Assembly (NCBI RefSeq): GCF_003063265.1
Contig: NZ_NERU01000022.1
Coordinates: 1 to 64,000, forward strand
DNA from: Limnohabitans sp. WS1
GTDB taxonomy: Bacteria; Pseudomonadota; Gammaproteobacteria; Burkholderiales; Burkholderiaceae_C
DNA: 64,000 bases
Direction of reading: 5' to 3'
Below the pieces are notes generated by a model. The model ran no database searches. It worked only from the letters and a program-made list of their open reading frames with translations, and was not told the origin of the DNA. Made by a program: the position numbers and the translations under genes. Shown one piece after another: positions 1-64,000 of the stretch. Each line of letters starts with the position of its first letter. The stretch's first letter is position 1.

Positions 1-1
1 T

Positions 2-127
2 TACATCGCACATCACAACAAAAATCCTAAGCCCTTCATCTGGACAAAAAGCGCTCGCGACATCTTGCAAAAGGTCATTCGTGCCAACAAGCGCTTAAGT
101 TCCAAACAGAATGCAACACTACACTAG
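2..127 (+). mobile_element. IS630-family transposase, C-terminal fragment (runs in from outside the window)
   Basis: Frame 2 is open from the first bases to a TAG at 125-127 and gives 41 residues containing NPKPFIWTKSARDILQKV followed by IRANKRLSSKQ. This is the characteristic end of IS630/Tc1-mariner-type transposases, the DDE enzymes that insert at TA dinucleotides. Only the tail is inside the window; the catalytic part lies to the left. The stop overlaps the 3' end of the antisense HEPN/Toprim gene, whose stop is at 119. A TA dinucleotide at 129-130 could be the target-site duplication, so the element may end at about 128. Recognition is from memory of the family's C-terminal motif; no alignment was run. 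Confidence 0.75.
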
Positions 128-1192
128 GTAGCACTCGATGGCTGCGGCTCGACCGTTGATGTCGGTTCGAACAACACCGCTTGGGCCTAGAGCAGGGAAG
201 TCAAGAAATTGATCGAGGTCGGGCAGCAGCATCGAACGCATGTTGACTGGGAAGGTGAACTTCTGCAGGCTACGATACGCTTCGGCTCCCTCTGCGTCGT
301 TGTCGAAGACGAACACCATGCGATTTTGGACGTCGATCTTGACGAGGCCTTCAGCGAACTTAGCTAGATTCCCGGTACCCGAGAAGGGGTGGCGTTCCTT
401 AATGTCGATAAATCTGAAGAAGTCTTCAACGTCTGGCCGGAGCAGCGAAAGGCCTCGCTTCAGTATGTGTGTGTCGGACGTCCCCTCGGTGGCCAGCATA
501 AAGGTCTGTTCACGGCGGGCGCCGGCGACAAAGTCTTCGTTTATTGCCCAGCCGGCAGCAACGAAATTCCCGTAATCCCAGGCAACGTCCAGCGTAAGGT
601 TTGCAGGGTTCTCGGCGAGGACGCGCAGCACTGAATAAGGAGATAAGAAGCCGATGAGGCCACCAAAGTGGCTGCGTTCAGAGTAGCCGTCGACGTCGCG
701 ATCCTGGTCACCTTGAGGCAGCAAAGCCGCGTCGGGATCGGCCGCCAATCGGGCCCGCCATTGATTGGATCCGGGCTCAATATCCAATCGGTATTCATCG
801 TCAAGGTCAGATACCGGATACCTGCGGATGAACTCGACGAACTTGACAAATTCCAGCCGCTCGGACTGAGTTGCTAATGGCGTGCCATGGCCCTCGTCGT
901 GCCGATCCTTGTCCTGCGTCACCTGCTTTTCGTACTCTGCCTGGACTGTGGCCAGCGAGTACCCAAGTAGCTCGAGTCTTGGCACTATCGAGCCGAGCGA
1001 ACGACAAAAGCAAATTTCCCTTTGGGCAAGATCCTCTTCAGGGTGGTCTTCGTAGTAGTTGTAGTCGATGTTGGGATGGCGGCGATGCTGGCGATCAGAT
1101 TCCTGAAACAGCATTCCGTGGTCGATGCCGATTTCCCACTTATTGAAAGTGAGGGTAATGGCACCCACAGTCAACGTGATTGGTGTCGTCAT
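119..1192 (-). CDS. HEPN/Toprim-type protein, probably truncated at the C terminus by the IS630 element
   Basis: 357 aa. The C-terminal third carries a TOPRIM-like nucleotidyl-transferase/hydrolase core: a glutamate in FMLATEGTSDTHIL (E236), then an acidic strand VFVFDNDAEG (D297-D299). The N-terminal ~230 residues resemble the domain found upstream of Toprim in 'HEPN/Toprim-associated' proteins, usually seen in defence islands. TOPRIM domains of this kind bind metal and are found in OLD-like and RNA/DNA-processing enzymes; the substrate here is unknown. The reading frame ends at ...IECYLV, exactly where the IS630 tail begins on the other strand, so the original C terminus is probably missing. 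Neighbours downstream are other conflict-system genes. The assignment rests on motifs only. Confidence 0.6.
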   Translation of the reverse strand: MTTPITLTVGAITLTFNKWEIGIDHGMLFQESDRQHRRHPNIDYNYYEDHPEEDLAQREICFCRSLGSIVPRLELLGYSLATVQAEYEKQVTQDKDRHDEGHGTPLATQSERLEFVKFVEFIRRYPVSDLDDEYRLDIEPGSNQWRARLAADPDAALLPQGDQDRDVDGYSERSHFGGLIGFLSPYSVLRVLAENPANLTLDVAWDYGNFVAAGWAINEDFVAGARREQTFMLATEGTSDTHILKRGLSLLRPDVEDFFRFIDIKERHPFSGTGNLAKFAEGLVKIDVQNRMVFVFDNDAEGAEAYRSLQKFTFPVNMRSMLLPDLDQFLDFPALGPSGVVRTDINGRAAAIECYLV

Positions 1193-1370
1193 TGCCGGGT
1201 AATTTTTTGAAGAAGAGAAAGATGCAGACTATCGCAGATTAAGCATGGTAACTAGCAACTGGCAACTGGCTCCAAGTGACGGTGACCACGTTTCAAGCAG
1301 CAACATTTGTGTAGAAGCGAGCGGCGTGTTGACGCCGATCCAATATTGACCACCTGGAGGGATGCGAAAA
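1193..1370. other. Intergenic region with a possible IS21-type terminal sequence
   Basis: No gene is visible between the HEPN/Toprim start and the left direct repeat. At about 1327-1352 the string GCCGATCCAATATTGACCA resembles internal terminal repeats of IS21-family elements, but no istA/istB genes or matching opposite end are present, so this is at most a scar. The region must also contain the promoter of the HEPN/Toprim gene; no clear -35/-10 pair was chosen. Confidence 0.25.
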
Positions 1371-1499
1371 CGCCTTGGGCACACACGTTTCACTTTTGGT
1401 TTTTTTCATGCTGCTGTGAATGGCTTGGGCGATGCGCTCCAGGGTGCAAGCGAGTTGGCTGACGCCATACTTCCTCAAACCCTTTCCACGTCACCACAA

Positions 1500-1523
1500 T
1501 GTCGCGATAATGGTATTGCGACA
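1500..1523. promoter_or_regulatory. Palindromic operator 1 of fic (TGTCGC-N12-GCGACA)
   Basis: A 24-bp element with perfect 6-bp inverted arms TGTCGC and GCGACA separated by 12 bp, lying 49-72 bp upstream of the fic start codon. A second element of identical geometry follows 39 bp downstream. The spacing of the half-sites suggests a dimeric DNA-binding protein; the N-terminal winged helix of the Fic protein itself is the obvious candidate (inference). The same element is preserved at 13408-13431. Confidence 0.7.
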
Positions 1524-1538
1524 CTTTTCAGGTATAAA

Positions 1539-1562
1539 TGTCGCAATTTAAATATCGCGACA
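1539..1562. promoter_or_regulatory. Palindromic operator 2 of fic (TGTCGC-N12-GCGACA)
   Basis: Second 24-bp copy with the same arms and the same 12-bp spacer, ending 9 bp before the ATG. A TATAAA stretch (1533-1538) lies between the two operators and could be a -10 box, so binding at both sites would bracket or cover the promoter. The AGGAG at 1562-1566, right at the edge of this element, is the likely ribosome-binding site, so occupancy could also affect translation initiation. Confidence 0.7.
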
Positions 1563-1571
1563 GGAGCCCAA

Positions 1572-2969
1572 ATGGCCAACGCCCCTTTGATGCACGAATA
1601 CCAAGCGGTGGAGGATGTCATCACCCAATATCCTGAGGGTGTCGCGATTGATCAAATCGAGCGAAGCATGCCGTCTGCGCCCAATCGGCGAACTTTGCAG
1701 CGTTGGCTCAATGCGCTAATGGCCCAGCAGCGGATTCGCCGCGAAGGCCATGCCCGTGCCGTGAAATATTGGCGCATCAAGCCAGTTGACTCGGCCGAGC
1801 AGGCCATGCCGCCAGGCACAAGCAGTGTCACGGCGCATGCAGACACGCTGATTCCTCTGTCACCCGAAGCCCGCGAGGTCGAGACACGGGTGCGTCAGCC
1901 CATGATGCTGCGTCAACCTGTAGGGTACAAGCGTGATTTTCTGGACAGTTATCGGCCCAACGAAACGGCCTACCTGAGCCAGGACATTCGAGATGAACTG
2001 CTCTTGCAGGGGCAAGTGTTGGGTGGCCATGAACCCGCTGGCACATACGCCAGGCAACTGGCCGATCGCTTGTTGATTGACTTGTCGTGGAACTCCAGCC
2101 GCCTGGAGGGCAACACTTATTCTTTGCTCGAAACCGAGCGCTTGATTTCAGCGGGCGAGGCCGCCACGGGCAAAAATGCCTTGGAGGCGCAGATGATCCT
2201 CAATCACAAGGGGGCCATTGAGTTTTTGATCGATGCTTCAAATGACATCGACTTCAACCGTTACACCCTGTTGAATCTGCACGCATTGCTCAGCGACAAC
2301 TTGCTGGACGATCCCACCGCCAGTGGTCGTTTGCGTTCAATTCCGGTGGGTATTGGACAAACCACTTTTCTACCGCTGGAAGGCCCGCAACGCATCGAGG
2401 AATGTTTTGACCAAGTGCTGGACACTGCAGCGGCGATCCGTGACCCGTTTGAGCAGGCATTTTTTGTGATGGTGCATTTGCCTTATCTGCAACCGTTTGT
2501 GGACGTCAACAAACGTGTTTCTCGTCTGGCGGCCAATATTCCCTTGATCAAGCGCAATCTGTGCCCGCTGTCATTTGTCGACGTTCCGCAGTCCTTGTAC
2601 ATCAGCGCCTTGTTGGGCGTTTACGAACTTCATCGCACCGAGTTGCTGCGCGATGTGTTCATCTGGGCCTACAAGCGGTCGTGCGCCCGTTATTCAGCAG
2701 TGCGTCAGTCCTTGGGCGATCCTGACCCTTTCCGTTTGCAATTCCGGGAAAACATTGCCGAAGTTGTCGCCCATGTGGTGCGCCAAAAAATGAACAAGAA
2801 ACAAGCTGTGCGCCACATTCAGCAAGTTGCTCACCAAATGGAGGCTCTGCATCGCCCCCGTTTCATTGAGGTCGTGGAAACGCAACTGCTCCATCTTCAC
2901 GAAGGCAATATGGCCCGTTACCGCCTGCGGCCCAGTGAGTTCAGGCAGTGGCAAGAAGCCTGGCGGTGA
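1572..2969 (+). CDS. Fic-fold protein with N-terminal winged helix; active-site His replaced
   Basis: 465 aa from the ATG at 1572, chosen because AGGAG lies 5 bp upstream and upstream in-frame sequence is part of the operator region. Residues ~8-70 form a winged-helix-like DNA-binding domain. SSRLEGN (175-181) matches the class II inhibitory helix motif (S/T)xxxE(G/N). The Fic core motif, normally HxFx(D/E)GNGRxxR, reads [12 protein letters not shown] (307-318): the catalytic His is Gln and both glycines of GNGR are changed (V, K). Canonical Fic proteins AMPylate targets; this version is unlikely to do so by the standard mechanism. It may act as a regulator or on a different substrate. The same degenerate motif occurs in a recognisable Fic subfamily, so this is not a random mutation. 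Confidence 0.85.
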
Positions 2970-3053
2970 TACTGCCGCCCTGCACAGCCAAGGCCCGCGC
3001 CCGATAAAGCATCTGCCCGAACGCTGCCTGCACATGCGCCGAAGGCATGCGAA

Positions 3054-3438
3054 GCCGTGGACTCCAACATCCACTTGTTGGAAGACGTGCACCACACCAC
3101 CACGCCGATCGCGGTGGGTGAGATTTTCAACTAGCCTGTACCAACTGCGCACCGGCCGCCACGGCGCAACCGACCTCTCGCCCGTGTGCATGGACGCAGC
3201 CCTGCACTTTGACACCTGGGTGCCCAACTTCGGCGTGCAAGAGTTCATGCCGCACAGCGAAGAAATGCTGTCAGTCTTCCCGTACGACTATCGCTTTGAG
3301 CGCGGCATGATGCACTGCGGCGAGTCACCCGGCCACGGGGTGGACATCGACGAAAAGCTGGCGGCCAAATACCCCTACCAAAGGGCTTATTTGCCGGTGA
3401 ACCGGCTGCAGCATGATGGGACGCTGTGGAGTTGGTGA
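3054..3438 (+). pseudogene. Mannonate dehydratase (ManD/RspA-like, enolase superfamily), broken C-terminal part
   Basis: One frame reads [13 protein letters not shown] then [10 protein letters not shown] and hits a TAG at 3132-3134. A second frame reads [18 protein letters not shown] and continues through [16 protein letters not shown] and a tail with [15 protein letters not shown] up to a TGA at 3436-3438. Both pieces are diagnostic of the sugar-acid dehydratases that convert D-mannonate to 2-keto-3-deoxygluconate. About 40 residues that normally join the two pieces are missing and the frame changes, and no N-terminal half is present. This is a decayed metabolic gene inside the accessory island and says nothing about current function. 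Confidence 0.8.
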
Positions 3439-3752
3439 GGTGAGCTGAACGTGGATGGGCTGGTTTGCAGCGGAAGCCGTCATCGGCTCTGATCCTTCAA
3501 CTGGCTACCACCAACCAGAAGCGGAATTCCGCTCATTCGGGTTCTAGTTCATCTTAAGACTGCTTGCAGCTCATCGCCAAGTGCAGGTATCTGTTCATGG
3601 CGAGCTGTGAAGACTCGCAGGCAGAAATACAAACCTGAATGAGCCGAAAAACCAAAATCAATCAGATTTTCGTTGCTGGCTAGAAGTGAAAGGATGAGAA
3701 TTCACAGTTCAAGGCCCGAGCCTGAAGGGCGTTAATTAGGCTGGAGCGCATC
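3439..3752. other. Intergenic region, no gene recognised
   Basis: 314 bp between the mannonate dehydratase remnant and the CoiA-like gene. It contains a short palindrome GCGGAATTCCGC near 3522-3533. No coding remnant, RNA gene or convincing terminator was identified. The promoter of the downstream 753-aa gene must be in its right part; GGCTGGAGCG just before 3753 gives only a weak ribosome-binding site. Confidence 0.4.
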
Positions 3753-6014
3753 ATGGCAAAAGTAGAGGTCAAGCTATTAGAACCAACGCAAGAAGAGCGC
3801 ACTTTCGCCGCTTTTGAACCCATGCGCTGGGCAGAGCTTAAAGCGAGCGGAAAGCCGATCTACATTGGAACTCTGGCCGCAACACAAAACGGAAACGCCT
3901 GTGGGTGCCGCTGCCCATCATGTGGCGAAGACATTCAGGCTGTAAACGCAGGTAAGCACGCAAGCCATTTCGCAAGGCCTGGAACCCGTGGCATGTTTTT
4001 CCGGCACACCTCTGGCCATCAACGCGGTGATTGCGGATTCCTGGCGGCTAAGTTAGCCGCGCTGCATTTGCTCATGGAGCAGGGCGAAGTAGATCTACCC
4101 GCTCCCAGAAGGCGGCACTCGCATCTTGGTGTTTCGGGGCAGGTGTATTGGGGTGAAAGCGAAGGCAGCAGATGGCGCGGGCAGATCCAGAACAAGGTAT
4201 GGCTCGATGACCAATCAGCCAAGATTACTTTGGACGACGGCAAAGTCGTCCTTGTTTTGCTACGGGCCAGGTCAGAAATTTCCTGCGATGGCGGAATAGA
4301 TGGGATCATCACCATTGAGGTGGACGATCCGGCAGTAGCGTCCTGGGGTCCGCAGCAAATACTAGATCGCCTTAAACTCAACAACGGATTCGCGTGCTGG
4401 CAGCAGCATTGGGAAGATGATTCGCTCAACGCGGTGGCGGAGCATGCCGCGAAGGACAAAGCAGAAGCAGCTCTGGATGCGCTGCCTCAGGGTTTGGTGT
4501 TGCCAGATGGGCTCACTCAGTTTCAAAAGTCAGAAACCATCCTGCACGCCAAGGTCAAAGAACTTCTTTCAGAAGCAGGCGAGTTTCATGCCCCAGGGAT
4601 GGTGCGGCCTGTCAGTAGGCTAATGGATGACGGCAGCGAAGCCGAGACTACTGCCGAATTGGACAGTGAATACCTCAAGATAACTGATGTTCGTCTCGAA
4701 CACCGGTTGAAAGGCCTGGTGCCGGATGTGATCTGTCAGGCTCAATGTAGCTGCAATCCCGACAATCCAATCACACTCTTGATAGAAGTGGCGGTGACCC
4801 ATCGAGTGGATGAGGCAAAGATGGAAAAAATCAGGTCGGCTGAGCTTGCATGCGTCGAAATCGACCTTTCGTGGATATCCGCTCGGTCGCAGCGGATCAC
4901 GATCGCGCAATTGAAAAGCGAAGTCATCCATGGACTAGACAGCAAGGCCTGGATCTTTAATCCCTTTATCAACGACCGTGTGCGAGCGAAGAGCGCTGAG
5001 CTTGAAATGCATGACATCGCGTGGCGGGCTGAGCGAGAAGCTCAAACCCTGGCGCGTCGGGCTGAGCAACAAGCTCAAACCGATCGAATTCTGTGGCTGA
5101 ACGAGTGTAGGGAAGAGCACCTACTTGAGCTATTTCTTCGTGTTCTCAGGCGGTCATGGGAAGGTAAAGCCGGTGTCTTGAGAGTGGATGACGGCCACAT
5201 GATTGAAGCTGAGGACATCGCCGCACAACTGTCTCTGCGTGGATTTCCCTGTGCCCAGGAGCAGTTCTTCGTATCGCAGGATGGATTGTTGAGCCACCTT
5301 GACGAGCTCCAAAGGTCCCTTCGCGGTCGCTGGTTTGGCGATCGGTTGCGAGGCCTATGGCAAATGAACCGCGATCCAGAGATGCGCAGGTTCATCACCT
5401 TGGGGTTGCTCATGGTGCGGGTGCACAATCCCCGGCTATCGACCGAAGATAAGACGTTGCTTGATGAATTGCGCCAAACCGTTGCGCAAAACGTTCGAAC
5501 CGACAACCAGGCTTACTTGAGGCCAAAGCGCTATGACGCGCTGATTGCCCGGTTGTTCCCTGAAATCCGGGAAGCTTTGAACCATCCATTTGGCACAATG
5601 GAGCCCTTTGAAGAGAAGCAAAAAGTCATACGGAATCAAAAGCGCCTTCAGATGATGGAGGAGGCTCGCCAGCAAGCACACAAGGAAGCGCAAAAGCACA
5701 AAGTGGAGATTGCGCGCGATAGGGCCATGGTCAAAATCGACGATTTTTTGACAAAGGAACGATTGAGCAGATGGGTCACTGATGCTTCGGTGACAAGCCT
5801 GGATGATGTGCTTAAACAGCTTGCGGTACAGCGCTTGGTGGGCAATTACTTGCGGTCCAATTTGGATGTTGTCGCCTTGCTGACAAATGCGTGGGAGGCC
5901 CGCGACAAGCGTCTGAATTTCAGGTCATGGTTTGAGGAGGTCGGTGGTGCCGATCTTGATAGAGCCCAACTGATGTTGGGTGCTCTAAAGTTGGCGGGCT
6001 TGGTGGAGAAGTGA
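3753..6014 (+). CDS. Large CoiA-like protein with Cys cluster and PD-(D/E)XK-type nuclease motif, function unknown
   Basis: 753 aa. Residues 50-57 form a tight cysteine cluster (C50, C52, C54, C57) followed by HFARPG and HTSGHQRGDC (to C94), the layout of the zinc-finger-like N terminus of competence CoiA-type proteins. A nuclease-like core follows: SETILHAKVKELL (260-272), PDVI (D325), then LLIEVAVTHRVDEAKMEKIR (E345), then EIDLSW, matching the D...ExA strand order of PD-(D/E)XK enzymes. Later segments (about 428-445 and 620-670) are charged, alanine/glutamine-rich and probably coiled coil. CoiA-like proteins are associated with DNA uptake or processing. Its place between a Fic gene and a type III restriction system suggests a conflict-related role, but this is inference. 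Confidence 0.6.
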   Translation: MAKVEVKLLEPTQEERTFAAFEPMRWAELKASGKPIYIGTLAATQNGNACGCRCPSCGEDIQAVNAGKHASHFARPGTRGMFFRHTSGHQRGDCGFLAAKLAALHLLMEQGEVDLPAPRRRHSHLGVSGQVYWGESEGSRWRGQIQNKVWLDDQSAKITLDDGKVVLVLLRARSEISCDGGIDGIITIEVDDPAVASWGPQQILDRLKLNNGFACWQQHWEDDSLNAVAEHAAKDKAEAALDALPQGLVLPDGLTQFQKSETILHAKVKELLSEAGEFHAPGMVRPVSRLMDDGSEAETTAELDSEYLKITDVRLEHRLKGLVPDVICQAQCSCNPDNPITLLIEVAVTHRVDEAKMEKIRSAELACVEIDLSWISARSQRITIAQLKSEVIHGLDSKAWIFNPFINDRVRAKSAELEMHDIAWRAEREAQTLARRAEQQAQTDRILWLNECREEHLLELFLRVLRRSWEGKAGVLRVDDGHMIEAEDIAAQLSLRGFPCAQEQFFVSQDGLLSHLDELQRSLRGRWFGDRLRGLWQMNRDPEMRRFITLGLLMVRVHNPRLSTEDKTLLDELRQTVAQNVRTDNQAYLRPKRYDALIARLFPEIREALNHPFGTMEPFEEKQKVIRNQKRLQMMEEARQQAHKEAQKHKVEIARDRAMVKIDDFLTKERLSRWVTDASVTSLDDVLKQLAVQRLVGNYLRSNLDVVALLTNAWEARDKRLNFRSWFEEVGGADLDRAQLMLGALKLAGLVEK

Positions 6015-6089
6015 TGAATTTATTACCCGCCAATTAGGGTCCCGCCGACCAATCAAGACGCACGGGTAGCCACCGGGGATTGATTCAGG

Positions 6090-6269
6090 ACGTGGTCGGG
6101 AAAGCGGCGGCGTCCTAAGTGGCTCAACGACGCTCTTGCTGCAGGGATGGAACTCGCAGAGTCAGCACCTAAAGCGTTGGCTGATTGCGACGGCGTCACC
6201 GCGCTGCCGGTGCCTAAACAGCCGCTGGTAGGCATGAAACGGTCTGCCGCAGCAATGATCGCCGATTAA
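6090..6269 (+). pseudogene. H-NS-like protein, C-terminal DNA-binding tail remnant
   Basis: One frame reads TWSGKRRRPKWLNDALAAG and continues to a TAA at 6267-6269. This resembles the AT-hook-like DNA-binding end of H-NS family proteins (TWSGRGRxPxW followed by L..A...G). The upstream sequence has an in-frame stop just before it and no oligomerisation domain, so only a fragment remains. H-NS proteins silence horizontally acquired DNA. The call depends on a short motif and is moderate at best. Confidence 0.45.
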
Positions 6270-6444
6270 CTGGGTTCGGCAACAGCAGACTTTCGGCGAT
6301 CGGCACTGAGTGTCGCTGTTCAGCCTAAAGAAGCCCCGCGACTCACGACCTCAACTCTTCGTGACCCTGCAACCCAGCGATAAAGCTGCTGTCATCGCCT
6401 GTCAGCGATGGCAGCACTTCAATGCAGCCCACTGAACGGCATCA

Positions 6445-6696
6445 TTACGTCCCCGCGTAAGACCCCCCATCGGCCAACACGTTCTGCCCCGTCATTTAAG
6501 CCGCATGCTGGCTGCACAAGAAGGCGCAGATTGCACCAAACTCTTGCGGGTTGCCGTAGCGCCCGGCCGGAATTTGCGCTTGCTGGATCACGCGCAGCTC
6601 TTCCATGGTTTTGCCCGCTTTTTGGTCCATGGCGGGCAAGGTGGAGCGGATGTGGTCAGTGTGCAGCTGTTTCACGCGCTGGCCTTTGCGCTGATC
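6445..6696 (-). pseudogene. Short-chain dehydrogenase/reductase, C-terminal remnant with an internal stop
   Basis: Reading the minus strand, one frame gives VKQLHTDHIRSTLPAMDQ, a middle segment ending IPAGRYGNPQEFGAICAFLC, then SQHAA, a TAA stop, and MTGQNVLADGGSYAGT ending in another TAA. This is the standard end of SDR oxidoreductases (R.G.PEE.....FL.S..A.Y.TGQ...DGG), with the usual Tyr before TGQ mutated to a stop. The N-terminal Rossmann part and catalytic YxxxK are absent. It is dead metabolic DNA within the island. Confidence 0.75.
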
Positions 6697-6863
6697 ATCA
6701 GCGGGATTTGAGTGTCATCAAGACAATAAGCCGCGAAGGTTTTCCCGGGCTGCATCAGGAATTTCCAAATTGATGCACAGGCTGGGCTTGGACGGCAATT
6801 AGGTTGAAGACGCTTTTGCAACGATTGCAGGTCGTCGGATTCACGATCAAGCCAAAGCAAAAC
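6697..6863. other. Intergenic region, no gene recognised
   Basis: This stretch separates the SDR remnant from the end of the XRE regulator. Together with 6015-6089 and 6270-6444, which also lack recognisable genes, it makes 6015-6863 a zone of decayed sequence rather than intact genes. No terminator with a clear U-tract was picked out. Confidence 0.35.
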
Positions 6864-7277
6864 TTACTTCTTGGCGGGGGCATCTTGCACCTCATTGGCC
6901 TTGGCAAACGTCAGGATCACCTCGCGGATGATCTTGCGCTGAGTTGCGGGGAGCTGCAAAAAGGCGTCGAAGGTTTCGCGCTCCAGATAACCGACGCCCT
7001 CGTCCCAGCGTTTTTCGCGTCGCTTGACTGATTGGCGCACAGCAGTCCCAAACCGCAGAACTTCCGGTTCGATGTTAAGGGTCTCAGCCAAGACCAGCAG
7101 CTTATCTTGCTCAGGAATGGCCTCGCCGCGCAACCAACGAGAGACTGCCTGAAAGCTGACCGAGCGACCCCAGTAATTGGTATTGAACAGCGTCAGCAGG
7201 ATTCCTGGACGTGGCTCCAAACCTGCCGAGATCATGGCTTCACGTAACCTTTGAGCAAATTCAAGCTTGTTATCCAT
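6864..7277 (-). CDS. XRE/Cro-type HTH regulator, likely controller of the type III R-M operon
   Basis: 137 aa. Residues ~5-60 form a helix-turn-helix with FAQRLREAM, then VSFQAVSRWLRGEAIPEQDK, the recognition-helix region of Cro/CI-like repressors, followed by a linker and a helical C-terminal extension ending in Lys-rich ...APAKK. It is transcribed away from mod, with 122 bp between the two start codons. That spacer contains a repeated TCAGTTGAATT element. This arrangement is typical of controller proteins of restriction-modification systems, which delay or balance res and mod expression. That it regulates mod is inferred from position. Confidence 0.75.
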   Translation of the reverse strand: MDNKLEFAQRLREAMISAGLEPRPGILLTLFNTNYWGRSVSFQAVSRWLRGEAIPEQDKLLVLAETLNIEPEVLRFGTAVRQSVKRREKRWDEGVGYLERETFDAFLQLPATQRKIIREVILTFAKANEVQDAPAKK

Positions 7278-7293
7278 GCTTGAACTTTGAATT

Positions 7294-7351
7294 TCAGTTG
7301 AATTTTTATTAAACTTTTTGTTGTACTATTCATTCAAATATCAGTTGAATT
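7294..7351. promoter_or_regulatory. Divergent xre/mod promoter region with repeated TCAGTTGAATT element
   Basis: The 11-bp string TCAGTTGAATT occurs at 7294-7304 and again at 7341-7351, in direct orientation, 47 bp apart. The first copy sits in the short near-palindrome TTCAGTTGAA. The whole spacer (7278-7399) is far more AT-rich than its surroundings. Two identical sites in a divergent spacer are good candidates for binding sites of the adjacent XRE regulator. Confidence 0.5.
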
Positions 7352-7399
7352 AATCATTAAACCGATGCAACCTTATCGGGTTGTGCGGTCAGCCAGTGC

Positions 7400-9439
7400 A
7401 TGCCCAAATCTCTTCTCGAACAACTCCCCGAAATCGTGGCCAACGGTCGCAAACAAGCCGAAAAAATCCTGGAGGGCATCGAAAGCCGTCACCGCGTGGG
7501 ACTGCAAACCCGTGAAGTCGTGCTGCCCGCACGCGACACCAAGGCACAAGACTGGATCGCCCAACAAAACAGAGCCAGCCAACACGAAGTGTTTGCACCC
7601 GGGCAGGCCAGCTTGCTTGACAACCCACAACCCATGCTGTGCGCAGCAACAGAAGCGCCTTGGACGAATCGGCTGATTTATGGCGACAACCTGCTGGCCA
7701 TGGCGGCCTTGTTGGCGGGTGATGACAACACACCGAGCTTGAGAGGCAAAGTCGATTTGATTTACATCGACCCACCATTCGACTCCAAGGCCGACTACCG
7801 CACCAAGGTCACACTGCCGGGTGTAGAGATTGAACAAAAGCCGACCGTCATCGAGCAGTTTGCCTATTCAGACACTTGGAGCGACGGCACGGCTTCGTAC
7901 CTCGCCATGATCACGCCGCGCCTGATCCTGATGCGTGAACTACTGGCCGATACCGGGTCCATTTATGTGCATCTGGACTGGCATGTGGGACATTACGTGA
8001 AGTTGGTGATGGATGAGATTTTTGGGAAAAAGAATTTTCGCAACGAGATCATCTGGCACTACTCCGGATGGAATAAGCAGCTCCAAACAAGCTTCGAAAA
8101 GCGACACGACACTCTGTTCCTGTACGGCAAGTCTGAAGGTCAATACTTTGAGTCCTACTTCGAAAAATGGGAGTCCAAAGAAGAATACGTAAAAAAGAGG
8201 AAACAAAGGATTCACATCGATTTTGATGGTCGCGACTATGTTCTATCCGATGCAGGCAATGGCGAGCGTATTAAGCGTTACCTTGACGATGTAATGAAAG
8301 AAGGTGTGGTCGTTGATGATGTATGGCACATCGACAAACTTAACAACTCTGCATCGGAATCGGTTGGCTATTCAACTCAAAAAACAAAAGAATTGTTAAG
8401 CCGAATCATCAAAGCGTCTTGTCCAAAAGGAGGACTGATCGCTGATTTCTTTGGAGGATCAGGAACTACAGCTGCAACTGCCGAAGATTTTGGCCGCCGC
8501 TGGATTACCACCGACCTCGGCAAGCCCTCTTGCATGATCATGCGCAAGCGTCTGATCGACCAAGAAGCCAATCCCTTTCTCTACCAAGCCATTGGCGACT
8601 ACCAAGTCGAAGCTGCCAAAGCACACTTGGGCCGCGATTTCCGCATCGGTGATTTGTCGCAGATCGTGTTGTCGCTTTATGGCGCGCTGCCCTTGCCATC
8701 CGATGTAAACCCACAGCGCAACCTCGGCCAAATCGCAGGCATGGCTCTCGGTGCAGGCCGGGGCAGCAAAACCCTGGTGCTGGCCGACTCGCCCAACAAG
8801 CTCACCGGCATGGCCACGCTCAAAAAGGCAGTAGCGCAGCGCGACAATCTCATGGGCGGCTGGGACCGTGTGGTGGTGCTGGGTTGGAACTTTGAGCCGT
8901 CGATTGGCGAAACCATCACCGCGCTCAACGACAGCCGCTTGGAAGTACTGGTCATTCCACCCGACCTGATGGACCGCCTCAAGAAAAAAGGCGGCATCGA
9001 CAAGCTGCGTGGGCAAGTGCGCTTCTCGTCGCTGCAATACCTGACCATCGAGCCAATCACGCGCAAAACTTCATCCAACGCAGCCGAAGAAACGCCGACC
9101 GAAACCTTGACCGTCAAGCTCAAAAACTATGTATTGCTCTCACCCGAGGCCATCAACCTGGACGACGCCAACCGCCAAGCATTGCAGCAAGTGGCCAACA
9201 AGGAGCCACTGGCCCTGATCGAATATTGGGCGGTGGACCCGGACTACGACGGCAAAGTGTTCCGCTCGGTCTGGCAAGACTACCGGGGCAACACGGCCAA
9301 CGATGCTGATGTGCTGCGCGTGGTCAAGCAAGCACAAGTGACCGTGCCGGTAAAGAGAGGGCCACGCAAGGTGTGCGTGCGCGTGGTCGATGTGTTTGGC
9401 TTTGAAGCCGAAGTGGTCTCCACCGTGGAGGCCGCATGA
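7400..9439 (+). CDS. mod: Type III restriction-modification system, DNA-methyltransferase (Mod) subunit
   Basis: 679 aa. The beta-class order of N6-adenine methyltransferase motifs is clear: catalytic motif IV DPPF (124-127) in VDLIYIDPPFDSKADYR comes first, and the S-adenosylmethionine-binding motif I DFFGGSGTT (349-357) follows. The region between them (about 215-345) is the likely target-recognition domain. A long C-terminal part is typical of Mod proteins that form Mod2Res complexes. It methylates one strand of an asymmetric site and supplies specificity to Res. The start at 7400 fits the usual N terminus. It overlaps res by 4 bp (ATGA), indicating translational coupling. Confidence 0.9.
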   Translation: MPKSLLEQLPEIVANGRKQAEKILEGIESRHRVGLQTREVVLPARDTKAQDWIAQQNRASQHEVFAPGQASLLDNPQPMLCAATEAPWTNRLIYGDNLLAMAALLAGDDNTPSLRGKVDLIYIDPPFDSKADYRTKVTLPGVEIEQKPTVIEQFAYSDTWSDGTASYLAMITPRLILMRELLADTGSIYVHLDWHVGHYVKLVMDEIFGKKNFRNEIIWHYSGWNKQLQTSFEKRHDTLFLYGKSEGQYFESYFEKWESKEEYVKKRKQRIHIDFDGRDYVLSDAGNGERIKRYLDDVMKEGVVVDDVWHIDKLNNSASESVGYSTQKTKELLSRIIKASCPKGGLIADFFGGSGTTAATAEDFGRRWITTDLGKPSCMIMRKRLIDQEANPFLYQAIGDYQVEAAKAHLGRDFRIGDLSQIVLSLYGALPLPSDVNPQRNLGQIAGMALGAGRGSKTLVLADSPNKLTGMATLKKAVAQRDNLMGGWDRVVVLGWNFEPSIGETITALNDSRLEVLVIPPDLMDRLKKKGGIDKLRGQVRFSSLQYLTIEPITRKTSSNAAEETPTETLTVKLKNYVLLSPEAINLDDANRQALQQVANKEPLALIEYWAVDPDYDGKVFRSVWQDYRGNTANDADVLRVVKQAQVTVPVKRGPRKVCVRVVDVFGFEAEVVSTVEAA

Positions 9440-12417
9440 GCACCGCTGCCGCAAAAGCCGACGACCAACTGGCCCTGGCCGCAGGCCTGACCGCCAAGAC
9501 CAACCAACTCTGCCTGAGGCTTGAATCGGGGGCGGCAGACATTCTAGAAATGGTCACGCCCACCACCGCCGATTTGCTGGCCTGGTGGTTTAGCGAAGAC
9601 ATGGTGATGGCCCGAGGTGGCCTGAACTTCCACGCCGGGCAAAAGCAGGCCATCTTGAACGCCATCGTGGCGCACGAGGTGCTCGGCGCAGGCCTTGAGC
9701 GCTGGTCGCTGTTGGACTTGTACCGCGCCGCTGCCCCTGATGCGCTGCTGACGGGCACACGCTTGAACGAAGTGTCTGCCGACAAGCATGGGCACCCCAA
9801 GTACTGCCTGAAGATGGCCACGGGCACGGGCAAGACCTGGGTGCTGCAAGCGCTGATGATCTGGCAGCTGCTGAACAAAACCGCCGCGCTGGCCGAAGGC
9901 ATTGACGACTCAAGGTTTACCCGCCAGTTCATGGTGGTGGCCCCGGGACTGATCGTTTACGAACGCCTGCTCGATGCGTTTTGCGGCAAGCTCGTTCCAG
10001 GTGGAAACGGCTCCCGCAACTTCGCCAGCTCCGACATGGCCAAGTTTGCCGACCTGTTCATCCCCGAGGCGCATCGCGAATCGGTGTTTGCCTTTGTGCG
10101 CGGCAACGTCTGCAGCAAGAACGAAATCGGCCTCAAAGCCACTGGCAACGGCATGATCGCCATCACCAACTGGCATCTGTTGGCCGAAGGTGGCGATGTG
10201 ACCGAAGACATCGAAGAAGTCGAAGCGCTTGGCGCACCTATGGACCCGCAAGATGTGGTGGCCCAAGTGCTGCCGCTCACACCCGGCCGCGCCACAGGCA
10301 ACAGCTTGGACGTGCTGGACCGCCGCTATGCACGGGGCAATGTGCTGGAGTTTTTGGCGCAGCTGCCCGAGTTGATGGTGTTCAACGACGAGGCCCACCA
10401 TATCCACGAGTTCAAACGCGAAGGCGAAACGACCGAGGTGGAATGGCAAAAAAGCCTGAGCCGCATCGCCCAAAGCAAGGGCCGCCGCTTTGTGCAGGTG
10501 GACTTTTCGGCCACACCCTACAACGACGTGGGCTCGGGCAAGAACAAACGCAAGGTGTTCTTTCCGCACATCGTGACCGACTTTGACCTGAAAAGCGCCA
10601 TGCGTGCCGGGCTGGTCAAGTCGCTGGTGCTGGACCGCCGCAAGGAAATCGGCGCATTGCCTTTGGAGGCGTTGGATTTCAAGGCCGATCGGGACGAATC
10701 GGGTAAGCCGACTCTCGGCGAGGGTCAGCGCGTCATGCTGCGGGCGGGGCTGACCAAACTACGCAAACTCGAAAAAGACTTTGCCACCATCGACCCGCAT
10801 CGCCGCCCCAAGATGCTGGTGGTTTGCGAAGACACCACCGTGTCGCCGCTGGTGGCCGAATTTTTGTGCGACCAGGAAGGCTTAAACGACGACGAGGTGA
10901 TGACTATCGACTCGGGCAAGAAAGCCGAACTGGGCCCCAAAGATTGGGAGCCAGTGCGAGAGCGACTTTTCAGCGTGGATAACCACGCCACACCGCGTGT
11001 GATCGTGAGCGTGCTCATGCTGCGTGAGGGCTTCGACGTGAACAACATTTGCGTCATAGTGCCGCTGCGCTCCAGCCAAGCGCAAATTTTGCTGGAGCAA
11101 ACCATCGGGCGCGGCTTGCGTCTGATGTGGCGTGACCCGGAGTACAACGACATCAAACGAGAAAACCGCGAACTGATCAAAGCCGGTAATGAACCTGGCA
11201 GTTTGCTGGATGTGTTGTCCATCGTTGAACACCCGGCATTTCAGTCTTTCTATGACGATCTGATCATGGAAGGCCTGGCGGGCACCACGGGCGATGACGG
11301 CGGCGATGGTGGCTCAGCCACCGGTGACATCATTGAAGCCGAGCTACGCGAAGACTTTCAAGCCTTTGACTTCGGCATTCCGTTCATCTTGCAAGAAGCA
11401 GACGAACTGCGTGACCACAAGCAAATCGATGTGACCACCCTGCCCGCCTTCGAGGCCATGCCTGCGGATCAGCTCAAGAGCATGCTGGGCCAAGGCGACA
11501 CCTTTGTCTCACAGGATCTGCAGAGTTCAACGCTGTTCGGTGATTACCGTGTAAACGGCGCGGTGATGAACGTGAGCGGCTACAACGAGTACCTGTCGCG
11601 CCTGACAAGGCGCATCAGCCAAGCGCTGAGCGAGCCACTGCCCAAGGGCAACAAGATCGCCACACACTTGGCCAAGCCCTATCTGCAAGTGAACACCGCC
11701 GAGTTGACCGGATGGATTGACGACTACATCTGGACGCAATTGTTTGTGGGCACCTTTAACCCGTTGGAAGATGAAAACTGGCGCTTGCTGCTGTTGCCGC
11801 CCGTGGTGGACCACATCACCAAGGTGTTTGCAATGGGCCTGCTGGAATCAGAAGAAAAGCACACCACAGGCCAGACCGAAGTACATTTACGATTCCTGAG
11901 CGAAGTGCCAAAGCTCATGGTGCGCGAAAGTGCATCGCTGGAAGTGTCCAAATGCATTTACACCCGACTGGGCTGGCCCAGCCGCAACGGCGGTTTAGAA
12001 AAGGCGTTCATCCATTGGGCGCAAAAAGACGCGCTGGTGCTGGCCTTTTGCAAGATCAGCGAGAACCGCCACACTTTTGCCCGCCTGCGCTACGTGAAGG
12101 TCGATGGCCTACCCGCTTTCTATTCACCCGACTTTTTGGTGCGCACCGCCGACGCGGTGTACCTGGTCGAAACCAAAGGACAGGAACAAACCATCCACCC
12201 CAACGTGCAACGCAAACTGAAAGCCGCACTGGCCTGGTGTGAACGCATCAACAACCTGACAGAAGAACAACGCGGTGGGCCGCCTTGGCACTATGTGCTT
12301 TTGGGTGAGACGATGGTTTATGAGTGGCAGGGCAAGAACGCTCACTTAGCAGAGCTGCTGGACTATGCGCGACTGCGGCCGCTGGGGGGGGCTTCGTTGC
12401 AGCAGCGGTTGATTTGA
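9436..12417 (+). CDS. res: Type III restriction endonuclease (Res) subunit
   Basis: 993 aa. It is a superfamily 2 helicase fused to a nuclease. Walker A is ATGTGKT (128-134), motif II is DEAH in MVFNDEAHHIHEF (318-321), motif III is SAT in VDFSATPYN (358-360), and the later motif VI region reads EQTIGRGLRLMW. Near the C terminus YSPDFLVRT followed by YLVETKGQ (about 895-913) is the PD-(D/E)XK endonuclease site. The helicase part drives ATP-dependent communication between two inverted, unmethylated sites before cleavage. All key motifs are intact, so the enzyme is probably functional. It starts inside the end of mod. Confidence 0.92.
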   Translation: MSTAAAKADDQLALAAGLTAKTNQLCLRLESGAADILEMVTPTTADLLAWWFSEDMVMARGGLNFHAGQKQAILNAIVAHEVLGAGLERWSLLDLYRAAAPDALLTGTRLNEVSADKHGHPKYCLKMATGTGKTWVLQALMIWQLLNKTAALAEGIDDSRFTRQFMVVAPGLIVYERLLDAFCGKLVPGGNGSRNFASSDMAKFADLFIPEAHRESVFAFVRGNVCSKNEIGLKATGNGMIAITNWHLLAEGGDVTEDIEEVEALGAPMDPQDVVAQVLPLTPGRATGNSLDVLDRRYARGNVLEFLAQLPELMVFNDEAHHIHEFKREGETTEVEWQKSLSRIAQSKGRRFVQVDFSATPYNDVGSGKNKRKVFFPHIVTDFDLKSAMRAGLVKSLVLDRRKEIGALPLEALDFKADRDESGKPTLGEGQRVMLRAGLTKLRKLEKDFATIDPHRRPKMLVVCEDTTVSPLVAEFLCDQEGLNDDEVMTIDSGKKAELGPKDWEPVRERLFSVDNHATPRVIVSVLMLREGFDVNNICVIVPLRSSQAQILLEQTIGRGLRLMWRDPEYNDIKRENRELIKAGNEPGSLLDVLSIVEHPAFQSFYDDLIMEGLAGTTGDDGGDGGSATGDIIEAELREDFQAFDFGIPFILQEADELRDHKQIDVTTLPAFEAMPADQLKSMLGQGDTFVSQDLQSSTLFGDYRVNGAVMNVSGYNEYLSRLTRRISQALSEPLPKGNKIATHLAKPYLQVNTAELTGWIDDYIWTQLFVGTFNPLEDENWRLLLLPPVVDHITKVFAMGLLESEEKHTTGQTEVHLRFLSEVPKLMVRESASLEVSKCIYTRLGWPSRNGGLEKAFIHWAQKDALVLAFCKISENRHTFARLRYVKVDGLPAFYSPDFLVRTADAVYLVETKGQEQTIHPNVQRKLKAALAWCERINNLTEEQRGGPPWHYVLLGETMVYEWQGKNAHLAELLDYARLRPLGGASLQQRLI

Positions 12418-12589
12418 GGAGGGCGAGTTAGTGGATGGGTTCAGGCCAACAAAACTAAAGTCAGCTATGCAGCGGGAGCGGACATTGGCGTTGGTCCGCA
12501 GGAGGGCAAATATCGGCCAACAGTAGTTACTTGGCTTTGGTGCCAGGCCCTGGGCCAGTATGCCAATTTGGCTTGGGCTTGCTTGCTGA
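12418..12589. other. Spacer between convergent res and greA-like genes
   Basis: 172 bp with several G/C-rich short inverted repeats, for example around CCAGGCCCTGGGCC near 12541-12554, that could act in termination from either side. No U-tract follows, so no terminator is claimed. Nothing coding was recognised. Confidence 0.3.
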
Positions 12590-13072
12590 TTAATTGACCC
12601 GCAGCACCTCAAATTGCTGTCGAATTGAAGCAACCTGTATCCACATCTCATCACCCTCGTATTTACCCAGCATGGCCCTACCCAAAGGGGCTTCGCTGCT
12701 GATGACCTGAATGAGCTGTGCGCCGCTGACCAACTTCATGCTGCCCCCATCCGGCCCGAGAAAGAGCAGTTGCTGCTTGTCGGCGGAATCGACTAGGAAG
12801 ACCAGCGCGCCGAGCTGTATACCTTTGCTGGCGTCATAGGGACGCGGGCGGAATTGGTGCCAATTAGCAAGCGCCTGGCGAATGTCTTCAGCGCGCCGAG
12901 CATGGCCGGTGGCAAGGTAGGCGGCTTCGAGTCCAAGTGTGTCGTATTTGTTTTCGGCAATGTTTTCTTCGTGAGTCGCCGCTTCATGGGCCGCACGCAC
13001 GGCCTGTTCTGCTTGCAGAAGGTCCTCGGCGAGCCGGTCTAGCACCTGCTGCTGCAGCAAGAATTTATCCAT
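12590..13072 (-). CDS. GreA/GreB-family transcription elongation factor-like protein
   Basis: 160 aa from MDKFLLQQQV; an upstream in-frame Met would add eight residues, but the Gre-like coiled coil begins directly at MDKF. Residues 1-80 are a helical, Glu/Ala-rich hairpin; residues ~85-150 match the GreA/GreB C-terminal FKBP-like domain (GIQLGALVFLVD, LLFLGPDGG, VISSEAPLGRAMLGK, GDEM). True Gre factors rescue backtracked RNA polymerase through acidic residues at the coiled-coil tip. This protein is a family outlier and could instead act like Rnk or another secondary-channel regulator. It sits at the right edge of the accessory island, convergent with res. Confidence 0.75.
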   Translation of the reverse strand: MDKFLLQQQVLDRLAEDLLQAEQAVRAAHEAATHEENIAENKYDTLGLEAAYLATGHARRAEDIRQALANWHQFRPRPYDASKGIQLGALVFLVDSADKQQLLFLGPDGGSMKLVSGAQLIQVISSEAPLGRAMLGKYEGDEMWIQVASIRQQFEVLRVN

Positions 13073-13277
13073 GATGAAAGGTCGGCACATCGCCAAGAGA
13101 GGGGCAGGTTTTGATTATGAGGGACTCCACCAGCCTTCGACGCTTGTGTTGGCTGCAGCTTAACTTCCGCTATGCGCACTGTCCTCTCGCTCATTTCCGT
13201 GCATCGAACGGTAGGAACCGGCCGACCGCCGCAGGCCATGATCAATGACTGCTTGGCTGCGCCCTCTGCGCCCCCAG

Positions 13278-13564
13278 CGCCTTGGGCACAGGCGGGTCCG
13301 CTTTTGGCTTCTTCCATGCTGCGGTGCGTGGCTTGGGCGCTGCGCTTTAGGGTTCAGGCGTGTTGGATGACGCCATATTTCCTCAAATCCTTTTCTCGGA
13401 ACAACAATGTCGCGATAAAAGTATGGCGACACTTTGTCGGCATCAATGTCACCATTCCACCTTTCGCGACAAGAGCGCACTTGGCCAATGCCCTTTTGAC
13501 ACAGGCTCACCAAGCTGTGGAGGATGTCATCACCCAATATCCCGAGGGTGTCGCGATTGATCAA
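13278..13564 (+). repeat. Right copy of the imperfect direct repeat: remnant of fic promoter and first codons
   Basis: Co-linear with 1371-1655. It retains one perfect operator (13408-13431) and a degraded one (13447-13471, left arm TGTCAC, spacer one base longer). The fic start ATG is replaced by TTG, and the codons read [19 protein letters not shown] then PEGVAIDQ before CVWRD and a TGA at 13580-13582. Nothing else of fic follows. The copy shows many point differences from the left one, so the duplication is not recent. Confidence 0.85.
13408..13431. promoter_or_regulatory. Preserved orphan fic-type operator (TGTCGC-N12-GCGACA)
   Basis: Same arms and spacer length as the two elements upstream of intact fic, but now lacking a downstream gene. 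Its perfect arms inside otherwise drifted sequence suggest either selection or recent homology. If the winged-helix Fic protein binds these palindromes, this site would still be occupied in the cell. Confidence 0.55.
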
Positions 13565-13586
13565 TGTGTGTGGCGTGACTGATTGC

Positions 13587-14693
13587 TCAGTCACCCAAAA
13601 CTCTTTGAAAAAACCAGAAGGTGCCCACAGCCAACGAAAGATACGAGGCCAAACGGGTGGTTTGGGTCAGGACAACCGGTCCACTCAATTGCCGAATAAG
13701 CCACATCACCAGCGCAGCGCTGAAAGCAACGACCAACTGTCCCAGTTCAATGCCCACGTTAAAGCCAAGCAAGCTCATGGCCTTGCCCATCCCGCCCACA
13801 CCCAGGTCGGTCAAAGCACCGGCCAGACCCAATCCATGAATCAAGGCGCAGACAAAAACCAATGTCAAACGCACAGCAACCGCCCCCGTCAAACTGCGAT
13901 GAGCTGACCAGCGGTCAAACACGGCCATGCCCACGATGGTGGCGGCAATGGCGGGCTCAACCCAAGCGCCGGGCACGTCCAAGCCATACACAGCACAGGC
14001 CACCAGCATCACTGCGTGACCTGCCGTGAAACAGGTGAGCACCAGCACCACTTGGCGCAAGCTCCATGCTGCTGCCAGCACCACCAGCAAAAACAACAAA
14101 TGATCGGCACCCGAAAGCACATGCCAAGCCCCCTGCTGCACTTGCTGCACCAAGCTGGCCCAGGCAGAGGGCAAGACAACCCCCTGTGGATGCTCGGGTG
14201 TCAATGTCATGAGCTGAGATTGCGCCCCACGCGTGACGGCGATGTGCTCCGTTTGCTCATCGGCATTTGTGCCAAACAAGCGCAATCCAAGCTGGAGATC
14301 AGTGACCAGCGCTGGTATCGCAAATCGTCCCAGCACCACCAAGTGGGTGGATGGTGCAAAGGGGGTGCTGTCAGGCGGTGCTGTGTTGAGCAAGATGCCT
14401 TCCAGCACACTGCGCCCTTGGTCACTGTCCAATGTAACGCCCCGCTTGATTTGCGACTCAATGCTCGCGCCATGGGCTCGCAGTTCCTGGATGGAAAGCA
14501 GGCCATCTTGGTCGTCATCAAATCCTGTCAATGAGGACACGGGCAGTGACAGCACCATGTATGCACCATCCCCCACGATGTTCAAGGTCCCCCGTTGCGA
14601 CACCACCCAATGCGCATGGGCTGTCGACATGGCAAAGACTGCCAGCAGGCATGTCAAAACCGATGCCCGCAACCATGAGTTCATGCTCGTCAC
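13587..14693 (-). CDS. HupE/UreJ-like membrane protein with a periplasmic EF-hand-like loop
   Basis: 368 aa. A signal peptide (about 1-27, ...AMSTAHAHW) leads to a periplasmic domain holding a calcium-type EF-hand loop, DDDQDGLLSIQELRAH (about 59-74). The C-terminal half (about 185-365) has roughly seven membrane segments and the family motif GAWHVLSGADHLLFLL, with further conserved histidines in TAGHAVML and ALIHGLGLAG. HupE/UreJ proteins are linked to nickel or other metal handling; this variant is a larger form with an extracytoplasmic domain whose substrate is unknown. Its ATG overlaps the stop of the upstream YHYH gene (ATGA), so the two are one operon. Confidence 0.8.
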   Translation of the reverse strand: MTSMNSWLRASVLTCLLAVFAMSTAHAHWVVSQRGTLNIVGDGAYMVLSLPVSSLTGFDDDQDGLLSIQELRAHGASIESQIKRGVTLDSDQGRSVLEGILLNTAPPDSTPFAPSTHLVVLGRFAIPALVTDLQLGLRLFGTNADEQTEHIAVTRGAQSQLMTLTPEHPQGVVLPSAWASLVQQVQQGAWHVLSGADHLLFLLVVLAAAWSLRQVVLVLTCFTAGHAVMLVACAVYGLDVPGAWVEPAIAATIVGMAVFDRWSAHRSLTGAVAVRLTLVFVCALIHGLGLAGALTDLGVGGMGKAMSLLGFNVGIELGQLVVAFSAALVMWLIRQLSGPVVLTQTTRLASYLSLAVGTFWFFQRVLGD

Positions 14694-15679
14694 ATCTTGC
14701 CTTTGACGCAGCGTTGCAGGTGAGGGAAGGTATCGGTGGCGTAGTAGTGGTAAATGCCCTTGGGAAATTCAGGTGTGACGCCGGTCCGACCATTGCATTC
14801 GTCCAGATCGCCCAAACCGGCCACGTATTCATAGTCTTGCGTGAAGGTGCCCATGGCATAGGTTGAAGTGTTGGCAGGGCGATTGACATCAGGCGTCGCT
14901 TTGGTGCGGTAGCTGGATGTGACCGTCTTGACCGCAGAGCTGGCGTCGCTTGCGACTGTGTAGCCATAGCGTGCGTAGATTGGAAAACCATCCGCAGCCC
15001 AACCAATCAGGGTCATGGCCTTGTTTCCCTTGCTCAGCTTGGTCAGCAAGCCCTCTGGAACACCGTGGTAGTGGTACATCCCGTTGGGCTGAACGTGCGC
15101 GTTGCTGCTGTCGGTTCCCCATTTAAAGAAGGTCTGACCCAAAGCCTCCAGACTCCATGCGCCCAAAGGCTGGCCGCCTTGTTGGCAATTGCCAGCGTCA
15201 CTGCAAGTGCCCGCTGTGCCCGGGTCAAAGGTGATGCCATTCAAAGCCACGCCAGGCTTGTCCCTGGCACCGACACGCGGCGTGACGACCGCTGTCGCGA
15301 CAGGTGTCACGGTGACAGAGGCGGCGATGGATTGTGCAGAAATGGGGTTGGGGTTGTCGTTGTTGGGGAATGTGCCCACATCGTGGTCTGGCAGGCCGTT
15401 GGCGGTCAGCGAACGCAATGCGCTGCTGCAGGACCAAGTTGCCGTGGCGGTGGCATTGACCGACGCCGAGCCATTGAACGCACTGGTGGCGTAGTCGCAG
15501 AGCACGCCAGCCGTGCTGGTGGCGGTCGTGCTGGTATCCGTGGTCGCTGCAGTTGTTGTTGCCGTGGCATCGTCACCGCCGCCGCACGCCGTCAATCCCG
15601 CCCCTGTCAAAACGGTGGCAACGAGCAGCAAAAAGCGTACCTGGGATAAGCTGACGGAAGGAGTTTTTAATGCATTCAT
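14690..15679 (-). CDS. YHYH-domain lipoprotein
   Basis: About 329 aa from MNALKTP; in-frame ATG and GTG starts further upstream would add 11-13 residues but leave the signal peptide less standard. The N terminus is a lipoprotein signal with lipobox LTAC followed by GGGDD and a Thr-rich linker. The body has the YHYH signature MYHYHGVPEG, then GWAADGFPIYARYGY and, near the end, KGIYHYYATDTFP. YHYH proteins are secreted or surface proteins of uncertain function, with a likely metal-binding His/Tyr motif. It is cotranscribed with the HupE-like protein and diverges from a BaeSR-like two-component system, which may control it. Confidence 0.8.
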   Translation of the reverse strand: MNALKTPSVSLSQVRFLLLVATVLTGAGLTACGGGDDATATTTAATTDTSTTATSTAGVLCDYATSAFNGSASVNATATATWSCSSALRSLTANGLPDHDVGTFPNNDNPNPISAQSIAASVTVTPVATAVVTPRVGARDKPGVALNGITFDPGTAGTCSDAGNCQQGGQPLGAWSLEALGQTFFKWGTDSSNAHVQPNGMYHYHGVPEGLLTKLSKGNKAMTLIGWAADGFPIYARYGYTVASDASSAVKTVTSSYRTKATPDVNRPANTSTYAMGTFTQDYEYVAGLGDLDECNGRTGVTPEFPKGIYHYYATDTFPHLQRCVKGKM

Positions 15680-15911
15680 GATCACTGATGTGTTTGTGTT
15701 GATTGAGGTCATGGCCACAGCAGTGTCAAAGGCACCGCTGCATCAGGGTGGGCAACAAGGTGGTCGTTTGTGTTGTTGTCTTCGATCCAATCACGCTCTT
15801 AGTTTCAACAAACACCTGTGCTGTCGCGACTGAATTATGGAAAAACACCGTGGTGAAAATATGGGCAAAACCTCACAATCTCCTCACAATTTCGGAGTCC
15901 AATAGCAGGCC

Positions 15912-17378
15912 ATGCGAATTCGACTCGTACATACTCAGGCACTCCTGCTCCTTTGTGCTGTTTTAATGGCTGTGCTGGCCATGGGCGCACTCAGCGCTTG
16001 GAATTTGCGCAACGGTTTTTCAGACTATCTGGCCACCAGGGATACAGAACGACTGGAGCAATTTGCACAACTTGTTTCAGAAAATGTGCAGCGTGCGGGA
16101 GGCATTGCACCACTCGAAGCCACAGGCGTGGGCTTGCAAGAACTTTTTCAAGAATTTGGCAGAGGTCAAGGACTGCCCCCAATCAGGGTGTTGCGCGATG
16201 CGCTTCCATCCCCTGAAGATCGAGGATTATTCAGCAGAACACCACCACCAAGGCCCATCGACAGCATTGACGCCTTCAAAGACCGGGTCGCCATTTATGG
16301 CCTGGACGGTCGTCCAAGATTTGGCCGTGGCCTGCCGAAAAATGTTCAAGAAACGGTTGAAAGACCGGTGCACCTGGACCATGAATTGGTGGGTGTCGTG
16401 CGGATGATGAAACTCAAATCTGTACCGTCTGAAGTTGAGGTTCGATTTCTGAAAACACAGTACCAAAGCATCGTGGCCGTCGCTTGCGTTTTGCTCTTGC
16501 TGGCACTGATTGGCGCATTCTGGATTTCTGCGCATTGGGTTCGCCCATTGATCGCTGTGCAAACTGCGACCGAAAAAATTGCACAAGGTGACTTTGACAC
16601 CCGATTGGACGTCACGCGCAGCGATGAAATTGGTGATGCCATGCGCAACATCAATCAAATGGCTGAGGGTTTAAAACAACTCGAGGGTGCAAGGCGGCAG
16701 TGGATTGCAGACATGTCCCACGAACTGCGCACGCCGCTGACGGTGTTGCGCGGCGAGATTGACGCGCTCATCGACGGCATTTTCCCACTGACCCCTAAAG
16801 CCATGTTGTCCTTGCGCGAAGAAGTCTTGCAACTCAATGCCCTGGTCGATGACCTGCATTTATTGGCCATGTCCGATCTCAAGGCGCTGCCTTGCTATTT
16901 TGAAGATGTAGATGCTGCACTTCTACTTGAGGGCATTGTTCAAAAATTTTCTTTGCGGGCAGCTCAGTTGGGCCTCAAGCTGACCCTCAGCCTTGAAGAC
17001 AAGACCCCCGTGATCGTTCGCTGGGATGCCAGACGCTTGGAGCAACTCGTGGGCAATTTACTGGACAACAGCCTGCGCTATACCGATTCCCCGGGAGAAG
17101 TGCAGGTGAGGCTTGACATGTGCAATGAGAACAAGGTGGTCATTCAGGTGCAAGATTCTGCGCCCGGTGTGTCAGAGAGTGACTTGCTGCGCATCTTCGA
17201 GCCCTTGTATCGGGCCGATGTGGCAAGGGGACGCTCAACCGGAGGCAGCGGACTTGGACTTGCGATTTGCGAGCAGATTGCCAAAGCACATCAGGGTGTG
17301 ATTCGCGCTGAGGCTTCGGTATTGGGCGGTGTCTTGTTTCAGCTTGAATTGCCGTACCTTGGAGACTCCGTCATATGA
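15912..17378 (+). CDS. baeS: Sensor histidine kinase, BaeS-like
   Basis: 488 aa. Two membrane segments (about 8-30 and 184-206) enclose a periplasmic sensor region of ~150 residues. HAMP follows (about 207-258), then the dimerisation/phosphoacceptor helix DMSHELRTPL with H270, the N box NLLDNSLRYT and the ATP-lid glycine motif GGSGLGLAIC. All catalytic elements are intact. BaeS kinases respond to envelope stress and drug or metal exposure in enterobacteria; the signal here is unknown. It overlaps the response-regulator gene by 4 bp and diverges from the YHYH-HupE operon with about 230 bp between starts. Confidence 0.88.
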   Translation: MRIRLVHTQALLLLCAVLMAVLAMGALSAWNLRNGFSDYLATRDTERLEQFAQLVSENVQRAGGIAPLEATGVGLQELFQEFGRGQGLPPIRVLRDALPSPEDRGLFSRTPPPRPIDSIDAFKDRVAIYGLDGRPRFGRGLPKNVQETVERPVHLDHELVGVVRMMKLKSVPSEVEVRFLKTQYQSIVAVACVLLLLALIGAFWISAHWVRPLIAVQTATEKIAQGDFDTRLDVTRSDEIGDAMRNINQMAEGLKQLEGARRQWIADMSHELRTPLTVLRGEIDALIDGIFPLTPKAMLSLREEVLQLNALVDDLHLLAMSDLKALPCYFEDVDAALLLEGIVQKFSLRAAQLGLKLTLSLEDKTPVIVRWDARRLEQLVGNLLDNSLRYTDSPGEVQVRLDMCNENKVVIQVQDSAPGVSESDLLRIFEPLYRADVARGRSTGGSGLGLAICEQIAKAHQGVIRAEASVLGGVLFQLELPYLGDSVI

Positions 17379-18061
17379 TTGAAACCAAGCCGCAACGTGT
17401 GCTTGTTGTTGAAGACGACCGAAAAATCTCCAACTTACTGCAAAACTATCTGCGTGCCAGCGGCTATGAGACTGAAGCTGCGTACGAGGGTTGCGACGCT
17501 TTGGCTCACATCAAGCGGCAAGTACCTGACGCTGTGATTCTGGACTGGATGCTGCCTGGGCTGGACGGTATCAATGTATGCAAGGCGGTTCGTGCATTCA
17601 GCGATGTTCCTATCCTGATGTTGACCGCACGCATCGATGAGGCAGATCGCCTAATGGGTCTCGATATCGGTGCAGATGATTATGTTTGCAAACCCTTTGC
17701 CCCCCGTGAAGTCATCGCCCGTATTCGCGCCCTGTTGCGCCGAGCAAATGGAAAAGTCAAAAGTTCAACCAAATCATGGGAGATACATGAGGCAAGCTTT
17801 CGCATCAGCTGGCGTGGTCAATGGCTGCCGTTGACACGCATCGAGTTCATGATGTTTCGGCTGCTCCTGAGTCGCCCCAATCAGGTCTATTCGCGTGACC
17901 AGTTGCTAGCGGCTGTCCATGACAGCCAGCGCGACATCAGTGACCGCGCCATCGACACCCACATCAAAAACATTCGCAAAAAGGTGCATGCCGTTGATCA
18001 TGATCAGGATTGCATCGTCTCTGTTTATGGCGTTGGCTACCGATTTAACAGCACAGACTGA
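17375..18061 (+). CDS. baeR: Response regulator, OmpR/PhoB family, BaeR-like
   Basis: 228 aa. The receiver domain has the acidic pair VVEDD (12-15), phosphoacceptor D57 in VILDWMLPGLDG, and the switch lysine in VCKPFAPRE. Segments FSDVPILMLTARIDEADRL and GADDYVCKP closely resemble BaeR. A winged-helix DNA-binding domain follows (about 130-226), ending with VSVYGVGYRF. The start overlaps the end of the kinase gene. Likely targets are itself and the divergent YHYH-HupE operon (inference from position). Confidence 0.88.
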   Translation: MIETKPQRVLVVEDDRKISNLLQNYLRASGYETEAAYEGCDALAHIKRQVPDAVILDWMLPGLDGINVCKAVRAFSDVPILMLTARIDEADRLMGLDIGADDYVCKPFAPREVIARIRALLRRANGKVKSSTKSWEIHEASFRISWRGQWLPLTRIEFMMFRLLLSRPNQVYSRDQLLAAVHDSQRDISDRAIDTHIKNIRKKVHAVDHDQDCIVSVYGVGYRFNSTD

Positions 18062-18273
18062 AGACAATCCAAGCCAATCTCATGACGGGACAGTCAGCAG
18101 CGATCCAGACCCTTTGCACGATCGGCCTGTCGCCGGTCTGCCCAAGGCCCTTGTCACCATGAAAAATCCCGTCCTTTTTGACACATTGTGTTCTGCTGCA
18201 CAGAACCCTGGACTTGCGTGCGTCCAACACAGCAAAAGACGGCCAGGAATCCGCGACAATCGGCGCTCTTTCG

Positions 18274-19554
18274 ATGAACACCATGAACACTAAGAACTAC
18301 ACCGTCCTCTCCGTCGCCGTGGCCATTGCCGTGGGTGCTTTGCTTCCCAGCTCTGGCGTATTCGCAGCACCATCCCACAAAGCCAAAACCAGCGCCGCCA
18401 AATCTGCCGCAGCCAAGCCCTCGGCTTCAAAAAAGGCGGCGGCGGCCAATGCCTTGCCCCCGTTGGCAGCGCAAGTGGCCTTGGCCCCCAACGCCCCCGC
18501 ATTGCAGTCCAAAGCTTGGTTGTTGATGGACTTTGACTCGGGTGAAGTACTGGCCTCGGCCAATGCGGATGAAGCCCTGCCGCCAGCCTCGCTGACCAAG
18601 ATGATGACCAGCTACATCGTCGAGCAAGCGCTGCGTTCAGGCAAGCTCAAGCCCACCGACCTGGTCACCGTCAGCGAAAACGCCTGGTGCCGGGGCACCA
18701 GCGCCGAGTCATGCATGTACCTGCCTTTGAACAGTCAGGCCACGGTGATCGACCTCCTGCGCGGCATCATCATCCAGTCGGGCAACGATGCCTCCAAAGC
18801 GATTGCCGAGCACATGGCCAGCTCCGAAGCGGGCTTTGCCAAACTGATGAACGCCGAAGCCCAGCGCTTGGGGATGACACACACCCACTTTGTGAACCCC
18901 ACAGGTCTGCCCGATCCGACGCACAGATCATCGGCGCGAGATTTGGCCATTCTGGCGCGGGCCATCATCCGAGATGGTGCCGAGTACTACCCCCTCTACG
19001 CCGAACGCGATTTCAAATACAACGGCATCAAGCAAGGCAACCGCAACGCCCTGCTCTATACCGACCCCACCGTGGACGGTCTGAAAACCGGCCACACCGC
19101 CGAGGCCGGTTACTGCTTGGTCACATCGTCCAAGCTCAACGACACACGCCTGATTTCGGTCATCCTCAACACACACAGCCCCCAGGCCCGGGCCGATCAA
19201 ACCCGCACGCTGCTGGGCTGGGGTTTTGGCAGTTTCGAAAAAGTGACCCCGTTTGCGACGAATGCGGTGGTCGCCTCGGCCAAGGTCAGCTTTGGCAAAG
19301 CCGACAAAGTGGACGCGGGTTTGGGCACGCCTTGGTTGTTCACCGTACCGCGCGGCACAAAAGTGCAAACCGTGGTGGAGCTCAAGCCAGACCTGAAAGC
19401 CCCCTTGGCCAAGGGAGCGGTGATCGGCAAGGTGGTGGCCTCCGCCAATGGCAAGCCAGTGGGCGAAGCCCCATTGGTGGCGCAAACCGAAGTGGAACAA
19501 TCCACCTGGCTGTTGCGTGCATGGCAACATGTGGGCCAGTGGTTCGGAAAATAA
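18274..19554 (+). CDS. dacA: D-alanyl-D-alanine carboxypeptidase (PBP5/6 family)
   Basis: 426 aa from ATG 18274, which places a signal peptide ending near VFAAPSH at the N terminus. A low-complexity Ala/Lys/Pro linker (about 33-60) precedes the catalytic domain. The penicilloyl-serine motifs are present: S106-L-T-K109, S169-G-N171 and K271-T-G273. The C-terminal ~100 residues form the beta-rich domain and end with an amphipathic stretch (STWLLRAWQHVGQWFGK) that should anchor it to the membrane. It trims the terminal D-Ala of peptidoglycan pentapeptides in the periplasm. Monocistronic by appearance, followed by a stem-loop at 19562. Confidence 0.9.
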   Translation: MNTMNTKNYTVLSVAVAIAVGALLPSSGVFAAPSHKAKTSAAKSAAAKPSASKKAAAANALPPLAAQVALAPNAPALQSKAWLLMDFDSGEVLASANADEALPPASLTKMMTSYIVEQALRSGKLKPTDLVTVSENAWCRGTSAESCMYLPLNSQATVIDLLRGIIIQSGNDASKAIAEHMASSEAGFAKLMNAEAQRLGMTHTHFVNPTGLPDPTHRSSARDLAILARAIIRDGAEYYPLYAERDFKYNGIKQGNRNALLYTDPTVDGLKTGHTAEAGYCLVTSSKLNDTRLISVILNTHSPQARADQTRTLLGWGFGSFEKVTPFATNAVVASAKVSFGKADKVDAGLGTPWLFTVPRGTKVQTVVELKPDLKAPLAKGAVIGKVVASANGKPVGEAPLVAQTEVEQSTWLLRAWQHVGQWFGK

Positions 19555-19561
19555 ATCACAG

Positions 19562-19594
19562 CACAAGCAGCGCAGGGCAGCGCCCCTGCTTGTG
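19562..19594. terminator. Stem-loop between convergent dacA and slmA
   Basis: Perfect 9-bp arms CACAAGCAG and CTGCTTGTG enclose a GC-rich loop that can pair further (GGG with CCC). It lies between two genes that end towards each other, eight bases after the dacA stop and immediately before the slmA stop. No long T-run follows on either strand, so termination efficiency is uncertain. Confidence 0.5.
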
Positions 19595-19595
19595 G

Positions 19596-20219
19596 CTAGA
19601 GCACCCGTGCCAGCGCCGCCTGCAAATGCTCTGACGGCAAGCGTTTGAAGCCCGAGCGGGCGAAGCGCTGCAAGCGCCCTTGCATGAAAGCCACCAGCAA
19701 AGAGGCGGTGACTTGTGCGTCGGCCGTGGGGGTGGCCGATTCGATGCCTTTGAGCGACTGACGCAACTGCGCCTCGATCTTGTCAAACAGCAAATTGATG
19801 CGCTCTTGCAAGCGTTCGTGCTCCAACACCAGCGCATCGCCAATCATCACCCGGCTCATGCCCGGGTTTTTCTCGGCAAATTGCAGCAACAGGGCCACGA
19901 TGCGACCAGCCTGCTGAGTCCCTGCAGGCTCACGGTCGGTCACTTGTCGGATGAGGCCAATGACGGACTGGTCCACAAAATCAATCAGTCCTTCGAACAT
20001 CTGCGCTTTGCTGGCAAAGTGCCGGTACAAAGCCGCTTCGCTCACACCAATTTTGGCGGCCAGGCCAGCGGTGGTCACCCGCTCTGTGCCTGGTTGCTCC
20101 AGCATGGCGGCCAGGGTTTGCAAAATTTGCAATCGCCGCTCGCCCGGGCGTGGTCGTTTGCGCACGGGTGATGCTTCCTCGTCAGAGTAGCGCTCACTTG
20201 GTTTTTCTTGGTCTGTCAT
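19596..20219 (-). CDS. slmA: Nucleoid occlusion factor SlmA (TetR family)
   Basis: 207 aa. After an acidic/basic N-terminal tail, residues ~28-75 form a TetR-type helix-turn-helix (ILQTLAAMLEQPGTERVTTA, then AALYRHFASKAQMFEGLI). The rest is the all-helical dimer and FtsZ-interaction domain typical of SlmA. SlmA binds specific chromosomal sites and blocks FtsZ ring assembly over the nucleoid. It is the last gene of a minus-strand run with argB directly upstream (49 bp), an arrangement common in Burkholderiales. Confidence 0.85.
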   Translation of the reverse strand: MTDQEKPSERYSDEEASPVRKRPRPGERRLQILQTLAAMLEQPGTERVTTAGLAAKIGVSEAALYRHFASKAQMFEGLIDFVDQSVIGLIRQVTDREPAGTQQAGRIVALLLQFAEKNPGMSRVMIGDALVLEHERLQERINLLFDKIEAQLRQSLKGIESATPTADAQVTASLLVAFMQGRLQRFARSGFKRLPSEHLQAALARVL

Positions 20220-20268
20220 CTCTCCCCCTTTTTTAATTCAACTCACCCCACGACCATCCCCCAAACGC

Positions 20269-21168
20269 TCAACGGCTGCGAATCATGGTGCCAAAGGCTT
20301 GCTCAGACAGCACTTCCAACAGCATGGCATGGGGCACGCGACCATCGATGATGTGCACCGCATTCACCCCACTTTTGGCCGCATCCAGTGCGCCCGCAAT
20401 TTTGGGAATCATGCCGCCGCTGATGGTGCCGTCGGCGCACAGCTCGTCAATGCGGTTGGGCGTCAGCTCGGTCAGCAGCTGGCCTTGTTTGTCAAGCACA
20501 CCCCGGATATTGGTGAGCATGAGCAGCTTTTCAGCTTGCAAGACCGTGGCCAGCTTGGCAGCCACCACATCGGCGTTGATGTTGTAGCTTTCGTTGTTGG
20601 CACCAAAACCGATGGGGCTGACCACCGGGATGAAGGCGTCGTCTTGCAGGCAAGTCAGGATTGAGGGGTCAATGCTTTCGATCTCGCCGACCTGGCCCAC
20701 GTCGTGTTCTTTGCTCGGGTCTTGGCTGTCCAGCAGACGCAGTTTTTTGGCCCGAATCAAGCCGCCATCACGCCCCGTCAGGCCCACGGCTTTGCCACCT
20801 GCGCGGTTGATCATGCCCACAATGTCTTGCTGAACTTCGCCGCCCAGCACCCACTCGACCACTTCCATGGTCTCGGCATCGGTCACACGCATGCCTTGGA
20901 TGAATTCGCCGGTTTTGCCCAAACGCTTCAAGGCCGTTTCAATTTGCGGGCCACCACCGTGCACCACCACCGGGTTCATGCCCACCAACTTGAGCAGCAC
21001 CACGTCTTCGGCAAAAGCTTGCTGCAGGGCGGGGTCGGTCATGGCGTTACCGCCGTATTTGATGACCAAGGTCTTGCCATGGAACTTGCGGATATAGGGC
21101 ATGGCCTGCGCCAGGATCTGGGCTTGGTCGTGGGGAGCAACGGTGTTGGCGGCAGTCGATTCGGTCAT
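20269..21168 (-). CDS. argB: Acetylglutamate kinase
   Basis: 299 aa from the ATG at 21168, preceded by AAGG; a longer frame exists but adds a non-conserved leader. The amino-acid-kinase fold is evident: [12 protein letters not shown] near the N terminus, VVHGGGPQI, and [23 protein letters not shown] further on, with GGMIPKI near the C-terminal side. It phosphorylates N-acetyl-L-glutamate in arginine biosynthesis. No other arg gene of that branch is adjacent; it lies between rmlD and slmA on the same strand. Confidence 0.95.
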
Positions 21169-21234
21169 GGTAAGCCTTGAGGGTTGATCAAATGGGCGAA
21201 ATTTGGGGGAATTGTGCCCCAAGCCTGTCGCGCG

Positions 21235-22131
21235 TCAGAGGATCTCGGTCAGCAGCCGATCGACCCCTTGCTGCCAAGGCGGCAACACCAAACCAAAGGT
21301 CTGCTGCAGCTTGCGCGTGCTGAGCCTCGAATTGAGTGGGCGCTGAGCAGGTGTCACAAACGCTGAAGTGGGCACCGCCACGACCTCCTTGACCTTCAAA
21401 TCCAGTTCAGGCTTCATGCGACGGGCTTGGGCCACCACATGACTGGCGTAGCCGTGCCATGTGGTTTCACCGCTGGCCACCAGATGGTAAATGCCGGCCA
21501 GGGAATCATGGGGTGCCGCCAAGACCTGCCGAATGGCATGGGCCGTGACATCGGCGATCAAATCGGCGCCTGTGGGTGCGCCATGCTGGTCATCGATGAC
21601 CGTCAGGCGCTCGCGCTCACTGGCCAAACGCAGCATGGTGCGGGCAAAATTGCCCCCGCGTGCGCCGTACACCCAACTGGTGCGAAAAATCAGGTGCTTG
21701 GCGCAGCGCTGCGCAATGGCCTGCTCGCCTTCCAGTTTGGTTTGTCCATAGACGCTGAGCGGGCCCGTGGCATCGTCTTCTTGCCAAGCCTGGCCACCTT
21801 GCCCATTGAACACATAGTCGGTCGAATAATGCACCAGCCAAGCGCCCGTATCGGCGGCCGCCTGCGCCAGCGCGGCCGGTGCCGTGGCATTGAGGCAACG
21901 TGCCAAAGGGGTTTCGGACTCGGCTTTGTCTACCGCCGTGTGCGCGGCCGCGTTCACGATCACATCGGGTCGGTAAGCCAACACGGTTTGCGCCAAACGC
22001 TCGGGTTGACTGAGGTCACCACAAAAATCACGGCTGTGCCTGTCCAGCGCCAACACCTCGCCCAGCGGGGCCAAGCTGCGTTGCAACTCCCAACCCACTT
22101 GGCCGTTTTTGCCCAAAAGCAGAACTCTCAT
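21235..22131 (-). CDS. rmlD: dTDP-4-dehydrorhamnose reductase
   Basis: 298 aa from [16 protein letters not shown], which carries the GxxGxxG nucleotide-binding motif at the very start. Catalytic YxxxK appears in YGQTKLEGE, and the Ser/Thr of the triad is in HYSTDYVF. It makes dTDP-L-rhamnose, used in surface polysaccharides. The start overlaps the rmlB stop (ATGA), so the pair is translationally coupled. rmlA and rmlC, which complete the pathway, are not in the window. Confidence 0.93.
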
Positions 22132-23192
22132 GAGGCGCTGTACTGTTTTTGCACCCACTCGCGGTAGGCCCCACTTTGCACATTGCTCACCCATTCAGGG
22201 TGGGCAAGGTACCACTGCACTGTTTTGCGAATGCCGGTTTCAAAGGTCTCGGCAGGCTTCCAGCCCAATTCGGCTTCAAGTTTGCGGGCGTCAATCGCGT
22301 ATCGGCGGTCGTGACCTGGCCGATCGGTCACATAACTGATCTGGCTGGCATAGCTGCTGCCATCGGCTTTGGGGCGCATCTCGTCGAGCAGCTGGCAAAT
22401 GGTTTTCACAATGTCGATGTTGGGTTTTTCGTTCCACCCCCCCACGTTGTAGGTTTCGCCCAAACGACCCGCCTCCAAAACCCGGCGAATGGCGCTGCAA
22501 TGGTCTTTGACATACAGCCAATCGCGAATTTGCATGCCGTCACCATAGACAGGCAAGGGTTTGCCAGCCAAGGCGTTCACGATCATCAAGGGGATGAGTT
22601 TTTCAGGAAAATGGTAAGGCCCATAGTTGTTGCTGCAGTTGGTGGTCACCACCGGCAAGCCATAGGTGTGGTGCCAGGCCCGCACCAAATGGTCAGATGC
22701 CGCTTTGCTCGCGCTGTAGGGGCTGTTGGGTTCGTAGCGATGGTTTTCGGTAAAGGCCGGGTCCGCGTGCCCCAAAGACCCATAGACCTCATCGGTCGAG
22801 ACATGCAAAAAGCGAAAAGCCTGCTGATCGGCTTGTGGCAACGCACTCCAATAACCCCGCACCGATTCGAGCAAATTGAAGGTGCCCACGATGTTGGTAT
22901 GGATGAAATCACCGGGCCCATGAATGGAGCGGTCCACATGGCTTTCAGCGGCAAAGTTGACCACCGCCCGTGGCCGATGCTCGGCCAACAACTGCCGCAC
23001 CAAATCGACGTCACCAATATCACCTTGCACCAACTGGTGTCGGGCATCGCCTTGCAAACTGGCCAATGTTTCAGGGTTGCCTGCGTAAGTGAGTTTGTCG
23101 AGGTTGACAACAGGCTCTTGGCTCTGGGCGAGCCAGTCCAGCACAAAATTGGCACCGATGAATCCGGCACCGCCGGTAACAAGTAAGGTCAT
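22128..23192 (-). CDS. rmlB: dTDP-glucose 4,6-dehydratase
   Basis: 354 aa from the ATG at 23192 ([16 protein letters not shown]), the conserved N terminus with the NAD-binding TGGAGFIG motif. The catalytic region shows [10 protein letters not shown] and [12 protein letters not shown] (YxxxK); [15 protein letters not shown] and [10 protein letters not shown] are also family signatures. It converts dTDP-glucose to the 4-keto-6-deoxy sugar, the second step to dTDP-rhamnose. It heads the minus-strand run rmlB-rmlD-argB-slmA. Confidence 0.95.
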
Positions 23193-23368
23193 GGTCGTAT
23201 CGAGATGTGAGTCATTGCAATGGCCGCACACCCCAAAGAACGGAAGTCATGCGCTACAAAGCCTTGATTTTAGAACCATTGAACGCAGACACAGGTCATC
23301 AGGCTCTGAACATTCATGCGTACTTTTTGTGTGCAGGTTAAAGTGTTTGCTTCTGCAGGAAATACGCC

Positions 23369-23908
23369 ATGGTCAAATCGTTCGATACCTCCAAAAATCC
23401 GGCCTCTTCACCCCTCACCGACACCCCAACCCCACCTGCCCAGCACATCTGGCTGGCAGGCCTGGGGGCCATGGCCAAAGCCCAAGAACAAGGCACCAAA
23501 GCGATTGAGGCCCTGGTCAACGATGGGCTGGCCTTTCAGCGCAAGAGCCAAGCCGAGGCACAACAACGTCTGCACGAAGCCACCGAGCGGCTGACCCACA
23601 TGGCCAGTGATTTGGGGCAGCAAAGCGTTGTGCGCGTCGACCGTCTGGAACACTTGTTTGAAGAACGCGTGGCCAAAGCGCTGCACCGACTGGGCATGCC
23701 CTCCATGGGCGACATGCAGCTGCTGCAGGCCCGTGTAGACCAATTGCAAGAACAGCTGAACCAAATTTTGCAGGCCAACGGCACCGATGCGCCCAAAAGC
23801 AAAGCTGCACCGGCGAAAAAACAAGCCGCCAAGTCAGGCTTGACTGCGAGTGCCAAAACCAAACCGCAGCGGGCCCCTGTCAAATCTTCGCGCCGCGCTG
23901 CGGACTAA
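23369..23908 (+). CDS. Phasin-family polyhydroxyalkanoate granule protein
   Basis: 179 aa. Residues ~25-125 match the PhaI/PhaF-type phasin domain (HIWLAGLGAMAKAQEQGTKA, then long amphipathic helices). A leucine-zipper-like heptad stretch follows (about 108-133), and the C terminus is Lys/Ala/Pro-rich, like the histone-like tail of PhaF that binds DNA. It should coat PHA granules and may link them to the nucleoid. The next gene, 18 bp downstream, is a TetR regulator, as in PHA loci. No PHA synthase is nearby. Confidence 0.85.
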   Translation: MVKSFDTSKNPASSPLTDTPTPPAQHIWLAGLGAMAKAQEQGTKAIEALVNDGLAFQRKSQAEAQQRLHEATERLTHMASDLGQQSVVRVDRLEHLFEERVAKALHRLGMPSMGDMQLLQARVDQLQEQLNQILQANGTDAPKSKAAPAKKQAAKSGLTASAKTKPQRAPVKSSRRAAD

Positions 23909-23926
23909 CCCCCATCAGGGCGCGTC

Positions 23927-24592
23927 ATGGCCAAAAAAGCCCCCCGTCGCACGGCCTTGCGCATCGCGGAGGTCACACTGGACTTGTTCAACCGCTATGG
24001 TGAGCCCAATGTCTCCACCACGGTGATTTCCGCCGAATTGAACATCAGCCCTGGCAACCTTTATTACCATTTCCCCTCCAAGGATGCTTTGGTCAACCAT
24101 TTGTTTGACCAATACGAAACGGCGATGCTGGAACTGCTGGAAGCCGCTCCCGATGTTCAAGACACCAAAGGGGCTTGGTTCTTTTTGCATTCTTTGTTTG
24201 AACAAATCTGGGCTTTCCGGTTTTTGTACCGCGACTTGAACAACCTCTTGTCAGGTAACCGGCATCTTGAAACGCACTTTCACCAAGTGCTCGAACGCAA
24301 AACCCATGCTTTGCGCTTGATGCTTGAATCAATGGCTGCGGCAGGCCTGATGCACATCGACCCCGACAGCATTGAAACCTTGTCGGCCAGCATGTCGGTC
24401 ATGGTCACTTATTGGCTCAGCTTTGAATATGTTCGCAACCCCAGACAAGCCATGGAGCCGGCCAGTGCAGACCTGGCTTTGACACGGGGTGCACGCCATG
24501 TTTTGGCCTTGTTGACCCCCTACATGGCCAGTGCAGAACTGCGCTCACACTTGCAAAGCCTGACGGCCGCCTACAGCCTTCCTGCGACCTGA
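23927..24592 (+). CDS. TetR/AcrR-family regulator (PhaD-like by context)
   Basis: 221 aa. The N-terminal helix-turn-helix is clear (ALRIAEVTLDLFNRYGEPNV, then SPGNLYYHFPSKDALVNHLF). The C-terminal helical ligand-binding domain has WAFRFLYRDLNNLLSGN. Its size, the RF-LYRDL region and the position directly after a phasin gene resemble PhaD, an activator of PHA-granule genes. The exact role is inferred from neighbourhood. Confidence 0.75.
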   Translation: MAKKAPRRTALRIAEVTLDLFNRYGEPNVSTTVISAELNISPGNLYYHFPSKDALVNHLFDQYETAMLELLEAAPDVQDTKGAWFFLHSLFEQIWAFRFLYRDLNNLLSGNRHLETHFHQVLERKTHALRLMLESMAAAGLMHIDPDSIETLSASMSVMVTYWLSFEYVRNPRQAMEPASADLALTRGARHVLALLTPYMASAELRSHLQSLTAAYSLPAT

Positions 24593-24613
24593 GGCCCAAG
24601 AAAGCGCCTCACG

Positions 24614-25378
24614 TCAGCCAAAACGCTGAGCGGCAATGGTCAGCAAACCATCAAAAATCAGGTTATCCACCAACTCAAACTGGACCGACATGCTGGGGGC
24701 CATTTTCCAGCCTGCACCGCCGGTCATCACGCACATGGGCTCTTGCCCGGTGTATTCACGCAGGTGCTGCACCATGCGTTCACAAGCTCCGGCGATGGCA
24801 TAGGTGCCACCACTGGTCAGGGCATCGCTGGTGTTGGTCGGAAAAGGGCGAACTTCCCCGGTCGGCACATGCAAACCGGCCGTTCCCGATTCCAGCGCCC
24901 GCAGCATGATGCCGTGACCCGGCAAAATCAGACCGCCCAAAAAGCGTCCTTCCTCGTCAATGGCTTCGACCGTCACAGCGGTGCCAACCATGACGACCAC
25001 CAAGGGGCGCTGGGGTCCCTTTTCCCACATGCGCTGACGGGCGCCAATCATGGCGACCCAACGGTCAGCCCCCAGGCGTGAGGGGTGGTCATAACCATTG
25101 GTCAAACCCGCTTCATGCAAGCCCGGTACCACCCAGTGGGGCGTGAAATCCCACAAATCCATCTGCTCTTGAACACGGCGCTTGATCGCATCACCCGCGA
25201 CAACACAGCCCAACATCTGGTCTGGTTCAGGCAGTTGAGCCCATGGCCCCTCTGACAATCGGTCGATGTTTTCCAGAAATTCGGCACCATGGGCCAGCAA
25301 ACTGGCTTGCGGATGGGGTCGGTCATACAACGCCCATTTCAGGCGGGTGTTGCCAACATCAAGGGCTAAAAAGGTCAT
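24614..25378 (-). CDS. coaX: Type III pantothenate kinase
   Basis: 254 aa. It shows the ASKHA-fold motifs of Coa[14 protein letters not shown] at the N terminus, [13 protein letters not shown] in the middle, [14 protein letters not shown], and [15 protein letters not shown]. It catalyses the first step of coenzyme A synthesis, is insensitive to feedback by CoA and requires a monovalent cation. It ends 22 bp from the convergent TetR gene and lies downstream of the bactofilin and M23 genes on the same strand. Confidence 0.93.
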
Positions 25379-25420
25379 GCACCGATGATAATGAATTTCA
25401 TCCGGTGCCCGCAGAAAGCT

Positions 25421-25879
25421 TCAGTGCCCTTGTCCTGCGTTTTGTGCTTTGCGAATCGCGTCCTGTGCGTCGCGGTCCGATTTGGACGGGGCCTCGGACG
25501 ACGTGTCCACCTGCAACAACAATCCCAGCAGCTTGGCACCGTGCTCGACTGCAATCGATGCGTATTTGATGTCGCCTTGAACCAAGGCGCTCGACATCAA
25601 CTCCACCCGTTCATACGCATGGATGTTGCCAGCGACTTTGCCCGCCACAATGATCCGACTGGCCATCACATCGCCCAAAATTTCCCCCATGGGCCCGATC
25701 ACCACCGAGATGGCAGAGTCTTTGGGGGCTTCGATGTTGCCCACCACCTTGCCATCGATGCGAACACTTTCTTGCAAACGCAAACATCCGTGTATTTCGG
25801 CGTGACGCCCAATCAGGGTGTCAAACTTTTCCTGACTCATGACTAAAGGCGTGTTGTTCGTCTTTTTTTTTCCAAACAT
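25421..25879 (-). CDS. Bactofilin (polymer-forming cytoskeletal protein)
   Basis: 152 aa. The central ~100 residues form the right-handed beta-helix repeat region typical of bactofilins (IHGCLRLQESVRIDGKVVGN, then VVIGPMGEILGDVMASRIIV, then GKVAGNIHAYERVEL). Short polar N- and C-terminal tails flank it. Bactofilins assemble nucleotide-free filaments at the membrane and often recruit peptidoglycan enzymes. The M23 endopeptidase gene lies 24 bp upstream, the pairing known from bacteria where the two act together in cell shape. Confidence 0.92.
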   Translation of the reverse strand: MFGKKKTNNTPLVMSQEKFDTLIGRHAEIHGCLRLQESVRIDGKVVGNIEAPKDSAISVVIGPMGEILGDVMASRIIVAGKVAGNIHAYERVELMSSALVQGDIKYASIAVEHGAKLLGLLLQVDTSSEAPSKSDRDAQDAIRKAQNAGQGH

Positions 25880-25903
25880 ATTGTCTCCTTGCGTTTCAAA
25901 ATT

Positions 25904-26851
25904 TCATTGAACTGAATGGCGCGACCAAGCGGCCAAGGCCTTGGCGGGATGCATGGGCTGACCACGCAACAAGACTTCGTAATGCAAATGCGGCCCAGTG
26001 GACCGACCGGTATTGCCCAAGGTTCCCAATGTCTCTTCACGACGAATGAATTGACCCGGTTTGACAAAGATGGTTTTCAAATGCGCATAGCGCGTGACAA
26101 AGCCATCTTGATGACTCACCTCCACCATGTTGCCGTAGGCCCCCGAGTACTCTGCCCGCAAGACTTGCCCCGGTGCCGTGGCCAACACGGGTGTTCCGAC
26201 AGGTGCCACAAAATCAATGCCTTCGTGCATGCTGGGCAAGTGGGTCATGGGGTCGGCACGCACCCCAAACGAGCTGGTCAACAAAAACTCACCGGACAAG
26301 GGCAACTGGGTCGGGACCAAGTCGAGGCGATCCAAGTCTTTTTGCCAATTCGCCTGCATGTTGCTCAAGATTTTTTCATATTGAACCAACAGCTCTTCGG
26401 TGGCATCCAATTGCTGGCTCAGCAAGGTTTTAGACCCCCAAACGGGCAACAAATTCAATGGCCCCCCTCTTCCCCAAGAGTTGTTGCTCTTGGGTGCACC
26501 GGAGACTGGCAAGAGTTTTTCAACCCCCAATCGACCCAGCACATCGTTTTTGATGCGTTCCATTTCACCGAGTTGCCGGGTGACCAAGCCCAACTGCTGA
26601 TTCAAAATGTCCAATTTGGTTCGATAGAGCGCTTCTGTTTTCATTTGCTCGGTTTGACTGGTCACACCGCCCATGCGGTGGGCCAACTCAGGGGCGTACT
26701 CAATGGCGACCCTGAGACCGACAAAGTTAAAAACAAATCCAAGAATCAACAAAAAACTGGACACAGCAAACAGGGCCATCAACACTTTGCGTGCCGTGAT
26801 GGAGACAGTCACCACTTGGGCCGCAGGGCCAGCCACCCAAATCAATTGCAT
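25904..26851 (-). CDS. Membrane-anchored M23-family (LytM) endopeptidase
   Basis: 315 aa. A membrane segment (about 21-47) follows a short N terminus, then a coiled-coil region (about 70-110), then the LytM domain (about 200-305). Zinc ligands are in MHEGIDF (HxxxD) and in GPHLHYE (HxH). Both are intact, so it is likely an active zinc endopeptidase rather than an EnvC/NlpD-type activator. It cleaves peptidoglycan cross-links. It is cotranscribed with the bactofilin gene, which likely positions it. Confidence 0.88.
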   Translation of the reverse strand: MQLIWVAGPAAQVVTVSITARKVLMALFAVSSFLLILGFVFNFVGLRVAIEYAPELAHRMGGVTSQTEQMKTEALYRTKLDILNQQLGLVTRQLGEMERIKNDVLGRLGVEKLLPVSGAPKSNNSWGRGGPLNLLPVWGSKTLLSQQLDATEELLVQYEKILSNMQANWQKDLDRLDLVPTQLPLSGEFLLTSSFGVRADPMTHLPSMHEGIDFVAPVGTPVLATAPGQVLRAEYSGAYGNMVEVSHQDGFVTRYAHLKTIFVKPGQFIRREETLGTLGNTGRSTGPHLHYEVLLRGQPMHPAKALAAWSRHSVQ

Positions 26852-27076
26852 AAGAACTCCAAGGTCTGCACTGCAGACAAAAGCTCTTCAAATTAGATCA
26901 TAAAATATTCAAAATGTAATCATTACTGAATAATATTTAGACTTTGAATTTACCGATAAACGAATATTGAGCGTTAAAAAAACAGTTCAAACAATTCAGC
27001 GCCAAGTCAGCAAGACCCCTGAGACCTTGCTGCCTGGATTCCCTCTAACTGGCACAGCGACTGGCTTGTGACCCGC
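26852..27076. promoter_or_regulatory. AT-rich promoter region of the M23-bactofilin-coaX run
   Basis: The section from about 26895 to 26975 is sharply more AT-rich than its surroundings and contains several TATAAT-like strings (for example AATATT near 26932). It lies directly upstream of the first gene of the minus-strand run. No single -35/-10 pair was fixed. The right part is an ordinary spacer to the amidase stop. Confidence 0.35.
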
Positions 27077-28495
27077 TCAAATCACAGGTCGGGCAACGGG
27101 CATCACCGACTCGTAAGCGCGGGCTGCACGCAGCACCAAGGCGTCGCCAAACATCGGACCCACAATCTGCAAGCCCATGGGCAGGCCGCTGCGGGTCAGG
27201 CCGCAGGGGACGGTGATGGCGGGCTGCTGGGTGAGGTTGAAGGGGTAGCTGAAGGGCGTCCAGCCGAGCATGGACACAGGATTCATGGCCACCGTGCCGG
27301 CCGCACGCGCCTCGAACGCCGGGATCGACACAGCGGGGGTGACCAGCAGGTCATAACGCTGCATGAACTGACGCATGTGTGAGCCCAGCACGCCACGGCG
27401 TTGGTTGAGTTGCTGGATTTGCAAGGCGCTCAATTGCGCCCCGAACTCGGCCTCGGCTTGGAAGTCGGGGTCGGCCACGGCCTGCTGCTCGGCACTCAAG
27501 CCCTTCCACACGGTGTAAGCCCCCAAAAACCACAGGCCCGTGGTGATCTCGAGCGGGTCTTCAAATCCGGGATCGATCTGCTCCACATGAGCGCCCAGCG
27601 CTTGCAGTTGCTGCACAGCGGCATCGACCGCCGCAGCGATCTCAGGGTGCACGTTCTTCGCATAACCCAAAGTGGGTGAATAGGCGATGCGCAGGCCTCG
27701 GATGCCGTCTTCCAGGCCCACGGTGTAGTCGCTGGCATCTGGGGGCAGCGATGTCCAGTCGCGGGCATCGGGCTGCTTGAGCACGTTGGTCATCAAGGCG
27801 GCGTCGCGCACGCTCATGGTGTGCGGGCCCAAGTGGGCCACCGAGCCAAAGGGTGACAAAGGGTAGGCCGGCACGCGGCCAAAGCTGGGTTTCAAGCCCA
27901 CGTTGCCGCAAAAAGCCGCCGGAATGCGCACGCTGCCCGCACCGTCAGTGCCCACACCAATGGGCCCCAGGCCTGCGGCCACAGCGGCAGCTGTGCCGCC
28001 TGAAGAGCCGCCAGGGGTGTGGTTCAGGTTCCAGGGGTTGCGGGTGATGCCAGTGGCCGGCGAATTGGTCTCGCCCTTGCAGCCAAACTCGGGCGTGGTG
28101 GTTTTGCCCAGCAAGACCGCTCCCGCTTCTCGCAGGCGGGCGGTGGCCGGGGCGTCCACATCCCAGGGCTGGTTCGGGTCAATGGTGCGGCTGCCGCGCA
28201 GAGTAGGCCAGCCTTGGGTGAGGATCAGATCTTTGATGGAGGTGGGCACACCGTCCAATGCGCCCACGGGCGTGCCTTGCTGGCGGTGCGCTTGCCAACG
28301 GGCTTCGCTGGCACGGGCGCTGGTCAGTGCAGCTTTTTCGTCCACCAAACAGAAGGCGTTGATTTGCGGGTTGACACGCTCGATGCGCGAGAGCACCGCC
28401 TGGGTGACTTCCACCGGTGAGGCCTGGCCACTGCGGTACAGCGCCAGCAGTTCGTGGGCGGGGGCTTGGGTCAGGTCTTGGGGTGTCTCGCTCAT
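27077..28495 (-). CDS. Amidase-signature family hydrolase
   Basis: 472 aa from MSETPQDL; an upstream in-frame start would add 14 unconserved residues. The Ser-cisSer-Lys triad is visible: Lys88 in TSIKDLI, and the Gly/Ser-rich motif GGSSGGTAAAVAAGL (about 163-177) with GTDGAGSVRIPA following. C-terminal PAITVPCGLTRSGLPMGLQ is also standard. These enzymes hydrolyse amide bonds in small molecules or amino-acid derivatives; the substrate is not evident. It lies downstream of an M81 peptidase gene and a peptide-type ABC transporter on the same strand, so the imported compound is probably amide-bonded. Confidence 0.88.
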   Translation of the reverse strand: MSETPQDLTQAPAHELLALYRSGQASPVEVTQAVLSRIERVNPQINAFCLVDEKAALTSARASEARWQAHRQQGTPVGALDGVPTSIKDLILTQGWPTLRGSRTIDPNQPWDVDAPATARLREAGAVLLGKTTTPEFGCKGETNSPATGITRNPWNLNHTPGGSSGGTAAAVAAGLGPIGVGTDGAGSVRIPAAFCGNVGLKPSFGRVPAYPLSPFGSVAHLGPHTMSVRDAALMTNVLKQPDARDWTSLPPDASDYTVGLEDGIRGLRIAYSPTLGYAKNVHPEIAAAVDAAVQQLQALGAHVEQIDPGFEDPLEITTGLWFLGAYTVWKGLSAEQQAVADPDFQAEAEFGAQLSALQIQQLNQRRGVLGSHMRQFMQRYDLLVTPAVSIPAFEARAAGTVAMNPVSMLGWTPFSYPFNLTQQPAITVPCGLTRSGLPMGLQIVGPMFGDALVLRAARAYESVMPVARPVI

Positions 28496-28543
28496 GGGGT
28501 GTGCCTCTTCAAGAAAATTCAAAAGCCTGGCTGTCAAATCGCA

Positions 28544-30043
28544 TCAAGGCCGAGTGCGGGTGTTGGGACTGAGTTTTTTCCAGGGCAAGTCGCCCGGATC
28601 GGCAGCCATGGGGCCGGCCGCTTTGGCCACCAGCACGCGGCTGGCGATGGGGGTGAAGTCGGCCCGGAAATGGTTGGAGCTTTTGACCACCAGCAGCTTC
28701 ATCTGCTCGGGGTGGATGCCCACGGCGCGAAACAGTTCGCGGTCGAGCATCTGCATCTTGCCGCTGGCCACGGCGATCAGCACGCCGTCGATTTCGAGGC
28801 ATGCACAAGGGCCGATGTGGGCTTTCATGCCGGTCATCATCGGGCCTTTGAGCTCGCAATAATCCGGCCCCAAAGCCCGCACCGTGAAGCGCCCCTGCAA
28901 GGGCGGGTCACTCGCCTCGCCCGTGAAAGTGGGCACCGCTTTGCCCAAAGCCAGCTGCAAGCTGGCCCCCACCCCAGCAGCATGGGCCATGCGGGCGGCT
29001 TCGGGGTCGTACAACAAGCCCAGCGCCACCTGGCCAGGCCAGCGCTGGCCTGCACCTTGTTGCAACAAGGCATGCAGCATGCCGGTGGTGTTGCTGTCAC
29101 CGCCTGCGCCCGGGTTGTCTTGTGTGTCGGCCATGACCACGGGGGCGGCCGACACCTCGGCCGTGGCCAGGGCTTGGGTCACCGCCTCGCGGGCAGGCAG
29201 CACATCGGGACGCCACTGACCGGGTTCGGCCACGCGCTCAAACAAGCGCTGCACCGCCATGTCAGCCTGCGGTCCATGGCCCCAAACCACGGGACCGCAT
29301 TCGTCAAAGTCAGACGCCGGAAAGCCCATGCAAAAACTGAGCATGCAACCGGTTTGAGACTCCAGCGCGATCATCTCGTCGTACAGGTCTTTGGCCGGGG
29401 CCATCCAGGTGCTTTGTGCGTTGAGGGGAATCAAGAATGGCAGGCGACGCGCTTGCATGGGGCGCTTGCCGCCTGCTCGCAAATGCTCGCGCAGCAAGAT
29501 GGCTGCGCGCTCGCCGGTCTCGGCCATGTCGATGTGCGGGTAGGTGCGGTAGGCGACCAGGCCATCGGACAGCTGCAGCATGCGCTCGGTCACATTGGCG
29601 TGAAGGTCCAAGCTGGCCACAATGGGCAGCTTGGGGCCAACCACCGCGCGGATCCGGGCGATCAGTTCGCCTTCGCTGTCGTCGGCGTTTTCGGCCACGG
29701 CCGCGCCATGCAGATCGAGGTACACCCCGTCCAAGCCCTGAACCAAAGCCGCACGAACGTCTTCGACAATGGCCGCGCAGATGCGCTCAAACGCGTCTTG
29801 GGTCACATAAGAAGAGGGCGTGGCCCCGGCCCAGGCCGAGGGCAGCAGTTGCCAGCCTTCGCGCCGCGCCGCGTCAATGAAACCGCCCGCCGGGATGTTC
29901 ACGCCCGTCATCTGGTCGATCATGGCCTGCCCACGCACATAGGCCGGAAAGGCCTCGCCGCTTTGGAAGGCGGCCCAATCGGCCAGGCTGGGGGCAAAGG
30001 TATTGGTCTCGTGCTGGTAACCAGCGATCAGGATACGGGTCAT
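28544..30043 (-). CDS. M81-family metallopeptidase (MlrC-like)
   Basis: 499 aa. The N-terminal MlrC-type domain begins MTRILIAGYQHETNTFAP, with DGVYLDLHGAAVAE and VASLDLHANVTERM carrying the predicted zinc-binding residues; TYPHIDMAETG follows. The second half includes VVMADTQDNPGAGGDSNTTG, a conserved metal/active-site region. MlrC was named for cleaving linear microcystin peptides, but homologues occur widely beside peptide transporters and the true substrate is usually unknown. It lies 21 bp after the ABC ATPase gene on the same strand, part of the uptake operon. Confidence 0.88.
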   Translation of the reverse strand: MTRILIAGYQHETNTFAPSLADWAAFQSGEAFPAYVRGQAMIDQMTGVNIPAGGFIDAARREGWQLLPSAWAGATPSSYVTQDAFERICAAIVEDVRAALVQGLDGVYLDLHGAAVAENADDSEGELIARIRAVVGPKLPIVASLDLHANVTERMLQLSDGLVAYRTYPHIDMAETGERAAILLREHLRAGGKRPMQARRLPFLIPLNAQSTWMAPAKDLYDEMIALESQTGCMLSFCMGFPASDFDECGPVVWGHGPQADMAVQRLFERVAEPGQWRPDVLPAREAVTQALATAEVSAAPVVMADTQDNPGAGGDSNTTGMLHALLQQGAGQRWPGQVALGLLYDPEAARMAHAAGVGASLQLALGKAVPTFTGEASDPPLQGRFTVRALGPDYCELKGPMMTGMKAHIGPCACLEIDGVLIAVASGKMQMLDRELFRAVGIHPEQMKLLVVKSSNHFRADFTPIASRVLVAKAAGPMAADPGDLPWKKLSPNTRTRP

Positions 30044-30064
30044 GTGCGCGTTGGGTGTGACAGA

Positions 30065-31690
30065 TCAAGCCGATTCGAGCGGCGGCAAAGCGGCAGGCGC
30101 AGCTTGGAGCAGGCGGCGCGTGTAGTCTTGTTGAGGGTTGGCGTAAAGCGCGGCGGTGGGGCCTTCTTCGACAATGAGGCCTTGGTGCATCACGATCACG
30201 CGGTCGCACAACTGGGCGGCCACACGCAGGTCGTGGGTGATAAAAAGTAAACCCAGACCCAGACGGCCCTGGATTTCGCGCAGCAAATTCAGAATCTGTG
30301 CCTGCACGCTCACATCGAGGGCGCTCACCGCCTCGTCGGCCACCAACACTTGGGGCCGACAAGCCAGCGCTCGCGCAATGGCCAGGCGTTGCCGTTGACC
30401 GCCGCTGAATTGACTGGGGTAGCGCTGCAGCGCCTCGACCGGCAAACGCACCTGCGTCATCAGCTCGGCAGCCAAGGCTTCGGCCTCGGCGCGTGACTGG
30501 CCAAAGTTCATGGCCCCTTCGACCATGGACTGGCCCACCGTGCGGCGCGGGTTGAGCGAGCGGTTCGGGTCCTGGAAGACCACTTGCACCCGGTTGCGCA
30601 AGGGACGCAAGCGTCCCTCGGGCAAAGTGGCCACCTCGTCGTCGCCCCACAAGATGCGGCCCTCGGTCGGATCGATCAGGCGGATCAGGCAACGGGCAAA
30701 GGTGGACTTGCCCGAACCGGACTCGCCCACAATGCCCACGGTCTCGCCCGCGTGCACCGCCACATGCGCGTTTTGCAAGGCTGCATTGGCGCGGTTGCGG
30801 CCCATCCAGTCGCGGCTGGCGTAGGTTTTGCCCACGCCTTGGCCCGACAGCAATGCCGGGCCACTGAAGGCGGGTTTGGCGGCAGGCGGTGTCATGCCCG
30901 GCACGGCTGCGAGCAACTGGCGCGTGTACTCGGCCTTGGGGCGACGCAAGACCTGCTCACAGGGCCCGCCTTCCACGGCTTCGCCTTGGTTCATCACCAG
31001 CACATCGTTGGCAATTTCGGCCACCACACCCATGTCGTGGGTGATGAACAGCACCGCGCTGCCTTGCTCGCGCTGCAGGTCGGCAATCAAACGCAAAATT
31101 TCCTTTTGCGTGGTCACATCCAGGGCCGTGGTCGGCTCGTCGCAAATGATCAGGGCGGGCTTGAGCACCACGGCCATGGCGATCACGATGCGTTGACGCT
31201 GCCCACCGCTGAGCTGGTGCGGGTAGCTGCGCAGCATGCGCTCAGGATCAGGCAGACGCACCCTTTCAAAGATGCGCAAAATTTCGGCGCGACGCTGGTC
31301 GCGGGGCCAGTCGGTGTGGGTCGAGAGCAACTCGTCGACCTGGTCGCCGCAGGTCATGACCGGGTTGAGCGCGGTCATGGGCTCTTGGAACACCATGCCC
31401 ATGCTGCGCCCACGCAAGGCCCGCAAACGCGTGGCCGAGGCACCGAGCAAGGACTCGCCTTGCAACAAAATTTCACCCTCGCTGGGGCGCAGCTCTTTGG
31501 CCAGCAAGCCCATCACGGTGGTGGCCATGACCGACTTGCCCGAGCCCGACTCGCCCACCACACACAAGGTCTGGCCAGGCAGGATGCTGAGCGACACCTG
31601 GTGCACCGCGTGCGCCCGGTCACCACCCGCAGGCAGGGCCACCGAGAGTTGGCGGATGGTCAGGACAGGTTGAGCAGATACAGCGCTCAT
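30065..31690 (-). CDS. ABC transporter ATPase with two nucleotide-binding domains (peptide/glutathione type)
   Basis: 541 aa from MSAVSAQPVL; longer frames upstream lie inside the permease gene. Two complete NBDs are fused. NBD1 has GESGSGKS (about 46-53), LSGGQRQR and a DEPTTALD Walker B. NBD2 has GESGSGKSTFARCLIRL, FSGGQRQRLAIA and ADEAVSALDV. The organisation is that of GsiA or fused DppD-DppF. It powers import through the two permeases upstream. Its ATG overlaps the permease stop by one base (TGATG). Confidence 0.92.
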   Translation of the reverse strand: MSAVSAQPVLTIRQLSVALPAGGDRAHAVHQVSLSILPGQTLCVVGESGSGKSVMATTVMGLLAKELRPSEGEILLQGESLLGASATRLRALRGRSMGMVFQEPMTALNPVMTCGDQVDELLSTHTDWPRDQRRAEILRIFERVRLPDPERMLRSYPHQLSGGQRQRIVIAMAVVLKPALIICDEPTTALDVTTQKEILRLIADLQREQGSAVLFITHDMGVVAEIANDVLVMNQGEAVEGGPCEQVLRRPKAEYTRQLLAAVPGMTPPAAKPAFSGPALLSGQGVGKTYASRDWMGRNRANAALQNAHVAVHAGETVGIVGESGSGKSTFARCLIRLIDPTEGRILWGDDEVATLPEGRLRPLRNRVQVVFQDPNRSLNPRRTVGQSMVEGAMNFGQSRAEAEALAAELMTQVRLPVEALQRYPSQFSGGQRQRLAIARALACRPQVLVADEAVSALDVSVQAQILNLLREIQGRLGLGLLFITHDLRVAAQLCDRVIVMHQGLIVEEGPTAALYANPQQDYTRRLLQAAPAALPPLESA

Positions 31691-32565
31691 CACGCTCCCC
31701 TTTTCGCAAACTTGGGATCGAGCACGTCGCGCAAACCATCTCCCAACAAATTCACAGCCAGCACCGTGGGCACCAAAAACAAAGCGGGGTAGAGCACGTT
31801 GCCGGGGTACTGGCTGAACTGCACACGCCCCTCGGCCATGATGTTGCCCCATGTGGGGATGTCAGGCGGCAGACCCAGGCCCAGAAAACTCAAAATCGCT
31901 TCGGTCAGCACCGCAGATGCGGCCACAAAGGTGCCCTGCACAATCAGCGGCGCCAAGGCATTGGGCAAGATGTGCCGCCACAAAATGACCGGCGTGGGCG
32001 TGGCCAGCGCACGGGCTGCTTCCACAAAAGGCTCTTCACGCAAACTCAGCACCAAAGAGCGCACCAGGCGCGTCACACGCGGCACCTCGGGGATGGCGAT
32101 GGCCACCACCACCGTGGCCACCTGCGCCCCCAGTGCGGCCACCAGCGCAATGGCCAGCAAGATGGCGGGAATGGCCATCAGGCCGTCCATGAAGCGCATG
32201 AGCACCGCATCGACTTGCCGGAAGTAGCCCGCCATCATGCCCAGAAAGCCGCCCAAAGCCAGCGCCAGCGCAGCGGTGAAACCGCCCACCAGCAAAGACA
32301 CTTGGGCCCCATACACCACACGGCTGTACAGGTCGCGGCCAAAGCTGTCGGTGCCCAACCAGAAGGTGTGGGCCACCGTGCTGCCGTCGAGCAAGGTGAA
32401 GTCGCCCTTGAGCCCTGCGGGTTTGTTGATGAAGTTGGAGTCCATGGCGGACGGGTCGACCGTGCCCAGCCAAGGTGCCAGCAAGGACACCAGCACCATG
32501 AACCCGAGCACCACGGCACCAAACCGGATTGAGCCATTGGCCCACAAACGATGAGAGACTGACAT
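31690..32565 (-). CDS. ABC transporter permease, DppC/GsiD-like
   Basis: 291 aa. It has an N-terminal membrane segment (about 14-34) and five more in the C-terminal transport domain, with the coupling-helix region EAARALATPTPVILWRHILP matching the EAA motif. The early segment with LGTDSFGRDLYSRVVYGAQ is characteristic of the DppC/OppC class. It pairs with the DppB-like permease immediately upstream; start and stop codons overlap by one base. Confidence 0.92.
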   Translation of the reverse strand: MSVSHRLWANGSIRFGAVVLGFMVLVSLLAPWLGTVDPSAMDSNFINKPAGLKGDFTLLDGSTVAHTFWLGTDSFGRDLYSRVVYGAQVSLLVGGFTAALALALGGFLGMMAGYFRQVDAVLMRFMDGLMAIPAILLAIALVAALGAQVATVVVAIAIPEVPRVTRLVRSLVLSLREEPFVEAARALATPTPVILWRHILPNALAPLIVQGTFVAASAVLTEAILSFLGLGLPPDIPTWGNIMAEGRVQFSQYPGNVLYPALFLVPTVLAVNLLGDGLRDVLDPKFAKRGA

Positions 32566-33518
32566 CAGTAACGGATCCTCGGATCAAGAAAGAGGTAGCT
32601 CAAATCGACCATGAGGTTGATGAACACGTAGGCGCATGAAAACAGCAGGACCAGTCCCTGGATCACCGGGAAGTCGCGGTTGAGCACCGCATCCACCGTG
32701 AGCATGCCCAGGCCCGGAATGGCGTACACCGTCTCGGTCACCACCACCCCGCCAATGAGCAAAGCCACGCCAATGCCGATCACGGTGACGATGGGCACCG
32801 CTGCATTGCTCAGGGCGTGACGCAGCAACACCACGCTTTCGGTCAACCCTTTGGCCCGAGCCGTGCGGATGTAGTCTTCGGTCAGGGCTTCGGAGACGCT
32901 GGCTCGGGTCACCCGTGCAATCAGCGCCACATAAATCATGGCCAGCGTCATCCAGGGCAAGATCAGTTGCCGCATCCAGTCCCACACCCCGACACTGCGC
33001 GGCCCGAACAAGGCCTTGTAACCTTGCACCGGCAACCAGTCCAGACGAATGGCAAACAGGTAAATCAGCAAGTAGCCGACCACAAACACCGGCACCGAAA
33101 ACCCGGCCACGGAAAAACCGGACAGGATTTTGTCGAGCCAGCCGCCCATGCGCCAAGCAGCGATGGTTCCCAAGGGAATGGCCACCGCGATGGCCAGCAC
33201 CAAAGTGCCAGCCGCCAGCGACAAGGTGGGCTCGATGCGCTGCGCGATCAGCTCGGTGACGGGCTTGCTCAGGTAATACGAATACCCCAGATCGCCCTGG
33301 AACACCCGCCCGATCCAGATGAAGTACTGGGACAGGATCGAGCGATCCAGACCCAGTTGTTCACGGATGCGGTTGATGTCTTCGTTGGTGGCGCTGTTGC
33401 CAGCAATGACCGCCGCCGGGTCACCGGGGGCCAACCTCAAGATGAGGAAGACCACCAACGACACGACGAGCAGGACCGGCAGCACCGCCAGCAAGCGGCG
33501 CAGGACGAATTGAAACAT
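32565..33518 (-). CDS. ABC transporter permease, DppB/GsiC-like
   Basis: 317 aa. It starts MFQFVLRRLLAVLPVLLVVS, the first membrane helix of DppB-type permeases, then the hallmark RLAPGDPAAV and REQLGLDRSILSQYFIWIG. Six membrane segments are expected. The EAA-like loop reads YIRTARAKGLTESVVLLRHA. It lies 14 bp after the binding-protein gene and belongs to the same operon. Confidence 0.92.
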   Translation of the reverse strand: MFQFVLRRLLAVLPVLLVVSLVVFLILRLAPGDPAAVIAGNSATNEDINRIREQLGLDRSILSQYFIWIGRVFQGDLGYSYYLSKPVTELIAQRIEPTLSLAAGTLVLAIAVAIPLGTIAAWRMGGWLDKILSGFSVAGFSVPVFVVGYLLIYLFAIRLDWLPVQGYKALFGPRSVGVWDWMRQLILPWMTLAMIYVALIARVTRASVSEALTEDYIRTARAKGLTESVVLLRHALSNAAVPIVTVIGIGVALLIGGVVVTETVYAIPGLGMLTVDAVLNRDFPVIQGLVLLFSCAYVFINLMVDLSYLFLDPRIRY

Positions 33519-33532
33519 CGCTCAGAACCTGA

Positions 33533-35116
33533 TCAGTTTTTCTTGATGTTCCACATGACCGGGATACCGGGCGTTTGCAAAATGCCGCTCACATTGCTGC
33601 GGATCACCGTGGGCGAACGGTACTGCCCCAAAGGTGCATGGGTGGCCGTTTCGAAGGCAACGGCCTGGATCTGGCTGGCGATTTTCTTTTTCTCCTCGGT
33701 GGTGCCTGCACGGGCGAAGCTGGCCTTCAAGGTCTCAATGCGCGGCTCGTTCTGCCAGCCGAACCAACCGGTGTCGCCCTTGGCGTTCAGCATGGCCATG
33801 GCCAGCGGGTTGGAGATGTCGCCCGCTGTCCAAGCGGTCAGGAAAGCGTTCCAGCCACCCGCTGCAGGTGCGTCTTTCTTGGCACGGCGTGCCAACAAGG
33901 ACGCCCAGTCCATTTGCTGGAAGTCCACCTTAAAACCTGCGGCTTCGAGTTGCTGCTTGGCCACCAAAGGGATCTTGGCGATCGAGGCCAGATCGGTGGG
34001 GCGCATCAAGAGCACAGGGGTGTTGTCGTAACCCGCTTCTTTGAGCATTTCGCGGGCTTTGGCCGGGTTGGCAATGCCTGTGAAGTAACCGGTGTTTTCA
34101 TCCGCATAGGTGGTGCCGCAAGGGAAAATGCTGCGGCACAGCTTGCCCAACTCGGGCACGCCAATCTGGGTGTTGATGTAGGCCTGCTGGCCCATCGCCA
34201 CCATGGCGGCCTGACGGATTTTGGGGTTGTCAAAAGGCTTGTGCAGGTGGTTAAAGCGCATGATGAACTGCAAGCCCGCTGGCGAGAAGTCATCGACCTT
34301 CAAACCTTCGGTTTTCTTGAGGGTCTCGTACTGCTCGAAGCTGGGCTGCTCGACCATGTCCACTTCACCGGCTTTGATGGCGTTGAACTGGGTTTGTGGA
34401 TCGCGGATGATGACCCACTCCACACGGTCAAAGTTGACCGGACGGCCACCGGCCATGCCACTGGGGGCTTCTGCGCGGGGCTTGTATTTGGCATTGCGCG
34501 TGTACACGGCCAGGGCACCGGGCTTGAACTCGTCGGCCTTGAAGATGAAGGGGCCCGAACCAATGTGCTCCTTGATTTGCTCAGCGCCGGGCGTGGCCGC
34601 AATGCGTGCAGGCATGATGAAGGGCACGTTGGACGAGGCCTTGCCCAAGGCGTCGATCACGATGCCGCTGGGCTCCTTGAGGATCATGCGGAAGGTGCTG
34701 GCGTCGGGGGTTTCGTAGCGGTCGATGAAGGTGTTCAAAATGCCGCCCATGGCGTCACGGCTGGCCCAGCGCTTGAGCGAGGCCACCACGTCTTCACTGG
34801 TGACCGGTTTGCCGTCGTGGAACTCCAGACCACTGCGCAGCTTGAAAGTCCAAGTCTTACGGTCGGGCGAGTTGGTGTAGGTGTCCACCATCTGGGGCTT
34901 GATGTTGCCCTGAGCGTCTTCCGAGAACAGGGTGTCGTAAATCATGTAAGCGTGGTTGCGCGTCACATAGGCTGTGGTCCAGATGGGGTCCAACACGGCC
35001 AAGTTGGCGTGCGGCACAAAGCGGAACACCTTGTTGTCTTGAGCTTGGGCCACCACGGGGGCCAGCATGCTCAAACCCAACAAGCCGGTGGCGGCAAACA
35101 GAACACGTCTCTTCAT
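33533..35116 (-). CDS. ABC transporter periplasmic substrate-binding protein (SBP family 5)
   Basis: 527 aa from ATG 35116, with GGAG 9 bases upstream; a longer frame lacks a ribosome-binding site. The signal peptide is MKRRVLFAATGLLGLSMLAP followed by VVAQAQ. The body matches peptide/nickel/glutathione-type binding proteins (HANLAVLDPIWTT, FKLRSGLEFHDGKPVTSEDV). It heads the transporter operon followed by permeases, ATPase, M81 peptidase and amidase. Family 5 proteins bind di- and oligopeptides or opine- and amide-like compounds; the ligand cannot be read from sequence. Confidence 0.92.
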   Translation of the reverse strand: MKRRVLFAATGLLGLSMLAPVVAQAQDNKVFRFVPHANLAVLDPIWTTAYVTRNHAYMIYDTLFSEDAQGNIKPQMVDTYTNSPDRKTWTFKLRSGLEFHDGKPVTSEDVVASLKRWASRDAMGGILNTFIDRYETPDASTFRMILKEPSGIVIDALGKASSNVPFIMPARIAATPGAEQIKEHIGSGPFIFKADEFKPGALAVYTRNAKYKPRAEAPSGMAGGRPVNFDRVEWVIIRDPQTQFNAIKAGEVDMVEQPSFEQYETLKKTEGLKVDDFSPAGLQFIMRFNHLHKPFDNPKIRQAAMVAMGQQAYINTQIGVPELGKLCRSIFPCGTTYADENTGYFTGIANPAKAREMLKEAGYDNTPVLLMRPTDLASIAKIPLVAKQQLEAAGFKVDFQQMDWASLLARRAKKDAPAAGGWNAFLTAWTAGDISNPLAMAMLNAKGDTGWFGWQNEPRIETLKASFARAGTTEEKKKIASQIQAVAFETATHAPLGQYRSPTVIRSNVSGILQTPGIPVMWNIKKN

Positions 35117-35272
35117 GGTCAGATCTCCAAATGGAACAGTTGAAATTTCATGATGACAGCTTTCAAAAAGATCGGGCGTCACCTTTGCGCAAATCGGGGT
35201 CGGGGTTTTTACCAGTGGTTGCAAGGCCCCTTGCCAAATTCATAATACAAGTTCAACCGAGAGATTTACCAC

Positions 35273-36703
35273 ATGGTCAACCCTGATACCTCTGCACTGA
35301 ATTTGTCCCGCGCCATTCATCTCAAGCAGGTGTCGTGCCAGGAAGTGATGCAGGCCACCCTCGATCGCATTGCACGACTCAATCCGCAGTCCAATGCCAT
35401 CGTCAGCCTGCAAGAACCCGAACTTTTGATGGCACAAGCACGCGAGCGCGATGCCCAGTTGGCCCGGGGTGAATCCATGGGCTGGATGCACGGCATGCCC
35501 CAAGCCATCAAGGATTTGGCCAATGCACAAGGCCTGCGCACCACTTTGGGCAGCCCCCTCATGAAAGACTTTGTGGCCAGCGAGGACGGGCTCATGGTCC
35601 AGCGCACCAAAGCGGCCGGTGCCATCGTCATCGGCAAAACCAACACCCCCGAATTTGGCCTGGGCTCTCACACCTTCAACGAAGTCTTTGGCCCGACCCG
35701 CAACGCCTGGGACCCGAGCAAATCGGCCGGCGGCAGCAGCGGCGGTGCGGCTGTGGCGCTGGCGCAACGCCTCCTGCCCGTTGCCGATGGCTCGGACTTC
35801 ATGGGCAGCTTGCGCAACCCGGCGGGCTGGAACCATGTGTTTGGCCTGCGCCCCTCGCAAGGCCGCGTGCCCATGTCCCCCGCGCAAGACGTGTTCATTG
35901 CCCAACTGGCCACCGAAGGGCCCATGGCTCGCCATGTGGCCGATCTGGCCATGCTGCTGTCGGTGCAGGCCGGAGCGCACCCCTCCAGCCCCTTGAGTCT
36001 GAGCGATGACCCGGCTGTGTTTGCGGGCACGCTGGACATGGACCCCAAGGGCCAGCGCATCGGCTGGCTGGGCAACCTGCAGGGCTACCTGCCCATGGAA
36101 GAAGGCGTTTTGGATGTGTGCGAATCGGCGCTGAACAGCTTGTCGGGCATGGGCTGCACCGTGGACGAAGCGCGGCTGGGCATGCCACCTGAGCAAATTT
36201 GGCAAGCCTGGCTGGTGTGGCGTCAGGCTTTGGTGGGGCCACGCATTGCACCGTTCCTGATCAACCCGGCCAACCGCGCCCACATCAAACCTGAGGCCCT
36301 GTGGGAGCATGACCAATCGCTCAACCTGACCGGTGCCCAATTGATGTCTGCCAGCGCCAGCCGCACACGGTTTTACATGAGCATGCTGGCCTTGTTTGAA
36401 AAATTCGACATGCTGGCCATTCCCGTTGCCCAGGTTTGGCCTTTTGATGTGAGCCAGCGCTGGCCACAGAGCGTGGCGGGCCAGAGCATGGACACCTACC
36501 ACCGCTGGATGGAGGTGGTGATTTACGCCACATTTGCAGGCTTGCCCTCGATCAGCGTGCCCGCAGGCTTTGGCGAGAACGGCCTGCCCATGGGCCTGGC
36601 CCTGATTGGCAAACCACAAGGGGATTTGGCGCTGTTGAAACTGGCCCATGCCTATGAAATGGCCAACCAAGAGATGATCAACCGCCGCCCGCCTGGCGTT
36701 TGA
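35273..36703 (+). CDS. Amidase-signature family hydrolase (second copy, divergent)
   Basis: 476 aa. Triad elements: Lys80 in MPQAIKDLANAQ and the Ser-rich motif SAGGSSGGAAVAL (about 152-164), with DGSDFMGSLRNPAG after it. C-terminal LPSISVPAGFGENGLPMGLA is standard. It is diverged from the other amidase and transcribed the opposite way, away from the ABC operon, with 156 bp between starts. Shared regulation from the divergent spacer is likely. It may act on the same class of imported amides. Confidence 0.88.
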   Translation: MVNPDTSALNLSRAIHLKQVSCQEVMQATLDRIARLNPQSNAIVSLQEPELLMAQARERDAQLARGESMGWMHGMPQAIKDLANAQGLRTTLGSPLMKDFVASEDGLMVQRTKAAGAIVIGKTNTPEFGLGSHTFNEVFGPTRNAWDPSKSAGGSSGGAAVALAQRLLPVADGSDFMGSLRNPAGWNHVFGLRPSQGRVPMSPAQDVFIAQLATEGPMARHVADLAMLLSVQAGAHPSSPLSLSDDPAVFAGTLDMDPKGQRIGWLGNLQGYLPMEEGVLDVCESALNSLSGMGCTVDEARLGMPPEQIWQAWLVWRQALVGPRIAPFLINPANRAHIKPEALWEHDQSLNLTGAQLMSASASRTRFYMSMLALFEKFDMLAIPVAQVWPFDVSQRWPQSVAGQSMDTYHRWMEVVIYATFAGLPSISVPAGFGENGLPMGLALIGKPQGDLALLKLAHAYEMANQEMINRRPPGV

Positions 36704-36705
36704 AT

Positions 36706-36777
36706 CCATGGACCCCGGGTCTTCGCCCGGGGTGACAAATGCTCGTCATCCCGGACTCGATCCTGGATCCATCATTC
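36706..36777. repeat. Palindromic intergenic element (ACCCCGGG/CCCGGGGT stem)
   Basis: A perfect 8-bp stem ACCCCGGG/CCCGGGGT with loop TCTTCG lies at 36712-36733, followed by TGACA and a second imperfect palindrome (TCATCCCGGACTCGATCC to GGATCCAT). The stretch sits between convergent genes and lacks a T-tract. The sequence style is that of small dispersed intergenic palindromes common in many proteobacterial genomes; only this one was noticed in the window. Confidence 0.5.
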
Positions 36778-36813
36778 TTAAGCCACGGTCACTGCTTGAA
36801 ACCAAGGACAGGC

Positions 36814-37248
36814 TCAGTTTTGTTGCCAAGGCAGGCCGCGCAAGCGCCAGCCACCCTTGAGGCCCCGGTGGGCCTGCTCGTCGGGATCGCCCTCAAAGCC
36901 TTCAAGGATGTTGTAGGCCAACAGGCCCAGCTCGGTGGCACGCTGGGCGGCGGCGATCGAACGCACACCGCTGCGGCACAGCAGCACCAGCTTTTTGCCG
37001 CCCGCACCCAAAGCCTGCACGCCTGCGTCAAACCCCGGGTTCATGGCCATGCCGGGCCACTGTTTCCAGGCCACGGCATGGGCCCCTGGCACAAAGCCCA
37101 CCCAGGCGCGTTCCGCGTCGGTGCGCACATCCACCAGTTCGGCCTCGCCCGACTGCACCCAGGCCCAGGCCAACTGCGGTGAAATGTCGCCTGCGTAGCC
37201 AGCGGCAGGTTGAACGTCTTGAGCAATAGAGGTAGATGGTTCGGTCAT
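36814..37248 (-). CDS. Rhodanese-like domain protein
   Basis: 144 aa from MTEPSTSIAQ; in-frame upstream Met residues precede a non-conserved stretch. It is a single rhodanese domain: AWAWVQSGEAELVDVRTDAE, then the active-site loop LLCRSGVRS with the catalytic Cys, then AYNILEGFEGD near the end. Such proteins carry sulfane sulfur as a persulfide. It diverges from icmF and has no obvious partner. Confidence 0.88.
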   Translation of the reverse strand: MTEPSTSIAQDVQPAAGYAGDISPQLAWAWVQSGEAELVDVRTDAERAWVGFVPGAHAVAWKQWPGMAMNPGFDAGVQALGAGGKKLVLLCRSGVRSIAAAQRATELGLLAYNILEGFEGDPDEQAHRGLKGGWRLRGLPWQQN

Positions 37249-37375
37249 GATGGGCATGGAGTCTGTGCATGGGCCTCGGGCTGAGTCCCAGATCGGGCTG
37301 GAATCATAGCTTTTGGCCAAGCTTCTCCGGTGTCAGTGACAGGACAGGCTGCAGCGGCTAAGATGCGGGTTTTGG

Positions 37376-37391
37376 TTGACGTTTACGTCAA
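37376..37391. promoter_or_regulatory. 16-bp palindrome upstream of icmF (candidate MerR/LiuR-type operator)
   Basis: TTGACGTTTACGTCAA is an inverted repeat with 7-bp arms and a TT centre, 39 bp upstream of the icmF start. Its shape resembles operators of MerR-type regulators of branched-chain amino-acid and fatty-acid catabolism (LiuR), which would suit an isobutyryl-CoA mutase gene. No such regulator gene is in the window, so the assignment is by resemblance only. Another CGTCAA half follows immediately. Confidence 0.5.
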
Positions 37392-37429
37392 CGTCAAAGC
37401 CATTCAGATCGCCCGCCAACGGAGACCCC

Positions 37430-40400
37430 ATGACCGACCTGTCCGCCGAATTCAAAGCCCTGGCCGAATACCGCCCCACGAACAAGGTGCGTTTTGTCAC
37501 CGCCGCTTCTCTGTTTGATGGCCACGACGCCGCCATCAACATCATGCGCCGCATCTTGCAAAGCATGGGCGCCGAAGTCATCCACCTGGGCCACAACCGC
37601 TCGGTCGACGAGGTGGTGACCGCCGCCCTGCAAGAAGACGCCCAAGGCATCGCCATCAGCTCTTACCAAGGCGGGCACAACGAATACTTCAGCTACATGG
37701 TCGATTTGCTCAAGGCCCGTGGCGGCGAGCACATCAAGGTGTTTGGCGGTGGCGGCGGCGTGATCGTGCCGGCCGAGATTCGCGCTTTGGCCGACAAAGG
37801 CGTGCGGATTTTCAGCCCCGAAGACGGCCAAAAAATGGGCCTGGCCGGGATGATCGGTGAGATGGTCATGCGCTGCGACCAAGACGTGAGCCCCTTGGCC
37901 CCCAAAACCGTGGACGCGATTCAGGGTCACGACGAGATGAATTGGCGGGCACTGGCACAGTTGATCACCGCTTTGGAAAACGACAAAGCCGATGCCAGCG
38001 TGGTGGCGGCTGTACGCGAGCAAGCTGCACAAAAGAAAGTGCCCGTGTTGGGCATCACCGGCACCGGCGGTGCGGGCAAGTCTTCGCTCACCGACGAGCT
38101 GATCCGCCGCTTGCGTCTGGACCAGGACGATGCGCTGCGCGTGGCGGTCATCTCGATCGACCCCTCGCGCCGCAAGAGCGGTGGTGCCCTGCTGGGCGAC
38201 CGCATCCGCATGAATGCCATCTCGCCTTGGTCACAAGGCCCGCGCGTGTTCATGCGCTCGCTGGCCACGCGTGACTTTGGCAGTGAAATTTCTGCCGCCC
38301 TGCCCGACGTGGTGGCGGCCTGCAAGGTGGCCGGCTTTGACGTGATCGTGGTCGAAACCTCGGGCATTGGCCAAGGCGACGCGGCCATCGTGCCGCATGT
38401 GGACGTGCCCATGTACGTGATGACGCCCGAATTTGGCGCGGCCAGCCAGCTCGAAAAAATCGACATGCTGGACTTTGCCGAGTTCGTGGCCATCAACAAG
38501 TTCGACCGCAAAGGCGCGTCTGACGCCCTGCGCGACGTGGCCAAACAGGTGCAGCGCAACAAAGAAGCCTGGACCGTGCCGACCGAGCAGATGCCGGTGT
38601 TTGGCACCATGGCGGCGCGCTTCAACGACGACGGCGTGACGGCCCTGTACCAAGCACTCAAAACGCGCCTGGCAGAACTGGGCATGCAGACCACCGAAGG
38701 CCGTTTGCCGGTGGTCAGCGTGCGCTACAGCACCCACCAGAACCCGGTGGTGCCCTCCTCGCGCACCCGCTATTTGGCCGAGATCAGCGACACCGTGCGC
38801 GGCTACAAAAAACGCGCCATTGACCAGTCGCGCTTGGCTCGCGAAATCCAGCAACTGCGCGCTGCGGCCCGCATGCTCGAAGTGGGCAAGTCCGGCCGCG
38901 CCAAAGCCGCCGAAGCCGCCATTGACCTGGCCGTGAGCCGCGAACAAACGCAAGATCCCACCGCCCGCAAGTTGCTGGCCCAGTGGCCCGACATGCAAAA
39001 AGCCTACGCAGGCGATGAATACGTGGTGAAAATCCGCGACAAAGAGATTCGCACGGCGCTCACCACCAAATCCCTGAGTGGCACCACCATCCGTAAGGTC
39101 GCACTGCCCAAGTACGAAGACGACGGCGAAGTGCTCAAGTGGTTGATGCTGGACAACGTGCCGGGCAGCTACCCCTACACCGCAGGCACCTTCGCCTTCA
39201 AGCGCGAGGGCGAAGACCCCACTCGCATGTTTGCCGGTGAAGGCGACCCCTTCCGCACCAACCGCCGCTTCAAGTTGGTGAGCGAAGGTCTGCCTGCCAA
39301 GCGCTTGTCCACCGCGTTCGACTCGGTCACGCTGTACGGCAACGACCCCGACCTGCGCCCCGACATCTACGGCAAGATCGGCAACTCGGGCGTGAACGTG
39401 GCCACGCTGGACGATATGAAGGTGCTGTACTCGGGCTTTGACCTGTGCAACCCGACCACCAGCGTGTCGATGACCATCAACGGCCCCGCGCCGTCCATCC
39501 TGGCCATGTTCATGAACACGGCCATCGACCAGAACCTCGACAAATTCACAGCCGACAACGGCCGCGAGCCGACCGAGACCGAAGCCGCCAAGATCCGCGA
39601 ATGGGTGTTGGCCAATGTGCGTGGCACGGTGCAGGCCGACATCTTGAAAGAAGACCAGGGCCAGAACACCTGCATCTTCTCGACCGAGTTTTCACTCAAA
39701 GTGATGGGCGACATCGCACAGTATTTTGTGCACCACGACGTGCGCAACTTCTACTCGGTGTCCATCTCGGGTTACCACATCGCCGAAGCCGGGGCCAACC
39801 CGATCAGCCAGCTGGCCTTCACGCTGTCCAACGGCTTCACCTTTGTGGAAGCGTACCTGGCGCGTGGCATGCACATCGACGACTTCGCGCCGAACTTGAG
39901 CTTCTTCTTCAGCAACGGCATGGACCCGGAATACACCGTGCTCGGCCGCGTAGCACGTCGCATCTGGGCTGTGGCCATGAAAGAAAAATACGGCGCGAAC
40001 GAGCGCAGCCAAAAGCTCAAGTACCACATCCAGACTTCGGGCCGCTCGCTTCACGCGCAAGAGATCCAGTTCAACGACATCCGCACCACGCTGCAAGCGC
40101 TGATCGCGATCTACGACAACTGCAACTCACTCCATACGAACGCGTTTGACGAAGCCATCACCACGCCCACCGAAGACTCGGTGCGCCGCGCCATGGCGAT
40201 CCAGATGATCATCAACCGCGAGTGGGGCCTGGCCAAGAACGAGAACCCGAGCCAAGGCGCCTTCATCATCGAAGAGTTGACCGAGTTGCTGGAAGAAGCC
40301 GTTCTGGCCGAGTTCGAAAAAATCGCCGAGCGCGGCGGCGTGCTGGGCGCGATGGAAACCGGCTACCAACGCGGCAAGATCCAAGACGAATCCATGCACT

Positions 40401-40720
40401 ACGAGATGCTCAAGCACACCGGCGAGCTGCCCATCATCGGCGTCAACACCTTCCGCAACCCCAAGGGCGACGAAGTCATAGAAACGCTGGAGCTGGCCCG
40501 CTCGACCGAGGAAGAAAAGCAGAGCCAACTCAAGCGCCTGAACGACTTCCACGCCCTGCACGCGAAGGAATCGCCCGCCATGCTCAAACGCCTGCAACAA
40601 GCCGTGATCGACAACGGCAACGTGTTTGAAGTGCTGATGGACGCGGTGCGCGTGTGCTCGCTCGGTCAGATCACCAACGCGCTGTTTGAGGTGGGTGGTC
40701 AGTACCGACGCAATATGTGA
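37430..40720 (+). CDS. icmF: Fused isobutyryl-CoA mutase (IcmF)
   Basis: 1096 aa from ATG 37430, preceded by GGAG; an upstream in-frame GTG overlaps the operator and is unlikely. Order of domains: B12-binding (about 1-140, with [13 protein letters not shown]); a G3E-type GTPase chaperone (P-loop [12 protein letters not shown] near 206-217, [20 protein letters not shown]); and the acyl-CoA mutase barrel (about 560-1096). It interconverts isobutyryl-CoA and butyryl-CoA using adenosylcobalamin, with the built-in GTPase loading and protecting the cofactor. The fusion is typical of Burkholderiales. All three parts look complete. A strong terminator follows. Confidence 0.95.
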
Positions 40721-40752
40721 GATGCTCGGCGGTTTGATCACCGCTTAGGCCC

Positions 40753-40794
40753 AACGGCTTGTACATCCACGGATGTACAAGCCGTTTCTTTTTT
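40753..40794 (+). terminator. Strong intrinsic terminator after icmF
   Basis: A 16-bp perfect stem with arms AACGGCTTGTACATCC and GGATGTACAAGCCGTT and a two-base centre (AC), followed by TCTTTTTT, lies 33 bp after the icmF stop. The stem tip contains the same GTACATCC/GGATGTAC element as the vapBC operator 6 bp further on. Confidence 0.85.
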
Positions 40795-40799
40795 GCTAA

Positions 40800-40815
40800 G
40801 ATGTACCTGTACATC
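40800..40815. promoter_or_regulatory. vapBC operator palindrome
   Basis: GATGTACCTGTACATC has perfect 7-bp arms around CT and lies 17 bp before the antitoxin start. Type II antitoxins with AbrB-like domains repress their own operon by binding such palindromes. A related GGATGTACA half-site pair lies in the terminator just upstream, which could add a second binding site. Confidence 0.6.
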
Positions 40816-40831
40816 CTAACAAAAGGAAAAT

Positions 40832-41068
40832 ATGGCCAACACCAAACTCTTCAAAAACGGCAACTCCCAAGCCGTGCGCATTCCAGCCGAACTGGCTTAT
40901 GGGAGTTGGGACATCGACTTGGACATTGAGCGCATCGGTGACGAATTGCGCATTCGCCCGGCCCGCAAGCGCATGGGCGACGTGCTGGGCAAGCTGGCAC
41001 GGTTTTCACCAGATTTCATGACTGAGGGTCGGGGCATCAGCACCGAAGGCCAACGCGAGGCCTTATGA
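40832..41068 (+). CDS. vapB: Antitoxin, VapB type (AbrB-like swapped-hairpin fold)
   Basis: 78 aa. The N-terminal ~45 residues (KLFKNGNSQAVRIPAEL, then IERIGDELRIRP) are the SpoVT/AbrB-type DNA-binding fold of VapB antitoxins. The C-terminal tail (FSPDFMTEGRGISTEG) would wrap around the toxin. AAAAGGAAA upstream serves as ribosome-binding site. It overlaps vapC by 4 bp (ATGA), the standard arrangement that keeps antitoxin in excess. Confidence 0.92.
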   Translation: MANTKLFKNGNSQAVRIPAELAYGSWDIDLDIERIGDELRIRPARKRMGDVLGKLARFSPDFMTEGRGISTEGQREAL

Positions 41069-41475
41069 AACCCAAATACATGCTGGACACCAACATCTGC
41101 ATCTACTTGATGAAGCACCAGCCCCCGCAAGTGCAAGCCCGATTTGCCGAATGCTTTGTGGGTGACGTGGTGATGTCAGCCATCACGCTGGCTGAATTGG
41201 AATTCGGTGTGGCTTGCTCTGGCGACGCTAAAGCCCACAACCAAGCTTTATTGGACAGCCTGCTCGAAGACATTCCAGCAGCCCCTTTTGAAGGCCACGC
41301 TGCACGCATTTATGGGCCGCTGCGTGCCGCCCACAAAGAACGCCAAAAAGACGCGCTGGACAAACTGATCGCTGCGCATGCCCTGTCGCTGGGCACAACC
41401 CTTGTTACCAACAACGAGGCCGATTTCCGAGGATTTAACGGCCTTCGCATCGAAAACTGGGTCAACGCCCACTGA
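41065..41475 (+). CDS. vapC: PIN-domain toxin ribonuclease, VapC type
   Basis: 136 aa. The PIN acidic residues are present: D in YMLDTNICIYL (residue 8), E in ITLAELEFGV (about 45), D in KDALDKLIAAHAL (about 98) and a final acidic residue in TNNEADFRGF (about 116). Typical VapC enzymes cleave initiator tRNA or rRNA; the target here is unknown. It is neutralised by the upstream VapB. The module lies between two core metabolic genes. Confidence 0.92.
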   Translation: MKPKYMLDTNICIYLMKHQPPQVQARFAECFVGDVVMSAITLAELEFGVACSGDAKAHNQALLDSLLEDIPAAPFEGHAARIYGPLRAAHKERQKDALDKLIAAHALSLGTTLVTNNEADFRGFNGLRIENWVNAH

Positions 41476-41478
41476 ACC

Positions 41479-41638
41479 TCAAAAGTTCACCCGATCCCCG
41501 CCCTTGAGCGCCAGCACGGTGCAGATGCGCTGCACTTGCTGTGCGCTCGACTGGACCAGTTGGCTTGGTCCCATCCACAACGAGTCCTCGAAGCCCACAA
41601 GCACGTTGGAGCCCATGTTGAGCGAAACCCCCTTGGAG
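41479..41638 (-). pseudogene. Beta-keto acid cleavage enzyme (BKACE/DUF849), C-terminal remnant
   Basis: Reading leftward, one frame gives LNMGSNVLVGFEDSLWMG, then SQLVQSSAQQVQRICTVLAL, then KGGDRVNF and a stop at 41479-41481. BKACE enzymes end in this pattern (G.NVRVGLED, SNA.QV..I, LKG.D.V.F). The catalytic N-terminal portion is absent, so it is a fragment. It fills the gap between vapC and the AMP nucleosidase gene. The rest of that gap, 41639-41804, shows no other recognisable coding. Confidence 0.6.
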
Positions 41639-41804
41639 GCGCCTCAGCTTGCCCAAGCCCTCGGCCTCTTGGGGCCACCAAGGCAACACGCGGCGCTCCA
41701 GGACAGTTCTGACAGGCATTGGAGGCCGGCCACACCCCCGTCATGAATCTGTCCGAGAATGTCCAGTGAGCCACTCAACTCAACGGACCCTTTCAGGACA
41801 CCCC

Positions 41805-43301
41805 ATGCAGCTTCTGCCGCCCTTCATTGCCCCTTCCGAGCACCACGATGCCGACAGCGCCTTGGCGCAAATTCAGCACATCTACCAGCACAGCGTGAAC
41901 CACCTGCGCCAGGCCATGCGCGAGTTTGTGGCGGGCGCGGACATGACCGACACCCGGGTGCGGGCGTTTTACCCCTTTGTGCGGGTGCAGGTCAGCAGCG
42001 CCAGCCGCAAAAGCGCGGGGCTGGACAGTCGCCTGAGCTACGGCTTTGTGGCCGAGCCGGGCCGCTTTGAAACCACCCTCACCCGGCCAGACCTGTTTGC
42101 TTTCTACATCCGCCAGCAACTGGCGCTGCTGCTGCAAAACCACGGCGTGAGCCTGCAGGTGGGCACCAGCAACCAACCGATTCCGATTCACTTTTCCTGG
42201 GCCGACGACGAGCACATGGAAGGCAGCCTGAGCCCCGAGCGCCAGGCCCTGATGCGCGAGGTCTTTGACCTGCCGGACCTGGCCGCCATGGACGACGGCA
42301 TTGCCAACGGCACACACGAGCCTGCAGCCAGCGAGGCGCGGCCGCTGTCGCTGTTCACCGCGCCACGCATCGACTATTCGTTGCAACGCCTGCGCCACTA
42401 CACCGGCACCTCACCCCGCTGGTTTCAGAACTACGTGCTGTTCACCAATTACCAGTTCTACATCGACGAGTTCATCGCGCTGGGCCGTGCCGAGATGCAC
42501 AACCCGGACAGTGAATACGTCGCCTTTGTCGAGCCCGGCAACATGGTCACGCGCCGTGTGGGCCTGACACCCGAGGACGTGGACGCGCAGGGTCAGACCC
42601 CACCGCGCCTGCCGCAAATGCCCGGCTACCACCTGGTGCGCAAGGGCCACAGCGGCATCACCATGGTCAACATCGGTGTGGGTCCGGCCAACGCCAAAAC
42701 CATCACCGACCACATTGCCGTGCTGCGCCCGCACGCCTGGCTGATGCTGGGCCACTGCGCGGGCCTGCGCACCACGCAGCAGCTGGGCGACTACGTGCTG
42801 GCCCACGCCTATGTGCGCGAAGACCATGTGCTGGACGAAGAGCTGCCGCTGTGGGTGCCCATCCCGGCGCTGGCCGAGGTGCAGGTGGCGTTGGAGCAGG
42901 CCGTGTCCGAGGTCACGGGCTGTCATGGTGCAGACCTCAAACGCCTGATGCGCACCGGCACCGTGGCCAGCACCGACAACCGGAACTGGGAACTGCTGCC
43001 GGACAACAAACCGCAAAGGCGTTTTAGCCAAAGCCGCGCCGTGGCCCTCGACATGGAAAGCGCCACCATTGCCGCCAACGGTTTTCGCTTTCGGGTGCCC
43101 TACGGCACCTTGCTGTGCGTGAGCGACAAGCCGCTGCACGGCGAGATCAAGCTGCCCGGCATGGCCAACCACTTTTACCGCGAACGCGTCAACCAGCACC
43201 TGCAAATCGGCATCCGCGCCGTGACGCTGCTGCGCGACGCAGGCCCCGAACAACTGCACAGCCGCAAGCTGCGCAGCTTTGCCGAAGTGGCGTTTCAGTA
43301 A
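41805..43301 (+). CDS. amn: AMP nucleosidase
   Basis: 498 aa from MQLLPPFIAPSEHH; upstream in-frame sequence is not conserved. The N-terminal AMP-nucleosidase domain (about 1-230) has TRVRAFYPFVRVQVSSASR and LSYGFVAEPG. The C-terminal phosphorylase-like catalytic domain (about 260-498) has ITMVNIGVGPANAKTITDH, LMLGHCAGLR and AVALDMESATIAANGFRF, which should hold the catalytic residues. It hydrolyses AMP to adenine and ribose 5-phosphate. Length fits the E. coli enzyme. Confidence 0.93.
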   Translation: MQLLPPFIAPSEHHDADSALAQIQHIYQHSVNHLRQAMREFVAGADMTDTRVRAFYPFVRVQVSSASRKSAGLDSRLSYGFVAEPGRFETTLTRPDLFAFYIRQQLALLLQNHGVSLQVGTSNQPIPIHFSWADDEHMEGSLSPERQALMREVFDLPDLAAMDDGIANGTHEPAASEARPLSLFTAPRIDYSLQRLRHYTGTSPRWFQNYVLFTNYQFYIDEFIALGRAEMHNPDSEYVAFVEPGNMVTRRVGLTPEDVDAQGQTPPRLPQMPGYHLVRKGHSGITMVNIGVGPANAKTITDHIAVLRPHAWLMLGHCAGLRTTQQLGDYVLAHAYVREDHVLDEELPLWVPIPALAEVQVALEQAVSEVTGCHGADLKRLMRTGTVASTDNRNWELLPDNKPQRRFSQSRAVALDMESATIAANGFRFRVPYGTLLCVSDKPLHGEIKLPGMANHFYRERVNQHLQIGIRAVTLLRDAGPEQLHSRKLRSFAEVAFQ

Positions 43302-43304
43302 GCC

Positions 43305-44204
43305 ATGACGCTGGTCCTGCTCAACCCCCACGCGCAAGGCGGCCGTGCGGCACGACGCGTTCCAGCCCTTCGGGCATGGCTGGCAGCACATGCCCCGGGC
43401 GTGCACTTGGCAGCCCCCACCAACTTGAACGACAGCCTGACCCTGCTGCAATCACTGCCCGAAGGCAGCCGCGTGGTGGTGGTGGGTGGCGACGGCACGC
43501 TCAACCGCTGGCTGCCCAGCTTGCTGGCGCGGCGTCTGACGGTGGGTCTGGTGCCCATGGGCAGCGGCAACGACAGTGCGCGAGCCTGGGGCCTATTAGG
43601 TCTGCCCTGGGCGCAAGCCCTGAGCCTGGCACTGAATGCTCCCGCGCAAAGCATCGACACAGGATGGGCCTGCTGGCGCGACTTGCAGGGCCGGACCCAT
43701 GAAACGCCATTTTTGTCCAGCCTGACGGCGGGCTTTGACTCCGCCGTCGGATGGCGCGCCCTGAATGGGCCAACGTGGCTGCGCGGCTTGCCCCGCTACC
43801 TGTGGGCCACATTGGGCGAGCTGATGCACCTGCGCACCTGGCACCTGACCGTGCACAGCGATGGGCAACTCCAACACCAAGGCCCCTGCCTCTTTGCCTC
43901 CAGCCTGAACACACCCACCTTCGGCTCGGGCATGCCGGCCGTTCCCCACGCGCAGTTGAACGACGGCCAGCTTGACGCCCTGCTGGCGGGCACGTTTGAC
44001 CGTCTGGGCGTCTTGCTCATGCTGCCCAGACTGTTGGTCGGCCAGCACCTGAGCCACCCACGCGTGAACAGTTGGCCTTATGGGCACTTGGCGATTGATT
44101 GCCCGCAGGGCGTGCCCCTGGCCGCTGATGGAGAATACTTGGGTCAAGCACAGCACGCGTCCGTGCGCTGCCAGGCCGCCAGCCTGCAAGTGGTGTGCCA
44201 TTGA
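43305..44204 (+). CDS. Diacylglycerol/lipid kinase family protein (YegS-like)
   Basis: 299 aa. It begins with VLLNPHAQGGRA and has the family's nucleotide-binding signatures VVVGGDGTLNRW (about 64-75) and PMGSGNDSARAWG (about 84-96). The C-terminal beta-rich domain ends with the expected DGEYLG motif (AADGEYLG). These enzymes phosphorylate lipids such as diacylglycerol, phosphatidylglycerol or sphingosine-like substrates; the substrate is not evident. It starts 3 bp after amn, so it is probably cotranscribed. Confidence 0.85.
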   Translation: MTLVLLNPHAQGGRAARRVPALRAWLAAHAPGVHLAAPTNLNDSLTLLQSLPEGSRVVVVGGDGTLNRWLPSLLARRLTVGLVPMGSGNDSARAWGLLGLPWAQALSLALNAPAQSIDTGWACWRDLQGRTHETPFLSSLTAGFDSAVGWRALNGPTWLRGLPRYLWATLGELMHLRTWHLTVHSDGQLQHQGPCLFASSLNTPTFGSGMPAVPHAQLNDGQLDALLAGTFDRLGVLLMLPRLLVGQHLSHPRVNSWPYGHLAIDCPQGVPLAADGEYLGQAQHASVRCQAASLQVVCH

Positions 44205-44277
44205 TGTCTGCTGGATGCCACCCTTTTGGGTCGTTCTGTGTCACAGTGCGCCCATTGAATCTGAACACTGCCCTCTT

Positions 44278-45219
44278 ATGAACATCCTCTTCATTGCCGA
44301 CCCCCTCGAGTCCTTCAAGATTTACAAGGACACCACGTTTTCGATGATGCGCGAAGCGCAAAAGCGCGGCCACCAAGTCACGGCCTGTCAGATGACCGAT
44401 GTGCGCTGGCAGCAGGGCGAAGCCGTGTCGGCCCAGGTGCGCGACATCACGCTCACGGGCCAGCCCGACACCTGGTTCACCCAGACCGCCACGCGCCGCG
44501 CCAATCTCAAGGACTTTGGCGCGGTCATCATGCGTACCGACCCGCCCTTTGACAGCGAATACTTTTACGCCACGCACCTGCTGAGCCAAGCCGAGCGCGA
44601 AGGTGCCAAGGTCTTCAACAGCCCAGCTGCCTTGCGCAACCACCCCGAGAAGCTGGCCATTCTGGAGTTTCCCCAGTTCATCGCGCCCACGCTGGTCACG
44701 CGCAACGAAGCGGACATCCGCGAGTTCCACGCCACGCACGGCACCATCATCTTGAAACCGCTGGACGGCATGGGCGGCACAGGCATCTTCAAGGTGGGGG
44801 CCGACGGCCTGAATTTGGGCGTGATCATCGAGACACTGAACCGGGGCGGTGCACAAACCGTGATGGTGCAAAAGTTTTTGCCCGGCATCGCACAAGGCGA
44901 CAAGCGTGTGCTTTTGATCGGCGGCAAGCCCGTGCCCTTTTGCTTGGCCCGCATTCCCCAAGGTGGTGAAGTGCGCGGCAACCTGGCCGCAGGGGGCAAG
45001 GGCGTGGCGCAACCGATTTCGGCGCGTGACCGCGAAATCGCCGAAGCGCTGGGTCCGATTTTGTTTGCACGCGGCTTGATGCTGGTGGGCCTGGACATCA
45101 TTGGCGACAACCTGACCGAGATCAACGTGACCAGCCCCACCTGCTTTCAAGAAATCACCGACCAGATGGGCTGTGACGTGGCCGCGCTGTTCATGGACGC
45201 GGTGGAAGCGGCGCTTTAA
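44278..45219 (+). CDS. gshB: Glutathione synthetase
   Basis: 313 aa from MNILFIADPLESFKIYKDTT, the conserved GshB N terminus; a longer frame upstream lies inside the previous gene. ATP-grasp elements follow: NSPAALRNHPEKL, IILKPLDGMGGTGIF (ATP-binding loop) and LMLVGLDIIGDNLTEINVTS with the metal-binding Glu/Asn. It joins glycine to gamma-glutamylcysteine. gshA is not adjacent. Confidence 0.95.
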   Translation: MNILFIADPLESFKIYKDTTFSMMREAQKRGHQVTACQMTDVRWQQGEAVSAQVRDITLTGQPDTWFTQTATRRANLKDFGAVIMRTDPPFDSEYFYATHLLSQAEREGAKVFNSPAALRNHPEKLAILEFPQFIAPTLVTRNEADIREFHATHGTIILKPLDGMGGTGIFKVGADGLNLGVIIETLNRGGAQTVMVQKFLPGIAQGDKRVLLIGGKPVPFCLARIPQGGEVRGNLAAGGKGVAQPISARDREIAEALGPILFARGLMLVGLDIIGDNLTEINVTSPTCFQEITDQMGCDVAALFMDAVEAAL

Positions 45220-45315
45220 GAACGCTCTGTCAATCAGCGGCTTCAGCCTGCAAACGTCGGACCTGAATGTGCCAAACTGTTGATCCGGCCCGATGAAGTT
45301 GGCTTCCAGCTTTTT

Positions 45316-45935
45316 TGTGGGAGCGACGCCCCCGTCGCAATCAGCCTCGCAGACCACCACTCATCGCCCCGAGGGCGGGGCTCCCACAAAATGCAGGCAT
45401 TCCCCCTGTAGGAGCGACGCCCTCGTCGCGAAAAGCCTCGCAGACCACCACCCATCGCCCCGAGGGCGGGGCTCCTACAAAATGCAGGCATTCCCCCTGT
45501 AGGAGCGACGCCCCCGTCGCGATCAAGCTTCGCAGACCACGACCCATCGCCCCGAGGGCGGGGCTCCTACAAAATGCAGGCATTCCCCCTGTAGGAGCGA
45601 CGCCCCCGTCGCGATCAGCCTCGCAGACCACCAATCATCGCCCCGAGGGCGGGGCTCCCACAAAATGCAGGCATCCCCCCCTGTAGGAGCGACGCCCTCG
45701 TCGCGAAAAGCTTCGCAGACCACGCCCCATCGCCCCGAGGGCGGGGCTCCTACAAAATGCAGGCATTCCCCCTGTAGGAGCGACGCCCCCGTCGCGAAAA
45801 GCCTCGCAGACCACGACCCATCGCCCCAAGGGCGGGGCTCCTACAAAATGCAGGCATTCCCCCTGCAGGAGCGACGCCCTCGTCGCGATCAGCCTCGCAG
45901 ACCACCACTCATCGCCCCGAGGGCGGGGCTCCCAG
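45316..45935. repeat. Seven-copy tandem array of a ~91-bp palindromic element
   Basis: Unit starts (GAGCGACGCC) fall at 45321, 45412, 45503, 45595, 45687, 45778 and 45869, a period of 91-92 bp. Each unit reads GTAGGAGCGACGCC, a variable short hairpin ending GTCGC, then CCTCGCAGACCAC, then CATCGCCCCGAGGGCGGGG and CTCCTACAAAATGCAGGCAT. The ends GTAGGAGC and GCTCCTAC are inverted, so every unit can fold into one long hairpin. Differences are few. It lies between convergent gshB and the amidotransferase gene, where it may terminate transcription from both sides. This is not CRISPR: units are contiguous with no spacers. Confidence 0.92.
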
Positions 45936-45958
45936 ATTGATCGCAGCGCAGCGCAGCA

Positions 45959-46729
45959 TCAACGGCTCACGGTCAAATCTCCGCCCTCAAAGGTGTACAA
46001 GCGCCCCGGCTCGAACGCCACCCAGACCTCGTCGGTGGTCAAGGGCGCGGTCACCACCACCGCCACCCGGTCGGTCTCTCGGGTGTGCTCGGCAAAGTTC
46101 ACACTCAAGTCCTCATCGCTCAAGGTCGCTCGGTTGAAGGGGTGCTTGCGCAGCACATAGTGCAGGTTTGTGCTGGCGTGCGCCCACAAGGCCTGGCCGT
46201 TGGACAGCAAGAAATTGAAGGTGCCAAAGCGGGCGATCTGCGGCACCAGCTCGCGCAGCGTCAATGACAGCTCTTGCACACTGGGCACGCTGGCGTGTGA
46301 CTTGGCCAGCTCCTGCATGAGCCAGCAAAACGCCCGCTCGCTGTCGGTCTGCCCCACGGGCTTGAAGCTGCCGTGCAGGCGCGGCGCGTAGTCCACCAAA
46401 TTGCCGTTGTGCGCAAACACCCAGTAGCGGCCCCACAGCTCACGCACAAAGGGGTGACAGTTTTCCAGGGTCACCTCGCCCTGCGTGGCTTTGCGGATGT
46501 GGGCGATGACGTTCTGGCTTTGGATCGGGTAGCGCCGAATCAGGTCGGCAATGGGTGAGGTGCTGGCGCTTTGGTGGTCCACAAAGTGGCGCACGCCCTG
46601 CCCTTCAAAAAAGGCAATGCCCCAACCGTCACTGTGGTGGTCAGTGATGCCACCACGCTGCGCAAAGCCGCTGAAGCTGAAGGTCACATCGGTGGGGGTG
46701 TTGCAGTTCATGCCGAGCAGTTGGCACAT
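45959..46729 (-). CDS. Class II glutamine amidotransferase (YafJ-like)
   Basis: 256 aa. The nucleophile is Cys2, exposed after Met removal (MCQLLGMNC). Conserved Ntn-hydrolase segments follow: HSDGWGIAFF, NVIAHIRKATQG, NCHPFVRELWGRYWVFAHNG (ligands for glutamine) and TDSERAFCWLM. The protein consists of the glutaminase domain only, with no synthase domain, as in YafJ. It releases ammonia from glutamine or a related gamma-glutamyl compound; the acceptor is unknown. It lies 3 bp downstream of the MFS exporter gene on the same strand. Confidence 0.88.
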   Translation of the reverse strand: MCQLLGMNCNTPTDVTFSFSGFAQRGGITDHHSDGWGIAFFEGQGVRHFVDHQSASTSPIADLIRRYPIQSQNVIAHIRKATQGEVTLENCHPFVRELWGRYWVFAHNGNLVDYAPRLHGSFKPVGQTDSERAFCWLMQELAKSHASVPSVQELSLTLRELVPQIARFGTFNFLLSNGQALWAHASTNLHYVLRKHPFNRATLSDEDLSVNFAEHTRETDRVAVVVTAPLTTDEVWVAFEPGRLYTFEGGDLTVSR

Positions 46730-46732
46730 GGT

Positions 46733-48274
46733 TCAGTCTTTCTTGGGGGGCTCTTCGGCCCCACCCATTTTCCAGGCGGCCAACAAGGCCAAGGCGGTCA
46801 TGGTGGCCAGAAACACAAAGGTCTCATTGAAGGCCCGCAAATCGGCGCTGCCCGGGCTGCTTGAAGCCAAGGCGTACACTGCCAAACGCCACTCCAGCAC
46901 GATGGCGCAAATGCTCACGCCTGCCGCACCGCCCAGCATGCGCACAAAACCAATCACGCTCGACGCCTGCGGGATCAAGTCTTTGGGCAAGCCCCGCATG
47001 GCGCCCAGGTTGAGCGAAGGCAAGATGAAGCCCAGGCCAATGCGCCCGAGGATCACCAAAATCCACAGCAGCGCCAAGCCCGCCGCCGGGTGAACCAAGG
47101 GCATGAGCGCAAACGACAGCGCCAGCAAAGCCAGGCCACAGCTCACCCAACGGGCGGGTGGCATGTGGTGCGACAAACGCCCCACGGCCGCGATGGTCAC
47201 GGCCAGCAAAATGCCCGCCGGCAACAAGGCTGCGCCGATGTAGGACGGCGACAGGCCCAGGCCCATCTGCATGTAAACCGGCAGCAAATAGGTGGAGCCA
47301 AACAGCGCAATGCCGTAAGTGAAAGACACCAGAGCCCCCATGGCGAAATGGCGGTGACCAAACACCTGCAGGTTCATGAGCGGACCACGCCGGGCTTGGT
47401 GGGCTTGGTGGGCTTGGCGAACTTGGCCTTTTCGGCCCGAAGAGGCGCGGCGCGAGCGCCGCCCCGGCTGCAACAAATGCCGCTGCCAAGCCACAAACAC
47501 CGCCATGCCCAAGCCTGCCAGCACCAGCAGGGCTACAGCCACCGTGCTGTCATCGCCACGCAGCTGCACCAGGCCGTTGAGCAGCATCAGCGTAGAAGCG
47601 CTGGCCAGCGCCAGCCCGATCCAGTCCAGGCCCGGGCTGTCGGCATCGGCCTGCACACCGCCCGGGGCCGAAGTGGGCACATAGCGGCGCGACAGCCACA
47701 GCGCCACCATGGCCAGCGGCACCACCATGAAAAAGATGGAACGCCAGCCGAACACATCGACAAGCACCCCGCCAATGCTGGGGCCAATGGCCGGGGCCAG
47801 CACCACACCCATGCCAAACAGCCCACTGGCGCGGCCCTGCTCTTCTGAAGCAAAAGCCCGCAAGATGATGATCGCCGGGATGGGCTGCACCACACCTGCG
47901 GCCAAGCCCTCGGCCACGCGTGCGGCCATGACCAGCGGAAAGTCATTGGCCAAACCGCCCACCACCCCACCGCCCAGCAGCAGCCACATGCACACCTCGT
48001 ACACCCGGCGGTAGCCGTAACGCGAGAGCAGCCAAGGCGTGGTGAGCATGGACACGGTCATGGCGACCATGAAGCCCGAGGTGACCCACTGCACCCGGCT
48101 TTGCCCCAAAGTGAAGTGTTGGCTCATGTCCGGGATGGCCACGTTCATGATGGTGGACGACATGACCGCCGCCATGGAGCCCAGCATCACCGACAACAGC
48201 AACAACCAACGGTGCCGCTCGCCATAACGCGCTTGCAGCGCCTGCAGGCTGTGGGGGCCTTGGGCCAGGCTCAT
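46733..48274 (-). CDS. MFS multidrug exporter, DHA2 (EmrB/QacA-like) family
   Basis: 513 aa from MSLAQGPHSL at 48274; a longer frame runs through the Cys-rich gene. About fourteen membrane segments are expected. Motif A-like and DHA2 signatures are visible: MLGSMAAVMSSTIMNVAIPD, then VTSGFMVAMTVSMLTTPWLL and the motif C segment GMGVVLAPAIGPSIGGVLVD. A cytoplasmic basic loop (about 320-350, Arg/Gln/Ala-rich) splits the two halves. It exports lipophilic toxins or metabolites using the proton gradient. There is no adjacent EmrA-type adaptor. Its ATG overlaps the CWC gene (ATGA). Confidence 0.88.
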   Translation of the reverse strand: MSLAQGPHSLQALQARYGERHRWLLLLSVMLGSMAAVMSSTIMNVAIPDMSQHFTLGQSRVQWVTSGFMVAMTVSMLTTPWLLSRYGYRRVYEVCMWLLLGGGVVGGLANDFPLVMAARVAEGLAAGVVQPIPAIIILRAFASEEQGRASGLFGMGVVLAPAIGPSIGGVLVDVFGWRSIFFMVVPLAMVALWLSRRYVPTSAPGGVQADADSPGLDWIGLALASASTLMLLNGLVQLRGDDSTVAVALLVLAGLGMAVFVAWQRHLLQPGRRSRRASSGRKGQVRQAHQAHQARRGPLMNLQVFGHRHFAMGALVSFTYGIALFGSTYLLPVYMQMGLGLSPSYIGAALLPAGILLAVTIAAVGRLSHHMPPARWVSCGLALLALSFALMPLVHPAAGLALLWILVILGRIGLGFILPSLNLGAMRGLPKDLIPQASSVIGFVRMLGGAAGVSICAIVLEWRLAVYALASSSPGSADLRAFNETFVFLATMTALALLAAWKMGGAEEPPKKD

Positions 48275-48540
48275 GCGTGTTCGCCTTCGTTTTGGCCTTC
48301 GTTTTGGCCTTGGCTTGTGCCTTGGGATGGCTGCTCGGACGCCGCCACACAGGCTGCGCAAATGCAAGCTTTGTTGCGTGCCGCTTCGGGCACTTGCTTC
48401 AGCAAATCGGCGCTGAACTGAACCAGCGTGCACCAGCACGGCCCGGGCGCTGCGGCCCCGGTGTTGGGCGTGGCCATGGCGCAGGCATTGGGCTGCCCAC
48501 ACAAGGGACAACGGCAGGGGTCAAGCACAAGCTGCGTCAT
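48271..48540 (-). CDS. Small Cys-rich CWC-family protein
   Basis: 89 aa. Cysteines occur as CRCPLCG (9-14 region), C20, a CWC triplet in GPCWCTL, and ACICAAC, forming a probable zinc site. The CWC signature defines a family of small bacterial proteins of unknown function. The C-terminal tail is a short repeat (QGQNEGQNEGEHA), reflected in repeated GTTTTGGCCTTC DNA. It is translationally coupled to the MFS exporter and follows a small membrane protein gene by 12 bp. Confidence 0.75.
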   Translation of the reverse strand: MTQLVLDPCRCPLCGQPNACAMATPNTGAAAPGPCWCTLVQFSADLLKQVPEAARNKACICAACVAASEQPSQGTSQGQNEGQNEGEHA

Positions 48541-48552
48541 GAAGGTGAAACC

Positions 48553-48786
48553 TCAGTTTTTGCCTTGGCGACGCCGCTGCGCGTCACGCCACAGGCGAAT
48601 GGCCAGCACCACCATGGGCACGGTGTGCAAGAAGAAATCAAAGATGTCGATGGGTTTGCTCAAGGCGCCGTCCAACAGCATGCGCCATTTTTCGGTCAAG
48701 TGCGGCTCGGGCACAAACGGGGCTCCAGCCAGGTAAAGGGCAATGCCCACCAGCCACAACATCGGAATCCGGTCAATCCAGCGCAT
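48553..48786 (-). CDS. Small membrane protein, two predicted helices, function unknown
   Basis: 77 aa from ATG 48786, with a textbook GGAGG 7 bases upstream; the longer frame starts inside the repeat element and is rejected. Hydrophobic helices lie at about 8-23 and 46-64, flanking PFVPEPHLTEKWRMLLDG. Similar short proteins with the APF.PEPHL.EK..ML motif are found next to RND or MFS transporter genes and are sometimes labelled 'RND transporter' without functional evidence. It is the first gene of the run ending in the glutamine amidotransferase. Confidence 0.7.
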   Translation of the reverse strand: MRWIDRIPMLWLVGIALYLAGAPFVPEPHLTEKWRMLLDGALSKPIDIFDFFLHTVPMVVLAIRLWRDAQRRRQGKN

Positions 48787-48869
48787 TTCACACCTCCTGA
48801 AAACCTCTATTTTCGGGCATGCCAGCCTGGGCAGCTTGAAAGCCACACCAGCACAGCAAACATCTTCTC

Positions 48870-48949
48870 TTTTGTGGGAGCCACGCCTTGGAGGCAAGGT
48901 CGGTGGTCTGCAAGGCGCTATCGCTACGAGGGCGTCGCTCCCACAAAAA
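48870..48949 (-). repeat. Single copy of the ~91-bp palindromic element
   Basis: TTTTGTGGGAGC at the left and GCTCCCACAAAA at the right form a long inverted repeat. Read on the minus strand it contains GTGGGAGCGACGCCCTCG and a GCAGACCACC core, as in the tandem array at 45316-45935. Inner parts are more diverged than among the array units. It lies between glcB and the small membrane protein gene. Confidence 0.8.
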
Positions 48950-49003
48950 AACGTTCACGCAAAACCCATCGGGTCGGATCACGGGCAAAGCACATTGCCC
49001 AGC

Positions 49004-49027
49004 AAAAACGGCTCCCGAAGGAGCCGT
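49004..49027 (-). terminator. Intrinsic terminator of malate synthase G
   Basis: On the minus strand an 8-bp perfect stem ACGGCTCC/GGAGCCGT with tetraloop TTCG is followed by TTTTTGC, 28 bp after the glcB stop. The UUCG loop and U-tract make it a strong candidate. On the plus strand the same stem is followed by CTTTT. Confidence 0.85.
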
Positions 49028-49054
49028 CTTTTCAAGTGCCAGAACTGCCCAAAA

Positions 49055-51286
49055 TCAGGCCGCCTTGACCTTCAAACGCCAAGCGTGCAGCAGCGGCTCG
49101 GTGTAACCGGAAGGTTGCGCCTTGCCCTTGAAGACCAGGTCGCAAGCCGCTTGGTACGCTGCCGACTTGGCGAAGTTGCCAGCCATGGGCTGGTAAGCCG
49201 CGTCGCCCGCGTTTTGCGCGTCCACCACAGCGGCCATGCGCTCCATGGTGGCTTGCACTTGCGCTTCGGTCACCACGCCGTGCTGCATCCAGTTGGCCAT
49301 GTGCTGGCTGCTGATGCGCAAGGTGGCGCGGTCTTCCATCAGGCCCACGCCGTTGATGTCGGGCACTTTGGAGCAGCCCACGCCTTGGTCAACCCAGCGC
49401 ACCACATAACCCAAGATGCCTTGGGCGTTGTTGTCGAGTTCTTTTTGCTTGTCTTCTTCAGACCAATTGGCCGCGTCGGGGGCCACCACAGGGAACTGCA
49501 GCAAAGCGTTAAGGGTGGTTTCGCGCAGTTCTTTGGGGTCCTGCTTGGCCACAGCCTTTTCCATCTGCTTTTGCAAGGCAGGCACGTCCACCTGGTGGTA
49601 GTGCATGGCGTGCAGCGTGGCGGCGGTGGGGCTGGGCACCCAAGCGGTGTTGGCACCGGCCAGGGGGTGGCCGATTTTGGCCTTGAGCATGTCGGCCATC
49701 AGGTCGGGCATGGCCCACATGCCTTTGCCAATCTGGGCGCGACCGCGCAAGCCGCAGGCCAGGCCCACGTTGACGTTGTTCTTTTCGTAAGCGGCCAGCC
49801 AAGTGCTGTTCTTGATGTCGCCCTTGCGCATGACGGGGCCGGCAAGCATGCAGGTGTGCATTTCGTCGCCTGTGCGGTCCAGGAAACCGGTGTTGATGAA
49901 GGCCACGCGGCTCTTGGCGGCAGCGATACAGGCTTTCAAGTTGGCGCTGGTGCGGCGTTCTTCGTCCATGATTCCCAGCTTGACGGTGGAAGGCTTCATG
50001 CCGATGACTTTTTCGACACGGCCAAACAGCTCGTCGGCAAAGGCGACTTCTTTGGGACCGTGCATCTTGGGCTTGACGATGTAGACGCTGCCGGTGCGGC
50101 TATTGCGCAGGGGGTGCGAAGACTTTTTCTGCAAGTCGACCAGGGCGCAGGTCACGGTGACCATGGCGTCCAGGATGCCTTCTGGGATCTCTTGGGTGCT
50201 GCCGTCGGCGGCTTTGTAGAGGATGGCGGGGTTGGTCATCAGGTGACCGACGTTGCGCACAAACATGAGTGAGCGGCCGTGCAGCTTGACGGTGCCTTTG
50301 CCAGTGGGCTTGGTGTATTCGCGGTCACCGTTCATGGTGCGGGTGAACGTTTTGCCGCCCTTTTGCACTTCTTCGCTCAGGGTGCCTTGCAAAATGCCCA
50401 ACCAGTTGGCATAGGCCAGCACTTTGTCGTCGGCGTCCACCGCGGCCACCGAGTCTTCCAAATCAAGGATGGTGGACAGCGCGCTTTCAGCGATCAGGTC
50501 GGACACACCAGCGGGGTCGGTCTTGCCGATGGGGGTGGTCTTGTTGATTTGCAGGTCGAGGTGGATGCCGTTGTGCACGAACAGCACCGAGGCTGGGGCC
50601 TTGGCATCGCCGGTGTAGCCCACGAACTGCTTGGCATCGGCCAAGGTGGAGTTTTTGCCGTTGGCCAGGGTCACGACCAGCTTGCCCGCTTTGACGATGT
50701 AGCCCTTGCTGCCGACGTGTGAGCCGGTTTTCAGAGGGGCCGTGCGGTCGAGCACATGGCGGCAGTAGTCGATGACTTTGGCGCCGCGCTTGGGGTTGTA
50801 GCCCGAGCCTTTTTCGCAGCCGTCGGCCTCGCTGATCGCGTCGGTTCCGTACAACGCGTCATACAAGCTGCCCCAACGGGCGTTGGCCGCATTCAGGGCG
50901 TAGCGGGCGTTCAAGATCGGCACGACCAACTGAGGGCCCGCCAGCTTGGCCAGTTCGGCGTCCACGTTGGCGGTGGTGGCTTGCGCGTTGCGGGGCTCGG
51001 GCACCAGGTAGCCAATTTGGCTCAGGTATTTGCGGTAGGCCTTCATGGCCTTGCCCTCAGCCACAGGGCCAGGGTTGGCGGTGTGCCACTCGTCCATGGC
51101 GGTCTGGATGCGGTCACGCTCGGCCAGCAGGGCGATGTTTTTCGGGGCCAAGTCGGCCACGATGTCGTTGAAGCCTTTCCAGAACTTGTCCTGGTCCACG
51201 CCGGTGGCGGGCAGCATCTGGTCGTTGATGAAACTCAGCAGTGGGTTGGCCACTTGCAGGTTGTGGATCGCGGTGCGTTCAGTCAT
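49055..51286 (-). CDS. glcB: Malate synthase G
   Basis: 743 aa from [20 protein letters not shown]; the longer frame adds a poorly conserved leader. The length fits the G isoform (~720 aa) rather than the shorter A isoform. Recognisable segments include [52 protein letters not shown] and [16 protein letters not shown]. It condenses glyoxylate with acetyl-CoA to malate in the glyoxylate shunt. It is monocistronic with its own terminator, and divergent from the HMG-CoA-lyase-like gene. Confidence 0.95.
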
Positions 51287-51494
51287 AAAAACCTCTGGGG
51301 TCAAGTCAAAAAATGGGGGAAGGCCGCCATGCGCATCCACAGCGACAACGGTCGGCCAACATCGTCAAGCACTCTATTCTAAATTTAGACGCAGATAAAC
51401 CTGCCCAAACTGCATAGACCCATGACTTTTAAACACAAATACAAGTCGGGATTGAGCGCATCAGCCGCTCTGAGCACTGCGGTTTAATTCAGCC

Positions 51495-52427
51495 ATGACA
51501 CCTGCCCTTACTCCATCCGTTTTGATCAGCGAAGTCGGCCCGCGCGATGGCCTGCAATCGGTCAAAGCCACCATGCCCACGGCGAACAAACTGCGCTGGA
51601 TCGACGCGCTGGCCGTGGCCGGTCTGCGCGAAATCGAAGTGGCCTCGTTTGTGCCAGCCCAACTGTTGCCGCAAATGGCCGACGCCGCGCAGGTGGTGCA
51701 GCACGCGCTGCGCCACAGCGGTGTGCGGGTGATGGCGCTGGTGCCCAACTTGCGCGGTGCCCAAGCCGCGCTGGCTGCAGGCGCTCAAAAGCTCACCCTG
51801 CCCGTCTCGGCCAGCCCTGCCCATTCGCTGGCCAATGTGCGCAAAACACCCCAAGCCATGGTGGATGAGGTGCATGCCGTTTTGCGCCTGCGGGACGACA
51901 TCGCGCCCCATGTGCCGGTCGAGGTGGGCATGTCCACCGCCTTTGGCTGCACTTTGCAGGGCTTGGTGCCCGAGGACGATGTGCTGCGTCTGGCGGCGCA
52001 ACTGGCACAAGCGGGGGTAGACGAAATCGGCCTGTCGGACACGACCGGCATGGGCAACCCGGCACAGGTTAGCCGCTTGTTCAAGGCGCTGTTCAGCGAA
52101 ATTGGCACCTTGACGGGCGCAGCCCACATGCACAACACCCGAGGCCTGGGCTTGGCCAATTGCCTGGCCGCTTACGAGGTGGGGGTGCGCACCTTCGACA
52201 GCTCGCTGGGTGGCCTGGGCGGCTGCCCTTATGCGCCGGGTGCATCGGGCAATGTGGTCACCGAAGATCTGGTGTTCATGTTCGAGGCCATGGGCGTGTC
52301 CACCGGGGTCGATCTGAACCGCCTCATGGCCGCCCGCGAGCCGCTCAAAGCCGGGCTGCCCGGCGAGCCGCTGTATGGCATGACCCCTGAGGCGGGACTG
52401 CCCAAGGGCTGGCCCTCGGTTTTGTAG
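51495..52427 (+). CDS. Hydroxymethylglutaryl-CoA lyase family protein
   Basis: 310 aa. It is a DRE-TIM metallolyase: the N-terminal motif SEVGPRDGLQSV supplies the metal-binding Asp and catalytic Arg; VASFVPAQLLPQMADA and the C-terminal HMHNTRGLGLAN with the His metal ligands, plus LGGLGGCPYAPGASGNVVTED with the catalytic Cys, are all present. HMG-CoA lyase cleaves HMG-CoA to acetoacetate and acetyl-CoA in leucine breakdown. The usual liu operon partners are not adjacent, so a different hydroxyacyl-CoA substrate is possible. Confidence 0.88.
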   Translation: MTPALTPSVLISEVGPRDGLQSVKATMPTANKLRWIDALAVAGLREIEVASFVPAQLLPQMADAAQVVQHALRHSGVRVMALVPNLRGAQAALAAGAQKLTLPVSASPAHSLANVRKTPQAMVDEVHAVLRLRDDIAPHVPVEVGMSTAFGCTLQGLVPEDDVLRLAAQLAQAGVDEIGLSDTTGMGNPAQVSRLFKALFSEIGTLTGAAHMHNTRGLGLANCLAAYEVGVRTFDSSLGGLGGCPYAPGASGNVVTEDLVFMFEAMGVSTGVDLNRLMAAREPLKAGLPGEPLYGMTPEAGLPKGWPSVL

Positions 52428-52500
52428 GCACCCACAAAAACAACATCAATTCAGCAAAATCTGCAAAAATTCCAACCTTGAACCCGCATAATCGGGCCGC

Positions 52501-53427
52501 ATGGACAAGCTCAAAGCCTTTGAAACCTTTGTCGCGGTTGCCACCAAAGGCAGCCTGACCGCCGCAGCCCGGGCCGAGGGCGTGGCCCCGGCCATCATCG
52601 GCCGCAGGCTGGATGCACTGGAGGAAAGCTTGGGGGTAAAACTGCTGGTGCGCACCACACGGCGCATCACCCTCACGCATGAGGGCAGCGCATTTCTGGA
52701 AGATTGCCAACGCTTGCTGTCCGATGTGGCCAACGCCGAGGCCAGCGTCTCGGCGGGCGGCGTCAAGGCCAGCGGCCATTTGCGCATCACCGCCCCAGCC
52801 GGTTTTGGCCGCCGCCATGTGGCCCCTTTGGTGCCGCGCTTTCGCGAACTGCACCCCGATGTGACCATTTCCCTGAACCTGAGCGACCGGGTCGTCGATC
52901 TGGCGGCCGAAGGCTTTGACTGCGCCGTGCGCGTGGGCGACCTGCCTGACTCTTCTTTGGTGAGTGTGCGCATGGCCGACAACCGGCGTTTGTGCGTGGC
53001 CACACCCGGCTATTTGGCGCGGCGGGGCACCCCCAAACAGCCGTCAGACTTGCTTCAACACGATTGCCTGACCTTGTCGAGCGACGCCTCACAAACAAGA
53101 GGCTGGGCCTTTCGCACCCCCACGGACATCGGCCACGAGGTGACGCACCTTCGGCCAGGCGGCCCCCTCGACTGCTCGGATGGACAGGTGCTGCACGACT
53201 GGTGCTTGGCCGGTTACGGCATTGCCTGGCGCAGCACTTGGGAGGTGGAAAGCGAAATTCATTCCGGCCAATTGGTGGCGGTACTGGAAGACTTTGCCGC
53301 ACCACCCAACGGGATTTTTGTGGTGTTTCCGCAGCGCAAACACTTGCCCTTGCGCGTGCGCTTGTGGATTGACCACCTCAAACACCACTACGCACAACCG
53401 GGTTACTGGCAAGCGGCCAAGGTTTAG
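52501..53427 (+). CDS. LysR-family transcriptional regulator
   Basis: 308 aa. The N-terminal winged helix is typical (MDKLKAFETFVAVATKGSLT, then AAARAEGVAPAIIGRRLDAL and VRTTRRITLTHEG). The effector domain (about 92-300) includes SGHLRITAPAGFGRRHVAPL and LVSVRMADNRRLCVATPGYL, placing it in the large CrgA/DmlR-like group. It starts 73 bp after the lyase gene on the same strand. Targets are unknown. Confidence 0.9.
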   Translation: MDKLKAFETFVAVATKGSLTAAARAEGVAPAIIGRRLDALEESLGVKLLVRTTRRITLTHEGSAFLEDCQRLLSDVANAEASVSAGGVKASGHLRITAPAGFGRRHVAPLVPRFRELHPDVTISLNLSDRVVDLAAEGFDCAVRVGDLPDSSLVSVRMADNRRLCVATPGYLARRGTPKQPSDLLQHDCLTLSSDASQTRGWAFRTPTDIGHEVTHLRPGGPLDCSDGQVLHDWCLAGYGIAWRSTWEVESEIHSGQLVAVLEDFAAPPNGIFVVFPQRKHLPLRVRLWIDHLKHHYAQPGYWQAAKV

Positions 53428-53484
53428 CGCTCGGTCAAGGCTTTGGGGGCGTGGGCGTGGGCCACGCCCAATCGCCCACGGGGT

Positions 53485-53502
53485 GAGCTCCCACAGGAGC
53501 TC
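53485..53502. terminator. Stem-loop between convergent LysR and psiF genes
   Basis: GAGCTCC/GGAGCTC arms with loop CACA. A second G/C-rich palindrome GGGCGTGGGCCACGCCC lies just upstream (about 53451-53467). Both lie between genes ending towards each other, without long T-runs. They could act as weak bidirectional terminators. Confidence 0.4.
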
Positions 53503-53511
53503 GCTTTCAGA

Positions 53512-53859
53512 TCACTTCTTGAGGCATTCCGACATGAAGGCCTTGCGCTCATCGCCTTTTTTGCCAGCAGCGTCTGCGTTGCAGGTCTTCATTTTGTTTT
53601 GCTGCTTTTCTTGCTTGCTGGCGCTCAGGCAGTCTTTCATGAAAGCTTTGCGCTCATCGCCTTTTTTGCCTTCGGCTTCTTTGTTGCAAGTGGCCATTTT
53701 GCTTTGTTGAGCTGTTTTTTCAGCCGCAGGCGCAGAAGCTGCGGGGGCAGGGGCGGCCGCGGCAGGGGCTGCAGCAGCGGGTTTGACGGGGTCGGCAGCG
53801 AAAGCCGAGCCGCAAACCAAGGCAAAACCCAAAGCAGCGATAGAAATGGTGTGGCGCAT
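53512..53859 (-). CDS. psiF: PsiF-repeat periplasmic protein
   Basis: 115 aa from MRHTISIAALGFALVCGSAF, a signal peptide ending in AFAAD; longer frames upstream have no conserved start. An Ala/Pro linker (about 25-50) leads to two PsiF repeats, each with KM.TCN..A.GKKGDERKAFM..CL and a conserved Cys pair. PsiF was named as a phosphate-starvation-induced protein in E. coli; its activity is unknown. A Pho-box was not identified upstream. Confidence 0.85.
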   Translation of the reverse strand: MRHTISIAALGFALVCGSAFAADPVKPAAAAPAAAAPAPAASAPAAEKTAQQSKMATCNKEAEGKKGDERKAFMKDCLSASKQEKQQNKMKTCNADAAGKKGDERKAFMSECLKK

Positions 53860-54045
53860 GTGTGAACTCCCAATAAATGATGCATGGACAAAAAACACCA
53901 CACAGAACTGTGCAGTTCTCAGATTAACGCGCCATGGTGACCACCCGGCGACAGCAGTTGTGACCAACTGTAATTGCGGCCCCTCAAAACACGCACAGGG
54001 CCTGTTCAAAGCCAGGCCTGCCCCATCCCCGTAAAATCGCGCCCT

Positions 54046-55755
54046 ATGCTTTCTGCCAAACAACATTTGCTCGCGGCCTTGGCCACTGAGCTCGACAAAC
54101 TCCAACCCGGCGCAGGCGCACGGGCGGCCTTTGAATCCCCCAAGGTCGCCGCCCACGGCGACCTGGCCTGCACCGCTGCCATGCAGCTGGCCAAGGCCCT
54201 CAAACAAAACCCCCGGCAACTGGGTGAAACGCTGCGAGCCGCCTTGCTGACCACCCCCGCCTTTGAGCGCTGGGTGGACGCCATCGAGCTGGCAGGGCCG
54301 GGCTTCATCAACATCCGCCTCAAAGACACCGCCAAACAAGCCGTGGTGCACGAGGTCTTGCAAGCAGCCGACTGCTTTGGTCAGCAGCCCGCACAAGCGG
54401 GCAAGGTGTTGGTCGAATTCGTCTCAGCCAACCCCACAGGCCCGCTGCATGTGGGCCACGGCCGCCAGGCGGCACTGGGCGACGCCATCTGCAACTTGTT
54501 GGCCACACAAGGCCAGCAGGTCTACCGCGAGTTCTATTACAACGATGCGGGCGTGCAAATCGGCACGCTGGCCAAGAGCACGCACATGCGGGCGCAGGGC
54601 GTCAAACCCGGTGATGCCACTTGGCCCACCGACCCCGACAACCCCGAAAGCAAGGCTTTCTACAACGGCGACTACATCCAGGACATTGCCAACGACTTTC
54701 TGGCGGGCAAAACCGTGCAGTCCGACGACCGCAGCTGCACGGCCAGCGGCGATGTGAACGACCTGGACGGCATGCGCGAGTTCGCCGTGGCCTATTTGCG
54801 CCGCGAACAAGACCTGGACTTGAAGGCCTTTGACGTCAAATTCGACAACTACTACCTCGAGTCGAGCCTGTACACCAGCGGCAAGGTCGACGCCGCCGTG
54901 CAAAAACTCAAGGACGCAGGCAAAACCTACGAACAAGACGGTGCCCTGTGGCTCAAATCGACCGATTACGGCGACGACAAAGACCGCGTCATGCGCAAGG
55001 GCGACGGCACCTACACCTACTTTGTGCCCGATGTGGCTTACCACATTGCCAAATGGGAGCGCGGCTTTTCGCGCGTGGTGAACATCCAGGGCACCGACCA
55101 CCACGGCACCATTGCCCGCGTGCGTGCGGGCTTGCAAGCGGCCAACGTGGGCATTCCCGAGGGCTATCCCGACTACGTGCTGCACACCATGGTGCGCGTG
55201 ATGCGCGGCGGTGAAGAGGTCAAGATCTCCAAGCGTGCGGGCAGCTACGTCACCCTGCGCGACCTGATCGAGTGGACCAGCAAAGACGCGGTGCGGTTCT
55301 TTTTGCTCTCGCGCAAGCCCGACACCGAATACATCTTCGACATCGACCTGGCGCTGGCGCAAAACAACGACAACCCGGTGTACTACGTGCAATACGCCCA
55401 CGCCCGCATCTGCTCGGTGCTGGCGGCCTGGAAAGAAAAAGACGGTGGTGACATCGCCAGCCTGACGCACGCCGACCTTTCGGCCCTGCAAAGCCCGCAA
55501 GCCCACGCGCTGATGCTGGCCCTGGCCAAGTACCCCGAGATGTTGACCTCGGCCGCCAACGACTTCGCGCCGCACGACGTGACCTTCTATTTGCGCGACC
55601 TGGCCTCGCAGTACCACAGCTACTACGACGCCGAGCGCATTTTGGTCGACGACGAAGCGGTTAAAAAAGCACGTCTGGCACTGGTGGCGGCCACCGCACA
55701 GGTGCTGCGCAATGGTTTGAAGGTTTTGGGCGTGTCTGCCCCCCAAAAAATGTGA
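54046..55755 (+). CDS. argS: Arginyl-tRNA synthetase
   Basis: 569 aa from ATG 54046; the longer frame is not conserved. The class I HIGH signature appears as HVGHG in [18 protein letters not shown] (about 135-139), and the second signature as KISKRAG (about 393-399). The N-terminal Add1 domain (about 1-110) and C-terminal helical anticodon-binding domain (about 440-569) are both present. It charges tRNA-Arg. It starts the block argS - SPOR - dsbA - lptA - lptB - rpoN. Confidence 0.96.
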
Positions 55756-55766
55756 ATGGATTTGCC

Positions 55767-56429
55767 ATGATTGCTCAATCTCAACGCGGCGGTACTTTTC
55801 TGGGTTTCATCATCGGATTGGTCCTGGGCTTGTCCGTGGCCATGGCTGTGGCCATTTACGTGACCAAGGTGCCCACACCGTTTTCCAACAAAAACCAACC
55901 ACGCACCAGCGACCAGGACGTGCAGGAAACGCGCAAAAACAAGGACTGGAACCCCAACAGCGTCTTGCAGCCCAAAGCCGCCGAAGAGATTGCGCCCCTG
56001 CCTGAAACCAAAGCACCTGTGGTGGACGACCAGCCCAAAGACAAGCTGGCCGAAAAACCTGCCGACAAAGCTCCCGCAGACACGCCCAAAGCCGAGCCCC
56101 GCCCTGCCGCCGTGACTGCCGACCCCCTGGGTGATCTGGCCAAAGCCAAAACCACCTTGAGCACCCCCGTCACCAAAGCCAGTGCCAATGAACCTTTTGA
56201 CTACTTGGTCCAGGCCGGGGCCTACCGTACCAGTGCCGACGCCGATGCGCAAAAAGCCAAACTCGCCATGTTGGGCATGGATGCCAAAGTGTCTGAGCGC
56301 GATCAAGGCGGACGCATCGTTTACCGCGTCCGGATGGGGCCTTTTGAAGACAAAAATGCTGCAGAACGCGCACGGGCCAAAATGGATGCCAACGGCATCG
56401 ACAACACGCTTGTGCGATTGCAGCGTTGA
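55767..56429 (+). CDS. SPOR-domain cell-division-type membrane protein
   Basis: 220 aa from ATG 55767; an overlapping GTG at 55752 would add five residues. Residues ~10-35 are a membrane helix (GGTFLGFIIGLVLGLSVAMA). A Pro/Lys/Ala-rich periplasmic linker (about 40-140) follows. The SPOR domain (about 145-220) has FDYLVQAGAYRTSADADAQK and RVRMGPFEDKNAAERA. SPOR domains bind denuded glycan strands at the division septum, as in FtsN and DedD. The stop of argS lies 11 bp upstream. Confidence 0.88.
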   Translation: MIAQSQRGGTFLGFIIGLVLGLSVAMAVAIYVTKVPTPFSNKNQPRTSDQDVQETRKNKDWNPNSVLQPKAAEEIAPLPETKAPVVDDQPKDKLAEKPADKAPADTPKAEPRPAAVTADPLGDLAKAKTTLSTPVTKASANEPFDYLVQAGAYRTSADADAQKAKLAMLGMDAKVSERDQGGRIVYRVRMGPFEDKNAAERARAKMDANGIDNTLVRLQR

Positions 56430-56480
56430 CATGACATGAACACCAGCGCCCAAAGGGTCGCTGAAACCCAAGGAGCCTTG

Positions 56481-57122
56481 ATGAAACGTCGCTTTTTTTC
56501 CACCGCCTTGCTGTCCACAGCCGCGTTCTTGGGCAGCTTGCCTGCCTGGGCGCAGCAAGCTTTCAAATCGGGCAAGGACTACATCACGCTCGACAAGCCA
56601 TTGGCCACCGATGCGGGTGCCGGCAAAATTGAAGTGCTTGAATTCTTCTGGTACAGCTGCCCTCACTGCAACGCTTTTGAGCCCCAATTTGCGCAATGGG
56701 CAAAAAATGCCCCCAAAGACGTGGCCGTGCGTCGCATTCCCGTGGCCTTTCGCGAAGACTTCGCCCCGCAACAACGCCTCTACTTCACGCTCGAGGCCAT
56801 GGATTTGGTTGAAAAAATGCATGTGCGCGTGTTCACAGCCATCCACGGCGAAAAACTCATGCTGAACACCGACGCGGCGGTGCTGTCCTGGATTGAAAAG
56901 CAAGGCATCGACAAAGCCAAGTTCAATGAAATTTACAAATCATTTGGCGTGGCGACCAAATGCAAACGGGCGGTGCAACTGCAAAACGACTTCAAAATCG
57001 AAGGCGTGCCCTCTTTGGGCGTAGCGGGTCGCTATTACGTTGATGGCACCTTGGCTGGCAGCATGGACCGCGCCCTGAAGGTGGCCGAATCCCTCATCGC
57101 CCAAACCCGCACGGCACGCTGA
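56481..57122 (+). CDS. dsbA: Thiol:disulfide interchange protein DsbA
   Basis: 213 aa from MKRRFFSTALLSTAAFLGSL, a signal peptide ending PAWAQ. The thioredoxin-fold active site is C60-P-H-C63 in FWYSCPHCNAFEP, with the cis-proline in IEGVPSLGV. It oxidises cysteine pairs of exported proteins. A third cysteine (KCKRAVQL, about 159) is not part of the active site. It follows the SPOR gene by 51 bp and ends before an intrinsic terminator. Confidence 0.93.
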   Translation: MKRRFFSTALLSTAAFLGSLPAWAQQAFKSGKDYITLDKPLATDAGAGKIEVLEFFWYSCPHCNAFEPQFAQWAKNAPKDVAVRRIPVAFREDFAPQQRLYFTLEAMDLVEKMHVRVFTAIHGEKLMLNTDAAVLSWIEKQGIDKAKFNEIYKSFGVATKCKRAVQLQNDFKIEGVPSLGVAGRYYVDGTLAGSMDRALKVAESLIAQTRTAR

Positions 57123-57139
57123 GGCCGCCCCCAGCCTGA

Positions 57140-57176
57140 GGATGGGTGCTCGCACAGCATCCATCCCGGGTTTTTC
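57140..57176 (+). terminator. Intrinsic terminator after dsbA
   Basis: Arms GGATGGGTGCT and AGCATCCATCC (11 bp, one G-U pair) with loop CGCAC are followed by CGGGTTTTTC, 17 bp after the dsbA stop. This would separate dsbA transcription from lptA, so lptA likely has its own promoter in 57177-57249. Confidence 0.75.
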
Positions 57177-57249
57177 TTGGGTCACGGGCGTGCTGGCAGC
57201 CGATCGTCAAGGCTTGGGCCTACAATCGAACGATTGTCCAGCAAGATTC

Positions 57250-57897
57250 ATGCCCTCCACATTCCACACCCCTTTTTTGACCGTCGTCTTGAGCGCCATG
57301 CTCATGGGCCTGGGCGGGTTGAGCCTGCCTGCATGGGCTGAGAAAGCTGACCGCGACAAGCCCATGCACATTGAAGCCGACAGCATGCGGCACGACGACA
57401 ACAAACAACTGACGCAATTCAACGGCCAAGTGGTCGCCACCAAAGGCACCCTGGTGTTGCGGGCCGACCGCATGGAAGTTCAGCAAGACAGCCAAGGCAA
57501 ACAAGTGGCCCGCTTGTGGGCGGCCCCCAATGAACGGGTGTTCTTTCGTCAAAAACGCGAAGGTCTGGAGGAATTCACCGAAGGCGAGGCCGAAACCCTC
57601 ACCTATGACAACCAAGCCGATGTGGTCACCCTGGTCAAACGCGCCGAAGTGCGCATGCTTCGTGGCACCGTGGTGGCAGACCAAATTCAGGGGCAAACCA
57701 TTGTGTTCAACAACACCACCGAAGTGATTCAGGTGGATGGCCGGACACAAGACAGCCCGAACGCCCGGGACCAGCGTGTGCGGGCCACCTTGACGCCTCG
57801 TCAAAACCCATCGGCCCCTGCGGCCGCTCCAGCCCAGACCGCACCGCGTCCCGTTTTGCGCAACAGCCCTGGCCTTGCCACGCCATCCAAACCATGA
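57250..57897 (+). CDS. lptA: Lipopolysaccharide transport periplasmic protein LptA
   Basis: 215 aa from ATG 57250. A signal peptide ends LPAWAEKA. The OstA/LptA beta-jellyroll follows (about 34-180): [58 protein letters not shown] and [18 protein letters not shown] Pro/Ala-rich tail of ~35 residues is longer than in E. coli LptA. It bridges LPS across the periplasm. It overlaps lptB (ATGA). No lptC gene lies upstream, unlike in many proteobacteria. Confidence 0.9.
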
Positions 57898-58652
57898 GCC
57901 AGGCCCCGTTCACCAGCCGCCTGGAAGCCCGGCACCTCAAAAAAGCTTACGGCAGTCGCAAAGTGGTGCACGACGTGTCGGTGCAAGTCGACAAAGGTGA
58001 AGTGGTCGGTTTGCTGGGCCCCAATGGCGCAGGCAAAACCACTTCGTTTTACATGATCGTGGGCTTGGTCAGCGCCGACGGGGGGCAAATTCTGATCGAT
58101 GGGCAAGACGTCACGCGCATGCCGATTCACAAGCGCTCACGCATGGGCTTGTCTTATTTGCCACAAGAAGCCTCGATTTTTAGAAAACTGTCCGTGGCCG
58201 ACAACGTGCGGGCCATTCTTGAGCTGCAAACCGATGGCCAAGGCCGCCCTTTGGCCCATGCCGAAATCGAAAAACGCCTGAGCGAACTGCTGGCCGATTT
58301 GCGGGTGGACCACCTGCGCGACTCCCCCTCGGTGGCGCTGTCGGGCGGCGAGCGCCGCCGCGTCGAAATTGCCCGCGCCTTGGCCACCGACCCGCGCTTT
58401 ATTTTGCTGGATGAGCCTTTTGCCGGCATCGACCCGATCGCCGTGATCGAGATCCAGCGCATCATCGCCTTCCTCAAGCAACGCGGCATTGGCGTGCTCA
58501 TCACCGACCACAATGTGCGCGAGACCCTGGGCATTTGCGATCACGCGTTCATCATCAGTGAAGGCCGCGTGCTGGCCGAAGGCACACCCGAGGAAATCGT
58601 GGCCAATGCCGATGTGCGCCGGGTGTACCTGGGCGAACACTTCCGCATGTGA
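57894..58652 (+). CDS. lptB: Lipopolysaccharide export ABC ATPase LptB
   Basis: 252 aa. A single nucleotide-binding domain with Walker [11 protein letters not shown]-loop in [13 protein letters not shown], signature [15 protein letters not shown], Walker [14 protein letters not shown] and switch His in [11 protein letters not shown]. The LptB signature region is complete, and the C terminus reads [12 protein letters not shown]. It powers LptFG extraction of LPS from the inner membrane. It overlaps lptA by 4 bp. Confidence 0.96.
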
Positions 58653-58689
58653 TGCACCCATCCCAACGCCTTGACACGAAAGCACAGCC

Positions 58690-60231
58690 ATGAAGCCCGG
58701 CCTGTCGCTGCGCATGTCCCAGCACTTGGCGCTCACGCCCCAGCTGCAACAATCGATCCGCCTGCTGCAACTGTCCACGCTGGAGCTGTCGCAAGAGGTG
58801 GACCAGATGCTGGACGAGAACCCGTTTCTTGAACGCACCGAGGAAGAAGCGCCTGCCGAAGCCTTTGGTCTGGACCAGGCCGACACCCACGTCAGTTTGG
58901 GCGACCGCGTGAGCGAAAGCGCCAGCAGCGCCAGCAGCAGCGAGGACAACGCCAACGAAGCCCGTGACGAAGCCGTGACCGATGTGGCCGAAAGCTGGGA
59001 CGGCGACGGCAGCGTGGACATGCGCCCCGACGACAGCGAATGGGGCGGCGACGCCACCCCACGCCAAAACAACGGCGAAGAAACCGCCGACGCCATCGAC
59101 CTGGCCGGCAGCAGCGGCTCTCTGACCGACTTTTTGCACCGCCAGGCCTTGTCGTTGCGCTTGTCCGAGATTGACCGCGCTGCGCTGCGCTTTTTGATCG
59201 AGTCGCTCAACGACGATGGCTACCTGACCGACACCCTGCCCGAACTGGCCGCCAGCCTGGCCGGCACTGACGACCTTGAACAAATCGACGAGCTGGTGCA
59301 CCGATTCACGGTGGCGCTGGGCTTGCTGCAATCGCTCGAACCCGTGGGCGTGGGTGCACGCGACTTGGCCGAATGCCTGCGCATCCAGGTCAAAGCCTGT
59401 CTGCAGGACTCCCCCGACGACGAAGTGGCCCAAGCGGCACTGGCCATCTGCGCCCAGCCGCTGGACATGCTGGCCAAGCGCGACTACAAGCGTTTGGCGC
59501 TGGCCTGTGGCTTGAGCGAAGCCGTGGTCAAAGCCGCCATTCCCTTCATTGCCCGGCTTGAACCCAAACCGGGCCGGCCCTTTGTGCAGGCCGAGCGCAA
59601 CATCATCATTCCCGATGTGCTGGTGGTCAACACCAGCAAAACCGGCACACCCAAATTTCGAATCCAGCTCAACCCCGACGTGATGCCCAAGCTGCGTGTA
59701 CACGACATCTATGCCAACGCCCTGCGCGGCGGCAAGGGCGACAGCCACGCGGGCTTGCAGCAACGTCTGCAAGAAGCCCGCTGGTTCATCAAGAACATCC
59801 AGCAGCGCTTTGACACCATCTTGCGCGTGTCCACCGCCATCGTCGAGCGACAAAAGAACTTTTTGACGCACGGCGCTCTGGCCATGCGCCCACTGGTGCT
59901 GCGCGAAATTGCCGACGAGCTGGGCATGCACGAGTCCACCATCAGCCGTGTGACCACGGCCAAATACATGTCCACGCCGCAAGGCACGTTTGAGTTGAAG
60001 TATTTCTTTGGCTCGGGCCTGGGCACCGACAGCGGCAGCGCCGCGTCGAGCACCGCCGTGCGGGCGCTCATCAAGCAGTTTGTTGCGGCTGAAAAACCCG
60101 CCAAACCCCTGTCGGACAACCAAATTTCCGAGATGCTGAAAGAGCAAGGCATCGACTGCGCACGTCGCACGGTGGCCAAGTACCGCGAAGCCCTGAAGAT
60201 CGCGCCCGCCAACCTGCGCAAAACCCTTTGA
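58690..60231 (+). CDS. rpoN: RNA polymerase sigma-54 factor
   Basis: 513 aa. Region I is Gln/Leu-rich (LSLRMSQHLALTPQLQQSIR), followed by an acidic region II (about 55-140) and the core-binding region III. The DNA-binding helix-turn-helix has LGMHESTISRVTTAKYMSTP, and the C-terminal RpoN box reads ARRTVAKYR. It directs transcription of nitrogen, motility and other genes with enhancer-binding activators. It follows lptB, as is usual; the hpf/ptsN genes that commonly come next are replaced here by an RNA methyltransferase gene. Confidence 0.96.
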   Translation: MKPGLSLRMSQHLALTPQLQQSIRLLQLSTLELSQEVDQMLDENPFLERTEEEAPAEAFGLDQADTHVSLGDRVSESASSASSSEDNANEARDEAVTDVAESWDGDGSVDMRPDDSEWGGDATPRQNNGEETADAIDLAGSSGSLTDFLHRQALSLRLSEIDRAALRFLIESLNDDGYLTDTLPELAASLAGTDDLEQIDELVHRFTVALGLLQSLEPVGVGARDLAECLRIQVKACLQDSPDDEVAQAALAICAQPLDMLAKRDYKRLALACGLSEAVVKAAIPFIARLEPKPGRPFVQAERNIIIPDVLVVNTSKTGTPKFRIQLNPDVMPKLRVHDIYANALRGGKGDSHAGLQQRLQEARWFIKNIQQRFDTILRVSTAIVERQKNFLTHGALAMRPLVLREIADELGMHESTISRVTTAKYMSTPQGTFELKYFFGSGLGTDSGSAASSTAVRALIKQFVAAEKPAKPLSDNQISEMLKEQGIDCARRTVAKYREALKIAPANLRKTL

Positions 60232-60244
60232 GAAGACTTTCCCC

Positions 60245-61564
60245 GTGAATTCATTGAACCTGTTCATGCCCTGCGCCGCTGGCGTTGAGGGCTTTTTGGC
60301 CGACGAGGTCCACGCCATCACCGGCCTCACGGGCCACGACCTGATGACCGGGCGCGGCGGCGTGATGGCCCGCGCCTCGTGGCGCGACGCCCTGCGCATC
60401 AACCTGCACAGCCGCCTGACCCAGCGCGTGCTGGTGCAGCTGTCGGTCACCGATTACCGCAACGAAAACGACCTGTACCGCGCAGCCAGCGAAGTGGCTT
60501 GGGAAATCTGGTTCACGCCCAAGCAAACCTTCAAGATCGACATCACGGCGCAGCACAGCCCACTGACCAGCCTGAACTTTGCGGCGCTCAAAATCAAAGA
60601 CGCGGTAGCCGACCGCTTTCGCGCCAAGCGCGGCGAGCGTCCCAGCGTCGACACCAGCTGGCCCGACGTGCGCATCTACGCGCACCTGACCCCCGAAACG
60701 GCCACGCTCTACATCGACACCTCGGGCGAGCCGCTGTTCAAGCGCGGCTGGCGCACCGACAAGGGCGATGCGCCTTTGAAAGAAACCCTGGCCGCCGCCA
60801 TGATCGCGGCCAGCGGCTGGGACGCCACCGTGCCCCTGTACGACCCCTGCTGCGGCAGCGGCACCATCCCGATCGAAGCGGCGCAAATCGCCTGCGGCAT
60901 CGCCCCAGGTTTGCAACGCCGCTTTGGCTTCGAGAAATTGCTGCCCTTCCAGAACCACGTCTGGCAAGGCCTGATCGAAGAAGCCCGTGACCTGGAACAC
61001 GAACCCACCGCGCCCGTCTTTGGAAGCGATGTGGCCTTCCGCATGGTCGACTTTTCGGAGCGCAATGCCGAGCGTGCTGGCGTGTCCGGCGTGATCGAGT
61101 TCCGAGGTGGTGATGCGCTGCAACGCATGCCCCCCAGCGAGACGCCCGGCGTCATGCTGCTCAACCCGCCCTATGGCGAACGCATTGCCGCAGCGGGTGT
61201 GGCCGGGCGCGGGCGCGAGAACTTCCAGCCTGGTGCGCTGGCAAGCTCCAGAGCAGCCGCCCCAAGCCACCACCGCGAGACTGCTCAGACCGACGACGGA
61301 GGCGACTTCTTTGCCCAACTGGCCAGCCACTGGAAGAAAAACTACAGCGGTTGGAGCGCCTGGATGCTCACGCCCGACCTGAAGCTGCCCAGCAAAATGC
61401 GCTTGAAAGAATCGCGCCGCGTGCCCATGTGGAACGGCCCCATCGAATGCCGTCTGTTTCGCTTTGACATGATCAAAGGCAGCTTGAAGCGCGTGCCTGG
61501 CGACGGCACCCAGAGCCCAGCGGGCACGCCCGGCCCCGACGTCTCGGGCACAGCTGCCCCATGA
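60245..61564 (+). CDS. THUMP-domain RNA methyltransferase, RlmL-type (N2-guanine)
   Basis: 439 aa, starting at GTG 60245 directly after the rpoN stop; the N terminus MNSLNLFMPCAAGVEGFLAD is conserved. A THUMP RNA-binding domain (about 55-165) precedes the methyltransferase domain: YDPCCGSGTIPIEAAQI is the SAM-binding motif and LLNPPYGERI the catalytic NPPY. It resembles the N-terminal half of RlmL/YcbY, which modifies G2445 of 23S rRNA; the RlmK half is absent. A Gly/Ala/Ser-rich insert (about 315-350) is unusual. It overlaps the next gene by 4 bp. Confidence 0.9.
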   Translation: MNSLNLFMPCAAGVEGFLADEVHAITGLTGHDLMTGRGGVMARASWRDALRINLHSRLTQRVLVQLSVTDYRNENDLYRAASEVAWEIWFTPKQTFKIDITAQHSPLTSLNFAALKIKDAVADRFRAKRGERPSVDTSWPDVRIYAHLTPETATLYIDTSGEPLFKRGWRTDKGDAPLKETLAAAMIAASGWDATVPLYDPCCGSGTIPIEAAQIACGIAPGLQRRFGFEKLLPFQNHVWQGLIEEARDLEHEPTAPVFGSDVAFRMVDFSERNAERAGVSGVIEFRGGDALQRMPPSETPGVMLLNPPYGERIAAAGVAGRGRENFQPGALASSRAAAPSHHRETAQTDDGGDFFAQLASHWKKNYSGWSAWMLTPDLKLPSKMRLKESRRVPMWNGPIECRLFRFDMIKGSLKRVPGDGTQSPAGTPGPDVSGTAAP

Positions 61565-62166
61565 GTCTGGAGGTGGGCATGGGCTCGGAAGTGGGTGTTC
61601 AGATGGGCATTCAGGTGGCTGCACAGGTGGCGGCTCAAGTCAGCGCCCAGCTTGGCCTTGAGGGTGGCTGTGAAGATGTCTCGGCCCAGCGGCAGTCTGC
61701 GGGCGCAGACGGGATTCAAGCACCGACCCGCCGCGTGCTGGACACCAACATCGTGCTCGACCTGTGGGTGTTTGACGAACCCCGAGCCGAAGCCCTGCGC
61801 ACCAGCGTCGAGTCCGGCAGCACGCAGTGGCTGGCCACCGCCACCATGCGCGAAGAGCTGGCCCGCGTGCTGGCATACCCGCAAATTGTCAAACGCCTGG
61901 CGCACCGCCAACTGCCCGCCAGCGCCGTATTGGCGCACTTTGACCGCTGGGCGCAACTGCAGCCCGACGCACCCAAAGCCCCCTATGTCTGCAAAGACGC
62001 CGACGACCAAATGTTCATCGACCTGGCCGTACAGCACACCGCCACCCTGCACAGCAAAGACGCGCAAGTGCTGTGCATGAAAAAACGCCTGGAACGCTGC
62101 GGCGTGGCCCTCAACCCGGCCATGCCCAGCACAAAATCACCCAATACCGAGCCCGCACCGCTGTAA
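61561..62166 (+). CDS. PIN-domain protein, putative toxin-type ribonuclease without a partner antitoxin
   Basis: 201 aa. The PIN domain spans about 58-185: VLDTNIVLDLWVFDEP (first Asp), TMREELARVLAYPQ (Glu) and KDADDQMFIDLAVQH (third Asp). This is the COG1569-type 'PIN-family toxin component'. The first ~57 residues are a degenerate Val/Gln/Gly/Ala repeat (EVGMGSEVGVQMGIQVAAQV) unlike normal PIN proteins and may not be translated; no better start codon exists before the PIN core. No antitoxin gene is adjacent. It overlaps the methyltransferase stop (ATGA). Confidence 0.75.
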   Translation: MSLEVGMGSEVGVQMGIQVAAQVAAQVSAQLGLEGGCEDVSAQRQSAGADGIQAPTRRVLDTNIVLDLWVFDEPRAEALRTSVESGSTQWLATATMREELARVLAYPQIVKRLAHRQLPASAVLAHFDRWAQLQPDAPKAPYVCKDADDQMFIDLAVQHTATLHSKDAQVLCMKKRLERCGVALNPAMPSTKSPNTEPAPL

Positions 62167-62219
62167 GGTCCACCACCCTTTTTGGGATCTGCACCGCCCC
62201 TTCTGAGACTGCACCGCCC

Positions 62220-62299
62220 CTTGTAGCAGCGGCGCCCTCGCCGCGATAGAGCCTCGCAGACCACCTCCATCGCCCCGAGGGCCGGGCTCCCACAAAATG
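62220..62299 (+). repeat. Single diverged copy of the ~91-bp palindromic element
   Basis: It begins TGTAGCAGCGGCGCCCTCG and contains CCTCGCAGACCACC and CATCGCCCCGAGGGCCGGG, ending CTCCCACAAAATGCA, the same order as each unit of the tandem array. Outer arms are now imperfectly paired (GTAGCAGC versus GCTCCCAC). It lies between the PIN gene and the Sir2 gene. Confidence 0.8.
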
Positions 62300-62393
62300 C
62301 ACAACCGGTCGGTGCCCGCTGGCATCAAACCCGACACCAGCTGTCGCGCTGCCGCGCATACTGGCCGATCCATTGCATTCAGGAGCTCACCGC

Positions 62394-63212
62394 ATGACCA
62401 CCGCCCCCAACGCCGCCATGGCCCCACCCGAAAAACTGATCGAAACCCTGCTGCAAGCGCGACGCATCGTGGTGTTCACGGGCGCGGGCATGTCGGCCGA
62501 AAGCGGCATCGCCACTTTTCGCAACACATCCGGCAACCAGCCCGACAGCTTGTGGGGACAATTCAACCCCCAAGAACTGGCCTCGCCCGACGGCTGGCGC
62601 AACAACAAGCAACGCGTCTGGGCTTGGTACGAAGGCCGCCGGGGTGAGGTGATCAAAACCCAGCCCCACGCAGGCCACCTGGCCATTGCCCAGCTGGCTG
62701 ACACGCTGCAAAGCGTGCATGGCCAAGCGGTGCACGTCGATGTGGTCACACAAAACGTGGACAACCTGCACGAACGCGCAGGCAGCGCCCACGTCACGCA
62801 CTTGCACGGCAGCCTGTTTGCGCCGCGCTGCGCGGCCTGCGCACGCCCCGGCGCTTTTGCCTCCGGCGAGCCCGACCTCAAGCTGATGCACCTAGAGCCG
62901 CCACGCTGCCTGCACTGCGGCGGCCACATCCGCCCCGGCGTGGTCTGGTTTGGCGAAGCCATGCCGCAAGAACCCTGGCGGCACGCCGAAGACGCGGTCG
63001 ACGCCTGCCACGCCATGCTGGTCATCGGCACTTCGGGTGTGGTGTGGCCTGCTGCCGAGCTGCCCATCAACGCCCACCGCCTGGGCAAATTTGTGGCCGA
63101 AATCAACCCCACCCCCTCGGGCCTGGCCCAATACCTGAGCCTGCAATGGCCCAGTACGGCTGCAGCTGGCTTGCCTGCCTTGTTGGAGGCGCTGAAGGCG
63201 CGTGCTGCATGA
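62394..63212 (+). CDS. NAD-dependent protein deacylase, Sir2 family
   Basis: 272 aa from ATG 62394, with AGGAG 9 bases upstream. Sirtuin motifs are intact: FTGAGMSAESGIATFR (NAD binding), TQNVDNLHERAG, the catalytic His in VTHLHGSLF, zinc ligands in CAAC and CLHC, then RPGVVWFGE and VIGTSGVVWPAAELP. It removes acyl groups from lysines using NAD. The start-stop overlap (ATGA) with the receiver-like gene downstream suggests coupled expression. Confidence 0.93.
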   Translation: MTTAPNAAMAPPEKLIETLLQARRIVVFTGAGMSAESGIATFRNTSGNQPDSLWGQFNPQELASPDGWRNNKQRVWAWYEGRRGEVIKTQPHAGHLAIAQLADTLQSVHGQAVHVDVVTQNVDNLHERAGSAHVTHLHGSLFAPRCAACARPGAFASGEPDLKLMHLEPPRCLHCGGHIRPGVVWFGEAMPQEPWRHAEDAVDACHAMLVIGTSGVVWPAAELPINAHRLGKFVAEINPTPSGLAQYLSLQWPSTAAAGLPALLEALKARAA

Positions 63213-63550
63213 CAGCGCCATCCCTCAAGGTCTTTTTGGACGACGAACGCGAGACCCCCGCCGGGTGGACGCGTGTCTATTGGCCGGACGAAGCGATAGC
63301 TTTGCTGAAATCAGGACAGGTCAGCGACATCAGCCTGGACCACGATTTAGGCGATGACAAACGCGGCACTGGCTACGACGTGGTGCTGTGGATCGAGGAA
63401 GCCGTCTTCACCCAAGGCTTTGCACCGCCCAGAATGCAAGTCCACTCGGCCAACGCATCGGCCAAACAGAAAATGCTGGCGGGCATCGCCGCCATTGAAC
63501 AGCGGCAGGCCGCCCCTCAATCCCCCACCCACACCACAAACCGCTTGTGA
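63209..63550 (+). CDS. Receiver-like protein of the cyclic-phosphate-processing (cREC) type
   Basis: 113 aa from ATG 63209. Motifs are LKVFLDDERETPAGW (acidic DDER), then SDISLDHDLGDDKRGTGYDV (LDHDLG) and MQVHSANASAKQKM (HSAN). These are the hallmarks of the receiver-derived family proposed to process cyclic phosphates or similar RNA/nucleotide ends, found in RNA-repair and conflict loci. The usual phospho-accepting Asp pattern of two-component receivers is altered, and no kinase is nearby. It overlaps the Sir2 gene (ATGA) and converges with an unknown gene, overlapping its end by 34 bp. Confidence 0.8.
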   Translation: MTAPSLKVFLDDERETPAGWTRVYWPDEAIALLKSGQVSDISLDHDLGDDKRGTGYDVVLWIEEAVFTQGFAPPRMQVHSANASAKQKMLAGIAAIEQRQAAPQSPTHTTNRL

Positions 63551-63996
63551 CCCACCGCCAAATGCGGGTCCCACACGTCCCAATAGCTCACGCGGCAATG
63601 GGGCTGCAGGCCCTCGCGCCAGGCCGTCCACAGCGCTGACTTGGGGTTGAAGTCGCCCGGCGCATGCACCCTCAGCAGCAGCGCCCGACGGGTGTCGGGC
63701 TTCACCACTTGCGACCAGGCACCCTGCAAAGCGCGAGGCTGATCGGCGGGGCTGCACGCAACGCCAAAGCCTGCACGCAGGCCCCAGACCACGCCACCTG
63801 CTGGTGCACCATCATCGCCAGCTCTGACGCCTTCGCAAGGGTCAGATCGCAAAGCCAACAAGTCTTCGATGTCGGCGTTCACCCGCAAAGACCGTTCGCC
63901 ATCCACGGCCAACGCCATACGCGTGTCACGCACAGCTGCCAAAGTCTGGCGGCTGCTGTGCCACAAGGCCCATTGGCCCCACCAGCCCGCATCCAC
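63517..63996 (-). CDS. Unrecognised protein, probably incomplete at the window edge
   Basis: At least 159 aa; the frame is open to within four bases of the window end, so the true start is likely outside. It is Trp/Arg-rich, with PGDFNPKSALWTAWREGLQ and CRVSYWDVWDPHLAVGHKR near the end. No family was recognised. Its 3' end overlaps the convergent cREC gene by 34 bp. Coding status is supported by length and by the absence of a better frame in this stretch. Confidence 0.5.
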   Translation of the reverse strand: MDAGWWGQWALWHSSRQTLAAVRDTRMALAVDGERSLRVNADIEDLLALRSDPCEGVRAGDDGAPAGGVVWGLRAGFGVACSPADQPRALQGAWSQVVKPDTRRALLLRVHAPGDFNPKSALWTAWREGLQPHCRVSYWDVWDPHLAVGHKRFVVWVGD

Positions 63997-64000
63997 CGCT

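Follow-up and report, generated by a model that had tools for sequence, protein, structure and literature searches.

A manD–slmA insertion hotspot in Limnohabitans with probable tandem stacking of two haplotypes

Genes and gene relics in an insertion hotspot

The window, the first 64,000 nucleotides of contig NZ_NERU01000022.1 (C15) of Limnohabitans sp. WS1 (the source genome), carries intact genes and gene relics between the contig edge and slmA (Table 1). Two co-linear homologous segments lie at 1371–1655 and 13278–13564. Their end-to-end alignment had 232 identical columns out of 287 (81%), with a local score of 298 against a maximum of 28 among 200 base shuffles, which confirms the original prediction of two such segments about 11.6 kb apart (11.9 kb between their starts, 11.6 kb from the end of the first to the start of the second). 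Both copies together are the sole two matches of the repeat in the 4.60-Mb genome at E ≤ 0.001, and when the 285-bp repeat was searched at family level, matches came from 5 of 299 genomes, the source genome among them and the other four only in pieces of 24–46 bp. Identity is uneven along the repeat, with 81 of 101 columns identical at 1371–1470, 78 of 102 at 1471–1571 and 19 of 28 at 1572–1599. At 1600–1655 (13509–13564 in the right copy) 54 of 56 columns are identical, while the rest of the repeat reaches roughly 77%; gene conversion between the copies was considered for this block and not adopted, as a fic relic in another genome (G029) is about equally similar there in an alignment judged by eye.

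Table 1. Features of the window from the contig edge to slmA. Letters L and R denote the two versions of the hipA'–fic fusion; handles beginning with G are Limnohabitans genomes and other handles with L and a number are loci in them.
Feature	Position	Strand	Evidence
IS630-type transposase 3' end, at contig edge	2–127	+	translation; annotated as IS630 in 5 of the 8 tblastn matches listed
HEPN/Toprim N-terminal domain protein	119–1192	-	PF18871, E 8e-52
hipA 3' relic, left copy	1371–1470	-	78% to 3' end of intact hipA in G012 (L053 4946–5045)
24-bp inverted repeat before fic, operator-like	1500–1523		read from the sequence
Second 24-bp inverted repeat before fic	1539–1562		read from the sequence
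fic, L type, 465 codons, open	1572–2969	+	PF02661, E 9e-10; 96% to G015 over 1938–2989
slmA 3' end with flank, relic (slmA')	2989–3051	-	79% over 63 bp to G015 (L052 8706–8768); shorter or equal matches in further genomes
manD relic (manD'): parts of the second half with two internal deletions, and downstream flank	3049–3486	+	similarity to manD; intact manD on contig C18
753-codon ORF, family unassigned	3753–6014	+	no family match at curated level
Relic, end of short-chain-dehydrogenase-like gene (name by reading), from another locus	6314–6662	-	90% to G012 (L051 8544–8891)
Relic, end of transporter-like gene (name by reading), from the same other locus	6664–6774	+	88% to G012 (L051 6505–6616)
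Helix-turn-helix protein, travels with the R-M cassette	6864–7277	-	PF01381; within match 6844–8029 to G015 (L050)
Type III Mod methyltransferase	7400–9439	+	PF01555; MTase_III, E 4e-76
Type III Res	9436–12417	+	PF04851; REase_III, E 1e-26
Protein with GreA/GreB C-terminal domain	12590–13096	-	PF01272, E 5e-7
hipA 3' relic, right copy	13257–13345	-	84% to end of intact hipA in G012
First inverted repeat, right copy, largely kept	13408–13431		sequence and alignment
28 codon positions of fic, R type, TTG replacing ATG	13481–13564	+	pairwise and multiple alignment
HupE/UreJ-like and YHYH genes; the cassette terminates the right fic relic	13587–15718	-	PF13795, PF14240; 91% match at another locus in G012
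dacC-like peptidase, at the site in several relatives	18178–19554	+	matches from 18230–18248 on; related ORF (L093:1703–3100) is Peptidase_S11
slmA, right border gene of the hotspot	19596–20219	-	NF007015, E 7e-82

In the genus Limnohabitans the convergent genes manD and slmA flank an insertion hotspot, which the island occupies. We named both genes by NCBIfam models and located them by similarity in 90 Limnohabitans genomes, finding manD in 64 of them at E ≤ 1e-100, source genome included. Among the 63 others with manD, 49 had manD and slmA on one contig, and the pair was collinear in 48 of these, with G009 as the exception. Two genomes (G034 and G059) were counted as having no slmA place though they have partial slmA matches on other contigs, which leaves the count of one-contig pairs unaffected. 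The gap between the two gene matches in the 48 collinear genomes measured at most 100 bp in 20, 101–1000 bp in 6 and 1.4–72.6 kb in 22. This comparison of relatives bore out the view of the region as an accessory island: some genomes have an empty site, and G003, G008 and G015 (Limnohabitans sp. T6-5) carry a single hipA'–fic unit with other cargo. Entry at a fic locus, which had also been proposed, does not agree with these data, as the insertion site is the manD–slmA junction and hipA'–fic is itself earlier cargo.

Across 101 ORFs in 19 inserts, the genes found at the site vary and include transporters, sulfatases and amino-acid enzymes, a dacC-like peptidase, PIN toxins and hipBA, with a few defence-like genes. 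A longest-first script had listed 106 ORFs; before alignment, several that looked like pseudogenes or antisense frames were removed or replaced manually. The site is thus a general insertion hotspot. A dedicated defence hotspot was considered and found no support, the Pfam families listed (25 of 44 and 25 of 55) being largely transport and metabolism; for the first cargo set of 51 ORFs, PADLOC at 1e-10 gave four families, each with two members. The window contains no tRNA and, in 1–20000, no Rfam match, and profile scans of its proteins with Pfam, NCBIfam and PADLOC found no integrase.

Both border genes are intact in the source genome, slmA in the window and manD on contig C18, whose end lies 548 bp past the manD match. 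C18 and C20 share their final 127 bases. From synteny and the IS sequence at both ends, C18 and the contig of the window are probably neighbours across an IS copy, C20 being another possible partner. The HEPN/Toprim gene stands at this contig edge beside the IS630-type end, and PADLOC models gave no match to it.

Between the repeats, adjacent Mod and Res genes would encode a type III R-M system, as the original prediction had it. The R-M cassette (6844–12419) also stands alone at another locus of G015 (L050) with 81–88% identity, where the middle of Mod (8030–8438) has no match; it is therefore not tied to the repeats. That G015 locus has about 3 kb between Mod and Res (L050 8602–11577) that are missing from the window. 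Decayed genes had been expected between the repeats and are indeed there, namely the relics of slmA, manD and the short-chain-dehydrogenase-like and transporter-like genes. The 'CoiA-like' nuclease fared otherwise: the 753-codon ORF to which that name had been given had no CoiA match in Pfam at E ≤ 1 and none in NCBIfam or PADLOC at 1e-3. The two relics at 6314–6774 derive from genes that in G012 flank two other ORFs (L051 5671–9471), and in G012, a close relative, the HupE–YHYH cassette lies elsewhere on the chromosome (L027 17501–19837). Judging by these matches, the stretch 6314–6774 appears to be material from a second variable site carried into the manD–slmA site, and these fragments, the R-M cassette and HupE–YHYH move independently of the repeats.

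Two hipA'–fic fusions of different descent

Each copy of the repeat is the 3' end of hipA fused to the fic promoter and the first fic codons. G012 shares 97.6% identity with the source genome across the adjoining 2.5 kb and 95% across 15.4 kb, and its DNA matching 1371–1470 and 13257–13345 forms the 3' end of an intact minus-strand hipA (L053 4892–6160). The matching DNA in G029 is likewise the 3' end of an intact hipA, with HipA_C and Couple_hipA domains (L070 453–1682). In the right copy this similarity begins 21 bp earlier than the repeat as first delimited at 13278. In a multi-genome alignment the hipA similarity ends near 1470, where the upstream region of fic begins. The first ~100 bp of each copy, which had been taken for fic promoter, are hence hipA 3' coding sequence on the minus strand, and we rejected the promoter reading for this upstream part. 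The left copy does run into a full-length fic as predicted, and the right copy keeps 28 codon positions beginning with TTG. The expectation that the right copy had kept the operators held for the first inverted repeat, which is largely intact, but not for the second, which is degraded. Similarly, the count of about 28 codons stood but a loss of the ATG in the right copy alone did not and was rejected, the TTG being common to the related copies in G003, G008 and G029.

The hipA'–fic fusion occurs once each in G003, G008 and G015 and twice in the source genome. Since these three genomes and both copies here have it in common, we infer that the fusion has a single origin and that both repeats descend from one event, in which fic with its operators would have come to sit within hipA, leaving the hipA 3' end joined to the fic promoter. 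The fusion would later have divided into an L version, represented by the left copy and G015, and an R version, represented by the right copy, G003 and G008 and, for the fic part, also G029.

To compare the copies, we defined as informative those sites at which left and right differ and G015 differs from agreeing G003 and G008. Between 1480 and 1599, the left copy agreed with G015 and the right copy with G003 and G008 at 21 of the 25 informative sites; none showed the reverse and 4 showed neither. Hence, from the operator onward the left copy resembles G015 and the right copy resembles two other species. Upstream of 1470 left and right differ at five sites, three of them uninformative and two informative, and both informative ones are reversed, with left equal to G003 and G008 and right equal to G015 (2 of 2 against 0 of 21 downstream; Fisher test 1/253, resting on two sites). 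Identities in the hipA part are 81% between left and right, 86% between left and G015, 85% between left and G003, 88% between right and G015 and 84% between right and G003, so that the L and R lineages are not separated there (each copy 84–88% identical to G003, G008 and G015). Taken together, the copies look like old versions of different descent, not like a recent duplication made in the source genome.

The related fic copies in G003, G008 and G029 are also broken. A PIN gene and a MazE-like gene follow the fic relic in G008, a near-identical PIN ORF follows that in G003, and the relic in G029 is truncated ahead of an ORF named by reading as release factor 3. G015 fic is without a segment equivalent to window 1627–1937 and its frame is split. 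Over 1938–2989 the left fic is 96% identical to that of G015, while the core stretch to the right reaches only 72–80% and manD 93%; the left fic was therefore probably exchanged recently.

The slmA'–manD' scar and the proposed tandem join

Behind the left fic, the 3' end of slmA is joined to a manD fragment in a scar (2989–3486) in which the two BLAST matches overlap by 3 bp (3049–3051). A 6-bp microhomology at this point was considered and dropped, the matches overlapping by just 3 bp. The manD' relic differs from the manD of the source genome at 26 of 308 bases, with 7, 1 and 18 differences at codon positions 1, 2 and 3 (third-position excess p = 2e-4) and 4 of 102 residues changed; the pieces closer to the scar (3049–3114) are only about 75–82% similar to manD. 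This pattern suggests that manD' diverged mostly as a working gene, as expected of a recently broken orthologue from another species, and it speaks against a recent copy of the resident gene. A tree of manD' with 35 orthologues (36 rows, 308 columns) had none of its 33 inner branches well supported and named no donor. None of the other genomes read at the locus has the same scar. At window position 2989 the flank of fic meets that of slmA; the two flanks stand about 64 kb apart in G015 (C4 109921 and 173706; L047 11921 and L052 8706), and with this distance between them the window appears to retain the uninterrupted form of the junction. The resulting order, manD ... hipA'–fic–slmA' / manD' ... 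hipA'–fic' ... slmA, matches a tandem join of two manD-to-slmA segments.

Our preferred reading, to which we give a probability of roughly 0.55, is that a foreign hotspot haplotype was joined in tandem beside the resident one and added instead of replacing it. An L-type segment from another Limnohabitans species, reaching from manD to the 3' end of slmA, would have been joined to the resident R-type segment, and the observed scar would be the join of the two haplotypes. This could have come about by natural transformation in which one join was homologous and the other illegitimate, or by a circle inserted through one crossover in the hipA'–fic repeat. DNA uptake may be possible in the source genome, which has a ComEC-family gene, as have 10 of 14 control genomes. 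Later insertions (the IS630-type element, the R-M cassette and HupE–YHYH) and decay would then have led to the present layout, and each repeat would be the fossil of one haplotype, not an excision device. A caveat of the tandem join is the shortness of the slmA relic (63 bp, 79%).

More tentatively, a single reciprocal crossover in the hipA'–fic relic may have brought in the haplotype from another species, in the form of a closed circle or a tandem equivalent, with such hotspots growing by stacking. The left and right copies would then be reciprocal hybrids whose exchange point falls within 1449–1480, and closure of the circle would account for the slmA'–manD' scar. The reversal of both informative sites upstream of 1470 agrees with one crossover there, resting on these two sites.

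Piecemeal insertion appears common at this site, given the relics from at least one unrelated locus (6314–6774) and the cassettes found elsewhere in relatives, so the L unit with a slmA tail could also have arrived once and the manD fragment and later cargo independently beside it. We regard such separate insertions as unlikely, because the touching pieces are exactly the two borders of the hotspot and stand in the order predicted by a tandem join. Much the same standing, if slightly lower, goes to the idea that the manD-to-slmA segment was duplicated in tandem long ago in a common ancestor, after which G015 would have kept L, G003 and G008 R and the source genome both. The identities in the hipA part, 81% between left and right and 84–88% to the other species, would be expected from this history as well. 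However, manD' is only 8% from a functional manD and changed mostly at third positions, which speaks against an old duplication and makes the join look young. In addition, manD' is the only second manD match in the source genome, and the genus search at E ≤ 1e-100, which would miss shorter fragments, found no comparable fragment in another genome (G011 has a second manD copy at 77%).

The original prediction had explained the layout by duplication at a fic locus in the source genome, with repeats that recombine to remove or swap the cargo. The direct orientation of the copies, their longest exact shared stretches of 26 and 21 bp and the existence of single-unit relatives fit this history, which is nevertheless very improbable. 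From the operator onward the copies resemble different species (21 of 25 sites, none reversed), the single-unit relatives have other cargo and no sign of excision, and the R-M cassette moves alone. Neither loss nor swap of cargo through the repeats was seen in the loci read, most of the 90 genomes having been searched by similarity only, and this part of the prediction found no support. With exact stretches of such lengths, excision through the repeats should be possible but rare. An assembly error joining two haplotypes or two organisms is the least credible explanation. It would draw on an assembly of 48 contigs, a window contig that begins in a repeat and a layout known from assembled contigs alone, yet the scar and both units lie within one contig of 72.6 kb, the contamination estimate is 0.7% and the relics carry deletions of their own.

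Hotspots that lack mobile elements are usually explained by a swap of cargo between two conserved borders. The repeats here are gene relics of 81% identity and no integrase was found among the window proteins scanned, which sets the locus apart from an integrase-type island with att repeats. Hotspots bordered by core genes have been described and explained by homologous recombination at the borders (Oliveira et al. 2017, PMC5635113). The manD–slmA site shares with them the conserved border genes (48 of 49 collinear), a fast turnover of content and empty sites, and the window itself has no tRNA, but it differs in the relics of both border genes inside the island, suggesting that a haplotype was probably added beside another rather than swapped. 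Natural transformation has been reported to yield tandem merodiploids in Streptococcus pneumoniae (Johnston et al. 2013, PMC3784515), where a new junction likewise connects two directly repeated versions of one segment. Those are repeat-bordered copies of 100–900 kb of the recipient chromosome, whereas the segment here measures about 20 kb, its join lies outside the repeat, and its copies are 81% identical and resemble different species and thus are not copies of the recipient's own segment. Core-gene-bordered hotspots are thus known, and what is unusual here is that two haplotypes were probably stacked in tandem; the history of the site can also be read unusually well. If confirmed, stacking would be a second growth route for such hotspots, and internal relics of border genes would be a signature that can be searched for in other genomes. 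The titles and abstract openings listed by a search on Limnohabitans comparative genomics and horizontal transfer, made by topic and not by site name, do not mention the manD–slmA site.

The Fic protein and its upstream repeats

The Fic protein of the left unit matches PF02661 and is similar by phmmer to FICD structures, but differs in its motif. Fic AMP transferases have the catalytic motif given as HPFx[D/E]GN[G/K]R in PMC2686095, while the window protein reads QPFVDVNKR, with Gln where the HPF...GNGR motif of FICD has His in the alignment. Among 25 homologues examined out of 80 loci, 22 showed the motif pattern, and these 22 have Gln at this place. The subfamily is open and widespread, so the protein may have a non-standard activity. 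On plasmids, fic matched 15 records with 60–80% identity, and the source genome has a second fic-like stretch that is 69% similar (C21:3718–4240).

The half-sites TGTCGCNAT or ATNGCGACA are present within about 330 bp upstream of fic in 14 of the 25 homologous loci examined (L110–L119, L122, L129, L142 and L168), at several of them as identical spaced pairs. The inverted repeats and their half-sites likely represent a conserved fic operator.
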